A stretch of DNA of 64,000 nt, from NCBI RefSeq assembly GCF_029227915.1, contig NC_079882.1:9486001-9550000 (forward strand). The letters are read 5' to 3'. The DNA is from Hydractinia symbiolongicarpus (Eukaryota > Cnidaria > Hydrozoa > Anthoathecata > Hydractiniidae). The notes beneath the pieces are model-generated. The model was not told the DNA's origin and did no database searches. It worked only from the letters and a program-made list of their open reading frames with translations. Below, in pieces: positions 1 to 64,000 of the stretch. A program made the translations under genes and the position numbers. Positions within the stretch are counted from its first letter, which is position 1. Each line of letters begins with the position of its first letter.

Positions 1-40
1 AAAACTATTGAAGCTTTGGTTTACAAAACACAGAATACAC

Positions 41-1032
41 TCTGTTGAAACGCCGGGTTAAGCCACAAGTAGCTGTGTTACCCAGCAACACCAGATTGAG
101 TGATTAATAAGAACCGTCAACTGTGCCACACATTCAGGTAAAGCGCTTTAGTACAGCCATATAGTGTGTAGAAAATCAAGTGAAGTGCACACAACTTTAT
201 GGTGTTTCCGGTGTAATATACTATTTAAAAAATAACTTTCAACAACTTAGGTAAAATAAAAACCCAGATTACAATTCAATGCTACCCCGTCAAAGCGAAA
301 GCAGCTGGCCAACCTTCTTTATTTTTCAGGGAATGTTCCCGGGAAAAGTTCAAAAAAATGTTAAGCTGAGCGCTTAGTATAGGTAAACAGTGTGTACTTT
401 TTTTCTGTAAAAACGTTATCACAACTTCGGTTAAACAGAAACACAGGAAACAGCCCGTTGTTACCACCGAACTAAGCGCTTAGTACAGCTAGACTGTGTC
501 GCACATGAGTATAGGCATAACACCATTTTTAAAAAAACTTTATCGCGACTTCAGTTTAAAAAAAATCAGGAAACCGCCTGTCGTTATCAAGTTCAGTTAA
601 AAAAATATATACTCAGCAATTTTATTTCTCAGCATAAGCTTTCATAGCAGTAATAAAATTGGTAGCTGCCTATAACTGCATTTAGCTACTTTCACTTTTT
701 AGCCAGAGGTAGAGCTAAAAGGAGCTAGATAGGTAGACCCAACTTCAACATAAAAATAAAGAACAATATACCAAACTGAATAAAAACTTTAAAAGAATAG
801 GAATAAATAAAGATAGCTATAGCTAGCTGCCTCAAAATGTACGTTGTGTAGCTAGCCAAAAACTTAAAATTGGTTTGTTTAAGATTAAGAAAATGTGATG
901 AAATATTCACCTTAACATGTGAAAACAAACTAAATAATCCTATAGGATAAAAAGTACTCAGAAGAAATAAGGAGGATTGAAAGGAAACCTACAAACTTCA
1001 CACCATTACTTCCAAACCAAAATGGCCTTAGG
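41..1032. repeat. Long diverged repeat, copy 1
   Basis: It starts TGTTGAAACGCCGGGTTAAG and ends CCTACAAACTTCACAC ... AAAATGGCCTT. Three GCGCTTAGTA-type units lie inside, followed by a TAGCTAGC-rich part. It is related to 1,289-2,705. No gene. Confidence 0.65.
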
Positions 1033-1149
1033 GGTAGCATGTTTCCTCCCGTCGGCATGTTGAGACCGCGAAGCACTTGGATTGGTCATTAGTGAAAATG
1101 GAGCCTCGTGATTGGTTTATTACAATGAGCGGCAAAGCCAGGCCGGTAA

Positions 1150-1281
1150 AAAAACGGGGTCTGCCGGGGATTCGAAATAAAGCTGCAGGGCCGCGGGGAT
1201 TTTCGGCGGGTCTCGCTACTTGCTCCGCCATGTTGCGCAGAGACAGACAGACGACGGCTATTATTAAAGAGACTAGCCGGG
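1150..1281 (-). mobile_element. GC-rich Helitron 5' fragment
   Basis: The minus strand starts TCTTTAATAATAGCCGTCGT followed by CTGTCTGTCTCTGCGCAAC, the same start as the mini-Helitrons. The interior is GC-rich and unlike the others. A hairpin (AACCCGGCG / CGCTGGGTT) and CTAG of another element abut it. Confidence 0.55.
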
Positions 1282-1288
1282 AAACCCA

Positions 1289-2705
1289 GCGTCGAAACGC
1301 CGGGTTAAGCCACAAGTAAAGGTGTGATCCGGCATTGAACACTCTGTGGAGCGCTTAATAAGAGCCGTAAACTGTCCCACACGATCAGGTGGAGCGCTCT
1401 AGTACAGGTATACAGTATGTCGTTAATCATTTGAAGCGCATACACCATTATAGTGTGCGACTGTAACATATTTTTCAAAAAATAACTTTCCCGCAACGAT
1501 AACTGATATAAAAACAGAGTTTACAAAGTGTTGTTACTCCATCATAGCAAAAACAATCGTCAATTTTATTTCATTTTGCGGAATAACTTTTTGCACAAGT
1601 TAAAAAATTAATCGTGACACTGAGCTGAACGCTTAGTACAGTTAAACCGTGTTGTACAGGCGTAAATCAAGTTAAGCGCATACACCATTATAGTGTGCGA
1701 CTGTAACATATTTTTTTTAAATTACTTTCCCGCAACAATAGCTGATATGAAAACAGAGTTTACAAACCATTGTTACCTTGTCATAGCAAAAACAATCGGT
1801 CAATATTATTTTATTTTGTGGAATAAGTCTTTTTAAAAGTTAAAAAATTAATCGTGACACTGGGCTGAGCGCTTAGTACAGTTAAACCGTGTTGTACAGC
1901 GTATAGGAATAATACCCTTTTGAAAAAAACTTTCTCGCAGACACAGGGATGAGCGGTTAGTCCAGGCGTGATTCCCAAGAAAGTTTATAAATTAATTGTC
2001 ACAGTGGTGGGCTGACCTTAGTATATACAGGTAAACGGTGTTGCACATGCCCATAGGCGTAACAGCCTTTTACAAAAAACAGTCTGTTTTTAACACTGGG
2101 CTAACCGCTTAGTACAGTTAAACACAGTTGAACAGGCGCATAAGGCGTATTACCCTTTTCCAAAAATGTTCATTGCAACTTCGGTTTAAATAAAAACACA
2201 GGGAACAGCCTGTCGTTACTCGTCCAGCCAAAACAATCGCTCAGCCATTTCATTTGCAGAAAAAGTTTGCAGAAAAATAATAAAATATGTAGCTATACCT
2301 AGCTAGCTAACTGCATTTAGCATAAAAATTATATATTGCTTAAGAATATTGTTGTAGCCAAACTGCATTTTTATACTTTCACTTTTTAAGGAGCTAGCTA
2401 AATAGCCACAGCCTCAACATAAAAATAAATGTTGGCTAGGATAAAAAGCTCCTATACCAAACAGAATAGCAATAAGTGAGGCTCTAGCTAGCTAGTAGCT
2501 ATAGCTAGCTAATCTTCGTTTCTAGCCAAACATCCTAAAACTGGTGCGTTTAAGATCTGTACGTGGCTAAAAAACGTGACAATATATTTATCCTAACATT
2601 GAAAACAAACAGAAAACAAATTTTAGAAGATAAAAAAGTCAAACAGGCCTACAAACCTCACACACTGACCACAAACACGACCATTATCAAAATGGCCTTC
2701 GTTCC
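1289..2705. repeat. Long diverged repeat, copy 2, with internal GCGCTTAGTACAG units
   Basis: It shares its start (GTCGAAACGCCGGGTTAAGC) and its end (CCTACAAACCTCACAC ... AAAATGGCCTT) with 41-1,032. It contains about six degenerate units with TGAGCGCTTAGTACAGTTAA and is longer because of internal expansion. No gene. Confidence 0.7.
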
Positions 2706-2789
2706 GCGAAGATCTTGGATTCTTTCTGGTCGCGAAAATCTTGGTTTTTTTTAAAGAATCAGGCGTTGTGAATGGTATTCCACGCGCGA

Positions 2790-2913
2790 GCGGTCAAAAC
2801 GAAGTCGGTAAAAATATATTGCATTTGATATTCGTGCGCATTTTAAAAATTTCGTGTTTCCGTTACAAGACGCCGCTTTCGCGGACACACAGACAGACGG
2901 AATACGGCTATTA
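2790..2913 (-). mobile_element. Helitron 5' fragment
   Basis: The minus strand begins TAATAGCCGTATTCCGTCTG and resembles unit D (shared GTAACGGAAACACGAAATTT and GCGCACGAATATCAAATGCA). The 3' hairpin is missing. Confidence 0.65.
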
Positions 2914-5587
2914 CTAGCCATAGTTACCACTAATGCGCCCCGAATTACTAATAACGATTTCAAACATTCAAATTTAGAACGGGATTTAAAATTAAAATGG
3001 AAAATGGTGGACGTTTGAAATCTATAAAAACTGCAGTGTTAGAACTTATTATTTTCACATTTGGCTAAGGCTCTATCTATAAAGTTAGATCTTGATTAAA
3101 TATATGTACACTTTAAACGCCTCTAGCCTTCTTGTTGTGTAATTTCACGTAATCATTGCTTTTGATTTTTGGTTAAAATTCGTTCAAAAGACTTACGCAT
3201 ACATTTTTGACTTATCAAATCTCCAAAAATCCTTGTGCTGTAATAACAAATTGTGTCTGAAAGCTATTCTGCTGAAACATTTTCCGCCAAATATGACGAA
3301 TATGATAGAAATGCAGTACGGAATTGCATAGAGGCTTGTGAATAAGCTTATTGCCCAGGGGAAAATTTTTAAATAAAAAGCCCTGCGACTTGAAGATTTC
3401 CGTCATTAGCCTAAAAGATTCTGAAATTTGAAGTAGACTTTAAAACGGAGAACAATGGGGTATATAAACACATCATAAGTATCGTAATTCTCAATTATTA
3501 TTGTAATTAACGTAAAATACAATTTGATAAATAAAAAAAAAATTTTTTTTACATATATATAGTATATATTCTAAAACAATAGTTAAAACTTTAACTGGAT
3601 ATTTTTATAACTGATCTCGAAAATTCCAGGATGCAGGATTGCTATGTATGAACTTCATGATTCGAATATATATAATAACTTCTGAACAATTTCAATTTTA
3701 ATGAATTATTACTGTGTTAAGTTACCAATAAAATCCTTAAAAATTTCTCTCGTTGAAGATTTTTCGAAAATGCTGATGGTGCATGGTTTGATAACAAATG
3801 ATCTGAAAAAGAAAGTATATTTAAAATTGAGAAAGAAGAATACAATTTTACCAGAACTGAATTAATACTAGGTTGTTTAATTATTGTCTACTTATCTGAT
3901 TTAAAGTTAGAATTTATTAAAAAGATACAAATCAATGCCATGTGATACACAAAAGGTATACTATATAAATAAAAATATATATATAAATTTAGTCAAGCTG
4001 GCTTTGATATCATTGTTAAACAAGTATAATATTAAGCAGGCGATACAAGATTTTCAAACCTGTGGACAATACAGGACTTATTTTGTCGAAATCGATTTAT
4101 TGAATTTTACAAATTTGATTGTTTATTATCGAGGAAATTGATTGGTCATTGTTTTTGAATTGAATTCAACAAGTTGATACAAAAAAGAGTAGACACTCAA
4201 TTAATAAATTTGTCAGATTTGATAAATCAACAACATCATTTATAATTTTAAGAAAAAACATGAAAAAGGGAAGAAAACAAAAAAACCTGTAACATACTGT
4301 GGGTAGCGTCTAGTTGTACTGCAAGGGCTAACTATGTTATGTTATTGGTTAATTTATCAGTTCAACTTGACTGTTCCGGGCAATGAACAACAATATTTTT
4401 TCATGATTCAACAAATATCTTTTTATATATATTCTTGCGGTCGGATTCATGTCAACCAATCACGGGCCAGTATTCCGGTTAAGCAGTCATTATGAAATGG
4501 GGTACAAATGCCGTAATTAATGTTTTTGTGGTGAAATCTTCATAAATACAATACTGGATTTTTCAAGGAATTCTTTTTTTTTTAGTCAAATCTTTAATAT
4601 GTTTTAGATACTGCTTAATTTTTGCCATTTTGCGACATTTTAACGACGTTTTACTTGTAAATTCTGTTTAAGTAAGGTTGCTACTTTGAAGGTTTGACCG
4701 TGAAAAGTCCACTTTGTTCTCCATCGGATAGCAACGAAGGAGAACATTCTGACCGCAAGAATACATGATAGCAGCCTCACAAAGGTTCCTTTAGAAGTTA
4801 TTTTACTCACCCAAAACGCCTATACTTTTTACGGTGTATGTGGCTTATCAGCACCCTCGTTGATAAAATTACACAGGGCAGGATAAAAGTTTTTTGTTGC
4901 TTCTGAAAAAAGGGACTCTAATGAAAGCACTATTTTGTGCAGTTCTAGCTTGATAGCTGTAGTACAAGTGAGAGTAGTTTTACGACTATTAACTTATAAA
5001 ATGCAAGAATTTAAAAATAAGTATTTAGCTCCCTAGCTACATCATTAAAGCTATTACGACAAGCCAGACCATCGGGAAGGGAAGACCAACAAAATGCAAG
5101 CAGTTTTAGTCATGGCCATACACGGAATGTTTTGTTCTTGATTGACTTTAAATTGTGATGCATTTATAAATTGCGGCCTTTGGATAAACGCCATAAACCG
5201 TTCTGAGTTTAATTTCATATAAAATATAAGTAATCCTTCTACTTACTGTTAAGAAGTTTCGAAACAACTTGGACAAAGAAAAACAAACCTTTTCTTGAAG
5301 ATAAATTCACGTGGGCTGCAGTGACATTTAAGCATATTAAACGAGACAATATTACAAAGCTTTAAATTAACATAACAAAAGAATCTCGATTAATATTTTT
5401 TATGGCAGTCAAATCTTCAGAGACAACAAAGAAACCGAGACAAGATAAGTTTTGCTCGATCAGTGTTATTTTTGTCTTGATGGTACCAAACACACAGGTT
5501 GTGTTATATCAAACCTAGGTTGAATGTTCGAGCCGAAGTTCCCCCGCGAAGTTGAGAGTAAGAAAAAAACTTCTCCCATACATAAAA
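2914..5587. repeat. 2.67-kb tandem duplication, copy 1
   Basis: It starts CTAGCCATAGTTACC right after a Helitron-type 5' end and runs to the start of copy 2. On the minus strand CTAG is its last tetranucleotide, as in Helitrons, but I see no 3' hairpin. No gene is supported. Confidence 0.85.
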
Positions 5588-8241
5588 CTAGCCATAGTTA
5601 CCACTAATGCGCCCCGAATTACTAATAACGATTTCAAACATTCAAATTTAGAACGGGATTTAAAATTAAAATGGAAAATGGTGGACGTTTGAAATCTATA
5701 AAAACTGCAGTGTTAGAACTTATTATTTTCGTTATTTTCACATTTGGCTAAGGCTCTATCTATAAAGTTAGATCTTGATTAAATATATGTACACTTTAAA
5801 CGCCTCTAGCCTTCTTGTTGTGTAATTTCACGTAATCATTGCTTTTGATTTTTGGTTAAAATTCGTTCAAAAGACTTACGCATACATTTTTGACTTATCA
5901 AATCTCCAAAAATTCTTGTGCTGTAATAACAAATTGTGTCTGAAAGCTATTCTGCTGAAACATTTTCCGCCAAATATGACGAATATGATAGAAATGCAGT
6001 ACGGAATTGCATAGAGGCTTGTGAATAAGCTTATTGCCCAGGGGAAAATTTTTAAATAAGAAGCCCTGCGACTTGAAGATTTCCGTCATTAGCCTAAAAG
6101 ATTCTGAAATTTGAAGTAGACTTTAAAACGGAGAACAATGGGGTATATAAACACATCATAAGTATCCTAATTCTCAATTATTATTGCGTAAAATACAACT
6201 TGATAAATAAAAAATAATTTTTTTTTTACATATATATAGTATATATTCTAAAACAATAGTTAAAACTTTAACTGGATTTTTTTATAACTGATCTCGAAAA
6301 TTCCAGGATGCAGGATTGCTATGTATGAACTTCACGATTCGAATATATATAATAACTTCTGAACAATTTCAATTTCAATGAATTATTACTCTGTTAAGTT
6401 ACCAATAAAATCCTTAAAAATTTCTCTCGTTGAAGATTTTTTGAAACTGCTGATGGTGCATGGTTTCATAACAAATGATCTGAAAAAGAAAGTATATTTA
6501 AAATTGAGAAAGAAGAATACAATTTTACCAGAACTGAATTAATACTAGGTTGTTTAATTATTGTCTACTTATCTGATTTAAAGTTAGAATTTATTAAAAA
6601 GATACAAATCAATGCCATGTGATACACAAAAGGTATACTATATAAATAAAAATATATATATAAATTTAGTCAAGCTGGCTTTGATATCATTGTTAAACAA
6701 GTATAATATTAAGCAGGCGATACAAGATTTTCAAACCTGTGGACAATACAGGACTTATTTTGTTGAAATCGATTTATTGAATTTTACAAATTTGATTGTT
6801 TATTATCGAGGAAATTGATTGGTCATTGTTTTCGAATTGAATTGAACAAGTTGATACAAAAAAGGGTAGACACTCAATTAATAAATTTGTCAGATTTGAT
6901 AAATCAACAACATCATTTATAATTTCAAGAAAAAACATAAAAAAGGGAAGAAAACAAAGAAACCTGTAACATACTGTGGGTAGCGTCTAGTTGTACTGCA
7001 AGGGCTAACTATGTTATGTTATTGGTTAATTTATCAGTTCAACTTGACTGTTCCGTGCAATGAACAACAATATTTTTTCATGATTCAACAAATATCTTTT
7101 TATATATATTCTTGCGGTCTGATTTGTGTCAACCAATCACGGGCAGCCATTATGAAATGGGGTACAAATGCCGTAATTAATGTTTTTGTGGTGAAATCTT
7201 CATAAATACAATACTGGATTTTTCAAGGAATTCTTTTTTTTTTAGTCGAATCTTTAATATGGTTTAGATACTGCTTAATTTTTGCCATTTTGCGACATTT
7301 TAACGACGTTTTACTTGTAAATTCTGTTTAAGTAAGGTTGCTACTTTGAAGGTTTGACCGTGAAAAGTCCACTTTGTTCTCCATCGGATAGCAACGAAGG
7401 AGAACATTCTGACCGCAAGAATACATGATAGCAGCCTCACAAAGGTTCCTTTAGAAGTTATTTTACTCACCCAAAACGCCTATACTTTTTACGGTGTATG
7501 TGGCTTATCAGCACCCTCGTTGATAAAATTACACAGGGCAGGATAAAAGTTTTTTGTTGCTTCTGAAAAAAGGGACTCTAATGAAAGCACTATTTTGTGC
7601 AGTTCTAGCTTGATAGCTGTAGTACAAGTGAGAGTAGTTTTACGACTATTAACTTATAAAATGCAAGAATTTAAAAATAAATATTTAGCTCCCTAGCTAC
7701 ATCATTAAAGCTATTACGACAAGCCAGACCATCGGGAAGGGAAGACCAACAAAATGCAAGCAGTTTTAGTCATGGCCATACACGGAATGTTCTGTTCTTG
7801 ATTGACTTTAAATTGTGATGCATTTATAAATTGCGGCCTTTGGATCAACGCCATAAACCGTTCTGAGTTTAATTTCATATAAAATATAAGTAATCCTTCT
7901 ACTTACTGTTAACAAGTTTCGAAACAACTTGGATAAAGAAAAACAAACCTTTTCTTGAAGATAAATTCACGTGGGCTGCAGTGACATTTAAGCATATTAA
8001 ACGAGACAATATTACAAAGCTTTAAATTAACATAACAAAAGAATCTCGATTAATATTTTTTATGGCAGTCAAATCTTCAGAGACAACAAAGAAACCGAGA
8101 CAAGATAAGTTTTGCTCGATCAGTGTTATTTTTGTCTTGATGGTACCAAACACACAGGTTGTGTTATATCAAACCTAGGTTGGATGTTCGAGCCGAAGTT
8201 CCCCCGCGAAGTAAAGAGTGGAAAATTTTTTTGCCATACAC
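5588..8241. repeat. 2.67-kb tandem duplication, copy 2
   Basis: It starts CTAGCCATAGTTACC and matches 2,914-5,587 almost base for base, differing by scattered substitutions and small indels. It encodes nothing recognisable. Small open frames are copied along with it. Confidence 0.9.
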
Positions 8242-8245
8242 AACA

Positions 8246-8353
8246 CAAACACTATATACCCGCGGTCCACTAAATGTGCGCCCCTTCGGTGGGGCGCAAC
8301 AAACACTATATACCCGCGGTCCACTAAATGTGCGCCCCTTCGGCGGGGCGCAA
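8246..8353. repeat. Two 54-bp units with a GCGCCCC stem-loop
   Basis: CAAACACTATATACCCGCGG starts at 8,246 and 8,300. Each unit ends GCGCCCCTTCGGTGGGGCGC (C for T in unit 2), a 7-bp GC stem with a TTCGG-type loop. It is GC-rich unlike its surroundings and sits just before the mini-Helitron array. Confidence 0.9.
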
Positions 8354-8362
8354 TTAAAGAGA

Positions 8363-8540
8363 CTAGTCGTTAGCCCGTGGAAAAATCCACGGGGTCGCCC
8401 GTCCTTTATATTTACCCGTCGCAACAAAGTGGATAAAAATATATCGCATTTGATATTCGTGTTTCCGTAACATCATTTTCTATCTCAGCGGGGGGTTGGC
8501 GCAGAGACAGACAGACGGAATACGGCTATTATAATAGAGA
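8363..8540 (-). mobile_element. Mini-Helitron A, 178 bp
   Basis: TCTCTATTATAATAGCCGTA start, 3' hairpin CCCGTGGATTTTTCCACGGG and CTAACGACTAG. Last unit of the head-to-tail array on this side. Confidence 0.8.
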
Positions 8541-8717
8541 CTAGTCGTTGCCCGTGGAAAAATCCACGGGTTCGCCCGTCCATTATATTTACCCGTGGCA
8601 ACAAAGTGGATAAAAATATATCGCATTTGATATTCGTGTTTCCGTGACATAATTTTCTAACTCAGCGGGGGTTCCGCGCAGAGACAGACAGACGGAATAC
8701 GGCTATTATAATAGAGA
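8541..8717 (-). mobile_element. Mini-Helitron B, 177 bp
   Basis: TCTCTATTATAATAGCCGTA start with the GTCTGTCTGTC run, 3' hairpin CCCGTGGATTTTTCCACGGG and GCAACGACTAG. Adjacent copies touch without spacer DNA. Confidence 0.8.
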
Positions 8718-8891
8718 CTAGTCGTTAGCCCGTCGAAAAATCCACGGGGTCGCGCGTCCCTTAAATTTACCCGTCGCAACAAAGTAGACAAAAATATATC
8801 GCATTTGATATTGGTGTTTCCGTGACATCATTTTCTGACTCAGCGGGGGGTCCGCGCAGAGACAGACAGACGACGGCTATTATAATATAGA
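8718..8891 (-). mobile_element. Mini-Helitron C, 174 bp
   Basis: Same structure as its neighbours: TCTATATTATAATAGCCGTC start, GTCTGTCTGTCTCTGCGCGG, and a 3' hairpin whose left arm has one changed base (CCGTCGA), then CTAACGACTAG. Confidence 0.8.
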
Positions 8892-9080
8892 CTAGTCGTT
8901 AGCCCGTGGAAAAATCCACGGGGACGCCCGTCCTTTAAATTAACCCGTTGCAACAAAGTGGACAGAAATATATCGCCTTTGGTATTGGTGCGCATTTTAA
9001 AAATTTCGTGTTTCCGTTACGGGACACGGCTTTCGCGGACACACAGACAGACAGACGGAATACGGCTATTATTAAAGAGA
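8892..9080 (-). mobile_element. Mini-Helitron D, 189 bp
   Basis: Minus strand: starts TCTCTTTAATAATAGCCGTA with GTCTGTCTGTCTGTGTGTCC, ends with the CCCGTGGATTTTTCCACGGG hairpin and CTAACGACTAG. It abuts elements on both sides. Confidence 0.8.
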
Positions 9081-9971
9081 CTAATCGATAAAGCCCGTGG
9101 AAAAATCCACTGAGGCAGAATAAAAATTTTGATGACGTCAGCAACCCATCCACAAAAAAAAGTAGAACTGTATTTCCACGTTGCCTCTATTGTGTAGAGC
9201 TTAAACTGCTGATCAAGAAAATGTATATGATCATGTGCTTTTGATAAGCGGTTAATGAGATATAAGGGTTTTAAAATTTTGCTGACGTCAGCAATGGCCA
9301 GTCAAACCCCCAAAACTTTTTTTTAGAAATTTGTATACCTGTTGCCTTCATCGCATAGATCTTGAAACGCTGATCAAGAAAATGTATAGTATCCTATGTT
9401 TTTGACAAACGCCTAAGGAGCTTTAAGGGCTTTAAAATTTTGCTGACGTCAGCAAAGTCCCTATCAAAAGTTCCAAAAAAAATTTCTTCACAAATTCGTA
9501 CACCCGTTACATTCATCATATAGATCTTGAAATGCTGATCAAGAAAATGTATAGGAACGTGCACTTTTGACAAACGGTTGCAGAAATATTGGGATTTGAA
9601 GGTTTTGTGAAGACGTCATCAACCCGTCCATTCCGAAACGGATTCGGGGATCCAGGTTTGGGAAACTTACCCAAATTGGTCCCAGGTGGTCCCTAGTTAC
9701 CCACGCAGTGAAAAATCATTGACGTCACCACCTCGTTTCTAAGTTATTTGGCCTCGAAGTTTTAAGTGCACTGTAACGGCTTCATTAATTTAATATAGGA
9801 TATTGACGTTAAAGTGGTGTTATTGACGTCGCGCCGTACCGTCAGAAAATTTAGCATATTAGACATGCATTTTTCGGTTACTTCAAAGAAAATTTCGGTA
9901 AGATTAAAGGAAAATGAACATATCCACTTTGCCTGTTACAGACACACGGAACTGGCGTATTATTATATAGA
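9081..9971 (-). mobile_element. Long Helitron, minus orientation, 891 bp
   Basis: On the minus strand it starts TCTATATAATAATACGCCAG at 9,971 and ends near 9,081 with a CCGTGGA-type hairpin and CTAA-variant 3' end (TTTATCGATTAG). It includes internal related segments with 'CTGATCAAGAAAATGTATA' repeated three times. No Rep/Hel gene. Confidence 0.75.
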
Positions 9972-10108
9972 TTGACGTTAAAGTAGTGTTATTGACGTCG
10001 CGCCGTAACGTCATAAAATTTAACATATTAGACATGCATTTTTTTTCGGCAACATTAAAGGAAAATGAACGCATCCACTTTGCCTGTCACAGACAGACAC
10101 ACTCATTA
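9972..10108 (-). mobile_element. Truncated Helitron 5' fragment
   Basis: ATTGACGTTAAAGTAGTGTT through AAAATGAACGCATCCACTTT repeats the 5' part of the neighbouring long Helitron (9,802-9,971) in the same orientation. It is cut off on both sides. Confidence 0.65.
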
Positions 10109-10866
10109 TCTATATAATAATACGCCAGTTCCGTGTGTCTGTAACAGGCAAAGTGGATATGTTCATTTTCCTTTGATCTTACCGAAATTTTCTTTGAAGT
10201 AACCGAAAAATGCATGTCTAATATGGTAAATTTTCTCACGTTACGGCGCGACGTCAATAACACTACTTTAACGTCAATATCCTATATTAAATTAATGAAG
10301 CCGTTACAGTGCACTTAAAACTTCGAGGCCAAATAACTCAGAAACGAGGTGGTGACGTCAATGATTTTTCACCGCGTGGGTAACTAGGGACCACCTAGGA
10401 CCAATTTGGGTAAGTTTCCCAAACCTGGGTCCCCGAATCAGTTCCGGAATGGACGGGTTGATGACGTCGTCAAAAAACCTTTAAACCCTAATATCTCTGC
10501 AACCGTTTATCAAAAGTACATGATCCTATACATTTTCTTGATCAGCGTTTCAAGATCTATACGATGAAGGCAACAGGTATACAAATTCATAAAAAGAATT
10601 TTTAAGGTTTTGACAAGTCTCTTCTGACGTCAGCAAAATTTTAAACACCTTATATCTCCTTAACCGTTCATCAAAAGCAAATGATTCCATGCATTATTTT
10701 GCTCAGAATTTCGAGCTCTACACAATAGAGGCAACGCGAAATCACGGTTACAAATTATTTTTTTGTGGATGGGTTGCTAAGGTCATCAAAATTTAAAATA
10801 AAAATTTAAATTCATTTTCATTTTTATCCTGCTTCAGTAGATTTTTCCACGGGATTTATCGACTAG
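10109..10866 (+). mobile_element. Long Helitron, plus orientation, 758 bp
   Basis: It starts TCTATATAATAATACGCCAG with TTCCGTGTGTCTGTAACAGG and ends TTCCACGGGATTTATCGACTAG-like: hairpin arm then CTAG. It has no ORF. It is the inverted counterpart of the element at 9,081-9,971. Confidence 0.8.
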
Positions 10867-12314
10867 TTATTATTATTATTATTAATTTATTTATAGTTGA
10901 CAAATTTACAAGAAAATGTAGCTCTGAGGCTAATTAAAGTCAACTTTAAAAACATTAAAAACAATAAATAACTGAATATAAAAAATCTATAAGGAATACC
11001 GTATACCATTTTTTTTAAGTATTTTAAATAATATAAATAATATGTCAAAAATATGTCAAGGCTATGTAGTGGTGGTTCCAGAAACTTCAGTCAAACTTCC
11101 CAGGCAGGGGTCGAGAGAAAATAATATACAACCAGATAATAAGGCTAGAATATTCTCATATGATACCACCCCACCTAAACCGTCGCACCGCAAGACATGT
11201 TTAACTGAGTTCCCGCTCCACAACTGGCAAAGTAAGACAACAGGGAAACTAAAGAAAACCTAATTCAGGTATAAAAGTTTTGCATATTCTGCAAGGACAA
11301 TGGTTTGGAATCCAGTTTCTTATTTTGTTTCTAAACTCAATTAAAGTACCAGCGTTCCGATACTCGTTAGGCAAAGAGTTCCAAAGCTTTAACCCAACAT
11401 TAGACAGTGTTTCGATTCCATATCTCACTGAAAATATTTTGTTACTCTTGAGTTTGTCCTTCCTCAAATTATACACTGGTTCAGGAAAAATAAAAATTTC
11501 ATTCAACATTTCTGGACCTGTTTTTGTTTTAGCTTTATACAGCTCAGTAACAAGGATGCGTAAGTTCGTTTGGTGAATTGTAACGCTCCCATTTTTTGAT
11601 AAAAGCTCTTCAAATGAGGATTGATAGTCTTGATAGATAATTCTTAGTGCTCTTTCATGTATATGGTTTATCCTATTGTTTAATTTACGACTGTGAAACA
11701 TCCATACTAATGGACAGTACGAAAAATGACTAGTGACAAAAGCATTAATAATCAGCTTTCGCTGGTCTAATGTCATTAAGGAAGATAACCTTGCAAGCGC
11801 ACTAACTTTCTGGCCTGCCTTGTTACAGAGCTGATTAACATGTTCCTCGAAAGAAAGTTTGTGGTCTATGGTTATACCAAGCAGTTTCTCAGTTTGAGAA
11901 TTGTTTAGAAGTTCATCACAAACTTTTAATCGTACATCAGTTTTGTTAGTAAAAAAATGTGATTTTTCTGGGTTGGCTTTCATACCGTTATTTTCAAACC
12001 AAGTAAATATTATAATTGCTGCATATTCAATCTTTTCAATAACTTCGTTGATATTCTTTCCTTTTGAAAATGGGGTTGTATCATCAGCATAGTTGACAAT
12101 GTCCATATATGGGACAAAAAGGAAAAGGTCGCATAAAAATATATTGAAAAGCAAAGGACCCAAAATTGATCCTTGCGGTACGCCGTATTTTATTTTTTTC
12201 CATGTACTATAATTGTTATTTATACGTACTCGCTGTTTCTTGTCAATTAGGTACGATTTTATAAACAGCAAAGAGTTCATATCAAAGCCATATGCATGAA
12301 GTTTTGCTAGTAAT
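10867..12314 (-). pseudogene. Non-LTR retrotransposon, 3' half of reverse transcriptase and tail
   Basis: It continues the LINE from 17,879 after the insertion. The minus strand reads LLAKLHAYG, YGVPQGSILGPLLFN, IVNYADDTTPFSKG (catalytic ADD), KLLGITIDHKLSFEEHVNQL, FSYCPLVWMFHSR, and ends ISXVGLKLWNSLPNEY-type with RNKIRNWIPN. The frame of about 343 codons is open. The 3' end has an (AAT)n tail starting next to the Helitron end at 10,866. The RT type is Jockey/CR1-like. Confidence 0.9.
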
Positions 12315-12434
12315 CATGTGCGGATCCAGGGTTAGTCAGATAAGTCGCGTGACTAAGTGTAAATTTGACGAAAAATGTTAGCCAAGCGAAGATGTCGACG
12401 ATCCAGGCGTTGCAAACGGAGGGCGTTAAAAATT

Positions 12435-12680
12435 GTAATTTTTTTACGGCGAAAAGCCATGGTTCACAGCCCTCTCCAATTCGCCTGTAGCGATGTTGAC
12501 GTCAAAGTTGTGACGTCGCTACCATATAGACTGAGAGGGTTGCAAATTATAGCTTACAGATTTTGACTGATTCATTTTGACTAATCAGTCACTCAGTCAG
12601 TCAAAAATCAAATAGCTATGGCCCGCAACCCTCCCCATCTCACCTAAGGGGCCTGTGACGTCAAAATCGTGACGTAATTT
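12435..12680. repeat. Subterminal GACGTC repeats of the transposon
   Basis: Two related units contain GTGACGTC-type palindromes after CGCCTGTAGCGATG / CACCTAAGGGGCC. They include an inverted GACTGA/TCAGTC cluster near 12,572-12,602. They may be transposase-binding repeats. Confidence 0.45.
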
Positions 12681-13142
12681 TCACACTCTATGCGTAGTCC
12701 AACAATATGTGGCCCGCAGCCGGCGAAGGAAATTTAGGTTCCGTACTGCGTGGTTACTGATAACCTGTTAGGCTATAGTTTTAACTCCCATCCGGAAGAT
12801 GCTTTATCCAAAATGCCATTCCGTGGTTTAAAATTAACTCTTATTCAAAATACTTCGGCATTAAATATGGCTTCCTTTAGCCGCACTTATTACCCAGATC
12901 CCTGATTTACCCAGATTTTATTGCGGAAGTAGATATTTGGGTAAAACAGGAAAGAAATGTTGAATGATGATGTGTTTTTTTGGAAGAAATTTATTTACAT
13001 TTTTTACAAAACCATTTCCTTCGTGACAAAGCTTGGACATTCGCAATGTTTGCACATTTATCGTGAAACCACTCCATGCACTTTGAACATTCCACCATTT
13101 CATCGTCCGTATTGTATGGCATACGGCAATCGCAATATATTT

Positions 13143-14288
13143 CTACCAAATTTGTTTTTTCGGCCTTAAAGTTCTCTTTCTTGCGCGTAGCTTACTTGGA
13201 AAGGGAGTCATTTGACCAGCATCTAGACATGACAGAAGGTGTGGACGAAGAGAATCATTGCCATATATCTTATCGCATGCGTTTTCACCGAATGCTAATG
13301 ATGTAGCAAAAGCAATCGAAAACAGGCCGCAGTCAACTCCATTTTTCTGTTGCTGAACAGGCATAACATCGATAACAAGTTCTTCTGATTGGCAGTAAGA
13401 AATGGCGGCAATTTGATTTGCAACATCTACGGAAACGTTTCCACTTGTCAATCTATCAAAAATTTGGCAATACCTGTTGTCAATTTTGTTGTTGTTGACA
13501 TTTGCCACGCATATCCAGTGCAAAGAACCAGCATGAAGCAACTGGATGTAATTTTCTTCGTATTTCACGATGTCAAAACTTTGCGTCTTCCCAACAACCG
13601 TGTCTTGAAATCCGCCTATGGTTGGGAATTGTGACACCAAAAGACTCTGTGCGATGTTTATTGACTCGACAGTTAACATTTGTTTGTTAACAATGGCGCT
13701 TCTTTCTTCTTTAGAGAAAAGTAACTTCCTTCTTTTCGGCAAAGGAGTGTCACACTCAGACACATGTGTTATCATAACTTCGTCATCTTCAGGAGTTTCT
13801 TCGTCCTGTGGTAGTTAGATAGATGAGCAGAAAATGGTCAGACTAAAACGGCAAAACGAGTAATTGAAAAATAAATGCGCTTACTTTGAAGTCTGGGAAA
13901 AAGGCGATGTCACGAATTATGATTTTTGCTGGACAACCAAGTTTTTTCAAATTTTGAACCATAAACCGAGCCTTACTGTATACCTTGCGATGTGTTGAGA
14001 ATCCTATAGATAAGAAAAAGGTTATTATTTTTCCTTTCTTTTTCCTTTTCAGAATTCAAGGCAAAGGTAAAACATACTCTTCCTTTGATTTTTTCATCCT
14101 GTATTTTCTTCTTTTTTTAATATGCCATGATCTACGCCGTGCGTGCAATCTAGCGACTTTTTTCCAACAATCACAAAAGGAGTTCCGGACCAAAGGATTT
14201 GTTGGGGTGACTCCTTGTTCTTGATATCTTCGAAAAGAATCTGTGATTTTTTTAAATTAATATCTAAAAAATTAAGTTGGTAACACAC
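13143..14288 (-). pseudogene. Ulp1-like (C48) cysteine protease of a transposon, probably decayed
   Basis: Three coding blocks are visible on the minus strand. Block 1 (14,094-14,288) has GTPFVIVGKKSLDCTHGVDH. Block 2 (13,885-14,003) has KARFMVQNLKKLGCPAKIII, RDIAFFPDFK. Block 3 (13,143-13,805) has SLHWICVAN (His), YCQIFDRL (Asp), VMPVQQQKNGVDCGLFSIAF (Gln and Cys). The Ulp1 His-Asp-Gln-Cys set is intact and blocks 2 and 3 join in phase 0. Block 1 ends in a stop without a clean donor, so the gene looks broken at its 5' side. Such proteases occur in several eukaryotic DNA transposons. Confidence 0.65.
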
Positions 14289-14536
14289 ACAAAGATTTTC
14301 TTTTTTAAAGAAGACTACTGCTTTTTGTTTCTCTTGGTCAAAAGATCAATTTTTTTTATTGAATTTCTGCGCCGAAGGCCTAGGAAATTCTTTAAAACCG
14401 TCGTTTTTTTCTTTCGGAGCATTTTTTGAGAAAAAATCGACCCTGGGATTTCACGTTTCTCAGTCACAGATGTAAACTTCGTACCCAAGCTCCTTAACTA
14501 CTGGGAAGTCTCGTATTGAAGTTTCAGGCCAAAATT

Positions 14537-15005
14537 GGTATTTGTTTTCGACAAAATTTGGCACAGTTAACAAAAAAAGTATGCTGAACATAATGGTGAC
14601 ATAATAATTTTGATTTTTATCACCTAAATGTCATTTTAGGCTAAAATTGGTCCAAAAATTAGAACTACTTTATTTTCAACAAAATTTGGCACAGTTAACA
14701 AAAAAAGTATGCTGAACATAATGGTGACATAATAATTTTGATTTTTATCACCTAAATGTCATTTTAGGCCAAAATTGGTCCAAAAATTAGAACTACTTTA
14801 TTTTCAACAAAATTTGGCACAGTTAACAAATAAAGTATGCTGAACATGATGGTGACATCAAAATTTTGGTTTTTTGCCACCTTAAATGTCATTTTAGGCC
14901 AAAATTGGTCCAAAAATTAAAACTACTTCATTTTCAACAAAAATTGGCAAAATTAACAAAAAAAGTATGCTGAACATAATGGGGACATCAAAATTTTGAT
15001 TGACA
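14537..15005. repeat. Tandem repeat, 128-bp unit, about 3.7 copies
   Basis: ACAAAATTTGGCACAGTTAA recurs at 14,551, 14,679, 14,807 and (variant) 14,937. The unit also holds AAAAGTATGCTGAACATAAT. It lies inside the nested element. Confidence 0.9.
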
Positions 15006-15770
15006 CGTTTCGTTTTGTTTGCGTTTGTTGTAAGATATAATGTCACTGGTGTGCTTTATTTTCAGAGGTTCATGCACCAAACCCCTTCGAATGTTTGGCA
15101 CAATAACACAACGAATTAGCAGGTTTTCATCAAATATTTTTGTAGCGCGCGGAAATTCTTAGAGCCCCCAGGGCTTCTTGTTATAACTTAAAACTCACCA
15201 GCAACTCCGAATGATTTATCTTTTTGATAAACAGAGAAATGGGATAATGATTTTATCTCGAGATTTTTAACTGCTACATCGACATCTTCCATGGATTCGA
15301 ATATATATTTCTGTTTTTCTTTACAATCTACAAAGTATCCGGTGGAAAAAAATTTTCGATTTTGATTTATTTCTAGCTTTTATTTTTTCTTTATAATATC
15401 CAAGAATAATAAAAAAAAACTTTGACAACTTATCATCTAGATTTTCATTATTCGTTTTATTTATTTCCATTATTGAACGATGATTACAGTTCGAAAGGTT
15501 TTATTTTAGTTGAAAACTTCAACGGTATACAAAATCTCAAAAACACGTGCGTGTGCCTCCAGCAGCAGGCTTTTTCCGCGAACTCCTGCTAAATGCGCAC
15601 CCAATGCATTTCGGTGTATTACGCAACAATACGTCATATTTGAATGACGTAATTCTAATAATAATTTAAATTTAAAACCACGGAATGGCATTTTGGATAA
15701 AGCATCTTCCTCAGGATTAGTCGAAGACTCACGCCTTTTGGCTTGGATTCTTTCCGTACTATTATTGATT

Positions 15771-17267
15771 ATGGCTGCAGCAGATATGTTGGCGCGGGTG
15801 CTTACTGATTTAAAGTGTGATAATTTTGAATCTGTTCGTAAAATGCAAAAAGAACTTTTAGAAAGTGTTTATTCTCGAGCATTTTTGTTGTCTGGGGATA
15901 TTTATCCCTTGGTTGGTAAAAGTCTTCATCGGAATTTAGGTCCAGATATATACCTTCCATCTGAGGCGAGGTGTGAAGATAAAGGAATTATTGCTTTAAG
16001 GTGAGAAGTATGTTTTTTACTCTCCAACACACCTTGCATTTATTTAAAGGTTTTCAGTATATCTGCTACGAAAAGCTAGTTGGGGAGAGGTTTATACAAC
16101 AGACTATTAAAACCAAATACAAAAAGATTTAATTAGCTAATAGCTAGGGCTAATACACCTTTACGATAATTCGGAAAAAATAACACTCCATCGCAGCTTA
16201 TTTTGCAATCAAAGGAGGTAAACATTACACTTTTATAAGAGTTTATTAAGGAGAAAACACGTTTTTTCGTGATAACTTTTCTTGCCACGTTTTCTTTTTA
16301 ATGAAAAGTACACATAAGTTGTATCTTATTATTATTAACGTTTCCTGAAAATTTGAAAGAAATTGATATGACAGAAGTTAAAAAACTGGAGAAAACACGC
16401 TTTCGTCTCTAACAAACTCTCATAAAAACACGAGTTTTACCTCCTTTTTTTCGATATTGTAAAACGATGGAGAGCCGTAGGAACGCATGTACAATTGAAT
16501 TATCATAAAGGTGTATTGTTTTTGTAATATGAGCTTTGAACAGAATTTTCAGCATTGCGGAGGAATTCTTTCTCAATTAATATTTGTGTTGTTATTAGAA
16601 GCAAGAACTTGACATCTGGATAAGTAAGGTTGGTGATGAAAAAAAACAACTCTTCGAATGACTATTAAGAAACAAAGTTTGTTGAGTAAAAGGTCATGGT
16701 AAAATATATTATTTTTAGATCCAATCCATCAGGAGGCTGTCTATACAGCTCAGCATCGTTGGTATAGGTATAGGTGATAATTCTCTTGTTGATGTTTTGA
16801 GAATCCTGACATCCATAGAACTTTTCTTGCATCCTTCCTTTTATTCCAATCATCTTTGTTTTCAATTTGCTTTTAAAAACCAAAAGGCAAATATTTTTAT
16901 ATCTGAGAAAAGTTTATTAAGATTTTCCCTTTCCCATATTGTTTGTGATATGACTCTTTCTCCTGAGGAGGCAGTTAAATCAGAAGCAATCAACAACTGT
17001 ACCCCCAAGACATGGTTTCCTTTTCTATCAATACTTGCCTTGTCAACAGTAATAAAGAGAAAAATTAACACATTTTACCCACAATTCGGTTTGTTACAGT
17101 TTGTTACAACTTTCTTTACACAGTGTATATCGCCACACCCATCTATTTTACCTGATGAAGATCAGTTAAAAATTTTATTTTGTTATGAAGATATTGTTAA
17201 GTCTGGTGTAGACTTCAAGCCAAATCATTACGTTCCCCTTTTTCCAGGTTGCAACTTTCTTAACTGA
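15771..17267 (+). pseudogene. OTU-like gene relic inside the transposon
   Basis: Exon 1 (15,771-16,000) reads MAAADMLARVLTDLKCDNFE ... KGIIALR and ends at GTGAGA in phase 2. Exon 2 starts at 16,719 with SNPSGGCLYSSASL, then is shifted by one base in a GGTATA duplication, then continues GDNSLVDVLRILTSIELFLH and LSILALSTVIKRKINTFYPQ. It aligns with the gene at 20,700-21,873 in exon layout and motif order. The frameshift and a MITE in the intron suggest it is dead. Confidence 0.6.
16152..16517. mobile_element. MITE of about 366 bp with long inverted ends
   Basis: AATACACCTTTACGATAATT at the left is inverted at the right as AATTATCATAAAGGTGTATT. Further inside CTCCATCG / CGATGGAG and GGAGGTAAA / TTTACCTCC also pair. 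It lies in the intron of the OTU-like relic. Confidence 0.75.
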
Positions 17268-17878
17268 AAGTTGCATTTTCCTATTTCAGCATGCAAAAAG
17301 CAGTAAAAAGCCCTTCTTAATTCTTCTTTTAAAGTTCAAACGAAACTTGAGTTTAGCCGTATGAATAAACAAATATATCTGAACAAATACGTGGGTTGAG
17401 GTGTGTTTGTATCATATCACATGTATGTATATTTCATTTTCATTATCCTGATCTTTCCATATTCTTATTGTTTTTGTTATTATTGTGTTTTATTTTGCTG
17501 TCCATGGCTGGTGTGATCATTTGATTCACCTAGTCATGCTGATGAAGCCTGATATTGGCAGAAACAGCAGGAGTTTATAAATAATGAAATATATTCACAA
17601 TTGTCTCACTTTATTGTAGTTAATCCCTGTTAATTTTAGTGGTTTTATCTATCTAAAATAAGACGTGTAAGACGGAGATTTGATTCTTATAAAAGATGTT
17701 CTTAGGAGATTTTGTTATAGCTTAGCGTTTCTTTTGGTCAATTTTATTAATAACTAGATAAATCGGAAGACAATTTTTCGGCGATTTTTGTACCCGCAAA
17801 GCTTAAAATTTAGCCCCCAGCTGCTAAATTCAAGACTCAGTCTTGACTAAGTCTTGAAAAAGTCTGGATCCGCCCCTG

Positions 17879-18930
17879 AGTAATAGCTCGTGTGGTATGC
17901 AGTCAAATGCCTTAGACAAATCAGTTAAAAGCGCTCCAAATGTGCCACCTTTGTCAAGACTGTTTTTCCATTTTTCAATCATACTTATGAGGTATTGTTG
18001 TGAACTGTGCCCCTTGCGAAAACCAAATTGAAGTTTCGAAAGTAATGGCTCGAAGAAGGTGTATATTTGGTCATGCATGCATCTTTCATAGATTTTTGAG
18101 ATGTTCGATAGGACGCTTACAGGTCTATAGTTCGCCTTTTCAGTGCGCAGTCCTTTCTTGTGTGTAGGAGTAATATCTGCGTTTTTCAAAGATGTTGGAA
18201 ATTCAGAACTTTTTAACGATTGATTAAAATTTTCAGTAATGAATTGGCTAAAAATATCACTGTTTTCTTTGATGATGTTAGTAGGAATATCATCTTTTTG
18301 CTGCGCCTTTTTTGGATCAAGTTTTCGAATGTATTTTTCAACATCTTCAAATGCAGTTTGTTTTAAAGAAAATTTTGTGTTGCTTTTTGCGCTTTTTCTT
18401 ATCTTTTCTACACTAGCATGAGATTTATATTTATATATTATCGAATTTATTTGATCTTTGGGTCTGTTTTCATTACTTGAAGGTTGTATATTTGATGACT
18501 TTATGCCTAAATTTTCAACAACACTGCCAAATAATTGTTGAATATTTCAGTAATATCTTTATCATGAGATATTGTAGTCCCATTTTCAACTAAGGTAATA
18601 TTTTCACTTGTAACTGTCTTGTTAGAGAAACATGGTTTTACTGTTTTCCAGAATAACCTTTTGTCAGTTATATTTTTAACATTAAGGTTGTTGAAGAATT
18701 TGTATTTACTTTTTCTTACTAGTGAAACACAAAAATTCCTTTGTTTATTGTATGCTAATTTACTCTCTGGAGTTTTATCCTTCCTATGCTTATTTAAAAG
18801 TTTTGATCTCTTCATAATTGCCTTGTTTATTTCTTTACTCATAAAAGCTGCCTGATTATGACGTACATACCTTTTCTTTCGAGGAGCATGATTATCTAAG
18901 ATGCTTAAAACACTGTTTTTGAAATAAGCG
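17879..18930 (-). pseudogene. Non-LTR retrotransposon, 5' half of reverse transcriptase
   Basis: The minus strand reads ILDNHAPRKKRYVRHNQAAF, NKAIMKRSKLLNKH, then (after a one-base deletion near 18,527) KKAQQKDDIPTNIIKENS, ADITPTHKKG, EKANYRPVSVLSNISKIYER, LQFGFRKGHSSQQYL and LTDLSKAFDCIPHELLL. These are the RT motifs of Jockey/CR1-type LINEs up to block A. It breaks off exactly at the transposon at 17,878 and resumes at 12,314. The endonuclease part is missing. Confidence 0.85.
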
Positions 18931-20699
18931 TATTAATATAGAGTTTATATAAGTAAATTCATCTACGGGTTTTAACAACTAGTTTGTTATATTATTAGTC
19001 CATTTCCGTGTGTCAGTAGCAGTCAGAATGGATAAATTCTTTCTTTCACCAGTTTTGAAATTACCAGGTTATTAAAGTCCTAGAAAAACCATAAACGTCC
19101 AAAATCTCGGTTTGTCGAAAGCACACGATCCTGGTACATTATTTTCATCAGTGCTTCAAGTCTACGGTATAAAAATTTTTTTTCGGGAAGAGAATTTGGT
19201 AGAATTGACGGAATTAATTTGGCTGATTACAAAAAAAAAATTATATTTAGCGGAAAAAAAATTAATTCTAGGGAAAATATACCAGTACAGTTGGTTGTTG
19301 GAGAATTGGTTTTATTTCCTGCTTAGAAAGCAGTGATATCCAAGTTTAAATCCTGTGGTTGACACTTTTATTTCTATCTCATATTTTTTTTCTTCATTTG
19401 TTTACAGTGGTACTTAGCAGCTACGCTACATCGTGTTATGGTGACCAATCGGACGAAAGGGATATGCTGCCTCTAAAGTTGCCATTTTAGATTGGTGAAT
19501 ACACTAGCAGACGACAAATCACACTTTTTGTTACCCGACCGTTACCACCATGACGAACGCAGGAGAAACAAAACATACATTTCTACCGAATGTGTGAAAA
19601 ATGCAAAAAAGTAAAAAATTAGAATATTTGGCTTTATGATGAGAAGAACTTAGTAAGCCTAAAAATTTAGTTACGGCTCAGTATGTCCTTAAGATTTTTG
19701 TGTTTTTAACGTCAGCTTAAATTTATGTTAAAATAGGTTTTAAGAACATAAACTTATAGTTTTTAATACTTAAGAAGCTTGTGTTTTTTCTTCACTGACT
19801 ACGATGGCTAGTTAGCGCATTCATCTCACATCATTTTTCCAAGGTTATAGGATAACAAAAAATTAAAAAAAACACTATTTTGAATTTCCTTGGATTTTTC
19901 AATGAAAGTGAAAATAATATCGATAATGGTAATGTTGATAAGTATTAGTTATCGCATAGTGCCGAGTAAAACTTACGAAAATTAAAAAACGAGAAAAATA
20001 GGACGATAAGTGCGATAACTAGTTTATCATATAATCTAAGCATAAATTATTGTAATTTGATATACTCGGCACAGGGGCGGATCTAGGATTTCTGATGTAC
20101 CCCGTTGTAAAATGTACTTATATTAGTGACACGCGAAGGCCCACCATGGTTGGGCCTGAGGGGCCAGAAAATTTTTAAACATTGGAGGATCCTAGATTGT
20201 CTGAAAACAACATTCCCGCATTTAAATTGTAAATTATTTTGAAAATAAAAAGGCTATTTGTCATTCATACAGCATAAAACGAAAATCGTTACCGTGTTCT
20301 TTTCAACAATGTTGTTTGGTTGCTTCTCTTTCTTGCTGAGTTTCTATTGTTATATATAAAGCCTATGAACTAAAGAAACAAGATTATCTCATATAATTTA
20401 TAGATGTTAATAGGCCGTTTCGCTCAATATCAGAGCTCATCAGCATGCCTAGGATAACAAAAAATGTCATCCAGACATGGACAGCCAAATAAAAAAGAAG
20501 TAAAGAATTAAGATAACAAGATACAATGATGAGGAAAAATAGAGAAAAATTTAGCTGTCATTGGCATATTTATATTTAAAAAATACAGGATAACTTGACA
20601 ACTGCAACTATGTTCTACTATTTCTTGACAGTTTTCAATTAAATGATAATGAATATTGCAATGAAATGGTTTGATATGAATAAAAATGAATGCAGGATA
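18931..20699. other. Gene-poor spacer with one transposon end
   Basis: AT-rich DNA. At about 20,073 the sequence CAGGGGCGGATCTAGG matches the terminus of the transposon at 17,878 (CAGGGGCGGATCCAG), so a solo end or decayed copy lies here. Near 18,985-19,030 there is a weak Helitron 5'-end-like stretch. Nothing else is supported. Confidence 0.45.
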
Positions 20700-21873
20700 A
20701 AATGACAACTGAGTAACCCCATAGTCCCTGCAACAGCAGCATGAGATACTGACATTGCTAAAATATTTGATGGACTTAAAGATGGATATTTGTCAACAAA
20801 TAAATTGGGGTGAGAACTATAATACTCAGAATTGACAAAAAGTTCAATGCAAGCAAGTAGCCTTAACTGTTGCGTCAAACTATTATCACCTACCAGACAT
20901 AAGGATATGGAGCTAAACAAGCAATTTCCAGATGATTCGGACCTAAACAGTGAAAAATAAATATTTCTTAGAGAAATTAAAGAGAATTCACTCCTCAGAG
21001 CAAAGACACTAATTTTTAACATTTTGAGAAGAATCAAAACCATTATTAATTCCACACACACACATCCCAGCTAGCTTGTGGAGCCGTAGATTAGTGGTTA
21101 TGTGGCGCCGTAGATTAGTGGTTATGTGGCGCCGTAGATTAGTGGTTATAGCTCTCCTACTCTGTGCGGGAGACAGGGGTTCGATTCCTCTTGACGGCGA
21201 TTCAACATGGGCTAGTGAATGTTAAATTGGGAAGATGGCACACTGTGTGGGCCGTTGGATGTTGCCGGGAGTTGTCTAGTAGAGCGCGGGCTCTAATTGG
21301 GTCTGCGTAGCTCAAAATGAGCATTAAATACTCGACTCTCCATCTACGCCATGGTCCCTCCTGGAAATAATAGACAGGGTATATCCCTCGATATTTGTGA
21401 GGCTAGCCATGTAAAATATGCACATCTATCTATCTATCTATTTATCTATCTATCTACCATAGATACGGTTGCTAGCTCTCCAAGAGTAATAATCAAAACA
21501 AAAACCACGAATACATGTAGCTAGCTAGCTAGCCATAAGTAGTTCATGGTGATGACATAGTGATGTACACTTAATTACTATGGTAACAAATGGTCAGCAA
21601 AAATCAGAAATGGAAATTACAGAAAATAAAACCTTACCTCAATGCAACACAATTCTTGGAAGAAACTGATGCAGGAAGATAATTCAAAGCATCTTCATTC
21701 ACACCAATTTCTCCACAAGAAAGTACAGCATAAAGCTGTTCTGTGTTTAAAAACACATTTTTATTTGAATTTATCCATTTCTCAGAATAAATATTAAATA
21801 TTTCAATCAATTTCTGCAAATCTTCGTCTTGAAATAATTTCAAAACATCTTCTCTCACTGAACTAAACGCCAT
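20700..21873 (-). CDS. OTU-like protease gene, transposon-associated, partial
   Basis: Exon 1 (21,638-21,873) starts MAFSSVREDVLKLFQDEDLQ and ends KNCVALR at a phase 2 donor GTAAGG. Exon 2 starts at 20,942 after TTTAG and reads SESSGNCLFSSISLCLVGDN, then SLTQQLRLLACIELFVNSEY. The 'GNCLFSSIS' box is the Cys-containing motif of OTU deubiquitinases, but the usual Asp before GNC is Ser here, so activity is uncertain. The similarity fades after about 20,700 and the rest of the gene is not found. The plus-strand relic at 15,771-17,267 has the same exon layout and intron phase. A SINE lies in the intron. Confidence 0.5.
21083..21456 (+). mobile_element. tRNA-derived SINE with triplicated head
   Basis: The head GCCGTAGATTAGTGGTTA carries an A box. 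GGTTCGATTCC (near 21,178) is a canonical B box. A 24-bp piece of the head is present three times (21,083, 21,107, 21,131). The unrelated body of about 220 bp ends in an ATCT microsatellite tail. Confidence 0.8.
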
Positions 21874-22380
21874 GTTGAGCAATGATGTTGAGGAAGATAT
21901 GAAAATGAAGACTAGCGTGAGCATTTTGGCTTTTGCAGGGTATTGATTTTTAGCCAATCACAACTTAAGAAAACTTCTGTAATGACCAATCAAATCCTGC
22001 CGGTGTTCTTCTCTTGCAAACCCGGCACTCTAGACCAATAAGAGTTAAGAATAACCTCATTGCTCCGGCAAAAACCTGCAGGGCCGGGTCCATATTTTTC
22101 TATCCGCCATCACGGCAGCAACAGCGGCGGCAATATTATTAATTTCTGCGGCAGATGATTGTTTAATTTCAATCACGGTTTATGAAGTTTAACTGCGAAA
22201 AAAATTATTGCAAGATCATATGTGATCGTGCTTTTAATTCATAATAATTTTTAATTTATGATAAATTATGCGCGACATGGTAATTATTTCAAAAGAAAAA
22301 CAAAGCTTGTTTACGTCACGCTTTAATAAAATTAAATGAAAATGAATTTTAAGGCCAGGATACACTTGTATAATATCATC

Positions 22381-22551
22381 TCTTAATAATTGCCGTATTT
22401 CGTCTGTCTGTCTCTGCGCGGATCCCCCGCTGAGTTAATCATGCTATGGAAACAGGAATATCAAATGCGATATATTTTTATCCACTTTGTTGCGACAGGT
22501 AAATTTAAAGGACGGGCGAACCCGTGGATTTCTCCACGGGTTAACGACTAG
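22381..22551 (+). mobile_element. Mini-Helitron, 171 bp
   Basis: It begins TCTTAATAATTGCCGTATTT and CGTCTGTCTGTCTCTGCGCG, and ends in a CCCGTGGA/TCCACGGG hairpin plus TTAACGACTAG. It abuts the next mini-Helitron with no base between. Confidence 0.8.
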
Positions 22552-22691
22552 TCTATATTATAATACCCGTATACGTCTGTCCGTCTGTCTATCACGCAAA
22601 ATGGTAGCTTAGCTGCGCAATAGCGAAAAGGACGCAATGCGGTATAAAAAGGACGGGTGAACCCGTGGATTTTCCACGGGCTAACGACTAG
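22552..22691 (+). mobile_element. Mini-Helitron, 140 bp
   Basis: It begins TCTATATTATAATACCCG with GTCTGTCCGTCTGTC, and ends with the hairpin CCCGTGGATTTTCCACGGG followed by CTAACGACTAG. 5' TC, a 3' hairpin and CTAG are Helitron hallmarks. It starts directly at the end of the element before it. Confidence 0.8.
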
Positions 22692-23521
22692 TGTTCTATA
22701 ATACAGTTATAATTTTTCTACAATATTCTTATAATTTGTTAAAATGTCGTTATAATCTAATTTAATTTCATAACATCGTTGCCACAACAACGCTAGCAGA
22801 TAATAGATCTATTGTCACACAAACAAAAGGAATTCGAAACCAGATCACCAACAATATTTTTAAAATCAAACTCGTTTGATTTTATTCAAGTATTATAGCC
22901 ATGCAGCAAATTATGAGGTTATGACGCACATGCCAGGTGTTGAAATTATACACATTATAGCTTTTTTATAAGAAATTATAACATTATTTTAAACATATTT
23001 TAAGAAATTATATTGATATCATAAGTCATATTTCACTCATATTGTACAAGTGTATTTAGCAATATAATCAGGTAAATTCAAAACAAATTCGTTAAAGTAA
23101 AAGCACTGTAAGCGACAACAACAACAACACACTGTATTATATAAACAAAAAAACAAATATATTTTATCAACTTTATCGCCTCTAATAAAAAGGATTGGCA
23201 AGAAATTTACAATTTTTTTGAAGGGACTTATAAGCCTAATCCCTGCAATTTCCAAATAGCGTGTAAAAAACTATTTAAAAAGTTAAGGTGCCAGAAAGTA
23301 GAAACACATTAGAACCACATAGACGTCTAGACAACCTGTTATGGATAATTAATATTTTTATGATTAATACTTTTTTATTTTTATTTAAAAAAAAGAAAAT
23401 TGGCGATATAATAATCTCAGTTCTGTAAAATATATTAAGTATCAATAAATCGAAAGTTTGTTCTGACGAGGAAACAGAGACAACACGAGGAGTTGTATTT
23501 GGTAAAAAATGCTATGCTATC
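22692..23521. other. Gene-poor spacer
   Basis: AT-rich DNA with an ACAACAACAACA run near 23,117. No coding or RNA feature is supported. Confidence 0.5.
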
Positions 23522-23645
23522 ACTTTGGCTGCTATGAAGTTAAAAGTTATACCGTGCTGAATAAAGCCCATTGTGAAGGCTCTTTAGCCAATCAGCGCTA
23601 CGGAATTAGCGTATAAAGCGGTTACAATAGCTATCAGTTCATAAC
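23522..23645 (+). repeat. Dispersed repeat, copy 1
   Basis: GGCTGCTATGAAGTTAAAAG ... TTTAGCCAATCAGCGCTACG matches 29,775-29,895. Ends are not defined. Confidence 0.65.
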
Positions 23646-23924
23646 ATGCGATATAACTCTATAGGTATGTAGAGTTTTGAGTATTCTGCCAAGGAAGAAG
23701 AACACAGTACAGTATTATCTTTACTTTAATTTTTTTTCGCCCTTTTTCTTCTTTGACAACACAACCATAACAAAATTCCAAAACACGATTTTAAAACAGC
23801 GATTGTTTAAGTTTTTGTTGTGAGAATCTTATTAGCACACAGTACTTTACCTGCAAGCTCGTTGGAAATAACGCATTTAAGCAGTTATGTTCTGTAAACA
23901 AACGCATGCCTGGTGAAAGTTGCA

Positions 23925-24201
23925 CTATATAGCTGCGGCTGCACAATTTTTAGAAGGGCTAAAAATAAAGTGTTATCGATTTGTAAAGTACCATGTGGTG
24001 AGAATTGACAAATTGTGGAGAAAGAGAGACTAGTTGCTGTTGTGATAAATAACAGGGAAATTGACGATGCTCTGAGAGTATGGTTAAAAAAACCCAGATA
24101 TATATCGGCGAAATGCACTTCAGCGAAGATCAAATGAATTGTAAAAACTCTAGCAGAACCACACTTGTTCCTGGTGCCATCCCAACCCTGAATCTTCCTT
24201 A
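23925..24201 (+). pseudogene. THAP domain relic
   Basis: Read over one in-frame stop and one frameshift, the plus strand gives CGCTIFRRAKNKVLSICKVP, then DDALRVW, then EMHFSEDQMNCKNSSRTTLV followed by PGAIPTLNLP. The Cys pair, Trp, MHFSED and 'LVPGAIPTL' ending are the landmarks of THAP DNA-binding domains, common in P-like transposases and their descendants. It is broken, so I call it a relic. Confidence 0.5.
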
Positions 24202-25119
24202 AAAGTTTTCCTTCGTCCTCTTTAATGTCCAAGCCTCGTGAATCAGCACAGCCAATTATACAAAGAAGTTATGGTACCAAAAAGAAAATTTTATCACTGA
24301 TGGCTTAAGTCTTCCACACGTTTTATTTCGAAAACTCAGTCATTGAAGTTGGCTGGTTGGCGTCTGGCTTTTACTAGAGAATATGCTTCTTTTGGTTCTA
24401 ATGATGATATCCACTCTGTACGGAAGTTTAAAATTTATGTTGATAGTAATATTGCTTCCACCGTTCGTGTTTAATTATGGACTGTTTCTGCTAAAAACAA
24501 CATATTTTCACAATCAATAAAAGTTTTGATCAGTGTGTTCCAAAAAAATTCAATTTCAAAAAAAAAAACATTTCACCTCTTTAACAAAGCGAATGCTATT
24601 GATCTCCAAACTGCTTAATCATTATTCTACAATCTTCTGAAAAGTGCTTCATGTCAATTCAAAATAAAAAGAGAGTTTAAGTTTAAAACGAAAAAGAAAG
24701 AATTTAACTTTGCCCCCTAAACTATAAGCACGAATTACTCTGAATTCTCCAGAACGTGTACTCAAGACATTTCAAAATCAATCGTTGATGAATAAAGAAT
24801 AGAACATTCGATATAATAAAAAAATAGCCAAAATTCCAAATAAAGAGACCTTAGCTTTTAAATTTATTTATAGCTAATCTTCCTTTCGTTGTCATTTCAT
24901 ATCAAGGATTGAAAAATGAAAATAAATCTCAGTAATTTTTTTCTTCATGTATAAATGTGCATGTTCACCAATTTAAGTCAAAGAGATAAAAATAAACAAA
25001 GAATTAAATATATAAAACGTGCATTATCAGCAGACCAACAGTCGTTTTAACATTGTCATAATCATACAGACATTGTAGTCTAACAATGTATATTTTTTTA
25101 CATTTATTGGCGTGCGTAA
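24202..25119. other. Gene-poor spacer
   Basis: AT-rich DNA between the THAP relic and the duplicated terminal exon. I see nothing definable. Confidence 0.5.
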
Positions 25120-25350
25120 TTAAATACTTGTTTCTAAATATTTCAATCTTTTGCGATGTTTTCTAATTTTCTTGACGCTCTTCGTTCGTATTGCTTCAAA
25201 CCGATCATTCACTTTATTTTTAGTATGACCATGTCTTGTCATAAGTCGCATGAAGTTTGTTCGTAAGACTTGCAGACGAGAAAGTTCACCAAAATGTTTC
25301 ATTGTATTGTAGCTACAGTGATATATTTTATGCTTCTTCTTGGAAAACAT
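25120..25350 (-). pseudogene. Duplicate of the receptor's terminal exon
   Basis: This stretch repeats most of the C-terminal tail: KHFGELSRLQVLRTNFMRLM is identical to the exon at 25,660-25,928, followed by RHGHTKNKVNDRFEAIR and RLKYLETSI. The part upstream of Lys-His-Phe is unrelated. The only nearby acceptor AG (CACTGTAG) would enter in phase 2, which does not match the phase 1 donor at 26,136. I call it a decayed duplicate, though an alternative last exon is possible. An AATAAA lies just after its stop. Confidence 0.65.
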
Positions 25351-25550
25351 TTAAAATGTGAAAATTATAAAATAATCATACAACTGAATAATAAAAAAAC
25401 ATTTCAATTGCAAACTTAGTCCTGAATTTTCTTGACAAAAACTTTCAACCAAATATCATTTTTGTTGCATAAAAATTACAAAAAATTAAAAAATTATTTT
25501 TTATTATTAATATACTTTAATAAAGTGATATGAGGCATATCATCTCTCAA

Positions 25551-25556
25551 TTTATT
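25551..25556 (-). promoter_or_regulatory. Candidate polyadenylation signal AATAAA
   Basis: TTTATT on the plus strand gives AATAAA on the minus strand, about 105 nt after the stop codon of the giant gene. It is the first such hexamer after the stop. Confidence 0.4.
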
Positions 25557-25659
25557 AAACCGATTGTCATACAATTTTATTAGCAGTGAAGAAAAGGACC
25601 AAAAAGTCAGGGAAACAAACATCCGTCCGTGCTACAAGTGCTGACACGTGCAAAATCTA

Positions 25660-25928
25660 TTAAATATTTGTTTCCAAATATTTTAATCTATTTCTTTTAC
25701 TAATTTTTTTCAAGTGCTTTCTTCGTATTGCTTCAAATCGATCATTCACTTCTTTTTCTGTATGGCCATGTCTTTTCATAAGTCGCATGAAGTTTGTTCG
25801 TAAGACTTGCAGACGAGACAGTTCACCAAAATGTTTCTCATCCATCTTCTTTACACGGCTTTTAAAATTGTGCGCAAAGTCGTTTATATCTTGTGTTAAT
25901 TCTTTTTTCACCATTACATCCCTTGAAA
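25660..25928 (-). CDS. Terminal exon: basic cytoplasmic tail
   Basis: A 269-nt exon, acceptor ATTTCAG, phase 1 in, ending at a stop at 25,660-25,662. It reads VSRDVMVKKELTQDINDFAH, FKSRVKKMDEKHFGELSRLQ, VLRTNFMRLMKRHGHTEKEV, KHLKKISKRNRLKYLETNI. It is rich in Lys and Arg, probably helical or coiled, with no known motif. A partial copy lies downstream at 25,120-25,350. Confidence 0.8.
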
Positions 25929-28900
25929 CTGAAATACAGAAAGTTGTTAAAAATCTACTTTTGAATAAGATTTGAGGGGAATTTTAATATTGGGGAGAAT
26001 GGAGGAGGCTTGAGAAGACGTGCCAATTCTGTTTGTAATATCACAAGGCTTTAATGTGTTTTAAAGGGGTGGGAATAATTTCGTTAAAAGTTATGATATT
26101 GAGAGTTCTCTGTATACACAAAAAGAATATAATACCTATAGGTTGAATCTTCTTCGCCCTGTTTCTTTTAAGACAACACAACCATACAGAAATTCCAAAC
26201 GCGCAAAAAGCAAGGAAAACATAACACAACATAATTGAGAAGTCAACCAATTCAGCTTTTGCGATTAATTCTGTCTTAAGAATGGTTACATTGGGCTAAA
26301 AAGTGTAAAATAAATATAATTAGCTAACTGTATCGAGAGAGGCATCATTGTATGCATATACAATGATGCCTCAATGATTACAATGATTTAAGAACTTGAA
26401 CTTATCTGAAAGGAATTTTAAGCATTTCGAAAAATTGGTAAAAATTCAGTTTATTGCAAAATTTATTCGTCCAAGATTTTTGCTGAAGATATTATTTCAG
26501 TTTGTCTGTTCAGTATTCATATTAGTGTTTAAGGTTTATCTTTTCTTGAACATGATAGTTTAGTAGGCGAAGTTTTAGGAGATCCATCTCCCATCATCGG
26601 AAAAAGTAAAATGATGTTTAGCATCTTTTTTTATAATTGCACAGGGTCAAGATTCATAAGAATTAACCAATCAGGAAAAGGCTGCTAATTACAGTTAATT
26701 AATAAGTCTTTCAGACCTCGATGATATACCTGACCCTTGTGTAGATAAGAGTAAATGTATTGTAAATCTTTCCAACAGACTACTTAGACACCGGCTTCAA
26801 ACGAAAGTGGAAGAGGCAAATGAAAATATACTAGAAGAAGAGGTAGACACAGTGAGAGCTACAGAATCGCAAAACCTCAAAGGATAATTTATAAAAAAAA
26901 TGAAATGAACACATAAACAGCGAGTCTTACAAACTTCTCTAGTATTATCGACTGAAACAGGAAATCTAATTCAAACAAGTCTCTGTTTAAATTATCCTAA
27001 AATTTACAATCCATTTACTTTTGCCTACACAAGGGTCAGTTATTTTCATCTAGGTCCAGAAGACGTATTAATTACCGTAATTAACTGTTACTAACAGCTT
27101 GTTCCTGATTGGTTAATTCTTACGAATTTCGATCCTCTGCAATTATATAAATAAAAGCTTAACATTATTTTACTTTGCCCGATGATGGAAGAAGGATCAC
27201 CTAAAACATCGCCTACTAGACTATCATGTTAAAGAAATGATAAACAATTAACAATCAGATTTTTGTATTTTGTATAAATCTTAACGTGTTTATTAACTGT
27301 CAAACAAAATTTTAAAACTTTAAAAAATTTTGTTTAACAGCTAATAAACACTGCTTTGTAAACATTGTTGGCGAAAGTAAAATTATTTTTAAAAAATTAT
27401 TTGACTGATAACAAAATCACTTCATCTGATTCAAATTTTGAAAAGTGAACTTACTTTTAAAACATCTGTCTGACTGTTAATGAACGCACTAATGCTCCCC
27501 TGATTTGCGTCAACATAACTGCGAACATCGTCTTCAAGGCTTTCCAAGCCTCCCGACAACACTGTTCCATACCCACTGCTTGTGTCAAATATTTTCTTTA
27601 CAGTAAGAGTCATTTTCTTTAAGTAGTCACTGTAACTAGTTGCTGTTAATGCATCGAGCAGACCAATCGAAACTATATCTTTGTTGACAGCTTCTAATAC
27701 ATGCATTGGTCGACTTACGTTGTAAATCTTTGCGTTTCGTGCAACAGCTAAACTATACTCTGCAGTCCCAGGAATAACAGCAACCTATATGTAATAATGT
27801 GTAATGTATTATTCCAAATATAAAATACGTGAAAATAGGTAAAAATATAACAAACAATTTTCTTTTAAATCTATGCTAATAATTGAATCATAAGTACGGA
27901 GTAGTGTGATATGTTGGTTTACCCTTTCAGCGTGACGAAGGCGGTCGCGAATCGTGATAAACGTACCTTTGAATGGATCCAAAAACCATTTTATCGACAC
28001 GGGAATATGATAGTGTTGTTTGTGTAGTGTAGTGTATTATCGATAAAAATGTTTATGGGAGGAAAAAACCTTATTATTTAGCTGGGTTTTTTATATTGTT
28101 ATAAGTAGCTGGAAAAGGGCTGTGCTATTTTAAATTTTAGCCAGCTATCATATATTTCTGATATTTAGGATTTTAAGAGGTCGTAAATAGTTTTAGTTGT
28201 CTTTGTACCTAAATGTTTATGGAGTTTCTTGAAGCTACTCAAAATGTAGAGACATTATACATTGATTATAAAGAAAAACCATGACATTTTCTTCTCCACA
28301 GGAAAACACAAACACAAAAACAAGTTTTCATGATGGAAATGTGTATGTATGTCTGTAAGCAGCGTACGAATTTGTTTATAGTGAAATTTCTGATGTTTGA
28401 AATGAACAACATTGTATTTACACATAAATATTGTAGTTTAAATTTAATCGAAGATGCATTTCACGTTGTTTTTTACGATGCTTTTCTTTTACAAAGCCAC
28501 TTTTACAAAAAGCTACACCATAATATAAAATGCTGCAGTTCTTTTTCAGAGAAATTAATATAATTATCAATAATTTTATAACCTAATAACGTCAAATTAA
28601 TTTCGATGAAGCCGTGAGAATAATACATTGCATCACACTTACTTCAACACCATACAATTTAACTTCTTGTTGTAAATTACTTGACACTAAGTTTGTTGAT
28701 ATTGATGCAATAAAAATACTCGTCGTGATCAGGCCAATCAATGTCCAGCATATTGTCAAAACTTTGGACAAACGCGTGGTTGGTACATAATCTCCATATC
28801 TGGATACAACGATAACATAAAAGACACAGTGAATGAGAATTCGAATAAAACATGTCATTATAGGATTGCAATAAGAAAGTGATTCCTCACCCTACAGTAC

Positions 28901-31900
28901 CAATTGTTACAAATGCCATCCACATTCCTTGTAAAGCTCCTTTTCGACAGTCACTTAACGTAAAATTACTTGTTGAAGAACATTGTTCCTAAGTATTCAA
29001 CAGTACATATAAGGTAGATTAACATTAGCACAATATAAACCGTTTTATCTATCTATATCGAGTAATATTACCCAAGGTGAAAAGTAAAGACCGAGTTTGC
29101 GAGGTCAATACGCTTACCAGGGGTAATATTTTTTAGAAGAGATAGATAAACAGTTTATATTGTATTTATTAACTGACAACTATTTTGTTTTGGTTTGTAG
29201 AAACAAGGATTTTAAAAATTAACTTGTGAAAAAGTTGTAAAAAGCAAGTTTTGTTAAAAAAAAACAAAAACGTTTTGACTTTCATTGTCTCAACTTTTTA
29301 AATATATGTACAAAGCAAAAAAATCATTCGAATATAGAATTTTCAAACGTTTTTAAACCAAAGTTTATCACAGAAACTTGGCGCCGATTTGCTTGTTGCT
29401 CATTGTGCTGACAAAGTTATTCATGCGTGCAGCATCGAACATGGATTTAAAATTATTGACTTTACTTGATGATGAAATGGATGTAGTGATATTTTGTAAA
29501 GAACGTTTTATACCACGGTAGCTCAAACTTATTATGTGGTCTGACATGTATTCTTGCTGTTTACTTAAAGCCATGTGATACGATTTTAAACTTTTTGTGA
29601 ACTCCTGATTGTAAAACATGAATTGGATAGAGGTCGTTGTTAAGAATAGTTAGAATGGTTGTTTTTCTGGCGGAGTGATCGGGATTTTAGATTTACTGCA
29701 ACTTAATTTTTGAGTCTGTATGTAGCTATGTTTTAACGATCTCCGGCTTTGTTATTTGTTTACAGTTATAGCTACCATATTGGTTGCTATGAAGTGAAAA
29801 GTTACTTTGTGCTGCATAAAACCCTTTAATAAGGCTTTTTAGCCAATAAGCGCTGTGGATTTACCGTATAAACCGGTAAAAACAGCTATAAGTTAATAAA
29901 TAAAAATATTAAACAGTTTTTTAAATGCATTAATAAGTAAAAAACAAACTACTCACAGTAAACCATAGTAACAGTCCAAATTTTATGGACAACAGTACCA
30001 TTATTGCAACGATTGTCCATGATGCAAATACATTTCTTAACAAGTCTTTCATCTGATATCTTCTCACCTTTTGATTGTACATAATAGCTGCACTTCCTTG
30101 CGTTCTTACAATACCTATGTATGGATAGATACCAGCGTATTTTCTCACTGCAAATTTGCCATATACGGGCATGTTTAACTGCACAGTTGATCCGATGTCT
30201 TCTTTCATGTGTTGTGCATTCTGCTTCTCTGCAGAATGACCAGTTAACGTTCGATCAAAGTAAATTTTTGGAACAGTATATGTTTTGCAATTCGTGCACA
30301 CCTCTTTTAATATGGTTGTTAATAGCTGTGGAAAAAAACCTTGAATGTCCTTGCCTTTACTTCTATCATGATAAATGTATGGTTGCAAACTATGGAAATT
30401 CGAATAAATGTATTCAGGGCATCTGCATGTTTCTAAAAATTATATCACATTTTAGTTTTTGTAAGGGGTGTGCATAAGTCTTGGAACTAGCTTTTATTTT
30501 TGAAATTATATAATATCTGACGTCGATATATCACTTTATAGAATTCAGAAAATATCAGTATAAATAAGCGAGAAAAACATACCTGCTGTAAAGGTAAAGG
30601 CTGGGCCATCTCCTTCTTTAGCAAACGCAAAGATTTTGAATTTATACATCGAGTAAGGGGATAAGTCATCTATATACGCAGAGAATGTGAAGCGATCCAC
30701 TTCTTTTACTGATAGCGTCTCACCTACTGTCACGTCTATATCTGCTTGACGTACAAGAACGTATTCCATCTTATATCCAACTACATAACCATTTTCCTCT
30801 TCTGCTGGTATGGGATTCCAAGTTATTTTTATTCGATATGATGAAAATCTATCCTCCCAAGAGACATCGGGTGGAGGGACTCCAGGTGCTATAATAATAG
30901 TAATTATAAAATAGCTTTCGGGTTCATTGTGATTCATCAGTGTCCCAGGCAATTTTGTAAAGATATATAAAGCACGTACTGACTCAGTCTGGTAAATGCA
31001 AATGTATTAAAAAAGATAAGAGAGTTTTATGTTTATGGTTGATTTTTTTAATTAGCAAAAATGAAGATGTCAACAAGAGGTGCCTACCATCATAAGCCGT
31101 TTTAAAGGTAATAAAAGAAACTGGACCATTGCCAGCGACGGTGTAACCATAAATCGTAAAAAGATACCAGGAAGCGGGTTTTAAATTATTTAATGTTCTC
31201 TGTAACATATTGGCTGCAGTTGTTGTGTCACGAGTTAAATTACTATCCAATCTTTTATAAACAATTTTATAACCGAGCAAAGTTCCTGGGACTTTATTTT
31301 TCGGTATCTCATCCCAATCCAAAAATATTGAGGTTGGGCTCATTTCTTGATAAATGAAATTTGGTGGAGCGATATTTGGAACTGAATATGAAAAAAATGC
31401 TGGTTAATTTAGAATTTGGCAAAATTATTATCCAGTGGTACCTGGTGTGTACGTTAAGATAAGGAAACAGAAGGAATTAAAAGAAACTACCTCCTTCAGC
31501 TGTCCGAACCTTTAGTTCCATTGATGCAATACCATTGGCATCAGATATTCCAGCTATCAAACGAATCCCATACAGGGTGTCACCTTTCAGATCAGTTATC
31601 TCTATAGTTGTATTCACAGTACCAAGCGATGTCCAATTCACATTGGGAACAGTCAAATTGCGATAAAAAACGTAATACATTGAAAATTGTTCTGGAATTG
31701 CCCAGTCAATATCATTTTCCCAACTGACAAAAATCTTGTCAAATACAGTAGAAGTCGCTGTGAACTTAGGAGCGTTATATGGCACTAGAAATATAATTAA
31801 AATTTCATATAAATTTCTACAAAGCAATTTTGCTACGCTGTAACGTGTGCAAGAAGATCTAACTAATACAGAACCCTATCGCATACACTATCACAAGACA

Positions 31901-34900
31901 AACAATTTGTTAAGGTTTTCTCTTTTACAAGCTTACTTGTTGCTTGTTAACTTTCGGCTTGGATAGACCAAATTAACGAGTTTCCATGTTCAATTAAACT
32001 AATTATGTGCTAATGGAAATGAAACTTTCGCATTTAACTTTTAAAACAAGAAAACATTATTCCCTGTTTTTATTTCTCACTTAATGTAATAGAACATTAG
32101 CCAAAACTTTGAATTTAATTTGCTTTGGTTTTGAATTTTTATTAAATCACGTAGCCACGTTTTTATTAATAACCGTTAGTAATAAATTGCCTTATACGTT
32201 TTCAATGTAAATATTTCAATGTTTTCAATTTACGCGCCTATGATCCTATCCTAATCAACTTATCAATCTTCTTATTCTAACTGGATTTTCTTACGTATAC
32301 TCAAGTATTTAAATTTTAATTGTATTCATTTATTTATTTGTTACGTATTCGTGTGTGCATGTGTTTAAGTGGTCCACAAGTGCTACCACCAATTCCTGTT
32401 CGGTCAATTTACACGTCTATGATCCTATCCTAATCAATATACCAATTCTCTATTTAGCTAAAATTTAATTCAGATACTCAAGAATTTAATTTTTAACTGT
32501 ATTATTTATTTAAGTATTTTATTTTGTGTGTGTGTGTGGTCCACAAGTGCTACCACCAATTCCTTTTCGTTTATTTACGCGCCTATGATGTTATCCTAAT
32601 TCTTATACCAAAGTCTTTATTCTACCAGATTAACTTCCGCATACTAGAGCAAATAATGTTTGATTTTCGTTCTTTGTGTTTCAAAGATTTTTTACTTTAC
32701 GCTATTTCATATATACGCATTTCAAGATGAAGAACCATGTAATTCATGGATATGCTTGAAACAAATCGGAAACAAATTATTATTATTATTATGTATAATT
32801 AATGAGAAATGTATAGAACAAATAACCAGTTACCATTGTGCGATGTTATAGATAGCATTTGAACAGGAGTGGTGTTTATAAAGCCGATATCATCAATAGC
32901 ATTTTGTAAAATCAATGTTTCGACGAACGAGTTGACCCGGTAGAAGACAGTAAAATTTGCAATGACACTACCACGACTAGAGATAAAATAAATGCAAGAG
33001 GTAGGAAGTCATTTAAAAAAAACCTGTTAAGCGAAAAAAATTCAATTTAATATAACATTACCTCATTTCATTCACTACAACATCACTAACTACAGATAAA
33101 CCAACAGAACTATTTGACATAACAGCCATCACCTAAACAACAATATAAAAAGTAATGATAGACTAAGTGAAAGAAAATCCTGTTGCAACTAAACAAATTT
33201 ACATACCTCGTTAATCAGATGACTTCGGACTTTTCTCCCTTTGACAGAGTTATCGTAATGAATAGTGTAATGCCAAGTCTCGTTGGTCATCTTTATCAAG
33301 AAGTTTACTCCAATTTCTGCAACAAAAAGTTTCTTATAAATAAAAAGGTAAATATATATACTAAATGAATTCATGTAAAGCAATATACCTCTGCACAACA
33401 CATCTTCATTACATGGATATTGAATTTCGTCTGGCCCATTACAGGAGTCTCCACCGTACAATGGCTCTGGATTGTTACAATAACGTTGTTTTACTTGTAC
33501 ACCACCAGCACCACACGGTCGACTACACGGCCGTAAAGCCGACCACTCACTCCAGTGACCATCTCCTTTAAAGGTTAAAAGGTTTTTAATAATATTTTTT
33601 GAGTTAATTACGCTCTTCGAAAGTAGTGTAAACTAATTTATAGACGAGTTTCTTACTTGGGCATGGATTTGGGTTGCATCCATCAATAGATTCTGAGTCT
33701 TTTCCCTCACATTTCTTTCCTCCAAATAATGCAGGTGGTGAATTACAATATCTGTTTCGAGTGTTACTTCCCAGACCGCATGATTTGGAACATTTTCCGA
33801 ATCCTGTCCACGCACTCCACTGACCATCAACTAATAAAAAATACTCACAATAATAAGACATAAATAGGTACGAATGATTTTGTAACTAATTAATTTTCAC
33901 ATACCTGGACACAGTTGTGTATTGCAGTCTTTGATATCTACTGTTTTGTTGCAACCACTTTCTAGCAAGCATGTACGAAATCGACGAAACACACCGCGAC
34001 CACAAGAGACGGAACAAGGGCTCCATATAGCCCAGGATGTGTAAGACATTGCTTCTACACATAAAATGCATAATAATAAAACTTTTCTCTTCTGATCATT
34101 TTTGTAATCACCTGCAAACACACTAATCAATAACAAAAAAAATTTCAGTACCTATATCGACGCAATAACAGAGTCGTCGAATCCCTTCACTAAACTTGCC
34201 ATCAGTGGAACATTTAATTCGACCAGGAACCCGTGCGTATCCAGAACAAATATTTTTATTAAAAAAGAAAGATGGGTCATATTCTTTCGAAAATGTCTTT
34301 TGAGAATCATCAGGAGAACAAGTCACGCCCTGTATATCAGTATAATCATATCCACTGATAGATGTTTCAAATACATGCGTTGTATTCTCCGTATCAATAA
34401 TATCAGAGCACGCAAATTTACTTCCAAGATTCTCACATGTTTCTGTACAATCAGTTAAAGGTTTTGCAAGATAGAAACCTAAAACAAGTTTTTAGTTATA
34501 GTCACATGGTTACGTAAGTTTGCGAACACTACTTAAAATATATATTGAGCTAACCTGGACAAGGAAAATCATTACATAGTCTTTGTTCAACATCTAAGCC
34601 AGAGCAATTGGCTCCACCCCTTGCTGGTATTGGGTTAATACAAAATCGTAACTTAGTCTCAGTGCCATTTGCGCAGCTCCTATCACAGTTTCCCCATTCA
34701 CTCCATTCCGTCCAATTACCATTAACTAATGTGGTAACAATAAGTTTTCGTTATAGAACAGGACAAAGATGTTAGGAAACAGCGGTTATTGGTTCAGGCT
34801 ATCTTTTCAGCTTTAAAACAGGCTATTCTACATTACAGTAGACATAAAATTTCATTGAAATCAAGACTTACCAAATGTATCTGTAATTACATAAACACAT

Positions 34901-37900
34901 TTACTCATCGGTCCTACTCCAGCACTAGTGTAACCAGCAATGCATACACTGTAGTTTGTATACAGATCGAGTTCTGTAACATCACAAGTATTTATATCAT
35001 CGCCAATGCAATCTTTAAACTCCATATTCTTACATATCTGTCCAGCGGTGCAATTGGTAGGTTCATCTGCATGTTGGTAATAAACATGGTAACCTAATAG
35101 TTCACCTTGCCACGATGATTGAGGTAGTTTCGTAAATTTCACATTTATTCCTGAACTGCTAATGTTATTTGCAAATGTAATTTGTGGAGAATATAATGGA
35201 ACTAAACATTAAAAATTAAACTTAATATATACGTAAGATGAAGGTTTTTATTAGATTTGATCAAGTATACATAGTTTATTATTATAAAACTATTTCCGAT
35301 TCAGTTCCTACTGGAATTGTTATCAATGAGGGTTCTGTGACAGAGTTCTAGTGGATTTATAGTTCTTTTAGACAACACCACTGATTAATTGGACAAATGC
35401 CCAAGATATCAATACTGTATAAGTGTTTTTTAATTAACACATTTGTAGTAGTGTGGCATAACATTCTACACCGGAAGTAAACACTTTACCACAAGGTTAA
35501 TTGCCGACAATGTTAAAAAAAAAGAAGCAATGCTTTTACCATTTTCAGATGTTCGCATATCACTTGTCACCAAAGGTCCAATTCCTTTTCTTCCTATGCC
35601 ATAAATTGCTATTCGATATGAAGTATAATTATTTAAGTTGTAAATTGATGCGCTCAGCTGATTACCAGGAACAGTGAATGTTGTAGAAAACTCATTATAT
35701 TCTTCCCACGGTTTTTCATGTTTATTGTAAGATATGAAGAAAGTAATTTCTCCCCTTTTTTTCATTGGGTTAATATCAGACCAATTGAAATGCAAGCTCT
35801 CTTTTATGTCCATATTTATTTGTTGGAGAAACTGTATTTTTCCAATGGGTGCTACAAAAAAATAAATAAATATTGTCAAAATACATACCAAGCAAAATTT
35901 CAATTACAAACCAGAATCTATATCTTTTGTTAACTTACCCATTTCATCTGTAGTAAACTGTAACCAGCCTTTCATTCCACATCCGGGAGTGGTGCATCCT
36001 TGTACAGAAACATTATATTGTGTATATGGAAACAAAGCAGAAATCGAACTTCTATAATCATCCAGGTAATCCAAAAAACTGATGTTAGGTGGTCGAAGAG
36101 TATGTAACGTATTATTCGCCAATATTCCAGATATTTCTAACTGGAACGAGTTTAAAATACCATTTTGAAAGTCACTCGGCACTTTTTGCCATGTAACAGT
36201 CACGCTGTCCGAAGTTACTGACGTGACATTAACATTTGAAGGTGGAGCAGTAGGAACTAAAATGAAGGTACTGTTTTAAAAGAAGGGTTTATATTTTCGA
36301 AATTTTCAACAAAAAAACCATTAAATCAAGAATTTGCAGTCTAAAGCACGTTTGAAAAAAAAAATAATATACGTACCGTCCTCAAATGTTTTTAGTATGA
36401 GAGAAAATAAAAATGGTGCATCAGAAGTGTAAGGTCCGTCACCTACTTTTGTAAATGCTCTCACTTTGATTTCATACGAGGTAAAAAAATTTAAATTTTC
36501 CACTACTAATATGGATGCTGGTTCATCAATAACGTCAAACACCACCTCATGCGCTGTTAAGTTAATCAAATTCAAAAGATGAACTTTGTAACCTCGGATG
36601 ATGCCATTTCTGTGTTCTCGTTTAGGTAATGTGACATTTAAGGTGATCGAACTGCTACTGTTTGCATATCCAGATATGTTCGTAGGTGGGCCATCAGGAG
36701 CTACCAAAAAATAAAACTAATTACAGGCTGTAAACTTCACCCAATAAAAATAAGTGAAAAAGGAAATAATGTTAAAAGATAAAAAAAATTAGTTCAGATA
36801 AGCTTACCATCTTGAGCAGTCACAGCCCATTTAAAACTGTGTGGCCCATTACCAATACTGTTCTCAACATACACAACAGCAGTGTAATTCCAATATTTCT
36901 TTAATCCTGTTGCGGTATGCGTATTCACAGTCAAATTTTCCACATTTTCTTTTAGAATATCATTTAGTAATAAATTATAAATTCTCTCTCCATACAACTC
37001 ACTCTCCAGAAAAACGACATGATAAAACCTTAAAATACCATTCATACAAAAATGTCCAAGTGGACCGATTGTAATAAACAGAGATGACGATGAAGATGTA
37101 TTCGACATTGTGAAGTTAGGTGCACACGAGGGATATGTCTCCGCTGTTCGAAACACAACGGTACGCTGCATGTTAGAGCAATTTACCATGGTGCAAGGTG
37201 TAAAATTGAATTCGTAATTTGTAAAAGGATAGAGACCGGTAAAATTTAAATCGACTACTTTCGAGGAGTTTGGTGGTTGCTTCATAGAACATGACACATT
37301 AACGTTTGACATTTGTTTCCAATAGTTCCACTCATCTGAGGTATGAGTGAGATTTTTTATTACGTTAATAAAAGTACTTTTCCAATCGGTTGGTCTGTAG
37401 TTAATTACATAATGGGTTATTATACCGTTCTCGTTCTCGCGAGGAACTTGACCAAATCTTATATTTATGGAATTGTGTGTTTTGTTGATCAGCTTGACAA
37501 TAGATAGGTAATAATTTGGCACTATTTATACAAATAAGAAAAAGAATAAGCAATTATCTAATAATAGAGATATAAAATGAAAAAACAGATGCAAGGACAA
37601 ACTTTATAAATTTTAAGTCCTGAGAACACCATCTTACCTTCTTGTCCTGTAGCAAAACAAATTTGGGCTGTAGGTCCATTTCCTATTTCATTAAAGGCAA
37701 ATATAGTTACTTTAAACAAGTTAAAATAATCAAGGACAGATGAATTAAACATATCTTGTTTGTATAGTAACAATGATGTAAAAGCTACTGATTGAGACAA
37801 ACTGGGATATAATGGTTCAATTGTCAAGTTATAACCAGACATTTCCCACGAGTTAAAAATTTCAATGTCTTCTGTGTAATTCCATCGAATAAATACAACG

Positions 37901-40900
37901 CCAGGAGATATTAACTCTAACAACAAAATGTTGGGTGCTTCTTCTGGCACTAGAAAAAGAATACATAGTTAAGGAAATAAGATTTCAAGACAATGCAATC
38001 AGACAGACAGATGAATAAGATGATATAGACAAAAAGTTCAAATAGGATTTAATTTTCCACATTATAACGGAGAAATAGGGCAAAGTTATTCTTTTAAAAA
38101 TAGTCTTTATGCAGTATAAATTAATAGATTGATCGAATATCTTTAGAAATGTTGAGTTCTTCAGAAGAAGAAATTCTTGCAAAAAGTAATTTTCACGAAT
38201 CCGTGAAATTTTAAAAATTATCGAAATTTGCGATTTATTGCAAATTTTCGAAATAACAGTGTAAAAAACTGGTTAGATGTAATTCATTTTCTAAAATATC
38301 TTTTGTTTACTTTCACCACAAGCAAACTTCTGGGAAGTTTTAAATTATTACACTTCTGTGTATATACCACCAAAATTGTTTTAACTGTTCTAAAAAATGC
38401 CCTCAAAATAGAGAAAAACACCATCTGTAAGATATCCAGATTTAAAACCATTTATCACCATCTGTAAGATATCCAGATATACTCTTTTTAAGAGCCACAT
38501 CATGTGTTATAAATACTATGACCTCGCCAATTTTTATTCTTGTAGAAAATTTGGTTAAAATTTCGGGAAATCTTCCAGATATGTTTTAAGGTGGTTGGTT
38601 TCGGCAGCATTGATTTCAAATAGCACACACAAACATAAAAAGGAATAGCGGGAACAAAAAACAAACTTGAAATCGTAATTTCAAAATCCATGGCATTTTT
38701 CCAGGAAAACCCTCTTCAGGTTTTGTTTAACAGCACAATTAGTTGGTTTCAAGGATGTTTCTAATATATAAATCATTAGAGCAGAGTCAGAGCACAAGTT
38801 AATATCCTCAAAGGTAGGTCTTTTTTGCAAAATCAAAGTAATTTTAATATGATTAGTAGGTCCTTTAGGTCATCCAAGCTAACCAACTTAGATACTTACA
38901 CCACTGGTCAGATCTACAGAACATACTAGCGAAAGCACCAACTCCAGCATCGTTTACTGTTGCAACCAAAATGCTATAATTAGTAAAAGCTTCTAAACCT
39001 GTTATTTCATATGAAGTTATAACATCATCTCCATAGCTAAAATCGCTGAAATTTCTTAAGGTTGAGTGCATATCTGCATAATCGTATGATGAGAAACTTT
39101 TTTGTGTGTTATTGTAATTAAAATCAACTTTTTTCCAATATATTCTGATTGTCATATTCTCGCTGTTCCAATGTGTTATATTATCATACATCGACCATTC
39201 AACTTCTATTGAGGTATGACTGGTGTTAAATGCACCAACATCTTGTGGTGGGATGATATTAACTAAGAAAGGTAAGAATGAATTATGAAGGACTTAGTGT
39301 TTCATAAGCATAACAAAAAAGTCATATTTCTTGCACACAATGTCCAAGATAAAGACATACCATCAATAGGTGTGTGGAGAACCTGCTTTCCTCTTGGTCC
39401 GATACCCTGATGGGTCAAGCTCCATAAGGCGATTTCGTATTTCTTGTATGGTGAAAGGTTGAAAAGAAACAGTTTTAATCGGCCAGTTTTAAAATATTTT
39501 ACAAAATGGTGGTGGATTGATAGAGAATCTATCAAATAATAACTGGTAATATTTACTAAAAAACCAACATGATATCTTTCGTCTTCAACATGGTTATTTA
39601 TCTTAAGCGTAACAGTAGATGAGTTCAGTGGTGTAGCTGTAAATTTCAATGGTGTTGGTAGCACTAGTGAGTAATAATGAAAGGGAAACTTTAGATAGGG
39701 AGAAAATCTTAAAACAACCACCAATTAATTACAATTCTTACCATTCTTACCGGTTTGATGTCGAAATTATGAAAAATCGACTATTATATCGAGTTATTGT
39801 GTAATTTTAAAAAAATTTAGCATATATTTTCGTTGAGTCCCTTCTGTTTCTATTTATACCGTTTTTCTATTCTATGCTACACAACTCAAAAGTTCAAATA
39901 AAATATTTACAATTTGAATATCAAAACACAATTCAAATCAGTTAGTAGTTAAACTTTCATTAAAAATATTATTACCTCCAATAGTTGAAGCTTTATCATA
40001 ATCTCTCATAATTAAGTATTCTCTGCCATCGTGTGCAAAACTTTGAGTTGGTATTGTGTAAAATGCATTTTCAATATTATGTGGTAGGTATGATAACAAA
40101 ACCAGTAAACCAACTTTGGTGGTTCTGGTGGGATTGATTCTAAATAATTTATACAAAAACCAAAAATTTTAGTGGGAACAAAGCTTAGAACTTTTTCACA
40201 CCAATTGGAAAACTTAATTTCAAAATCTAGGGCATTTTTTAGAACAAACCTCTTCATGCTTTGTTCATAACAACAGGACCATTCGGCTTAAAGCATTTTT
40301 TCTGCCATATAAATCATTTGAGATAGAAAACGTAAACATATTTTAACAAATTAAGTGCCATATTATTTTAGGAGATAAAAATTAATATTATGATGCTGGA
40401 CAATTTGACTTAAACTTAATTCTAAGACAATCCAGGACATTTGGCAAACTCAAAAACATTCAGGATCAGTTTGTTACATCAATAACTACAATACTCTTCC
40501 TAATTTACTTAAAAAACAGTTAATGTGTACTCACTTCACCAATTGAACTGGTTTATAACCAATGTATCTGATTGTTGGTTTAGTGAAGTATTGACTGAAG
40601 AAATGTTTTAACTAAAACAGCATAAATTGTTTCTGAGAAATTTGAAAGTAAATGTTTTTTAAATGATGGAAAAAGAAATACACATATAAGAGAACTAGGT
40701 AAATTGTAGCTGTGAACCCACCATAAGATGTACAGATTGATATATAAAGTCTTTTTCCTCAGTGTTATAATTAGCAGGTTGATAAAAATCTTGGGAGAAA
40801 ATAATGAGTTTAATCTGTACATACTTTCGGTAATCTGTTGTGCTTCCTGGTATAAATATTTAAAAATTTAAATTAATAAACAAAAAATAATATGAAAAAA

Positions 40901-43900
40901 TATAAAGGCACAACTGCAATGCAATTAAAAGTCATTAGTTAATGAATGTGCAATATTTGTTCTAAATTTTCAAATTAATATACAATGTGCGATAGTAATA
41001 CCATTAAAATATATTTACATACCAAACAAGTACCAATTGTAAATAACTTCTGCATCAGCATATGAATTGGGAACAGAAAAAATAGAAAAATCATCAATAC
41101 AAACGTTTGATCCAATTGATAATACCATTACATCATTTTTACTTCCAGATGGGTAGCTGCAACCTTCACTGTTAGCAATACGAACACTATTTAGAAATAT
41201 GCTTACGTTTGAAGAACTTAGTTCTACGTTTACGTAAATCCATGAGTTTAATGGTAATGTTGTAAAAAAGCAAATTTCGCCATTCCATTGAATGTTAGTC
41301 TGAGCAGCAATGGTTGCTTCGCTTGATGAATATGTTACCTGCATAGATATATCACCGAATCGAAACACTTTACTCTGTTCTATTGAGGTTTCTTGGTGAG
41401 AAACATAAAACCAAAATCCAATGACGTATTTTTCTGTGCAGGTGGAAAAATCACCGGAACATGGAGTTGCAACAGAACCAATCTTGGAAAACTGATTACT
41501 TACACAAGCTGCATAATCCATTGGTCCTGGTTTCAAACTCACATTACCACTACTTTGATAAGTTAATCTGAATTCACCTTTGTCAGACTGTGTTGTTGTT
41601 TCATAGTCAAATGGGATGTATACAAGAGCATCTTTAAAAATACCCTGTGCAAATGCTAGAAAAAACACAAATAGCTGTCTTGTAACTAGAAAAAATGTAC
41701 CAGGAAATGCTGTGTATTGCTGTAATATTTCATTCAACAACAAGTTTAAAATAAACATCCCAGTTAATCTATACTCTACTACATGTCTGCACGTCAAAAT
41801 GGTTTTTACTAGTATCCTGTTATTTCAATCATAAAGCACCCATTTCATATATTTTGTCTAAATTAAGACTCCACAAATGCAGAAAATTTTTAAACAACAA
41901 CAAGGTTAAGGTATATGGCTACCTTAACTTAAAACTTCTTTGTACTTCTTTCGCAGATGGAAATTTGAAGAGGGAATTGGAGTAACTATATCGGAATATG
42001 GATTGAACTAGTATTTTAAGACGGAATGTTCAATGTATATAATGGATGTTTCTCTCCAAAGAATAAAAAGCTGCTACAAAACTTCTGAATTCTCCCCCTT
42101 ACAAGGATGATCAGATAGGTAATGGATTTAGGCTGTGCTGAAAAAAACACCTACACATGAGGAAACATGAGGATTGGTGAGATGCGGCTCGTTCGTAAAA
42201 ATTTTTAATAAGATAGTTAATAATATAGGATAGTTAATAAGATAAATGCACTATATTTTTGTAACTTTATGGAACCTTTTCTCAATGTCAAAAAACCATT
42301 GGCAAATGGCGAAGCAATGTTTATCTGCAAACTATAAAAAAATGTATAAAAAACAAAGAACTCTTAAACAGCTCAAGAGATTTTTGTGGTAACACCCATT
42401 TAGAAAGAATGTTTTGTGGTAGCCCTTGTTTTAAAAAAAACTTACCATTTTCACAACTGGCTGTCTGATGGCGAAGATTTTCATCGTAACAGGCACATGG
42501 CTCCTCTGATAGGGCCAAATTGAAACCATTTTTACATTTGACATCATGATAAAACAATTCTAAAGTGAAAAAAAATTCTAATTACTGTACGTGCATAAAA
42601 TTTTGTGAGCAACTACCCAGCGGGAATAGGACGTGATATTAACGTCATAATTTGGTTACATTTTGGTCGTGACGTCCTGCGACCAAAATGCGACGTTACA
42701 GGACGTCGCCTAGTATGACGTTAATTTATGGACGTGCTTATAACGTTATAATGACGTCAAAAAATAAGGGGATTTTTAGGCCTATCCACGAACGTTTTGA
42801 TAACGTAATAACGACGTCAGCATTTGTGACATCGTACTTATTAAATTAATATAAACAACTATCGTGTCTATTGTATATATCCTTATCCAAGTGCATTTTG
42901 CAACCATATAGTAAAACATAGCTACAGTCACATTTTAGGAGATTGACAAGAAACAATCGAGCGCACAAAAATCATTGAAGCACAACAATCTTTGAACGCA
43001 CAACAATCATTGAACGCACAACAATCTTTGAACGCACAACAATCATTGAACGCACAACAATCTTTGAACGCACAACAATCATTGAACGCACAACAATCTT
43101 TAAACGCACAACAATCTTTGAACGCACAACAATCATTAACCGCAAAACAATCTTTAAACGCACAACAATCATTAACCGCACAACAATCTTTGAACGCACA
43201 ACAATCATAAACCGCACAACAATCTCTAAACGCACAACAATCTTTGAACGCACAACAATCATTAACCGCACAACAATCTTTAAACCCACAACAATCTTTG
43301 AACGCACAACAATCCTTAACCGCACAACAATCATTAACCGCACAACAATCATTAACCGCACAACAATCTTTGAACGCACAACAATCATTAACCGCACAAC
43401 AATCTTTGAACGCACAACAATCCTTAACCGCACAACAATCATTAACCGCACAACAATCATTAACCGCACAACAATCTTTGAACGCACAACAATCATTAAC
43501 CGCACAACAATCTTTTAACGCACAACAATCTTTGAACGCACAGCAATCATTGAACGCACAACAATCTTTGAACGCACAACAATCTTTGAACGCACAACAA
43601 TCATTGAACGCACAACAATCATTAACCGCGCAACAATCTTTGAACGCGCAACAATCTTTGAACGCACAACAATCATTGAAAGCACAACAATCTTCTAACG
43701 CACAACAAGCTAATGTTCAATTTTGAATTTAAAACATATCTTCATTCATTAGGAGAAAAAATGATGCATGTGCCCATAGCTTTGTGATTTCGCATCGTCG
43801 AAATAATCAACGGATATTTTTGATGACGAAGCATAGTTTCTATTAGCTGTTACACTTTTTATTTGGAATAAAATAAATTCTTGACACATTTTTTGTGTCT

Positions 43901-46900
43901 TTCTTTTACTTTGCTTTTTTCCCACAAAATAATAATAATTTTTTCGCGTTATCTTAGGGTTCACAGAAATAATTCTGCAAAAAATAACCAAACAAGGAAG
44001 CATAATGCAATGGCGTTGTACGATGTAAACGAGTTCTTCATACAATGCTAAAGGACATGCTGATGACTCAATTAAACGTTATACCGACGTCATGCTAACG
44101 TTACTGAGACGTCATATCACCTAAGCATCACCAACCCATGACGTTCAAAATGACATCTTTCAAACGTTATTATTACGTCATGGACTGACGTCGTTGAGTG
44201 CAAATGTACCCATCTAATGACGTTATCACAACGTCATGTATGGTCACGGTGCAACGTTACTATAATATTTTAATAATGTAATATTGCCAGCTGGGTAATT
44301 ATTATTAAAATTATTATTAAAAATCAAATTAAATAATTAAAAGAATCATTACTTCATTATAAACTAAAAAACAAACCTTGACGATTCGGACAAAATTCTA
44401 AAGCTCTAACTTCAGCCAAAGTCAGTGATTTGTTATAAAGTTGAAAACAGGAAAGGTATCCTTTAAAGACTTCGTGTACTTTGTCATTGGAAAAGAAATG
44501 GATACTTTGTGGAAATGGAATGGCAAATGTTAAGGGTAGATCAAATTCTTTTTCCAACTATGAAAATAAATTATATGTAAAAAATAGTTCAGTGAATGCC
44601 ATTGCAAGAATTATTAACACTCGTAAAGATGTAATAAAGTTTCCTACTTTGTTATTCTTGAATAATTTCATCCGTCCTGCAGAATATGTGACACCAACAT
44701 ATGCCCACTTGTTTTTGTTAACTGCAAGTGGAAAGACTTCTTCAATGAATTCAGCATTAGATTGCATTCTATAACACGTAAATTTGAAACTCAAAGTTTA
44801 TTATTTTTGTTAGAAGATGTCAATTCTCTTTGTTGAAATATGATTAATTACTCTAAAAAGTCTCTATTAAAGGAAAATAAAATTGTTTAAAATATAGGTA
44901 AATTATGTTTGTTGTAGGAAAAAAAAAACTTTTATTTTAAATTCGTGATTTCTATTGGGAATGGCATGTTTTCTCCATAATATATTTTTTTCACAGATAT
45001 CAAAAACTTCTGCATAACTTCTTCGTGCAATCATTTCATAGATATGAAGAAATTATTAATGTACATAAAGGGACTATAAAAAGGAATGTTGATTTTTATG
45101 TGACTAACATGATAGAAAAGCTAATTGAGGTAAAGAAGGTTTTATAAGCACTGATGAGAAAATCAACATCTTACATTTTCTTTAACACCTAATAGACATT
45201 AAAATATAACTAAAAACGATAAAAAAAGTTACCTAAATGTTCGTTCTATCAAAATTTTAATCAATTTGAGCACCATTCTTTAATTTGAATCTTTTAGACA
45301 GAAAGAATTTCAAACCCTTTTCATAACTAAATCTCTTTCCATATTTTGCATAAAAGCCTGTAAGAATGTTGCATATGAAGCCAGTAATTTTGAAGAATGT
45401 GTAAAATTCTGTAATAAATGTACCCCTTTGTGTTGTGTCTCCTTTCGTGTTAAAAAAGACATAAGAAGATAGACATAAAAACAAGCAGATTTTATGGCAG
45501 AAACAAATTATTCTTAATTTAAAATCAAAAATTAAAATCATTAAAAAAACAAATCAACATTCTTCTTTAAACTTAGTCAATTTCTGCTACAATTCATATT
45601 TTTTCTTGTATTTATAAACACTGAATGTTGCAATAAACATAAATATTTTATATGTTAAAAACATCATGTTTTTCTTGTTTTATTTTCATTTTTACTAAAG
45701 TTTGAGCAGAAAAGTCAGATCTGCAGTAGGTTTAATGAAGTGCCCACCAAAAGTCGTTGACTCTTTTTGTTGCAAAACAATTACAATAATGCAATATAAA
45801 ATTATGTATTGTATAAAGTTTTGCAATGAAATAGGATATTTTGTTTTGCGAAAGGCAGGGACGGATATTTCGCCAAAAATTTTGTGATAGGATTTTTCAA
45901 GTCACTCAGTAAACATCAGGCTTTATTTACGCAAGCACAAAGACAAACAGGTTCACATTAATATGATAAGGATATGGGAAGCAGTGTCATGTGGCAAGAA
46001 AAACAAAAACTTACACAATGTATAATCTGTTCTGCTTCATGTTAATACTTATCAAATCACCTTGGATTCCAAATTGTACAATTTTTATGGATTTGTCAAC
46101 ATAAAGTGGATAAAAATGAAATAAAAATGCCCACTCAGTTTTTATGGCAACAACAGCAGAATATATGTCTAGGTTAAATAACCCTAATTTAGAATCCAGC
46201 TCATCCAATTGCACACAGTGATCCCACATTCCGTACTTGTCAGGAAAGTGAACTCGAACTTTGCTATCAATAGTATCATCAACCAAATGAAGATGATGCG
46301 GGCCATAGTCTTGTAAGTAATATTCAGGTAAAGCCAAAGGATATAGAAGAAGAGGTGTTGGTAAATTTAAGGTCTTCATAACAGCAATGTACGAGGTGTA
46401 ATCTAAAAAAAAATTCAAACATTTTAAAAATATGCTTTAAAATAAAAAAAGAAGCAAAATTGATGTTAACCTGGAAAAAAATTTGTATAATGAGAATTCA
46501 CTATCTAAACGCCTAGAGTGCTCATTAAATTCTGTAAATATTTGAGTAAATATTTATTTTTTGGCTGGAAGGTTTATTTGAGGAAGGTTTATATTTTTAA
46601 TAACTTTGACAAGCTGCTGTTTACGCCAACAAATTTAACAAAGTACAGTGTTCAAATTTTTGGGTATTTTTCCTTTCTGTCCCTCATACATGACCTTTTG
46701 ACCAGATTAATGTCAAATTCCACCTTCTTCCAGGGTTTAAAGAAACTTTAACAGGCATACAGAATTAACAGTTAATAAAAGAAAAAAAACCTGTTGTGGC
46801 TTTAACAGATATTTTCAATACAATTCGATGTAATTAACATGGGGTTCTGCAAAATAATTTTCTTGTGTTTTTTTGTGACTTTTGAAACTAATCTAAAGTG

Positions 46901-49900
46901 TGTGTGGGCAAAAAAACTGAATATTCTGGTTTGAAACGATGATTTCAAAGCCTACACTATGCTTAATATTATGTGGAAATACATTTCTTTGAAGCGTTTA
47001 TGCTTGACAGCTTGTTTTGGCAAAGTCGCATGCTCATATTATTGTCTTTAGTGTCACTTGACTAAACCCAAAACTATTAATAAGGTGTCATTTTAAAAAA
47101 AACGAATGTGACTTCTTTTTATTATATGCTGTATTATATATCAGTGAAAATATAACTACTAGATTAGAACGGACTTGTATCTTTCACCAATCAGATTACA
47201 GAAGATTCTAGATAGTCATAATACATGGGGTATCATGGCATAAAAACTTGACTATTGAATATATGATATTGTTGAGAATTTATACTTTACTTTAATTATA
47301 ATTTTATGAATTTATGGAGGTTCAAATGTGTATGTTAAGGATCTTTTTGTGAAAAATTAATTCTAACAGCCCAGAAGAACACAATAGCTAGCAAGTAAAA
47401 GGATTTCCTAAAGTTTGCCATATGTGTATAGCTAGCAAGAGTACTATAACATTTGCAAGTGATGCCTGATATTTGACAGTCAGGGTGGACCAGTTAGAAT
47501 CAATAAATTTAGTTATGCAGCAACCGTTTAAGAGTGCATTTCATATAACAAAAATAGTGAAAAATCTGCTTATCTTGCTCAAAGAGATGTTTCCAAAATG
47601 TTAAAGATTTGCAACATTTTCATGAAATGCAAACTGAGGGCTTCGACAATTATCTCGGTTTTGCAAGTTCTGAAAATATTTATTATTTTGTATAATTTAT
47701 GCAAACATTTAAACATTAAAATATTATATATAAATTACCAAGATCTGCTCAAAGTATTATTAACTAAATATTCGTTCCATAATGACAGCATTAAATGCCA
47801 CTTCAGATGTAAAAAAACAGTCAATTGTGGGCGTATTTCTTTATTGCCTCAAATCCACTGAGCTGCTTATACATATCGGGGGGTTTGTGGCTGGAAACAA
47901 ATATCGGGGAGTTTGTGGCTGGAATCAAATACTTGTTTTTAATTTTGTAAATAAACTGAGCACTGCATTTAATTGCTATTAAAATAGGTGAAACACATTT
48001 CAGTTGGTTTAAGCATGTGAACTTGTACATTTTGGTCCATACAGTCAAACTTGTTGAGAAAGTCACTTAAGGGAGAAGAAAAAAGTGAATGTCTTCGAAT
48101 CAGGCCGTGAAATATTTTTAACCATTTTCAGGTGACTTTTATCATGCACAAAAGTTAAAAAAATTAGATATAAATCATTTACTGAAACGAAATACTAACT
48201 CAAAGTCAAGAATTTGCCATCAATACCTGGGTATGATCTTTAATACAAAATTTTATATAAAACTACAATAGATAACAATAATTAACCAAAAGTATAACCT
48301 TTTTTCTACCTTTTTATATAAATTACGAAAATTAGTTAAATAGAATTAAGCAACTATTAAGCTACTTCAGATCTAGATATTGACTAACAAATAAGAAATT
48401 TGAAATCTGGCTTTATATTTCTTTGAAAAAAATCGTGTGTATAAAAAACTTAATTAGTTTTAAATTTAGAGAAACTACGTTGAAACAAAGTTAAAGAATA
48501 AATAAGAAACTGATTGAATTAACACATGCTGTTTTAAGGGTTAGTTTTCCAAATTGCTACGAACATAGAAAGTTAATAATAACAAGTTTTCCTGATGTTC
48601 GTTCTAAAAAAGTTCCATAAAGAACTATTTCGAATTCATTTTTGTCAAATCGTAGTTGTATTTTAGTGTACATTGTAATATTATTATACCATATAGACTG
48701 AATATGACAAATTACTTGTTTCATGTGACAAAAACGAATTGTCTGAAGAAAATAATGTTAACTAAACACAAATACATGCATACATGAGCAGTATTTCACA
48801 CCTTAAAGCGCTAGCTGTTCTAACAGAACAATCGTAGGCATCTAAAGATGTTTGTAAGGTGTTTTACGTTCATTTAAACTTGGCAAATAAAGTAAAATTT
48901 ACCTCTTTTAAGTAATTTTTTATTTTGAGCTTCAATGCTGGCTGCGTTGGGGTGGCTGCCTTACACAGTGGCATTAGTAAAAAAAACACGAATGAATGCA
49001 TAGTGATCACTATCTTATACAGATGACTGAAAGAGCAGTTTGGTTGCATTGACCTAACAGACTGCACAGGAGAAATAAAAATTATCACCTTTTAACTAAA
49101 TGTACGTACCATTAAATTTAACCATACATGCTTAATAACTAGATTGTAAATGTCTAACTAAATGTTGACTACTTAATTATTGATTTACTGTGACTGTCTT
49201 GTTTAACAAGCTTTAAATAGATTCCTTATTTTTCGTAATGAAATCAATGCTATCAAAATATTTCCAAACCTTAAAATATTTTAAATAAAATTTAAAAAGT
49301 GAAATTATACTGATTGTTGCATATTTTTTTGCACTATATACAGTGGACTCTCTCTCTACCTAGAGTACCGTCTTCATGAACTTAAACGGATTCTCGCAAA
49401 TCCTTTTGCCTTGGCAGCCCAGGGGATTCGAATCCCGAGATCGTAGCATTTAATGCACTATAGGTGTATATATATATATGTAAATGTATATAAAAAATAT
49501 ATTTATTTGGTCATTCAGAAAAAAGAAATAAAATCTTAGTTTAAATGTTTTTTATTGTCGGTACAGTGTTAATAATTCTCAGAAAAGTGGAACAGCTTAT
49601 GCAGTTCTAAGCATTTGTAATGGCTACCAGTTTCATTCTTAGCTAAAAAATATAGTCAAATGCATATAAAAAGATGCTGTGTACATAATAAAGCCAGTAA
49701 ATTAGGGAATGAAAACAATTCTAAAATTCTTATTGTGCATTGTATCAATTTGTTATAGTAATAAGCTTGTAAACAGCAAATGTAAGAAAGGAAATGACCT
49801 TTTAAGACTTTCCAGTTTCACATAATTATTCATCAGTTAGTTCATATATAGTAATAAGCTTACTTGCAGGATCATAAAATGATTGATAATCCTTAGTTAT

Positions 49901-52900
49901 TTTATTTACTCCACTATAATCCAAATCTTTGAAAACATGAATGTTATCAATTGCAACATCACCATATCCACTCCTGTCTCTGTGATACACTTGGAAGGAA
50001 AGCTAGGGTAAAAAAACAACTAGCATTTATTCCAGTAACAATAAAAAGCAATAATATTACAGGAACCATGGTGCATATATGCGATATGTCAGTATGAAGA
50101 AACCGGCACATTAGCTTTATTAGTTGTCCAAAGTCACCTGGTTAATATGTGGTAGTAGAAAGCTATGTAGCAAAAATGACATACGCCTCACTCTTGTGGC
50201 ATGTTGCAAGGAGGTAGTATCCTTGCCTCATTGTATGTGCTAAGGATTGGGTTGGATCACTAGCACAGTCGGTGGAGCCCAACAAGCAAGAGATTGCAGG
50301 TTTAAGTCCTGCTCAATCCATCATTTTTGCAACACTTAGGAAGCCAATGTGCAGGTTTACATAATACTGATAATCAATTGTCGAGCTTTATATTTCTATT
50401 TTTCTATAAGCAGGAGTAAAAAATATTTGGAACAGAAACAAAGAGTAAAAAATAAAAATATGAAAAAAGCTCCAAAGAAAAATCACACAATAAAATGATT
50501 TATTCTAGGAAAAAAAGACTGAACAAGAAGCATGTGTTCATTCTAAGTATTTTTATCTTAATTATTTTGCTACCTTTGTTAATCTGGTTTTGGATTTGCT
50601 TAGAGACTCTAAATATTTTTATGTGCCATTCTTACATTTTCTTAGATAAAAATATAAACCATGTGATAATTTTGTATATCTGTTGTATGAAACAGGGGAA
50701 GTAGATGTTTTCATTGTCCTTTAAAAAAGCCAAAAAGTATCTCTTATTTGTTAAAATTCTTGAGGTTACTAAGCAATTTTAATGACGTCAATATTATTTT
50801 TAAAATTAGCTCAGCTATTGCATTACAGTTTAAAATTTGAGGAGAAACAACATGAGAACAGCGTGTCAGTTCTTTTTCACCCCACATGTAACTAGAATGG
50901 GTCAACTCCCCAACACTTTTCCAATTTACACAATTCGGAACCAGCACGATATTTTTATATGAATTATTATTTACATACCTTAAAGAGGTTGATATTTTAA
51001 TATTTCCACGTAAATTTATTTCATTCGTATAATTAATGTAGCTGCAATATGCACACAGAAAACTAACCTTAAAGTAACTGGTTGAGTACAAAGGCACATT
51101 TATCTGTTTCCAACCTTTGGTAAAGTCCTTGTTTTTAGCTCTACATAGCATGGTGTTTCTATGTGTATACCAATAATAGATTTTCCAGACCATGAGAATA
51201 GCACTCCCTTTCTCTGACATATATAGCCAAAATGTTAAATATTGATGATTAGGTAAATAATAATCTGTTTGAAAACTTGTGTATGGTAGAGCTGATGTTG
51301 GAATATGTAAGTAGTTATCTAAAGATAAAATTTTGCGATAAATATTTTTGCATGCTTGTTATTAATTCTTATCCTGGTTTGCAATAGATTAAAAAAGTTA
51401 TACTTTTTAAAAATATATTGATTTATACTTACTTGGTTTTTGATTGGCATAAAATACTTCTAAGTATGCTGCTCTTATATCAAATTCAAGATTTACATCA
51501 TTATCAGCATCAGGTATCATTGTCACATATAAATAGCGCCCATGAAACCAATGCCCATGGTTGACAGCATGCTGAATAAGTGATGAGACATCTGCCGTGG
51601 TGATAACATTACGTAATACCTTAACACTCCATGATACCGGTTTAACCAGATTATGGTTTTCTTCTGCCACTATATGTTCACAGCCAACAATGTCTTGTGG
51701 AGACTGCCATAAAGTGGTAATTTTGTAACTTGCTGAAGTTGACAATTTGTTAATCTCATTGATGTTAAGATGGATAAATGCTGTATTTATAATCACATCC
51801 TGTTGGATTCCAACCGCAAATGTAAAAACTACTGCTGTTTGCATTGCATTAACCTTAATTAAACTTGAGTCACAACTGGAATGGTTATTTGTCCTATGAA
51901 TTGCGGTCATATTGGTTTGTGATGCATTGGCATATAAAACGATCTTTTCAGCTACAAATTTGAATAGAGAGAGAGAGAGAGCAATAATTACACAAAATTG
52001 TCAAAAAATGTAAAAGGCATTTTTCAGAAAATTAAGTAAATGTGCTCTGTAATAAAAACTCCAACAAAATGAAGAAACTTATATTCAACAAATAATCAGA
52101 AAAATAAGGTAGATAAAAAATCAAAATCATAATGTCACCATTATGCTTGGAAGAATTTTTTGTTGTTAATTATTTAAAATGTAATATTTTTTTATATTAC
52201 GACAAAGATGCACCAAAAATGTCTTTAGTTACCAAAATAAAACATTTGCTGAGGTTTTATCTTTTACCCGGAGATGTTATCAGGTTTCCGAGAACAATTT
52301 ATTACGTTGTATGCCCCTGTGCTAAGTTTTACTGAACCATAATAGACATATTTTGATTAAATATGAAAATTTGCAAGAAAAAAGTTTTTGGTGTCGCAAT
52401 AAATAAAAGTTACCACGTCGACTAATATTCAAACCAAAACGATTTGATGTCAAACAGGCAAAATATATTGTCACATTGCTTCTATAAAATCGAATTTCAT
52501 TCCCTATACCAAGTTTTATCAAAAACAGAATATTCAATATTTTTCTTATTCAAGATATGGGGTACATTCTTACATGTGCTAATGGTATATTGATGAAGCA
52601 CACCATTTTCATTCATTCCAATAAGGTATTCATCATTTTCAACATCAAAGGCTGTGAAAGACACCATATTGCTGTCTGTTAGTTGAACATCATCATATTT
52701 GTCATTATTTAGGATTTTAATATTCCTTCCATTATTGATGTATAAGTTTCCAAAAATCGAAGTTGCTATTTGAGATATATCTTCAACTGCAGGTAAATCG
52801 TGTGATTTTGTATTATTTTTATCTGAAACAAATTTAATGTTACCATCCATTGTTAATATGTAGCATCGGCTGTTGTATGCATCAATGCTTAATTTCTTAT

Positions 52901-55900
52901 GGATTGCTTTGTTGCTAATACTTGTGGGTGCTAAAATGTAAAATACGAATATTGGACTGTTAAAAGTTTTTAGATTTTTTAGGTATACTGTAAAGAAAAA
53001 TGAATGATTGTTTGGTTTAGGCAGGAAAGTTTTATTGCTTAGTGGTGTCTTGTAATGATAGGATGAATACATGATATTGAAGATAAAATGTAAGGTAGCA
53101 TGCTAACTGAAGCAGACGTGACCATAAAAGGGCAGATAATCACGCACAAGCTCAAAAAATTCTTAATATACTTACTTTTTGATATTGCATAAGGAATATA
53201 GTATAACGAATAGGTGATCTTCCCAACACCATAAAAGAAGTCCTTTCCAACAGCAATGTCTCGATACTTTCCATTATATTTAACTATGTGATCTTTGTTA
53301 AACCATTGATAAAGACTGTGATTGTTACAAAGTATCCATATATTTCTCTCAAATATATCAAATTTTATAACAGCACACATTGCAATAACTTTTTTCCACA
53401 GATCAACGTTTGGTGAAGTCCTTGCAGGGTGACGGTATATAAAAGAATCATCTCCAATACCATACCACATTTTATTGACCGGGTGGATTTTGATATTTTT
53501 CATGGATTTCTGTACTGTCTGTCGGCCGTTAGTAACTAAAGCAGGAAGAAAAAAAATAAAATAAAATAAGGCAGATTACTTACTTGCCCATCTTCATTTA
53601 AAACTGCTAAGAACCTTAATGCTTTAAGTTAACGAAATAGAAGGGCAAATAAAAATTAAAATGTTTTACCAAAAAATAATGTAATCTTACCTAATATATT
53701 TGATAAGAAAATACAAATCTAATAAATGTTCTGAAAATCAAAAGAAGTTCAGTAATGACCTCATAATCTGATTAAAATAAATTTTCTACGCTTACAGATA
53801 ATCACCAATAGGCACTGATTAACCAAAATAACAAACGGTTGAAATAAGAAACTAGTAAAAAGATTAGTTCAATGACCAGGGAAAATTCACTGGATAAGGG
53901 TAGCAAACAATACAGGAGATATATTATGACGATTTTACATATGGACTGTCTATAGATTTTTTTATGAATTTTTTAACCTATTCTTTTGTGTAGAGCTTGA
54001 AATACTGATCAATTTAATGTATAGGCTCACATGCTTTCGTCAATCGGTAATGAGATATTCAGGTGTAAAGGATTTGTGAAGACATCATCAGTCCAGTTCA
54101 TATGCAAAAAGTTTTTTCATAAATTAATTCAAACAGAGAGGAGTTATCAAAGCATATGGTCAAAATTTAATAAAATTTACAGTTACAAAAGCATATGGTC
54201 AAAATGCTCTTACTCAGAACTCCATTGCTTTGCTTTACTTTTTGAAACAAACACTCCATTCAAAAAATATGACTTTTTCTCTTTTAAATTTTTTTAAAAT
54301 TCATTGTGTCTCTCATTTTTGATGTATTTGCCACCAAATCTCACTAATTTCAGCATTAGAAAAAGCATGTGTGTTATATTTCGAGAAGATGAAGGGGAGA
54401 TTCCAAGCTATTACATTGAAGAATTACTGTACAAGAAAAAAGTTTTTGGAGATTTTTTGATAAACCTGTAAATATGTGCTAAAAGTCTCACATCGGTATG
54501 CAAAAAGTGTGAAACGTTTAAATAATTGAATACTTGTGTATAATTCTTTCAAAAGTTATGTTTCTCTTTAAAAGATGTTCCCCACATCAAAAAAAATTCT
54601 GCAGAACAGAATGCCAAAGAACAAAACATATTTTTCTGATAGTAACTGCCATTTCATACTGTTACACACATTTTAATACAGAAATTAAACACACATTAAG
54701 TAATTCTCATAAAATAAAATAACCTGATTGGCTAACTAATTTTTTCCCTGTTGTTTCCACACACAATGTAAAGAAAAAGTTGAGCTAAATTCTACTGTCG
54801 CTTGAACAAAAAGGCTGCTAACATTGTAAACACGCAGACGCACATAGAATTAAAATAAAGAATTGTATTAGAAAGGAATATAGTATTTATCTGAGTCAGG
54901 ATTTAATAATATTTCTAAAAACTTTACCTTTCACGGGAAGAAAACATGATTTTTGATGTCGCATTGTATCGTTTATGTCATACATATCGCTAACACAATA
55001 ACACTGTTTGTTTGCATATGACACACCATTTATGCTGCCAATCTTATTACGTTCTAAGTAGCATTTATAAATACAACGAGTTTCATCCAATGTGTTGAAT
55101 GCAAGGTTAAAATCACCGACTGGACCACCATCCAACCAAACACAATCAGTAACTGAAAGTTTAGATTGGCAAAATCATAATTTTATAATAATTGGGGAGG
55201 GGGGAAAGTTTAAATTACAACTTACGTTTCGCCAAAGACATGTCTACATCGTAACATGGAACATTCTTGTTAACACCACATGTGTTCTGCAATTTCCAGG
55301 GACTTTTATCATCAACAGCACGATAATTTTCAGAAAATGTAATTTTGTCTAGAAATAATTATAATTCAAATAAAAAATTAATTAACTTCTAATAAAACTG
55401 GGTCAGTTTGTTTCAGCAATTAAAACATAGTCAGCTTCACTTGAACAATATTAATTAGCAAAACCAAGTACCTTTATTTTTGGTAAAAAAAACAAAGAAG
55501 AACAGATGCTGGAAATTGAAAATGAGGTGTCCAAAACGTTTTGCACAACTTTTCACAAGTTTTTAGGCATAGTGACTATCCTGTCATTGTATTCTTGGTT
55601 ACATTACATAAATAGCTTTAATAGCAGAACCAGATAAGATGCATGGTAAACTATTTAAATGATTTTTGCTTCTAATATGAGAAAGATAATGGGTATCATT
55701 AGAATTACATTTAGGGGGCTATTTCTTTCATAACCGAGATTCAAATCTGTATTTTCCCACTGCTCCATGTGCTCTGGTGACCAAAGAAACAGAACATATT
55801 CAAATTCAAGTGCTTCGAAATTTGTTGCACAATTTAAAGATGTATCCTTAGCTTTATTGCATAATTATAAAACCAAAGTAGATTTAACATAATCTATTTT

Positions 55901-58900
55901 GCAAAGTATCTAATACAGTTTTTTTGCATAATTACTTCAAATCCCCTATGCGTTTTTTAATAATACAAATTATTTAAAACGGTCTATTACTACAAGGGTT
56001 TCGTCAACAAACAAAAAAAATGTGACCCAAGAATCAAAGAAATTAAGCATCCAGAACCAAACTTTTAGTGTGAAAGAAATAGTTTCTTGTTGTTGGAAAT
56101 CTTGTATTTTATACATCAATTTATGCATTCTTTATAAAAAGTTTTTTTTGGAAAGATGGGTTGAGATTGGGTTGAAATTTAATGGTAGAAATCATATTAC
56201 CAAATGAAAAAAAATACCCCAATGGTAATAATTTCCATGGCTAGATAATTTTGCAGGTTGTAAAATATTAAGGTATTAGTTTTTGCAGATAAGTGTTTGT
56301 AAAGAAGTTTCAATAATTATATCTCGTAGGTAATATTCCGTGGGTACACTATTTCACAGACTTGTGTGAAATTAAATACTCGAGAAAATGGTACGACAAA
56401 GTTAAAAAATTATTATTGCATCTCTTGAAAAGTAAATTTGGGATACGGTTTTTTTGCAAAATTGGTAATAGTACACAAACTTCTTAAAAATAATTATTGA
56501 TTAAGTAGTTATAAGTCACATACAAGAAAATCATACCTTTTGCCTTTGTTGCACTAGTTTTACCAAAGAAAGGAAAACATATATGCATGATGTTGATTTA
56601 AATTATTCAATGGCTAATTCATGGATAAATAAAGCGTCAGCAAAAGGGAAAGTAATAGGTGTAATTACAGAATTGCACGATGTCGATGAGAAAATTAAAG
56701 ATGTTTTTGCAGATGATAATATTTTAAAAATTTTAAATAGCTGCACAAAGGAGAGAGAAAAAGGCATGCAAATTGATGGTTAATTTGAAACAGTAATACC
56801 AAGGATATTAATTTAACATGCCTGCTTATGATTTTTTGATCATTAATTAAAGTGGGTTAATTTTAATTATGATTATTCTATTTCCAGATATCTGGATTAT
56901 GATTTCAAATCGCTGATTAGTACTGCTTCGATTATTGTCTAAAGTAAACTGGTGGTAGATGGTTTGATTTACAAGGATGTTTAACCAAAAATTCACGTCA
57001 ATATTGTATTATCTCATTACCTCACTTATTTTGTTATATGGAACTTTTTGTGACTAATTTTAGACAGATTTGATGTGACAATCTACAAATCACAAAACTA
57101 TTTGTCAGGTAACAAAGAACATATAGAAAGGGTAGCCAGGATCAGTTCACTGCAAAATTCTTTGAATATTGAATTGTTTTATCGATTTAACAATTTGATG
57201 AAGCAATGAAACGATAACATTAACAAAATTACTTTTTTATTTTTTCATAATGGTTGTCTTTTTTACCGATTGTTTAGAACCAAATAATTGGAGAAAAGAG
57301 TGCATTTGGTGGGATAGAGTTTAACCGACAACTGTAAGTAATAAAACCTCCCAATGTATCGAGTATGCTGTTCACTCCCCTCTAAGAGTGAGTAAACTAG
57401 AGCTAACATTTTTTGCACTAAAACTCCTGTTAGTGCACTTGTTGCAAAAAAGAAAGATAGAAAACACTGGTAAAGATATTTATGTTGAAAATTTCCATAA
57501 AGTCAACAATGAACTATTCTTCTACACAAAAAGATATTTAAGAAATTTGTTCCGCCATTGCTTCTATTTTGCAGGGCTTAAAATTACGATTTAAGAACAT
57601 ATATGGTTTAAAAGTTATTTTGATGATGTCATTAACCTTTTAATCAAGAAACAGGTGAATTTAAGGCATAAGATTATTAATTCTAATAAGGTATTAGTTT
57701 ATAGTGATCACTAAGATAATGAAAAATGACTAAAGAAACTTACTACTGCTATAATCGTCATAAAACTGGTCATCAGTCAGATAAATTCTCCACACTTTAA
57801 CATCATTTAGTATGCTACGATAATTACTGCTACCATAACTTGCCAAATGGTCATAAAATCCAGCAATATTAATAAAATTTGACATGCTAGGTTCAATAGG
57901 TTTTCTCACAATTCTGTGAAATGATGAAAGATCGATACATGCAACGCTGATTACACTTTTACCATCTAAATATAACTTTAATTCTTTTTTCAATTTCGAC
58001 CATGTTATTCCAAATAAATTGACATTGTATTCAACTTTATTAGGTAAATTATAACTTGCATAGCAAGAACTGTGATCTGATTCCACAGTAGCAGATAAAT
58101 AAAATTTGTGGAAAAATGCCAAATTAACTTGAAATCCCTTTCCTTCATGGTAGTTGTCAACAGAATGCAAACCACTTGATAATAACGGCACACTGAATTC
58201 TGGTATGGAATAGAATTCTAGAATTTTAATAACAAAAATATACTTTACGGCTTTTACGTTGCCGGTATTCTAGAAATTAAAAGCATGTATTATCTATATC
58301 TTAATTAGCATATTTTTTATTGCAAAACTTCATTTTGCAGTGTTTTTTCGAGTATTCTTTAGATTTAGGAATTTAGGATCTTCATTTTTCAAAACAGACC
58401 ACTTAGTAAAATAAGTTTGTAATAAGATAATTCAAAGCTTTAAACGTTTTGATAACCTCATACACTTTTCTTAAACTTTTATCAGAATAAAAAAATTCCT
58501 ACTTATTTATGTCTGTGTTTGGTTTCTTTTAATGCATTGTATTTTTATTTAGTTTTATTATTCTGTAACTACATTGATCTCTGTATTTTTTTTATGAAAA
58601 GCAAGACCATTCATTAACTGGGTTTTACCCACCAAACAAAAAATAATTTCATTGTATTTTTGAAAACTTTTGGTAAGCTCCTTTTCTGGATAAATAAATT
58701 TTTGAAATTTGTAGCGGGTTTTATTGCTTTAAACCAGTAAAATTAATAATCCATTGTATTTAATAAAATGCTGTTCCAGTGTCATGTTACACACAGAAGT
58801 GCTGTAAAGATAATTTATACAAATTGGTTTTATGTTGCTTTTACTACAAACATTAATATTATGTTTTAAATTTGATCTCATTTTTTAATTTGGCCATCAC

Positions 58901-61900
58901 TTTAGGGTTATTAAATGGTTGAGCTTTTCTCACACTTTGATTGTCTAATCTACATTATATATATGCTATATTTTTAATTTTCAACGAGAAATGATTGCAT
59001 TATTTTCCTTTTTTTGTGTAAATTACACTGGAATAAATGTGTAAACAAGGATTTTTAGTCATCCTATCAATTTCGTCTTTGTCAAATACGGTAAATTTTT
59101 TAATTAACTAATTAATTTTTTAATGCAATTATGTGCCGCTCATTTAATTTATAGTTGCATAGAAAGTTGTAAATCCGAATAAAACATTATAGCAAGAGTA
59201 AATATGTGAGTCATATCAATCAGCAATGCATTTCATACCACTTTTAAGGGTTGTCATTCATTAAAGGCTGGTTTTCATCTTGATCAGACAGTTTGGACAA
59301 GATCAGATTGAAACTTAAGAAATTAAGATCAGTGATTGATTTCTACTACTTTTGGCATGGACAGCACCAAAAATATTTGGACATGTAAACAAATATTTAT
59401 CAGTTTAAGTAATTGCTCACACTGCTTATAAAAAGATGTGTGTGATATATATTTTTAACAAAAAAATTCTCATCTTCTTAATGTTCGACTTAGTTTCGCA
59501 TTTTCTAAAATGCGAAACTAAGTCAAAAGTATTCTCAAATTTATGTTCTTTAATTAAAAAGAATTTTTAACTGCTCACAAAAGTAGAAAGAACTGTCTGA
59601 TTTTTGTTTAGTTTATACATTTTGGTTTATAAAATCGCTCTTATCCAAACTTGAATAGTAGAAAAGTTAAAAATATGGATTGGTTTTGAATCACTTTTTA
59701 ATGTTATAAAAATAGAGGTTTTGATTTAACTAAAAATTTCATAACTTTTTGATAGATATAAATATTGAAAGATGACGGAAAAACACTGCAATAAATACTT
59801 ACTTTTCTTACAAATAAATTTCCTTGAATGACATTCAAGAATATGCAGTTTTCCGTCATGCATGATTATACAAGGATTATTTGTTGCAGACATGTTGCCT
59901 TTCATCCCATCAAACTTATCTTTATCAAATGGGGTGCCATCAATCCAAGAATAAACATTGGATGTAGCTATTTTTTTTAATCCAATCATATATTGGTAAT
60001 TTAAATCGGATGTGCGTAGAAAATTGAAAATTGCCAATGCTTCCTCCTTTGAATGAATACTTAAAAGATCAGAATTGTGTTGTGAACATTTTCTTGCAGC
60101 ATCGTCAGTGTTACTTGCACCTTTTTTAGACATGAGCAAATTATTGGAAAAATCTAAAAGAAATATAAGTCAAAACCTACTTTGGTATTGTAATTTCTGC
60201 ACAGTGTGGATTATTTTTTTTTAAATTATAGAAACGGTTAACTCAATTATCTACTCACAGTCTATAAAAAAAAAAATTAAAAAAGAAGAAAATTTCTCTT
60301 TAAATTTAGGATACCTTGAAAGTTCTTTTAAAAATTCTAAATAAGACACAATACGTCCGCTTTTACAAGTGTATAATTAATTTTAAACAGCACCAAAAAC
60401 TTACAATGTTCCCAGATTTCAGTGTTAAGAAATTCAACAGAATCTGTTAAGATAAAACAATTTCCATCACAGGATGATGCTAAAACCACTTTACCATTAT
60501 GCTCTACTAAATATTGACCTGACTGAGTATGCTTAACAAACCCTTCAACAATTTCAAATTCATGACTACACTCTTGTACCACTCTGACTTCGCAGGAATT
60601 TGTTGAACAATCACGCATTACACATTTTCCACTGTTGGCATGAACAAGATACATTTCAGTTGTCATAAAGAAGGAATCTTCACAGTGTGAGTCAACAATC
60701 AGTGTATCACTTGAAACTGTCACACAAAGATATGTTGTTTGCAGTTTAGTGGTCATTAGAGACCGGTGTGGATAGGGTCGACCTGATAAATAAACAGCAA
60801 CATAGGAAAGACATTGTTTTCAAGAAAATAATTGTGCTTTGAAATTTTTTTTGAATACTATAACAATTCTGATTGCGCTAAAGGTAGTTGCAAGTGACAA
60901 CAGGAAAATTCCTGGGGATTTTTCTACAGCTTACAACTAGTAGTATGCAATTAAACATTTAAAAAATAATTAAAAAATTTTCATCATACTCACCCCAACC
61001 ATATAAGTCCAAGCAAGTGGAACCATGGTTATCATTTTCAGTTACATTAAACAAATCTTCTCCAAACCATACAGCAAATTCCTGACCATATTGAAAAAAT
61101 CTTGGTTCATTTAACTTTAACTGGAAATTTGGAGAATTAGGATCATAAGGTGGTACTTCATATCCATTATTTGACAATGATGGTAATATCACTTTGTTAC
61201 TTCCATCAGTCAAAAATATCAGCATTGTTGATCCACAACCAAAGTTAGTTTGTGACGAACCATGTGCACAAGCTACACCCCCAGATTTGTGTACAAATTT
61301 AACAAAGGATATATCAACATTGTTAAGCAAAGTAAATCTTCCGGGAGATTCATCTTTTACCCCAACGCACACATCAGCACTATTCAACTTTATCCAACCT
61401 GATTGTTGGGCTGTATTGTGAATATATATTATTATAAAAAAAACGTTTAACTTTAAAATGTAAAAAAAAAACACAATCAGAATAGACACATACAAAAAAG
61501 GGCATGACCAAGAAACCTTTAAAATAAACCACCTGTCCTTAATAAAAACAATTATACTAGAAAAGACAAGTTTTATTCAGGGCCAACTTTTTATATCGAA
61601 ATATGGATATTAGTGCCTTTAGTACCCGCGAAAAATACTACTTCCTTTTTTTAAACGTTTGTTGTACTGGCAATCAGATAATATTGCCACTGGTCAAGAG
61701 GCAATATTATGTTGCTTCCAGTGCCTGCTATTTTATTTTTCACAACATGCTATGGTAATTTATGAGACATACCCCATCATCTGCATAACTATGCGATTAA
61801 CATGACAAAATATTTTATTTATTCAGAAATGTAAACAAACAGGATAACCAAAGAAACAAAACAAACACATGTGCTTAACATGCCTTTAAAGTTAATCAGG

Positions 61901-64000
61901 TTGTATGAAATGGATTTTCAATTGGACAGCATTACTACAATATGGCTGAAATGCCTAGATACGAAAAGTAACACTAAAGATACCAAAACCAGTGGCGAAA
62001 GGAACTTGCTTAAACTCTACTGGAACAAGAACCAGCGGAATTGAAGCTGACGTAGTTACTAACGATATAAATATCAACACAATCATGAAATTATCTTTCT
62101 TTTCCACTGACGGGGCTTAATTGTGAGATGTACTTTTTTTGTATTTATTAATAATTATTTTAACACGCTACTTTCATAATGGCAGAAAATGGCAGTACTG
62201 TCAGTTGGTTGTGGTTTGAATTTTTCAGACATTCGTTTTTTTAGTATTTTTTTAGTATCAGTGGTACTAGCAGGCAGATTCAAAGTATTATAAAAATGGA
62301 CCCTCTATTTTTCATTATTTTTGTTCAAAAATGGAATATGTCATATTTTTTCAAGTAACTAACAACTTAATATAAAACTGGGCATTAAGTGTGTGCACAA
62401 GCCATAAAAAAGTCTATAATTTTTAAAAAAATGAATTTTAAAGACGTCTTTAGTTACAGAAAAACAATCATTAGTTTACGAAATTTTCTTATTTTAACCA
62501 TAACAGTAAAAAGATCCCTTTTTCCAAAATTATTGATGTTCTTGTCATTAAACTTGGTACAAGAATATGGCATTTTCAGATGTTCAAGGTATGGATAATA
62601 ATATAATGACGTCATTGAGATTAGTGACAATTTAGGCTTAAAAACTGTAAACAGACGGTTGCAAATTGTTCTTATTCAACAAAATAAATCTCATGGATTT
62701 ATTTAAAAAGACAATCAGCTTTTGTATTTATTTCCAATACAATAAAATTGATTCCCTTCTTCCTTTGAGGTTCCATTTTAACACCTTTTTTTTGTCTTCT
62801 ATTATTCAAACCAGGAAATGACATTATTTTGCAGGCTTAATATTTCCTTTAAATCTGGTCTGTATTTTATACCCAGGATAAAACATGTAATAAGTAATTA
62901 TATAACCAATAAAGCATATTACAACATTCATACATGCAAGTCATTCCTGTTTTTAATTTTTAAATTACGCGTCTGAAAAATCCAAAATCGCCATAAAGTA
63001 AAAAATTTATTAAAAATAATTTTTTTCATTACAAACCCCCAAAAGTCACAAAATTTCAGCACATTACATGCTGAACAAAAGTTATTCCTGCTCAAAGAAG
63101 TTACAGGCACTCCTTGCCTAACTGCTGGTGCTAATGGGGATAATGCTATCTATTTAAAATTTCACTTTTTGTTACTCAAATTTTCTCAATCTATTCTAAA
63201 AGTTTTGTGTGACCTATTAAAAGAAAACAAAATAAAAATCTAAAAACCATTTTTCATATATATTTTTCAGCTTGATTTTACACCAACTCTCCTACACCAA
63301 AGTTATTTGATTTTGTGAAAGAAACATAAAATGTAAGCACTATTTACGAAAAAATAAACACAGAAAAAAGGTGCTATTTCTCTTCACAAAAATGAACTTT
63401 CAACAACACAGAATTTAAACCCTTTTTTCTTTGATCATTGTCCTTTGAGATTTTTCTTCTTCTATGCAGCTAAATCAACATGATACAGAAAGCACGTCAT
63501 GAAATGCAGCACACTCTGTGACAATTAATATTTCTAAAACATACTTCAACACCCAATTTTGGAATAATAATCACCATCAAAGAATTTAGTCAACTCCTTT
63601 ATACAGGGTTTTCTTAATAATTAAGCTTCAAATGCTTTGTGTTAAATACTTAATTTAAAATTGGAAAATAATGGGTTATGGTGCTATAATTTTATATTAT
63701 ATTGTTAAAGAAAAATATCTATAGGATTGGCAAAGTATTAACACACACAGTTATTATCACACAGTAGCCTGCTACTGTGTGATAATAACTGTGTGACTTT
63801 TTTATTTTAAGATTACCAAAAAAAGGAAGATAAACAACAAACATGCTCTAAAAAGTTACATCACCCAAAATGTTCTTTAAATATCCTCCTTAATAAGGAA
63901 AATTTGAAGAGAAAGTAGATAAACACTTACATTCAGCATTATCGCATGTGATAACATCAAATCTTAAACCATGGTTAGTACCCACGTACTTGTCTTTGTT
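25660..64000 (-). CDS. Giant adhesion-type receptor with iGluR-like core and K+ channel filter (43 exons, 5' partial)
   Basis: I assembled this gene by hand from minus-strand exons with GT-AG borders. All 43 exons join in frame and give about 3,970 codons; the start lies beyond 64,000. Nearly all ectodomain introns are phase 1 at domain borders, as expected for shuffled extracellular modules. Introns inside domains use other phases and still match. Domain order is YGQEF-type domain, beta-trefoil, C-type lectin, LamG, WSC/PAN-like, tectonin repeats, MAM, LamG x2, FN3 x9, TSP1, Cys-rich, TSP1 x3, SEA, FN3 x3, then S1-M1-pore-M2-S2-M4 of an ionotropic glutamate receptor with a TVGYGD filter. The FN3-to-S1 join (30,583 to 30,432) is phase 1 on both sides and restores GAA. 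Two adjacent genes cannot be strictly excluded without RNA, but I see no stop, polyadenylation signal or new start between the parts. The family is not one I can name. Confidence 0.8.
26136..26295 (-). CDS. Exon: M4 transmembrane helix
   Basis: A 160-nt exon, phase 0 in, phase 1 out. It reads PNVTILKTELIAKAELVDFS, then IMLCYVFLAFCAFGISVWLC, then the basic stop-transfer CLKRNRAKKI. Its position after S2 is that of M4 in eukaryotic iGluRs. Bacterial GluR0 lacks M4, so this receptor is not a simple GluR0 equivalent. Confidence 0.85.
26339..26372. repeat. Perfect 15-bp hairpin
   Basis: GAGGCATCATTGTAT and ATACAATGATGCCTC flank GCAT. It lies 44 bp upstream of the M4 exon acceptor on the minus strand. 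Confidence 0.85.
26549..27231. mobile_element. Foldback element, arms about 200 bp
   Basis: Left terminus CATGATAGTTTAGTAGGCGA (26,551) and right terminus, reversed, CATGATAGTCTAGTAGGCGA differ at one base. Similarity continues inward: ATCATCGG / CCGATGAT, AACCAATCAGGAA / TTCCTGATTGGTT, ACCCTTGTGTAG / CTACACAAGGGT. No coding capacity. It lies in the intron between the S2 and M4 exons. Confidence 0.75.
27455..27784 (-). CDS. Exon: iGluR-like S2 lobe
   Basis: A 110-codon exon, phase 0 both ends. It begins VAVIPGTAEYSLAVARNAKI, comparable to the 'GxxxGSTxxFF' opening of S2. IVSIGLLDALTATSYSDYL follows, and then KKIFDTSSGYGTVLSGGLES, where canonical iGluRs have 'xxxSKGYGIAxxKGSPL'. It closes VDANQGSISAFINSQ, like 'L.E.G.L..L...W'. 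This is the strongest evidence that the pore belongs to a glutamate-receptor-type core and not to an ordinary K+ channel. Confidence 0.8.
27785..28642 (-). other. Intron between pore and S2 exons
   Basis: AT-rich DNA. Short open frames occur on both strands but lack splice sites in the right phase. No repeat was recognised. Confidence 0.5.
28643..28799 (-). CDS. Exon: rest of K+ filter and inner pore helix
   Basis: A 157-nt exon, phase 2 in, phase 0 out. With the previous exon it reads TIGTVGYGDYVPTT, an exact TVGYGD K+ filter, followed by KVLTICWTLIGLITTSIFIA and SISTNLVSS, the inner helix. The Leu-Ile-Gly hinge position is like K+ channels. The ending FIASISTNLV stands where iGluRs have SYTANLAAF. 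It ends VKLYGVE, leading into S2. Confidence 0.9.
28891..28988 (-). CDS. Exon: pore helix with first half of K+ selectivity filter
   Basis: A 98-nt exon, acceptor ACTTAG, donor GTGAGG, phase 0 in and phase 2 out. It reads EQCSSTSNFTLSDC, then GALQGMWMAFVTIGTVG. The pore helix 'MWMAFVTIGTVG' is the W-x-A-x-x-T-x-x-TVG of K+ channels. The final codon GG|A is split by the intron, so the filter is assembled only after splicing. Confidence 0.85.
29030..29163. mobile_element. Short MITE-like palindrome
   Basis: Left end ACAATATAAACCGTTTTATC and right end, read in reverse, ACAATATAAACTGTTTATC are inverted copies about 134 bp apart. An inner pair GTAATATTACCC / GGGTAATATT is also present. It lies in the intron between M1 and the pore exon. 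Confidence 0.6.
29775..29895 (+). repeat. Dispersed repeat, copy 2
   Basis: GGTTGCTATGAAGTGAAAAG ... TTTTTAGCCAATAAGCGCTG matches the copy at 23,522-23,645 over about 120 bp in the same orientation. It is probably a fragment of an unrecognised mobile element. Confidence 0.65.
29957..30432 (-). CDS. Exon: iGluR-like S1 lobe and M1 helix
   Basis: A 476-nt exon (phase 1 in, phase 0 out). It begins TCRCPEYIYSNFHSLQPYIY, then DIQGFFPQLLTTIL, which matches the 'PYxxx...GFxxDLLxxI' start of iGluR S1. FAVRKYAGIYPYIGIVRTQG followed by SAAIMYNQKV matches the 'RE..xDFSxPF...AIhh' end. The Arg in AVRKYAG is a candidate for the conserved ligand-carboxylate Arg. SWTIVAIMVLLSIKFGLLLW is a clear transmembrane helix (M1). 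The middle of S1 is diverged, so the ligand cannot be predicted. Confidence 0.75.
30583..30888 (-). CDS. Exon: FN3 domain 12, membrane-proximal
   Basis: A 102-codon exon, phase 1 both ends. It reads APGVPPPDVSWEDRFSSYRI, KITWNPI, LSPYSMYKFKIFAFAKEGDG. It ends ACAGCAG|GTATGT. The leftover G combines with AA of the next exon to give Glu, which joins FN3 directly to the receptor core. Confidence 0.85.
31088..31381 (-). CDS. Exon: FN3 domain 11
   Basis: A 98-codon exon, phase 1 both ends. It reads VPNIAPPNFIYQEMSPTSIF, LDWDEI, LKPASWYLFTIYGYTVAGNG. A canonical FN3. Confidence 0.85.
31491..31784 (-). CDS. Exon: FN3 domain 10
   Basis: A 98-codon exon, phase 1 both ends. It reads VPYNAPKFTATSTVFDKIFV, SWENDIDWA, DLKGDTLYGIRLIAGISDAN. 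It is the first FN3 on the membrane side of the SEA domain. Confidence 0.8.
32218..32650. repeat. Three tandem units of about 170-180 bp
   Basis: The phrase ATGATCCTATCCTAATCA recurs at about 32,238, 32,417 and (as a variant) 32,585. GTGGTCCACAAGTGCTACCA occurs in two units, beside GT-rich runs. It lies in the intron between the SEA domain and FN3 domain 10. Confidence 0.8.
32834..33316 (-). CDS. SEA domain with G-S-V-I cleavage-type motif (three exons)
   Basis: Exons are 33,207-33,316, 33,062-33,132 and 32,834-32,976, joined in phases 0 and 2. The sequence runs IGVNFLIKM, VRSHLINEVMAVMS, VGLSVVSDVVVNEM, then RGSVIANFTVFYRV and ALQ-like helix LILQNAIDDIGF. The SEA fold and its G|S-V-x-V autoproteolysis turn are well known from mucins and adhesion receptors. 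Here the turn is RG-SVI, with the scissile bond between 32,970 and 32,969. Cleavage would leave the large ectodomain non-covalently bound to a membrane stub of three FN3 plus the channel. Confidence 0.75.
33389..33565 (-). CDS. Exon: thrombospondin type 1 repeat 4
   Basis: A 59-codon exon, phase 1 both ends. It reads DGHWSEWSALRPCSRPCGAG, KQRYCNNPEPLYGGDSC, PCNEDVLCR. It is the last TSP1 before the SEA domain. Confidence 0.9.
33657..33830 (-). CDS. Exon: thrombospondin type 1 repeat 3
   Basis: A 58-codon exon, phase 1 both ends. It reads DGQWSAWTGFGKCSKSCGLG, RNRYCNSPPALFGGKKCEG, CNPNPCP. It is a complete TSP1 with the CSKSCG and RxRxC elements. Confidence 0.9.
33905..34054 (-). CDS. Exon: thrombospondin type 1 repeat 2
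   Basis: A 50-codon exon, phase 1 both ends. It reads SYTSWAIWSPCSVSCGRGVF, RRFRTCLLESGCN, DCNTQLCP. It has W-x-x-W, CSVSCGRG and the RFRTC strand of a classical TSP1 repeat. Confidence 0.9.
34152..34478 (-). CDS. Exon: cysteine-rich insert between TSP1 repeats
   Basis: A 109-codon exon, phase 1 both ends. It contains LTDCTETCENLGSKFACSDI, then GVTCSPDD, ICSGYARVPGRIKCSTDG and RRLCYCVD. Nine or more Cys are spaced evenly. I do not recognise the domain. The pattern resembles uncharacterised Cys-rich inserts beside TSP1 repeats in cnidarian proteins. Confidence 0.7.
34555..34725 (-). CDS. Exon: thrombospondin type 1 repeat 1
   Basis: A 57-codon exon, phase 1 both ends. It reads NWTEWSEWGNCDRSCANGTE, then RFCINP and LCNDFPCP. 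The W-x-x-W-x-x-W layers (mannosylation-type motif) and six Cys of TSP1 are visible. Confidence 0.9.
34872..35201 (-). CDS. Exon: FN3 domain 9
   Basis: A 110-codon exon, phase 1 both ends. It reads VPLYSPQITFANNISSSGIN, GELLGYHVYYQHADEP, LDLYTNYSVCIAGYTSAGVG. The C-C' loop holds three Cys, so a domain-specific disulfide is likely. Confidence 0.8.
35540..35851 (-). CDS. Exon: FN3 domain 8
   Basis: A 104-codon exon, phase 1 both ends. It reads APIGKIQFLQQINMDIKESL, HFNWSDI, NYTSYRIAIYGIGRKGIGPL. Strand B Trp and the G-x-GP turn are present. Confidence 0.8.
35939..36256 (-). CDS. Exon: FN3 domain 7
   Basis: A 106-codon exon, phase 1 both ends. It reads VPTAPPSNVNVTSVTSDSVT, VTWQKVPSDFQNGIL, LFPYTQYNVSVQGCTTPGCG. 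It is a canonical FN3 with an extra Cys pair in the F-G region. Confidence 0.9.
36377..36700 (-). CDS. Exon: FN3 domain 6
   Basis: A 108-codon exon, phase 1 both ends. It reads APDGPPTNISGYANSSSSIT, NGIIRGYKVHL, NFFTSYEIKVRAFTKVGDGP. This is a close match to canonical FN3 except for Leu in place of strand B Trp. Confidence 0.85.
36808..37521 (-). CDS. Exon: FN3 domains 4 and 5 in one exon
   Basis: A 238-codon exon, phase 1 both ends, encoding two FN3 units without an intron between them. The first has ENGIITHYVINYRPTDW and LYPFTNYEFNFTPCT. The second begins YPSCAPNFTMSNTSSSSSLF and ends YWNYTAVVYVENSIGNGPHS. Intron loss or fusion of two one-exon FN3 units is the likely history. Confidence 0.8.
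37638..37949 (-). CDS. Exon: FN3 domain 3
   Basis: A 104-codon exon, phase 1 both ends. It reads LPEEAPNILLLELISPGVVF, IRWNY, MSGYNLTIEP, YFNLFKVTIFAFNEIGNGPT. It has strand B Trp and the GNGP turn. Several N-x-S/T sites mark it as extracellular. Confidence 0.85.
38500..38780 (-). repeat. Decayed duplicate block B
   Basis: Related to block A: KSMLPKPTTLKHIW corresponds to ESIPPEPPKLVYW, and both share flanking phrases such as 'ATTTCAAAATC' and 'CCTCTTCA'. There is no open FN3 domain. It lies in the intron between FN3 domains 2 and 3. Confidence 0.45.
38900..39262 (-). CDS. Exon: FN3 domain 2
   Basis: A 121-codon exon, phase 1 both ends. It contains IIPPQDVGAFNTSHTSIEVE, then W, then YEITGLEAFTNYSILVATVN and DAGVGAFAS. 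Strand B Trp and the 'L-x-x-F-T-x-Y' core are present. The loop between strands C and E is long and rich in Ser, Tyr and Asp. Confidence 0.8.
39361..39663 (-). CDS. Exon: FN3 domain 1
   Basis: A 101-codon exon, phase 1 both ends. It reads LPTPLKFTATPLNSSTVTLK, NLSPYKKYEIALWSLTHQGI and GPRGKQVLHTPIDG. The Leu-Pro-Tyr-x-x-Tyr core and G-x-GP turn are typical FN3. The usual Trp of strand B is replaced (TLKI). Confidence 0.75.
39970..40330 (-). repeat. Decayed duplicate block A, possible dead FN3 exon
   Basis: After TTATTTAG the minus strand reads ESIPPEPPKLVYW, like an FN3 start, but the frame stops after about 43 codons. Its upstream flank (40,205-40,330) is related to 38,640-38,780. It lies in the intron between LamG 3 and FN3 domain 1. 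Confidence 0.45.
41023..41655 (-). CDS. Exon: laminin-G-like domain 3
   Basis: A 211-codon exon, phase 1 both ends. It has ALVYIPFDYE, YVIGFWFYVSHQETS, VFRFGDISMQVTYSS, LNSWIYVNVELSSSNVSIFL and SIGSNVCIDDFSIFS. These match the strand order of ConA-like sandwich domains, ending in 'hDDhxhhxxxLxxxEV'. The stretch upstream of the acceptor is also open and hydrophobic, so an alternative start here is conceivable. Confidence 0.75.
41656..42445 (-). other. Intron before LamG domain 3
   Basis: AT-rich, no supported feature. The open stretch at 41,656-41,757 next to the acceptor is hydrophobic but is most simply the polypyrimidine tract. Confidence 0.5.
42446..42559 (-). CDS. Exon: short six-Cys-type module
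   Basis: A 38-codon exon, phase 1 both ends. It reads FYHDVKCKNGFNLALSEEPC, ACYDENLRHQTASCEN. Four Cys with an 'NG' turn suggest a small EGF- or knob-like linker between the two LamG-like domains. A 1.7-kb transposon lies in the intron just upstream. Confidence 0.55.
42614..44297. mobile_element. 1.7-kb non-autonomous DNA transposon with ACGT-rich ends
   Basis: The ends are inverted: TACCCAGCGGGAATA at the left, and at the right the reverse complement TACCCAGCTGGCAATA-like sequence (13 of 15 match). The outer 250-300 bp on each side carry many ACGTC/AACGT motifs. TA may be the target duplication. There is no transposase. It lies in the intron between LamG 2 and the short Cys exon and contains an 18-bp minisatellite. 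The superfamily is not certain. Confidence 0.65.
42951..43715. repeat. 18-bp minisatellite, about 42 copies
   Basis: Tandem copies of AACGCACAACAATCTTTG and variants (ATCATT, AACCGC). Because 18 is a multiple of 3 and the unit lacks stops, long open frames appear on both strands (NAQQSL repeats on plus, IVVRLM on minus). It fills the middle of the transposon at 42,614-44,297. Confidence 0.95.
44377..46402 (-). CDS. Laminin-G-like domain 2 (three exons)
   Basis: Exons are 46,015-46,402, 44,621-44,768 and 44,377-44,557, joined in phases 2 and 0. The last intron is only 63 bp. Landmarks are HHLHLVDDTIDSKVRVHF, then NKWAYVGVTYSAGRMKLFKN, the LamG/pentraxin 'W-x-x-V-x-V-T-Y-x-x-x-x-M-x-L' strand, and FKGYLSCFQLYNKSLTLAEV followed by RALEFCP, the standard closing strand. 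Phase 1 at both outer ends. Confidence 0.8.
44769..46014 (-). other. Intron inside LamG domain 2
   Basis: AT-rich DNA with no coding segment I can support. It separates two exons joined in phase 2. Confidence 0.5.
48903..48959 (-). CDS. Candidate 19-codon exon
   Basis: A 57-nt open segment with AG before it and GTAAAT after it, phase 1 at both ends, so it could be included or skipped without changing frame. It reads SSHPNAASIEAQNKKLLKR. The polypyrimidine tract is modest. It is not needed to join its neighbours. Confidence 0.3.
49425..49450 (+). repeat. B-box-like tRNA remnant
   Basis: GGGGATTCGAATCCCGAGA looks like a tRNA T-arm, but no acceptor stem or A box can be placed upstream. It is probably a SINE fragment. 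Confidence 0.25.
49864..51318 (-). CDS. MAM domain (exons 51,068-51,318 and 49,864-50,002)
   Basis: Two exons joined in phase 0. The first carries YLTFWLYMSEKGSAILMVWK, KGWKQINVPLYSTSYFK. The second starts LSFQVYHRDRSGYGDVAIDN and closes IHVFKD. The 'F-W-L-Y-M', 'W-x-x-x-x-V-x-L' and 'GYGDVAIDNI' elements are diagnostic of MAM, an adhesion domain of neuropilins and receptor tyrosine phosphatases. The intron holds a tRNA-like sequence. Confidence 0.8.
50243..50319 (+). repeat. tRNA-like sequence, probably SINE head
   Basis: GGATTG at the start pairs with CAATCC at the end (acceptor stem). GCAGG-TTTAAGT-CCTGC is a perfect T-arm with a near-canonical B box. An A-box-like TAGCACAGTCGG is present. 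The anticodon arm is not convincing, so it is more likely a tRNA-derived repeat than a functional tRNA. It lies inside the MAM-domain intron. Confidence 0.4.
51433..51951 (-). CDS. Exon: 'GIxxxAxIxF' beta-sandwich domain
   Basis: A 173-codon exon, phase 1 at both ends. It contains FAVGIQQDVIINTAFIHLNI, VSWSVKV, then TTADVSSLIQHAVNHGHWF and GRYLYVTMIPD. This order (GI-x-x-A-x-I-x-F; V-x-W; T-x-D-L-x-x-I-x-x-x-V-x-x-x-x-W; G-x-x-L) is the pattern I know from adhesion-type beta domains in bacterial and animal surface proteins. I know no formal name for it. Confidence 0.6.
52414..52503 (-). CDS. Small exon after the tectonin repeats
   Basis: A 30-codon exon (phase 1 both ends) after a 70-bp intron, acceptor TTGGTATAG, donor GTAACT. 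It reads NEIRFYRSNVTIYFACLTSN, then NISRR. It probably closes the preceding beta domain. An alternative reading runs straight through the intron to a TGA near 52,497, which would end the protein. Confidence 0.5.
52574..52930 (-). CDS. Exon: further tectonin-like repeats
   Basis: A 119-codon exon, phase 1 at both ends. It starts TPTSISNKAIHKKLSIDA, then has YILTMDGNIKFV, IFGNLYINNGRNIKIL and YLIGMNENGVLHQYTIS, regular strands with Asn-Gly turns. The donor T|GTAAGA at 52,573 is chosen because it restores the frame into the next exon across a 70-bp intron. Confidence 0.6.
53176..53535 (-). CDS. Exon: tectonin-like beta-propeller repeats
   Basis: A 120-codon exon, phase 1 at both ends. Blade-like phrases are VNKMWYGIGDDSFIYRHPA, LYQWFNKDHIVKYNG and YRDIAVGKDFFYGVG. 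Alternating W/G residues and 'G-x-D-x-x-x-Y' turns fit tectonin repeats, found in lectins of invertebrate innate immunity. Confidence 0.6.
53985..54100 (+). repeat. Relic of a long Helitron interior
   Basis: The stretch from 'TGTAGAGCTTGAAATACTGA' through 'GATTTGTGAAGACATCATCA' is clearly related to parts of the long Helitron at 9,081-9,971 (for example 9,520-9,625). Ends are missing. It sits in the intron between the WSC-like and first tectonin exon. Confidence 0.55.
54928..55152 (-). CDS. Exon: WSC/PAN-like cysteine-rich domain
   Basis: A 75-codon exon, phase 1 at both ends. It reads LTDCVWLDGGPVGDFNLAF, then ETRCIYKCYLE, then NGVSYANKQCYCVSDM and KSCFLP. The 'C-xxx-C ... G-V-x-Y ... C-Y-C' spacing resembles WSC and PAN/apple modules, which bind sugars or proteins outside the cell. 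Confidence 0.6.
55226..55348 (-). CDS. Short linker exon before the WSC/PAN-like exon
   Basis: A 41-codon exon between TTTCTAG and GTAAGT, phase 1 on both sides, joining 57,744 to 55,152 in frame. It contains SPWKLQNTCGVNKNVPCYD, two Cys that probably pair. It likely forms one unit with the next exon. Confidence 0.65.
55349..57743 (-). other. 2.4-kb intron
   Basis: AT-rich, with poly-A and poly-T runs. No exon with matching splice sites and coding character was found. Because neighbouring introns are phase 1, a missed symmetric exon would not disturb the frame. Confidence 0.45.
57744..58217 (-). CDS. Exon: laminin-G/concanavalin-like domain 1
   Basis: A 158-codon exon, phase 1 at both ends (acceptor TTCTAG, donor GTAAGT). 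It contains GFQVNLAFFHKFYLS, then TWSKLKKELKLYLDGKSV, the usual 'W-x-x-LxLYxDG' strand of LamG sandwiches, and ends ILNDVKVWRIYLTDDQF, the typical closing strand. It is probably a binding or spacer module. Confidence 0.7.
58218..59486 (-). other. Intron between LamG and lectin exons
   Basis: AT-rich DNA without a supported exon or repeat. The 18-bp hairpin follows at 59,487. Confidence 0.5.
59487..59524. repeat. Perfect 18-bp hairpin in an intron
   Basis: Arms 59,487-59,504 and 59,507-59,524 are exact reverse complements with a 2-base spacer. It lies in the intron between the LamG and C-type lectin exons. Confidence 0.85.
59803..60153 (-). CDS. Exon: C-type lectin-like domain
   Basis: A 117-codon exon, phase 1 at both ends. 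Visible C-type lectin landmarks are AARKCSQHNSDLLSIHSKEE (helix 2 with its Cys), YMIGLKKI in place of WIGL, YSWIDGTPFD, NNPCIIMHDGKLHILECHSR and the terminal FICKK. The calcium-binding EPN/QPD and WND motifs are not seen, so sugar binding by the usual site is doubtful. Confidence 0.85.
60405..60782 (-). CDS. Exon: beta-trefoil (ricin-B-like) domain
   Basis: A 126-codon exon, phase 1 at both ends. The repeated phrases YLVHANSGKCVMRDC and FVKHTQSGQYLVEHNGK, with spaced Cys residues, resemble the repeats of ricin-type beta-trefoils and their 'H-x-x-S-G-x-C' variants in cnidarian proteins. The fold is inferred from the repeat pattern. Carbohydrate binding is possible but not shown. Confidence 0.6.
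60994..61410 (-). CDS. Exon: YGQEF/WFGEDL-type extracellular domain
   Basis: One 139-codon exon, phase 1 at both ends, acceptor ACAATACAG and donor GTGAGT. It begins SGWIKLNSADVCVGVK and ends with YGQEFAVWFGEDLFNVTEND followed by GSTCLDLYGWG. It has a two-Cys pattern and an N-glycosylation site (NVT). I recognise similar phrases (YGQ-x-WYGEDL-x-DNxGxxCxDxYG) in secreted and surface proteins of marine invertebrates, but know no agreed name or function for the fold. Confidence 0.7.
61411..63743 (-). other. Large intron of the receptor gene
   Basis: AT-rich intronic DNA. A short inverted pair (AATATTGCC / GGCAATATT) lies near 61,681-61,710. I see no exon, RNA gene or intact mobile element. Confidence 0.5.
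63744..63795. repeat. Perfect 24-bp hairpin in the most 5' intron
   Basis: Two arms of 24 bp (63,744-63,767 and 63,772-63,795) are exact reverse complements around CCTG. It lies in the intron after the exon at the window edge. No transposon ends were found around it. Confidence 0.85.
63931..64000 (-). CDS. Exon at window edge, unknown domain, C-terminal part
   Basis: The open frame runs in from beyond the window and ends TGCGATAATGCTGAAT before GTAAGT (phase 1). It reads ...GLRFDVITCDNAE. The domain is not identifiable from about 23 residues. Its phase matches the next exon at 61,410. Confidence 0.6.

Follow-up and report, generated by a model that had tools for sequence, protein, structure and literature searches.

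Glutamate receptors with a potassium-channel selectivity filter are represented, in the passages cited here, by a bacterial class and a single rotifer example (PMC12226733, PMC12332018, PMC2950845). An earlier note on one stretch of DNA from the hydroid Hydractinia symbiolongicarpus claimed an undescribed cnidarian example, and we found no cnidarian K+-filter receptor in the open-access library that was searched. The question raised by this locus is whether such a core is encoded here and what kind of protein it belongs to. The window, meaning the whole stretch analyzed, comprises 64,000 nucleotides of contig NC_079882.1 (positions 9,486,001 to 9,550,000).

Minus-strand exons from 30432 to 25657 splice in frame to give S1-M1-TIGTVGYGDYVP-M3-S2-M4-tail (Table 1), with GT..AG borders at 5/5 core introns and an open frame of 495 aa, and every element of the spliced order that had been proposed was found. 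The pore loop reads TIGTVGYGD; it contains the K+-channel signature TxVGYG and the TVGYGD filter that had been noticed. We infer K+ selectivity and an inhibitory K+ conductance from this filter. The M4 exon falls beyond the interval given in the earlier note (27455..30432). Between M1 and P, the loop contains an NFT sequon as well as two Cys, which would be unexpected if this loop were cytoplasmic.

Table 1. Features of the giant gene, from the window edge to the stop codons (window positions).
Feature	Position	Strand	Basis
Probable further exon, cut by window edge	63931..64000	-	link to U2 assumed
U2-U9, including C-type lectin U4 (60153-59803)	52574..61410	-	Lectin_C E 1.8e-10
U10-U15, Laminin_G_3 and MAM-like	44377..51951	-	Laminin_G_3 E 3e-6; MAM E 0.0024, under cut-off
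Exons A and LamG-like (42559-42446, 41655-41023)	41023..42559	-	by eye; no Pfam match
Eight FN3-type exons (39663-39361, 39262-38900, 37949-37638, 37521-36808, 36700-36377, 36256-35939, 35851-35540, 35201-34872)	34872..39663	-	exon model; label of each exon by eye
Four TSP1 exons (34725-34555, 34054-33905, 33830-33657, 33565-33389)	within 33389..34725	-	TSP_1 E 1.3e-30, 4 stretches
Cys-rich exon, no assigned family	34478-34152	-	exon model
SEA-like region (exons 33316-33207, 33132-33062, 32976-32834)	32834..33316	-	Pfam SEA E 0.11, under cut-off
FN3 exon	31491..31784	-	exon model + Pfam
FN3 exon	31088..31381	-	exon model + Pfam
FN3 exon adjoining S1, phase 1	30583..30888	-	exon model + Pfam
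S1 (lobe-1-like) + M1 exon, begins TCRCP	29957..30432	-	spliced frame; clean counterpart exon in 14/17 paralogue loci
Pore-helix exon, ends TIGTV plus GG; filter Gly codon split by intron	28891..28988	-	spliced frame
Filter + M3 exon, starts A / TAT GGA GAT (YGDYVP)	28643..28799	-	spliced frame; YGD at this exon start in 17/17 analyzed paralogue loci
S2 exon with PGTAE, LLDA, SSGYG	27455..27784	-	spliced frame; GluR0 S2 homology
M4 exon, then basic residues	26136..26295	-	spliced frame
C-terminal tail, presumed cytoplasmic; ends in two stops, TAA TAG	25657..25928	-	spliced frame

This core is the end of a giant gene. Up to the window edge we modeled 42 exons with 3,949 codons (3,951 with the two terminal stops), which join with GT-AG and contain no internal stops; the N terminus of the gene lies outside the window. 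Its modules are of lectin, laminin-G, FN3, TSP1, and SEA-like type, and the SEA-like region was also matched upstream of S1 in 6/17 paralogue loci. Pfam fn3 matched two pieces (E 2.2e-33 and 4.9e-37), with five stretches per piece and the three FN3 exons adjoining S1 included, while the labels WSC and LamG of U5, within U2-U9, were assigned by eye only. FN3 stands directly before S1, where canonical iGluRs have an ANF-type amino-terminal domain, and the ANF family was absent among the Pfam matches for the modeled upstream part (up to the window edge). Rfam gave no match.

Relatives of the gene are numerous in the same genome. In addition to the YGD filter exon common to the 17 analyzed giant paralogue loci, the preceding exon was recovered in 15 of them, ending in TV (5), TL (5), TI (3), or TH (2), and all 17 have an FN3 match upstream of S1 on the same strand, scored by position and strand only. 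A further 22 unbroken small frames at 21 loci have the core and filter class of the giants without the giant ectodomain; their filters read TVGYGD in 19 cases and SVGYGD, TVGYGE, and TVGFGD in one each, and at 8/21 of these loci the pore passed the Pfam Lig_chan cut-off. L110 and L122 held no small frame longer than 350 aa, and locus C8:10758026 (L083, L087) was left out of the analysis. Our tree supported the giants (99/88), the small receptors (96/98), and, as a separate group, five mammalian-type iGluRs (100/100; provisional rows); L129 and L130, a pair of incomplete canonical-type iGluR frames from this genome that show no GYG, were left out of it. These data support the view that the K+-filter core is one of a large family and no single oddity, and the evidence bears out the earlier claim that a cnidarian gene encodes a glutamate-receptor-like core with a K+ filter. 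A chance K+ motif was rejected because the intron-split filter recurs in paralogues, and the Ion_trans_2 match given below likewise shows that the pore did not arise as a random hit; a prokaryotic contaminant was rejected because the gene is spliced, carries animal-type modules, and lies on a chromosome-scale contig. In viral contigs, three stretches matched a pattern, and none of them was a relative.

We consider it probable that the gene encodes a single-chain giant receptor with a GluR0-type core, a two-lobed S1/S2 clamp, and a K+ pore gated by that clamp. The N-terminal part, more than three thousand residues in the window, would present extracellular adhesion-type modules ending in the SEA-like region and FN3, which would lead directly into a core consisting of extracellular S1, M1, a re-entrant K+-filter loop, M3, S2 (again extracellular), M4, and a tail inside the cell. 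The two-lobed clamp would be built from S1 and S2, and, by analogy with GluR0 and iGluRs, four subunits would form an inverted K+ pore. Closure of the clamp, whether a small ligand causes it or the ectodomain transmits strain or contact, would pull the M3 linkers and open the pore, and the cell would be hyperpolarized; this gating mode is proposed on the same analogy. The window gene is likely to encode a K+ receptor that responds to a ligand or to contact.

In classical receptors, an Arg in S1 binds the amino-acid carboxylate. In our alignment of giant S1 sequences (14 rows; 4 of the 18 giants were omitted, L097, L104, and L105 having no clean exon and L102 being taken as a near-copy of L101), no single column shows Arg more than 5 times, and the alignment is uncertain there. 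Glutamate as the ligand is unsupported because this classical ligand-binding Arg is not conserved in the giants, and a ligand is probably bound otherwise than glutamate is in classical iGluRs. The scarcity of Arg and the FN3 match upstream of S1 in all 17 loci also fit an orphan or contact-gated channel, in which the clamp would bind no amino acid, the lectin, LamG, TSP1, FN3, and SEA-like ectodomain would bind matrix or another cell, and force or clustering would gate the K+ pore. We regard this as possible but somewhat doubtful; an S2 Asp is invariant and SG[YF]G is kept in the seven giants assembled from S1 to M4 (7 of 18; 11 were dropped), and the small relatives retain this core and lack an ectodomain of that kind.

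The clamp-gated receptor that we favor also has to be weighed against a K+-channel pore of the ordinary type to which unrelated extracellular sequence has been fused, with the GluR0-type ligand domain absent. The profile searches with LBD and K+-pore models suggested in the earlier note matched the pore, Ion_trans_2 being the best Pfam score of the core (E 2.4e-13), whereas Pfam found no LBD, with no match for S1 or S2 up to E 10. Lig_chan reached 24.7 bits (E 2.2e-5), which is under its 30.8-bit cut-off and limited to the pore part, and an animal iGluR profile gave 17.0 bits on the whole core and 18.0 on the pore alone. The PDB matches listed (60 of 230) were K+ channels or close pore relatives, over the pore, and in a pore-only tree with long branches the core joined MthK/NaK (97/93). 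The Ion_trans_2 score, the PDB matches, and the pore-only tree would suit an ordinary pore, as would an S1 that is not directly detectable. However, a GluR0 TM profile favored the core (66.1 bits) over Kv1.2 (53.5), KcsA (53.2), and MthK (23.6), using provisional channel sequences, and an extra hydrophobic helix follows S2. Moreover, a profile built from 14 bacterial GluR0-like proteins with a K+ filter (14 of 19 with GYGD, among 80) scored 87.5 bits against the core, with an alignment that begins in M1, spans M3, and extends into S2 (residues 128-320); S2 contributed ∼17 bits, equaled by 0/1000 shuffles with each of two profiles. These sequence comparisons show S2 to be a homologue of the ligand domain of bacterial GluR0.

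Of the two halves described as iGluR-like in the earlier note, S2 is thus linked to GluR0 directly, whereas S1 appears related to the GluR0 type only indirectly, in two steps through the small receptors. A profile of the 22 small frames scored 117.4 bits against the core over residues 13-301, S1 included. In profile-profile comparisons, where each E value is for one comparison and 100 column shuffles were run per comparison, giant S1 matched small S1 (E 2e-6) and small S1 matched GluR0 S1 (E 0.001); for S2, the values were 2.8e-9 (giant versus small), 3.8e-7 (small versus GluR0), and 7.9e-5 (giant versus GluR0), and each of these scores was equaled by 0/100 shuffles. Direct comparison of S1 with GluR0 was not significant at the sequence level (1258/2000 shuffles scored as high; in context, 775/1000 and 152/1000) or, for giant S1 against GluR0 S1, at the profile level (4/100 column shuffles reached the score), and S1 ranked 150 of 197 among window decoys. 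Phmmer searches of S2 and S1 against the PDB gave no credible match, only two chance-like ones, the better being a flagellar protein (E 0.0068), and the AvGluR1 chain was absent among the PDB matches to S1/S2. A mixed animal and bacterial LBD profile matched weakly, with hhalign aligning 19 columns and hmmsearch giving E 0.0046 for a single sequence, and AlphaFold on the single S2 and S1 exons was uninformative (mean pLDDT 45.3 and 46.6). The S2 homology and the small-receptor bridge through S1 make an ordinary pore with unrelated flanks improbable.

It is more improbable still that the core forms a gene of its own, next to an adhesion gene to which the FN3/TSP1/LamG exons belong; the choice of upstream exons was partly guided by open frame, but the FN3-S1 intron is only 150 bases long with matching phases, no Met occurs early in the S1 exon, and the FN3 match recurs at all 17 paralogue loci. 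A degenerate partial duplicate lies directly downstream, but that the gene is itself a decayed copy without function is hardly credible, as it has no internal stops and intact splice sites, and dN/dS over 373 codons (0.32 versus L089 and 0.20 versus L090) indicates purifying selection.

GluR0 of Synechocystis and the bacterial Group 1 of Ger et al. share the S1-M1-K+ filter loop-M3-S2 order with the core, and pore and S2 are homologous; the GluR0 type has two membrane helices and no M4, whereas the hydroid gene has an M4 exon, a giant multidomain ectodomain, split exons, an animal host, and no clear S1 Arg. In the part of Ger et al. (2010) cited, the combination is placed, as far as determinable, in bacteria only (PMC2950845). 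AvGluR1 of the bdelloid rotifer Adineta vaga is an animal receptor whose pore loop has a K+ filter, and the cited passages describe it with eukaryotic iGluR architecture (PMC12332018, PMC12226733); compared by description only, it differs from the hydroid gene, which has FN3/TSP1/LamG/lectin modules instead. The M4 that the earlier note set against GluR0 is real but, given AvGluR1, is not the novelty; the unusual features are the giant adhesion-like ectodomain and the size of the family. K2P, Kv, Kir, and 2TM K+ channels have a pore without the S1/S2 clamp, and the core differs from them by its S2 homology, yet its pore groups with MthK/NaK. Canonical iGluRs (AMPA/kainate/delta/NMDA/epsilon) have the S1-M1-loop-M3-S2-M4 order in common with the core, M4 included, but animal members lack GYG and have an M3 of the SYTANLAAF type, whereas the hydroid core has a K+ filter, falls outside their tree group, and stays under the Lig_chan cut-off. 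That an iGluR clamp can drive a K+ pore is reported, in the passage cited, for the synthetic GluATCV, a viral K+ pore in GluA1 (PMC12332018); GluATCV is man-made, and the hydroid genes are natural.

A large family joining a glutamate-receptor-like core to a K+ filter suggests an animal receptor that quiets cells rather than exciting them. More tentatively, there may be an unrecognized hydrozoan superfamily with some forty or more K+-filter channels of the glutamate-receptor type, in which the small members would be ligand-gated K+ receptors and the giant ones "adhesion K+ channels" that would sense matrix, prey, or neighboring cells via the lectin/LamG/TSP1/FN3/SEA-like ectodomain and open an inverted K+ pore. 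Transgenic lines of Hydractinia exist. Single-cell data are also described in the source cited (PMC12464821). A family of this size in a cnidarian that serves as a research organism would allow direct tests of whether animals kept the K+-filter state or regained it, of ionotropic inhibition through iGluR-type channels, and of the coupling of a clamp-and-pore core to adhesion modules. The superfamily reading, if true, would mean direct inhibitory ionotropic signaling in animals in which, according to the passage cited, glutamate is not counted as a major synaptic transmitter (PMC12226733).

Six exons on the minus strand of the window (30432-25657), with GT..AG introns, join stop-free into a core of 495 residues in which S1 and S2 are the putative halves of a ligand-binding clamp and M1, M3, and M4 are membrane helices. 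The splicing from S1 to M4 that the earlier note had proposed is thus found as an open frame; the interval it assigned (27455-30432) contains S1 to S2 but leaves M4 outside. The codon of the filter glycine is interrupted by an intron (GG, then A). The note's reading of TVGYGD as a K+ filter held; Pfam placed Ion_trans_2 clearly on the pore (E 2.4e-13). Lig_chan was weak on the core (24.7 bits, with the cut-off at 30.8) and confined to the pore part. For S1 and S2, Pfam gave nothing up to E 10 and the PDB no believable sequence match, so their iGluR-like label needed support of its own.

Parts of the receptor core in the window, in order of the spliced frame
Feature	Position	Strand	Basis
S1 and M1	first part of core	minus	spliced frame
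Pore helix, last residues TIGTV	directly before split filter glycine	minus	spliced frame
YGDYVP, then M3	after split glycine	minus	spliced frame
S2 with PGTAE and SSGYG	after M3	minus	spliced frame
M4	26295-26136	minus	spliced frame
Tail, stops TAA TAG	3' end of 30432-25657 chain	minus	spliced frame

Degenerate partial copies of the last exons lie at 25119-25300 and 23733-23782 (minus strand; 86% DNA identity for the tail, 84% for an M4 fragment). Elsewhere in the window are a non-LTR element with reverse-transcriptase-like frames by eye (11249-12313 and 17830-18932, minus), a protease-like frame by eye (13143-13814, minus), an ARAGORN-predicted tRNA-Gln (ctg) at 21127-21200 (plus), and a direct duplication at 3215-6818 with (near-)identical frames ∼2.7 kb apart (3215-3439/5898-6122 and 3911-4141/6588-6818). 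A GATTGTTGTGCGTTCAAA-like short-repeat array at 42930-43720 has several frames open and is by appearance noncoding.

We took bacterial loci resembling GluR0, the bacterial K+-filter glutamate receptor, and obtained a frame for all of the best 80 of 83; GYGD was present in 19 of these best 80. A profile of 14 bacterial K+-filter members scored 87.5 bits on the window core, the match running from M1 as far as SxGYG in S2. When S2 was shuffled within the core, the real score was reached by none of 1000 shuffles with each of two profiles; for S2 alone, it was reached by 1 of 2000. In a ranking against window decoys (185 scored), S2 came first and a reading frame overlapping it second. S1 alone was not detectable with GluR0-like profiles, as its score was reached by 1258/2000, 775/1000, and 152/1000 shuffles, and in the decoy ranking with the S1 profile it came 150th of 197.

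A second branch of the family in the same genome consists of short genes with an uninterrupted frame (small receptors); of 23 loci fetched, 21 yielded a total of 22 frames >350 aa. These frames hold S1, M1, filter, M3, S2, and M4, with a hydrophobic start in most by eye; one open frame (L109) is without most of S1. Their pore passed the Pfam Lig_chan cut-off at 8 of the 21 loci, and all 22 frames scored between 87 and 127 bits with the 14-member GluR0 profile, aligned chiefly from M1 into S2. A small-receptor profile scored 117.4 bits on the window core and covered residues 13-301, S1 included. We then compared profiles directly, with E values that are for one comparison and 100 column shuffles as control. 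Scores above all 100 shuffles were obtained for S1 of the giants (the window gene and its FN3-bearing paralogues) against small S1 (E 2e-6), small S1 against GluR0 S1 (E 0.001), small S2 against GluR0 S2 (E 3.8e-7), and giant S2 against GluR0 S2 (E 7.9e-5), whereas giant S1 directly against GluR0 S1 gave E 0.061 and was equalled or exceeded by 4 of 100. Judged by sequence, the small receptors are the bridge from giant S1 to GluR0 S1. As an iGluR-like part, S2 is supported directly and S1 only by way of this bridge.

A genome search with one small receptor gave 80 matches, 16 of which (including the query) cover the greater part of its length in a single frame. Seven small-receptor frames >350 aa among the fetched loci cluster at G000:C13:7737200-7851200. 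Two further loci (L129, L130) hold partial canonical-type iGluR frames that lack a GYG filter and, by eye, have the S1 Arg in place.

With the core as query, the whole genome (480,894,487 bases, 76 contigs) yielded 92 matches, among which we counted the S1 exon at 19 loci including the window. We analyzed 17 of the 18 others, leaving out C8:10758026, whose scores were identical to those of its neighbor C8:10748314. In all 17, YGD begins the M3 exon, and the strand of S1 carries one or more FN3 matches (E up to 0.01) upstream of it; six also have a SEA-like match upstream of S1. The exon preceding M3 was recovered in 15 of 17, with the exon end overrun past the donor in L089 and L098, and the residues ahead of the split glycine were TV (5), TL (5), TI (3), and TH (2). 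The two paralogues with a THGYGD rather than T[VIL]GYGD filter, L095 and L098, may differ in selectivity from the other copies. The lower-scoring matches are not all receptors; L131 is by eye a voltage-gated K+ channel.

Against the paralogues L089 and L090, dN/dS was 0.32 and 0.20, respectively (373 codons, four exons); this excess of synonymous change fits a core maintained as protein. Divergence from L089 is uneven, with dS of 0.10-0.16 for the exons of S2 and S1-M1 but 0.62-0.97 for those of M4 and M3, as if paralogues had swapped single exons. All seven assembled giants have SG[YF]G in S2 and an S2 Asp aligned to that of the GluR0 family. Across the 14 rows of the giant S1 alignment, Arg occurs in at most five rows of any column, which makes an amino-acid ligand for the giants possible but not supported. 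Some small members have an Arg near the expected S1 place, where the alignment is loose.

In the M1-to-S2 tree, support is 99/88 for the giants (7 rows), 96/98 for the small receptors (22 rows), and 100/100 for the five mammalian-type iGluRs, each a group of its own; grouping giants with small receptors was not rejected on this sequence (p-AU 0.41). In the pore-only tree, the window core instead joins MthK and NaK, with starred support and long branches. The mammalian-type iGluR and K+-channel sequences in these trees were entered by hand. The trees disagree on the origin of the pore, and we give more weight to the longer M1-to-S2 alignment.

The window gene is bigger than the earlier note stated: our model has 42 exons and 3,951 codons, including two final stops, and reaches the window edge. 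Upstream of S1, in-phase exons continue through three FN3, a SEA-like stretch (three exons), four TSP1, and a Cys-rich exon, and further upstream are eight FN3-type exons, LamG-like exons, a C-type lectin, and others. Pfam supported fn3 (2.2e-33 and 4.9e-37), TSP_1 (1.3e-30), Lectin_C (1.8e-10), and Laminin_G_3 (3e-6); SEA (0.11) and MAM (0.0024) fell below cut-off. Pfam, searched up to E 10, assigned nothing to the Cys-rich exon (34152-34478, minus) amid the TSP1 repeats. Upstream splice sites were picked partly by open frame, so that frame does not prove them independently. What does speak for them independently is the recurrence of FN3 in paralogues, the short intron (150 bases, matching phases) that separates S1 from the nearest FN3 exon, and the lack of an early methionine in the S1 exon.

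Ger et al. 2010 place the pairing of a glutamate-receptor binding site with a K+ filter in bacteria only, so far as they could determine (PMC2950845). Later papers cite the rotifer AvGluR1 as the animal example (PMC12226733, PMC12332018), and the relevant passages of a 2025 eukaryotic iGluR phylogeny name GluR0 and AvGluR1 for the K+ filter and give AKDF- and NMDA-type receptors for cnidarians (PMC12226733). In a review of Hydractinia single-cell data, the section concerned lists 'ionotropic glutamate receptor signaling' as enriched in one neuron cluster, with the receptor gene unnamed (PMC12464821). The open-access papers searched contained no description of a K+-filter receptor from a cnidarian, in agreement with the earlier note, nor of FN3/TSP1/LamG modules followed by an iGluR-type core. 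The finding of that note is real and larger than first seen.

The iGluR/GluR0 orientation, outside-S1-M1-loop-M3-S2-outside-M4-inside, is suggested by the extracellular kind of module ahead of M1 and by the basic residues that follow M4; the K+ filter loop would then enter the membrane from the cytoplasmic side. An NFT sequon and two cysteines in the M1-pore loop, odd for an intracellular loop, count against this orientation. Given it, the K+ pore would be opened by clamp closure or by ectodomain strain, and its opening would hyperpolarize the cell; as precedents, PMC12332018 describes GluR0 as K+ selective and a viral K+ pore as drivable by a GluA1 clamp. On the sequence evidence, we conclude that this cnidarian has a multigene family of K+-filter glutamate-receptor type, with the window gene in its giant adhesion-like branch.
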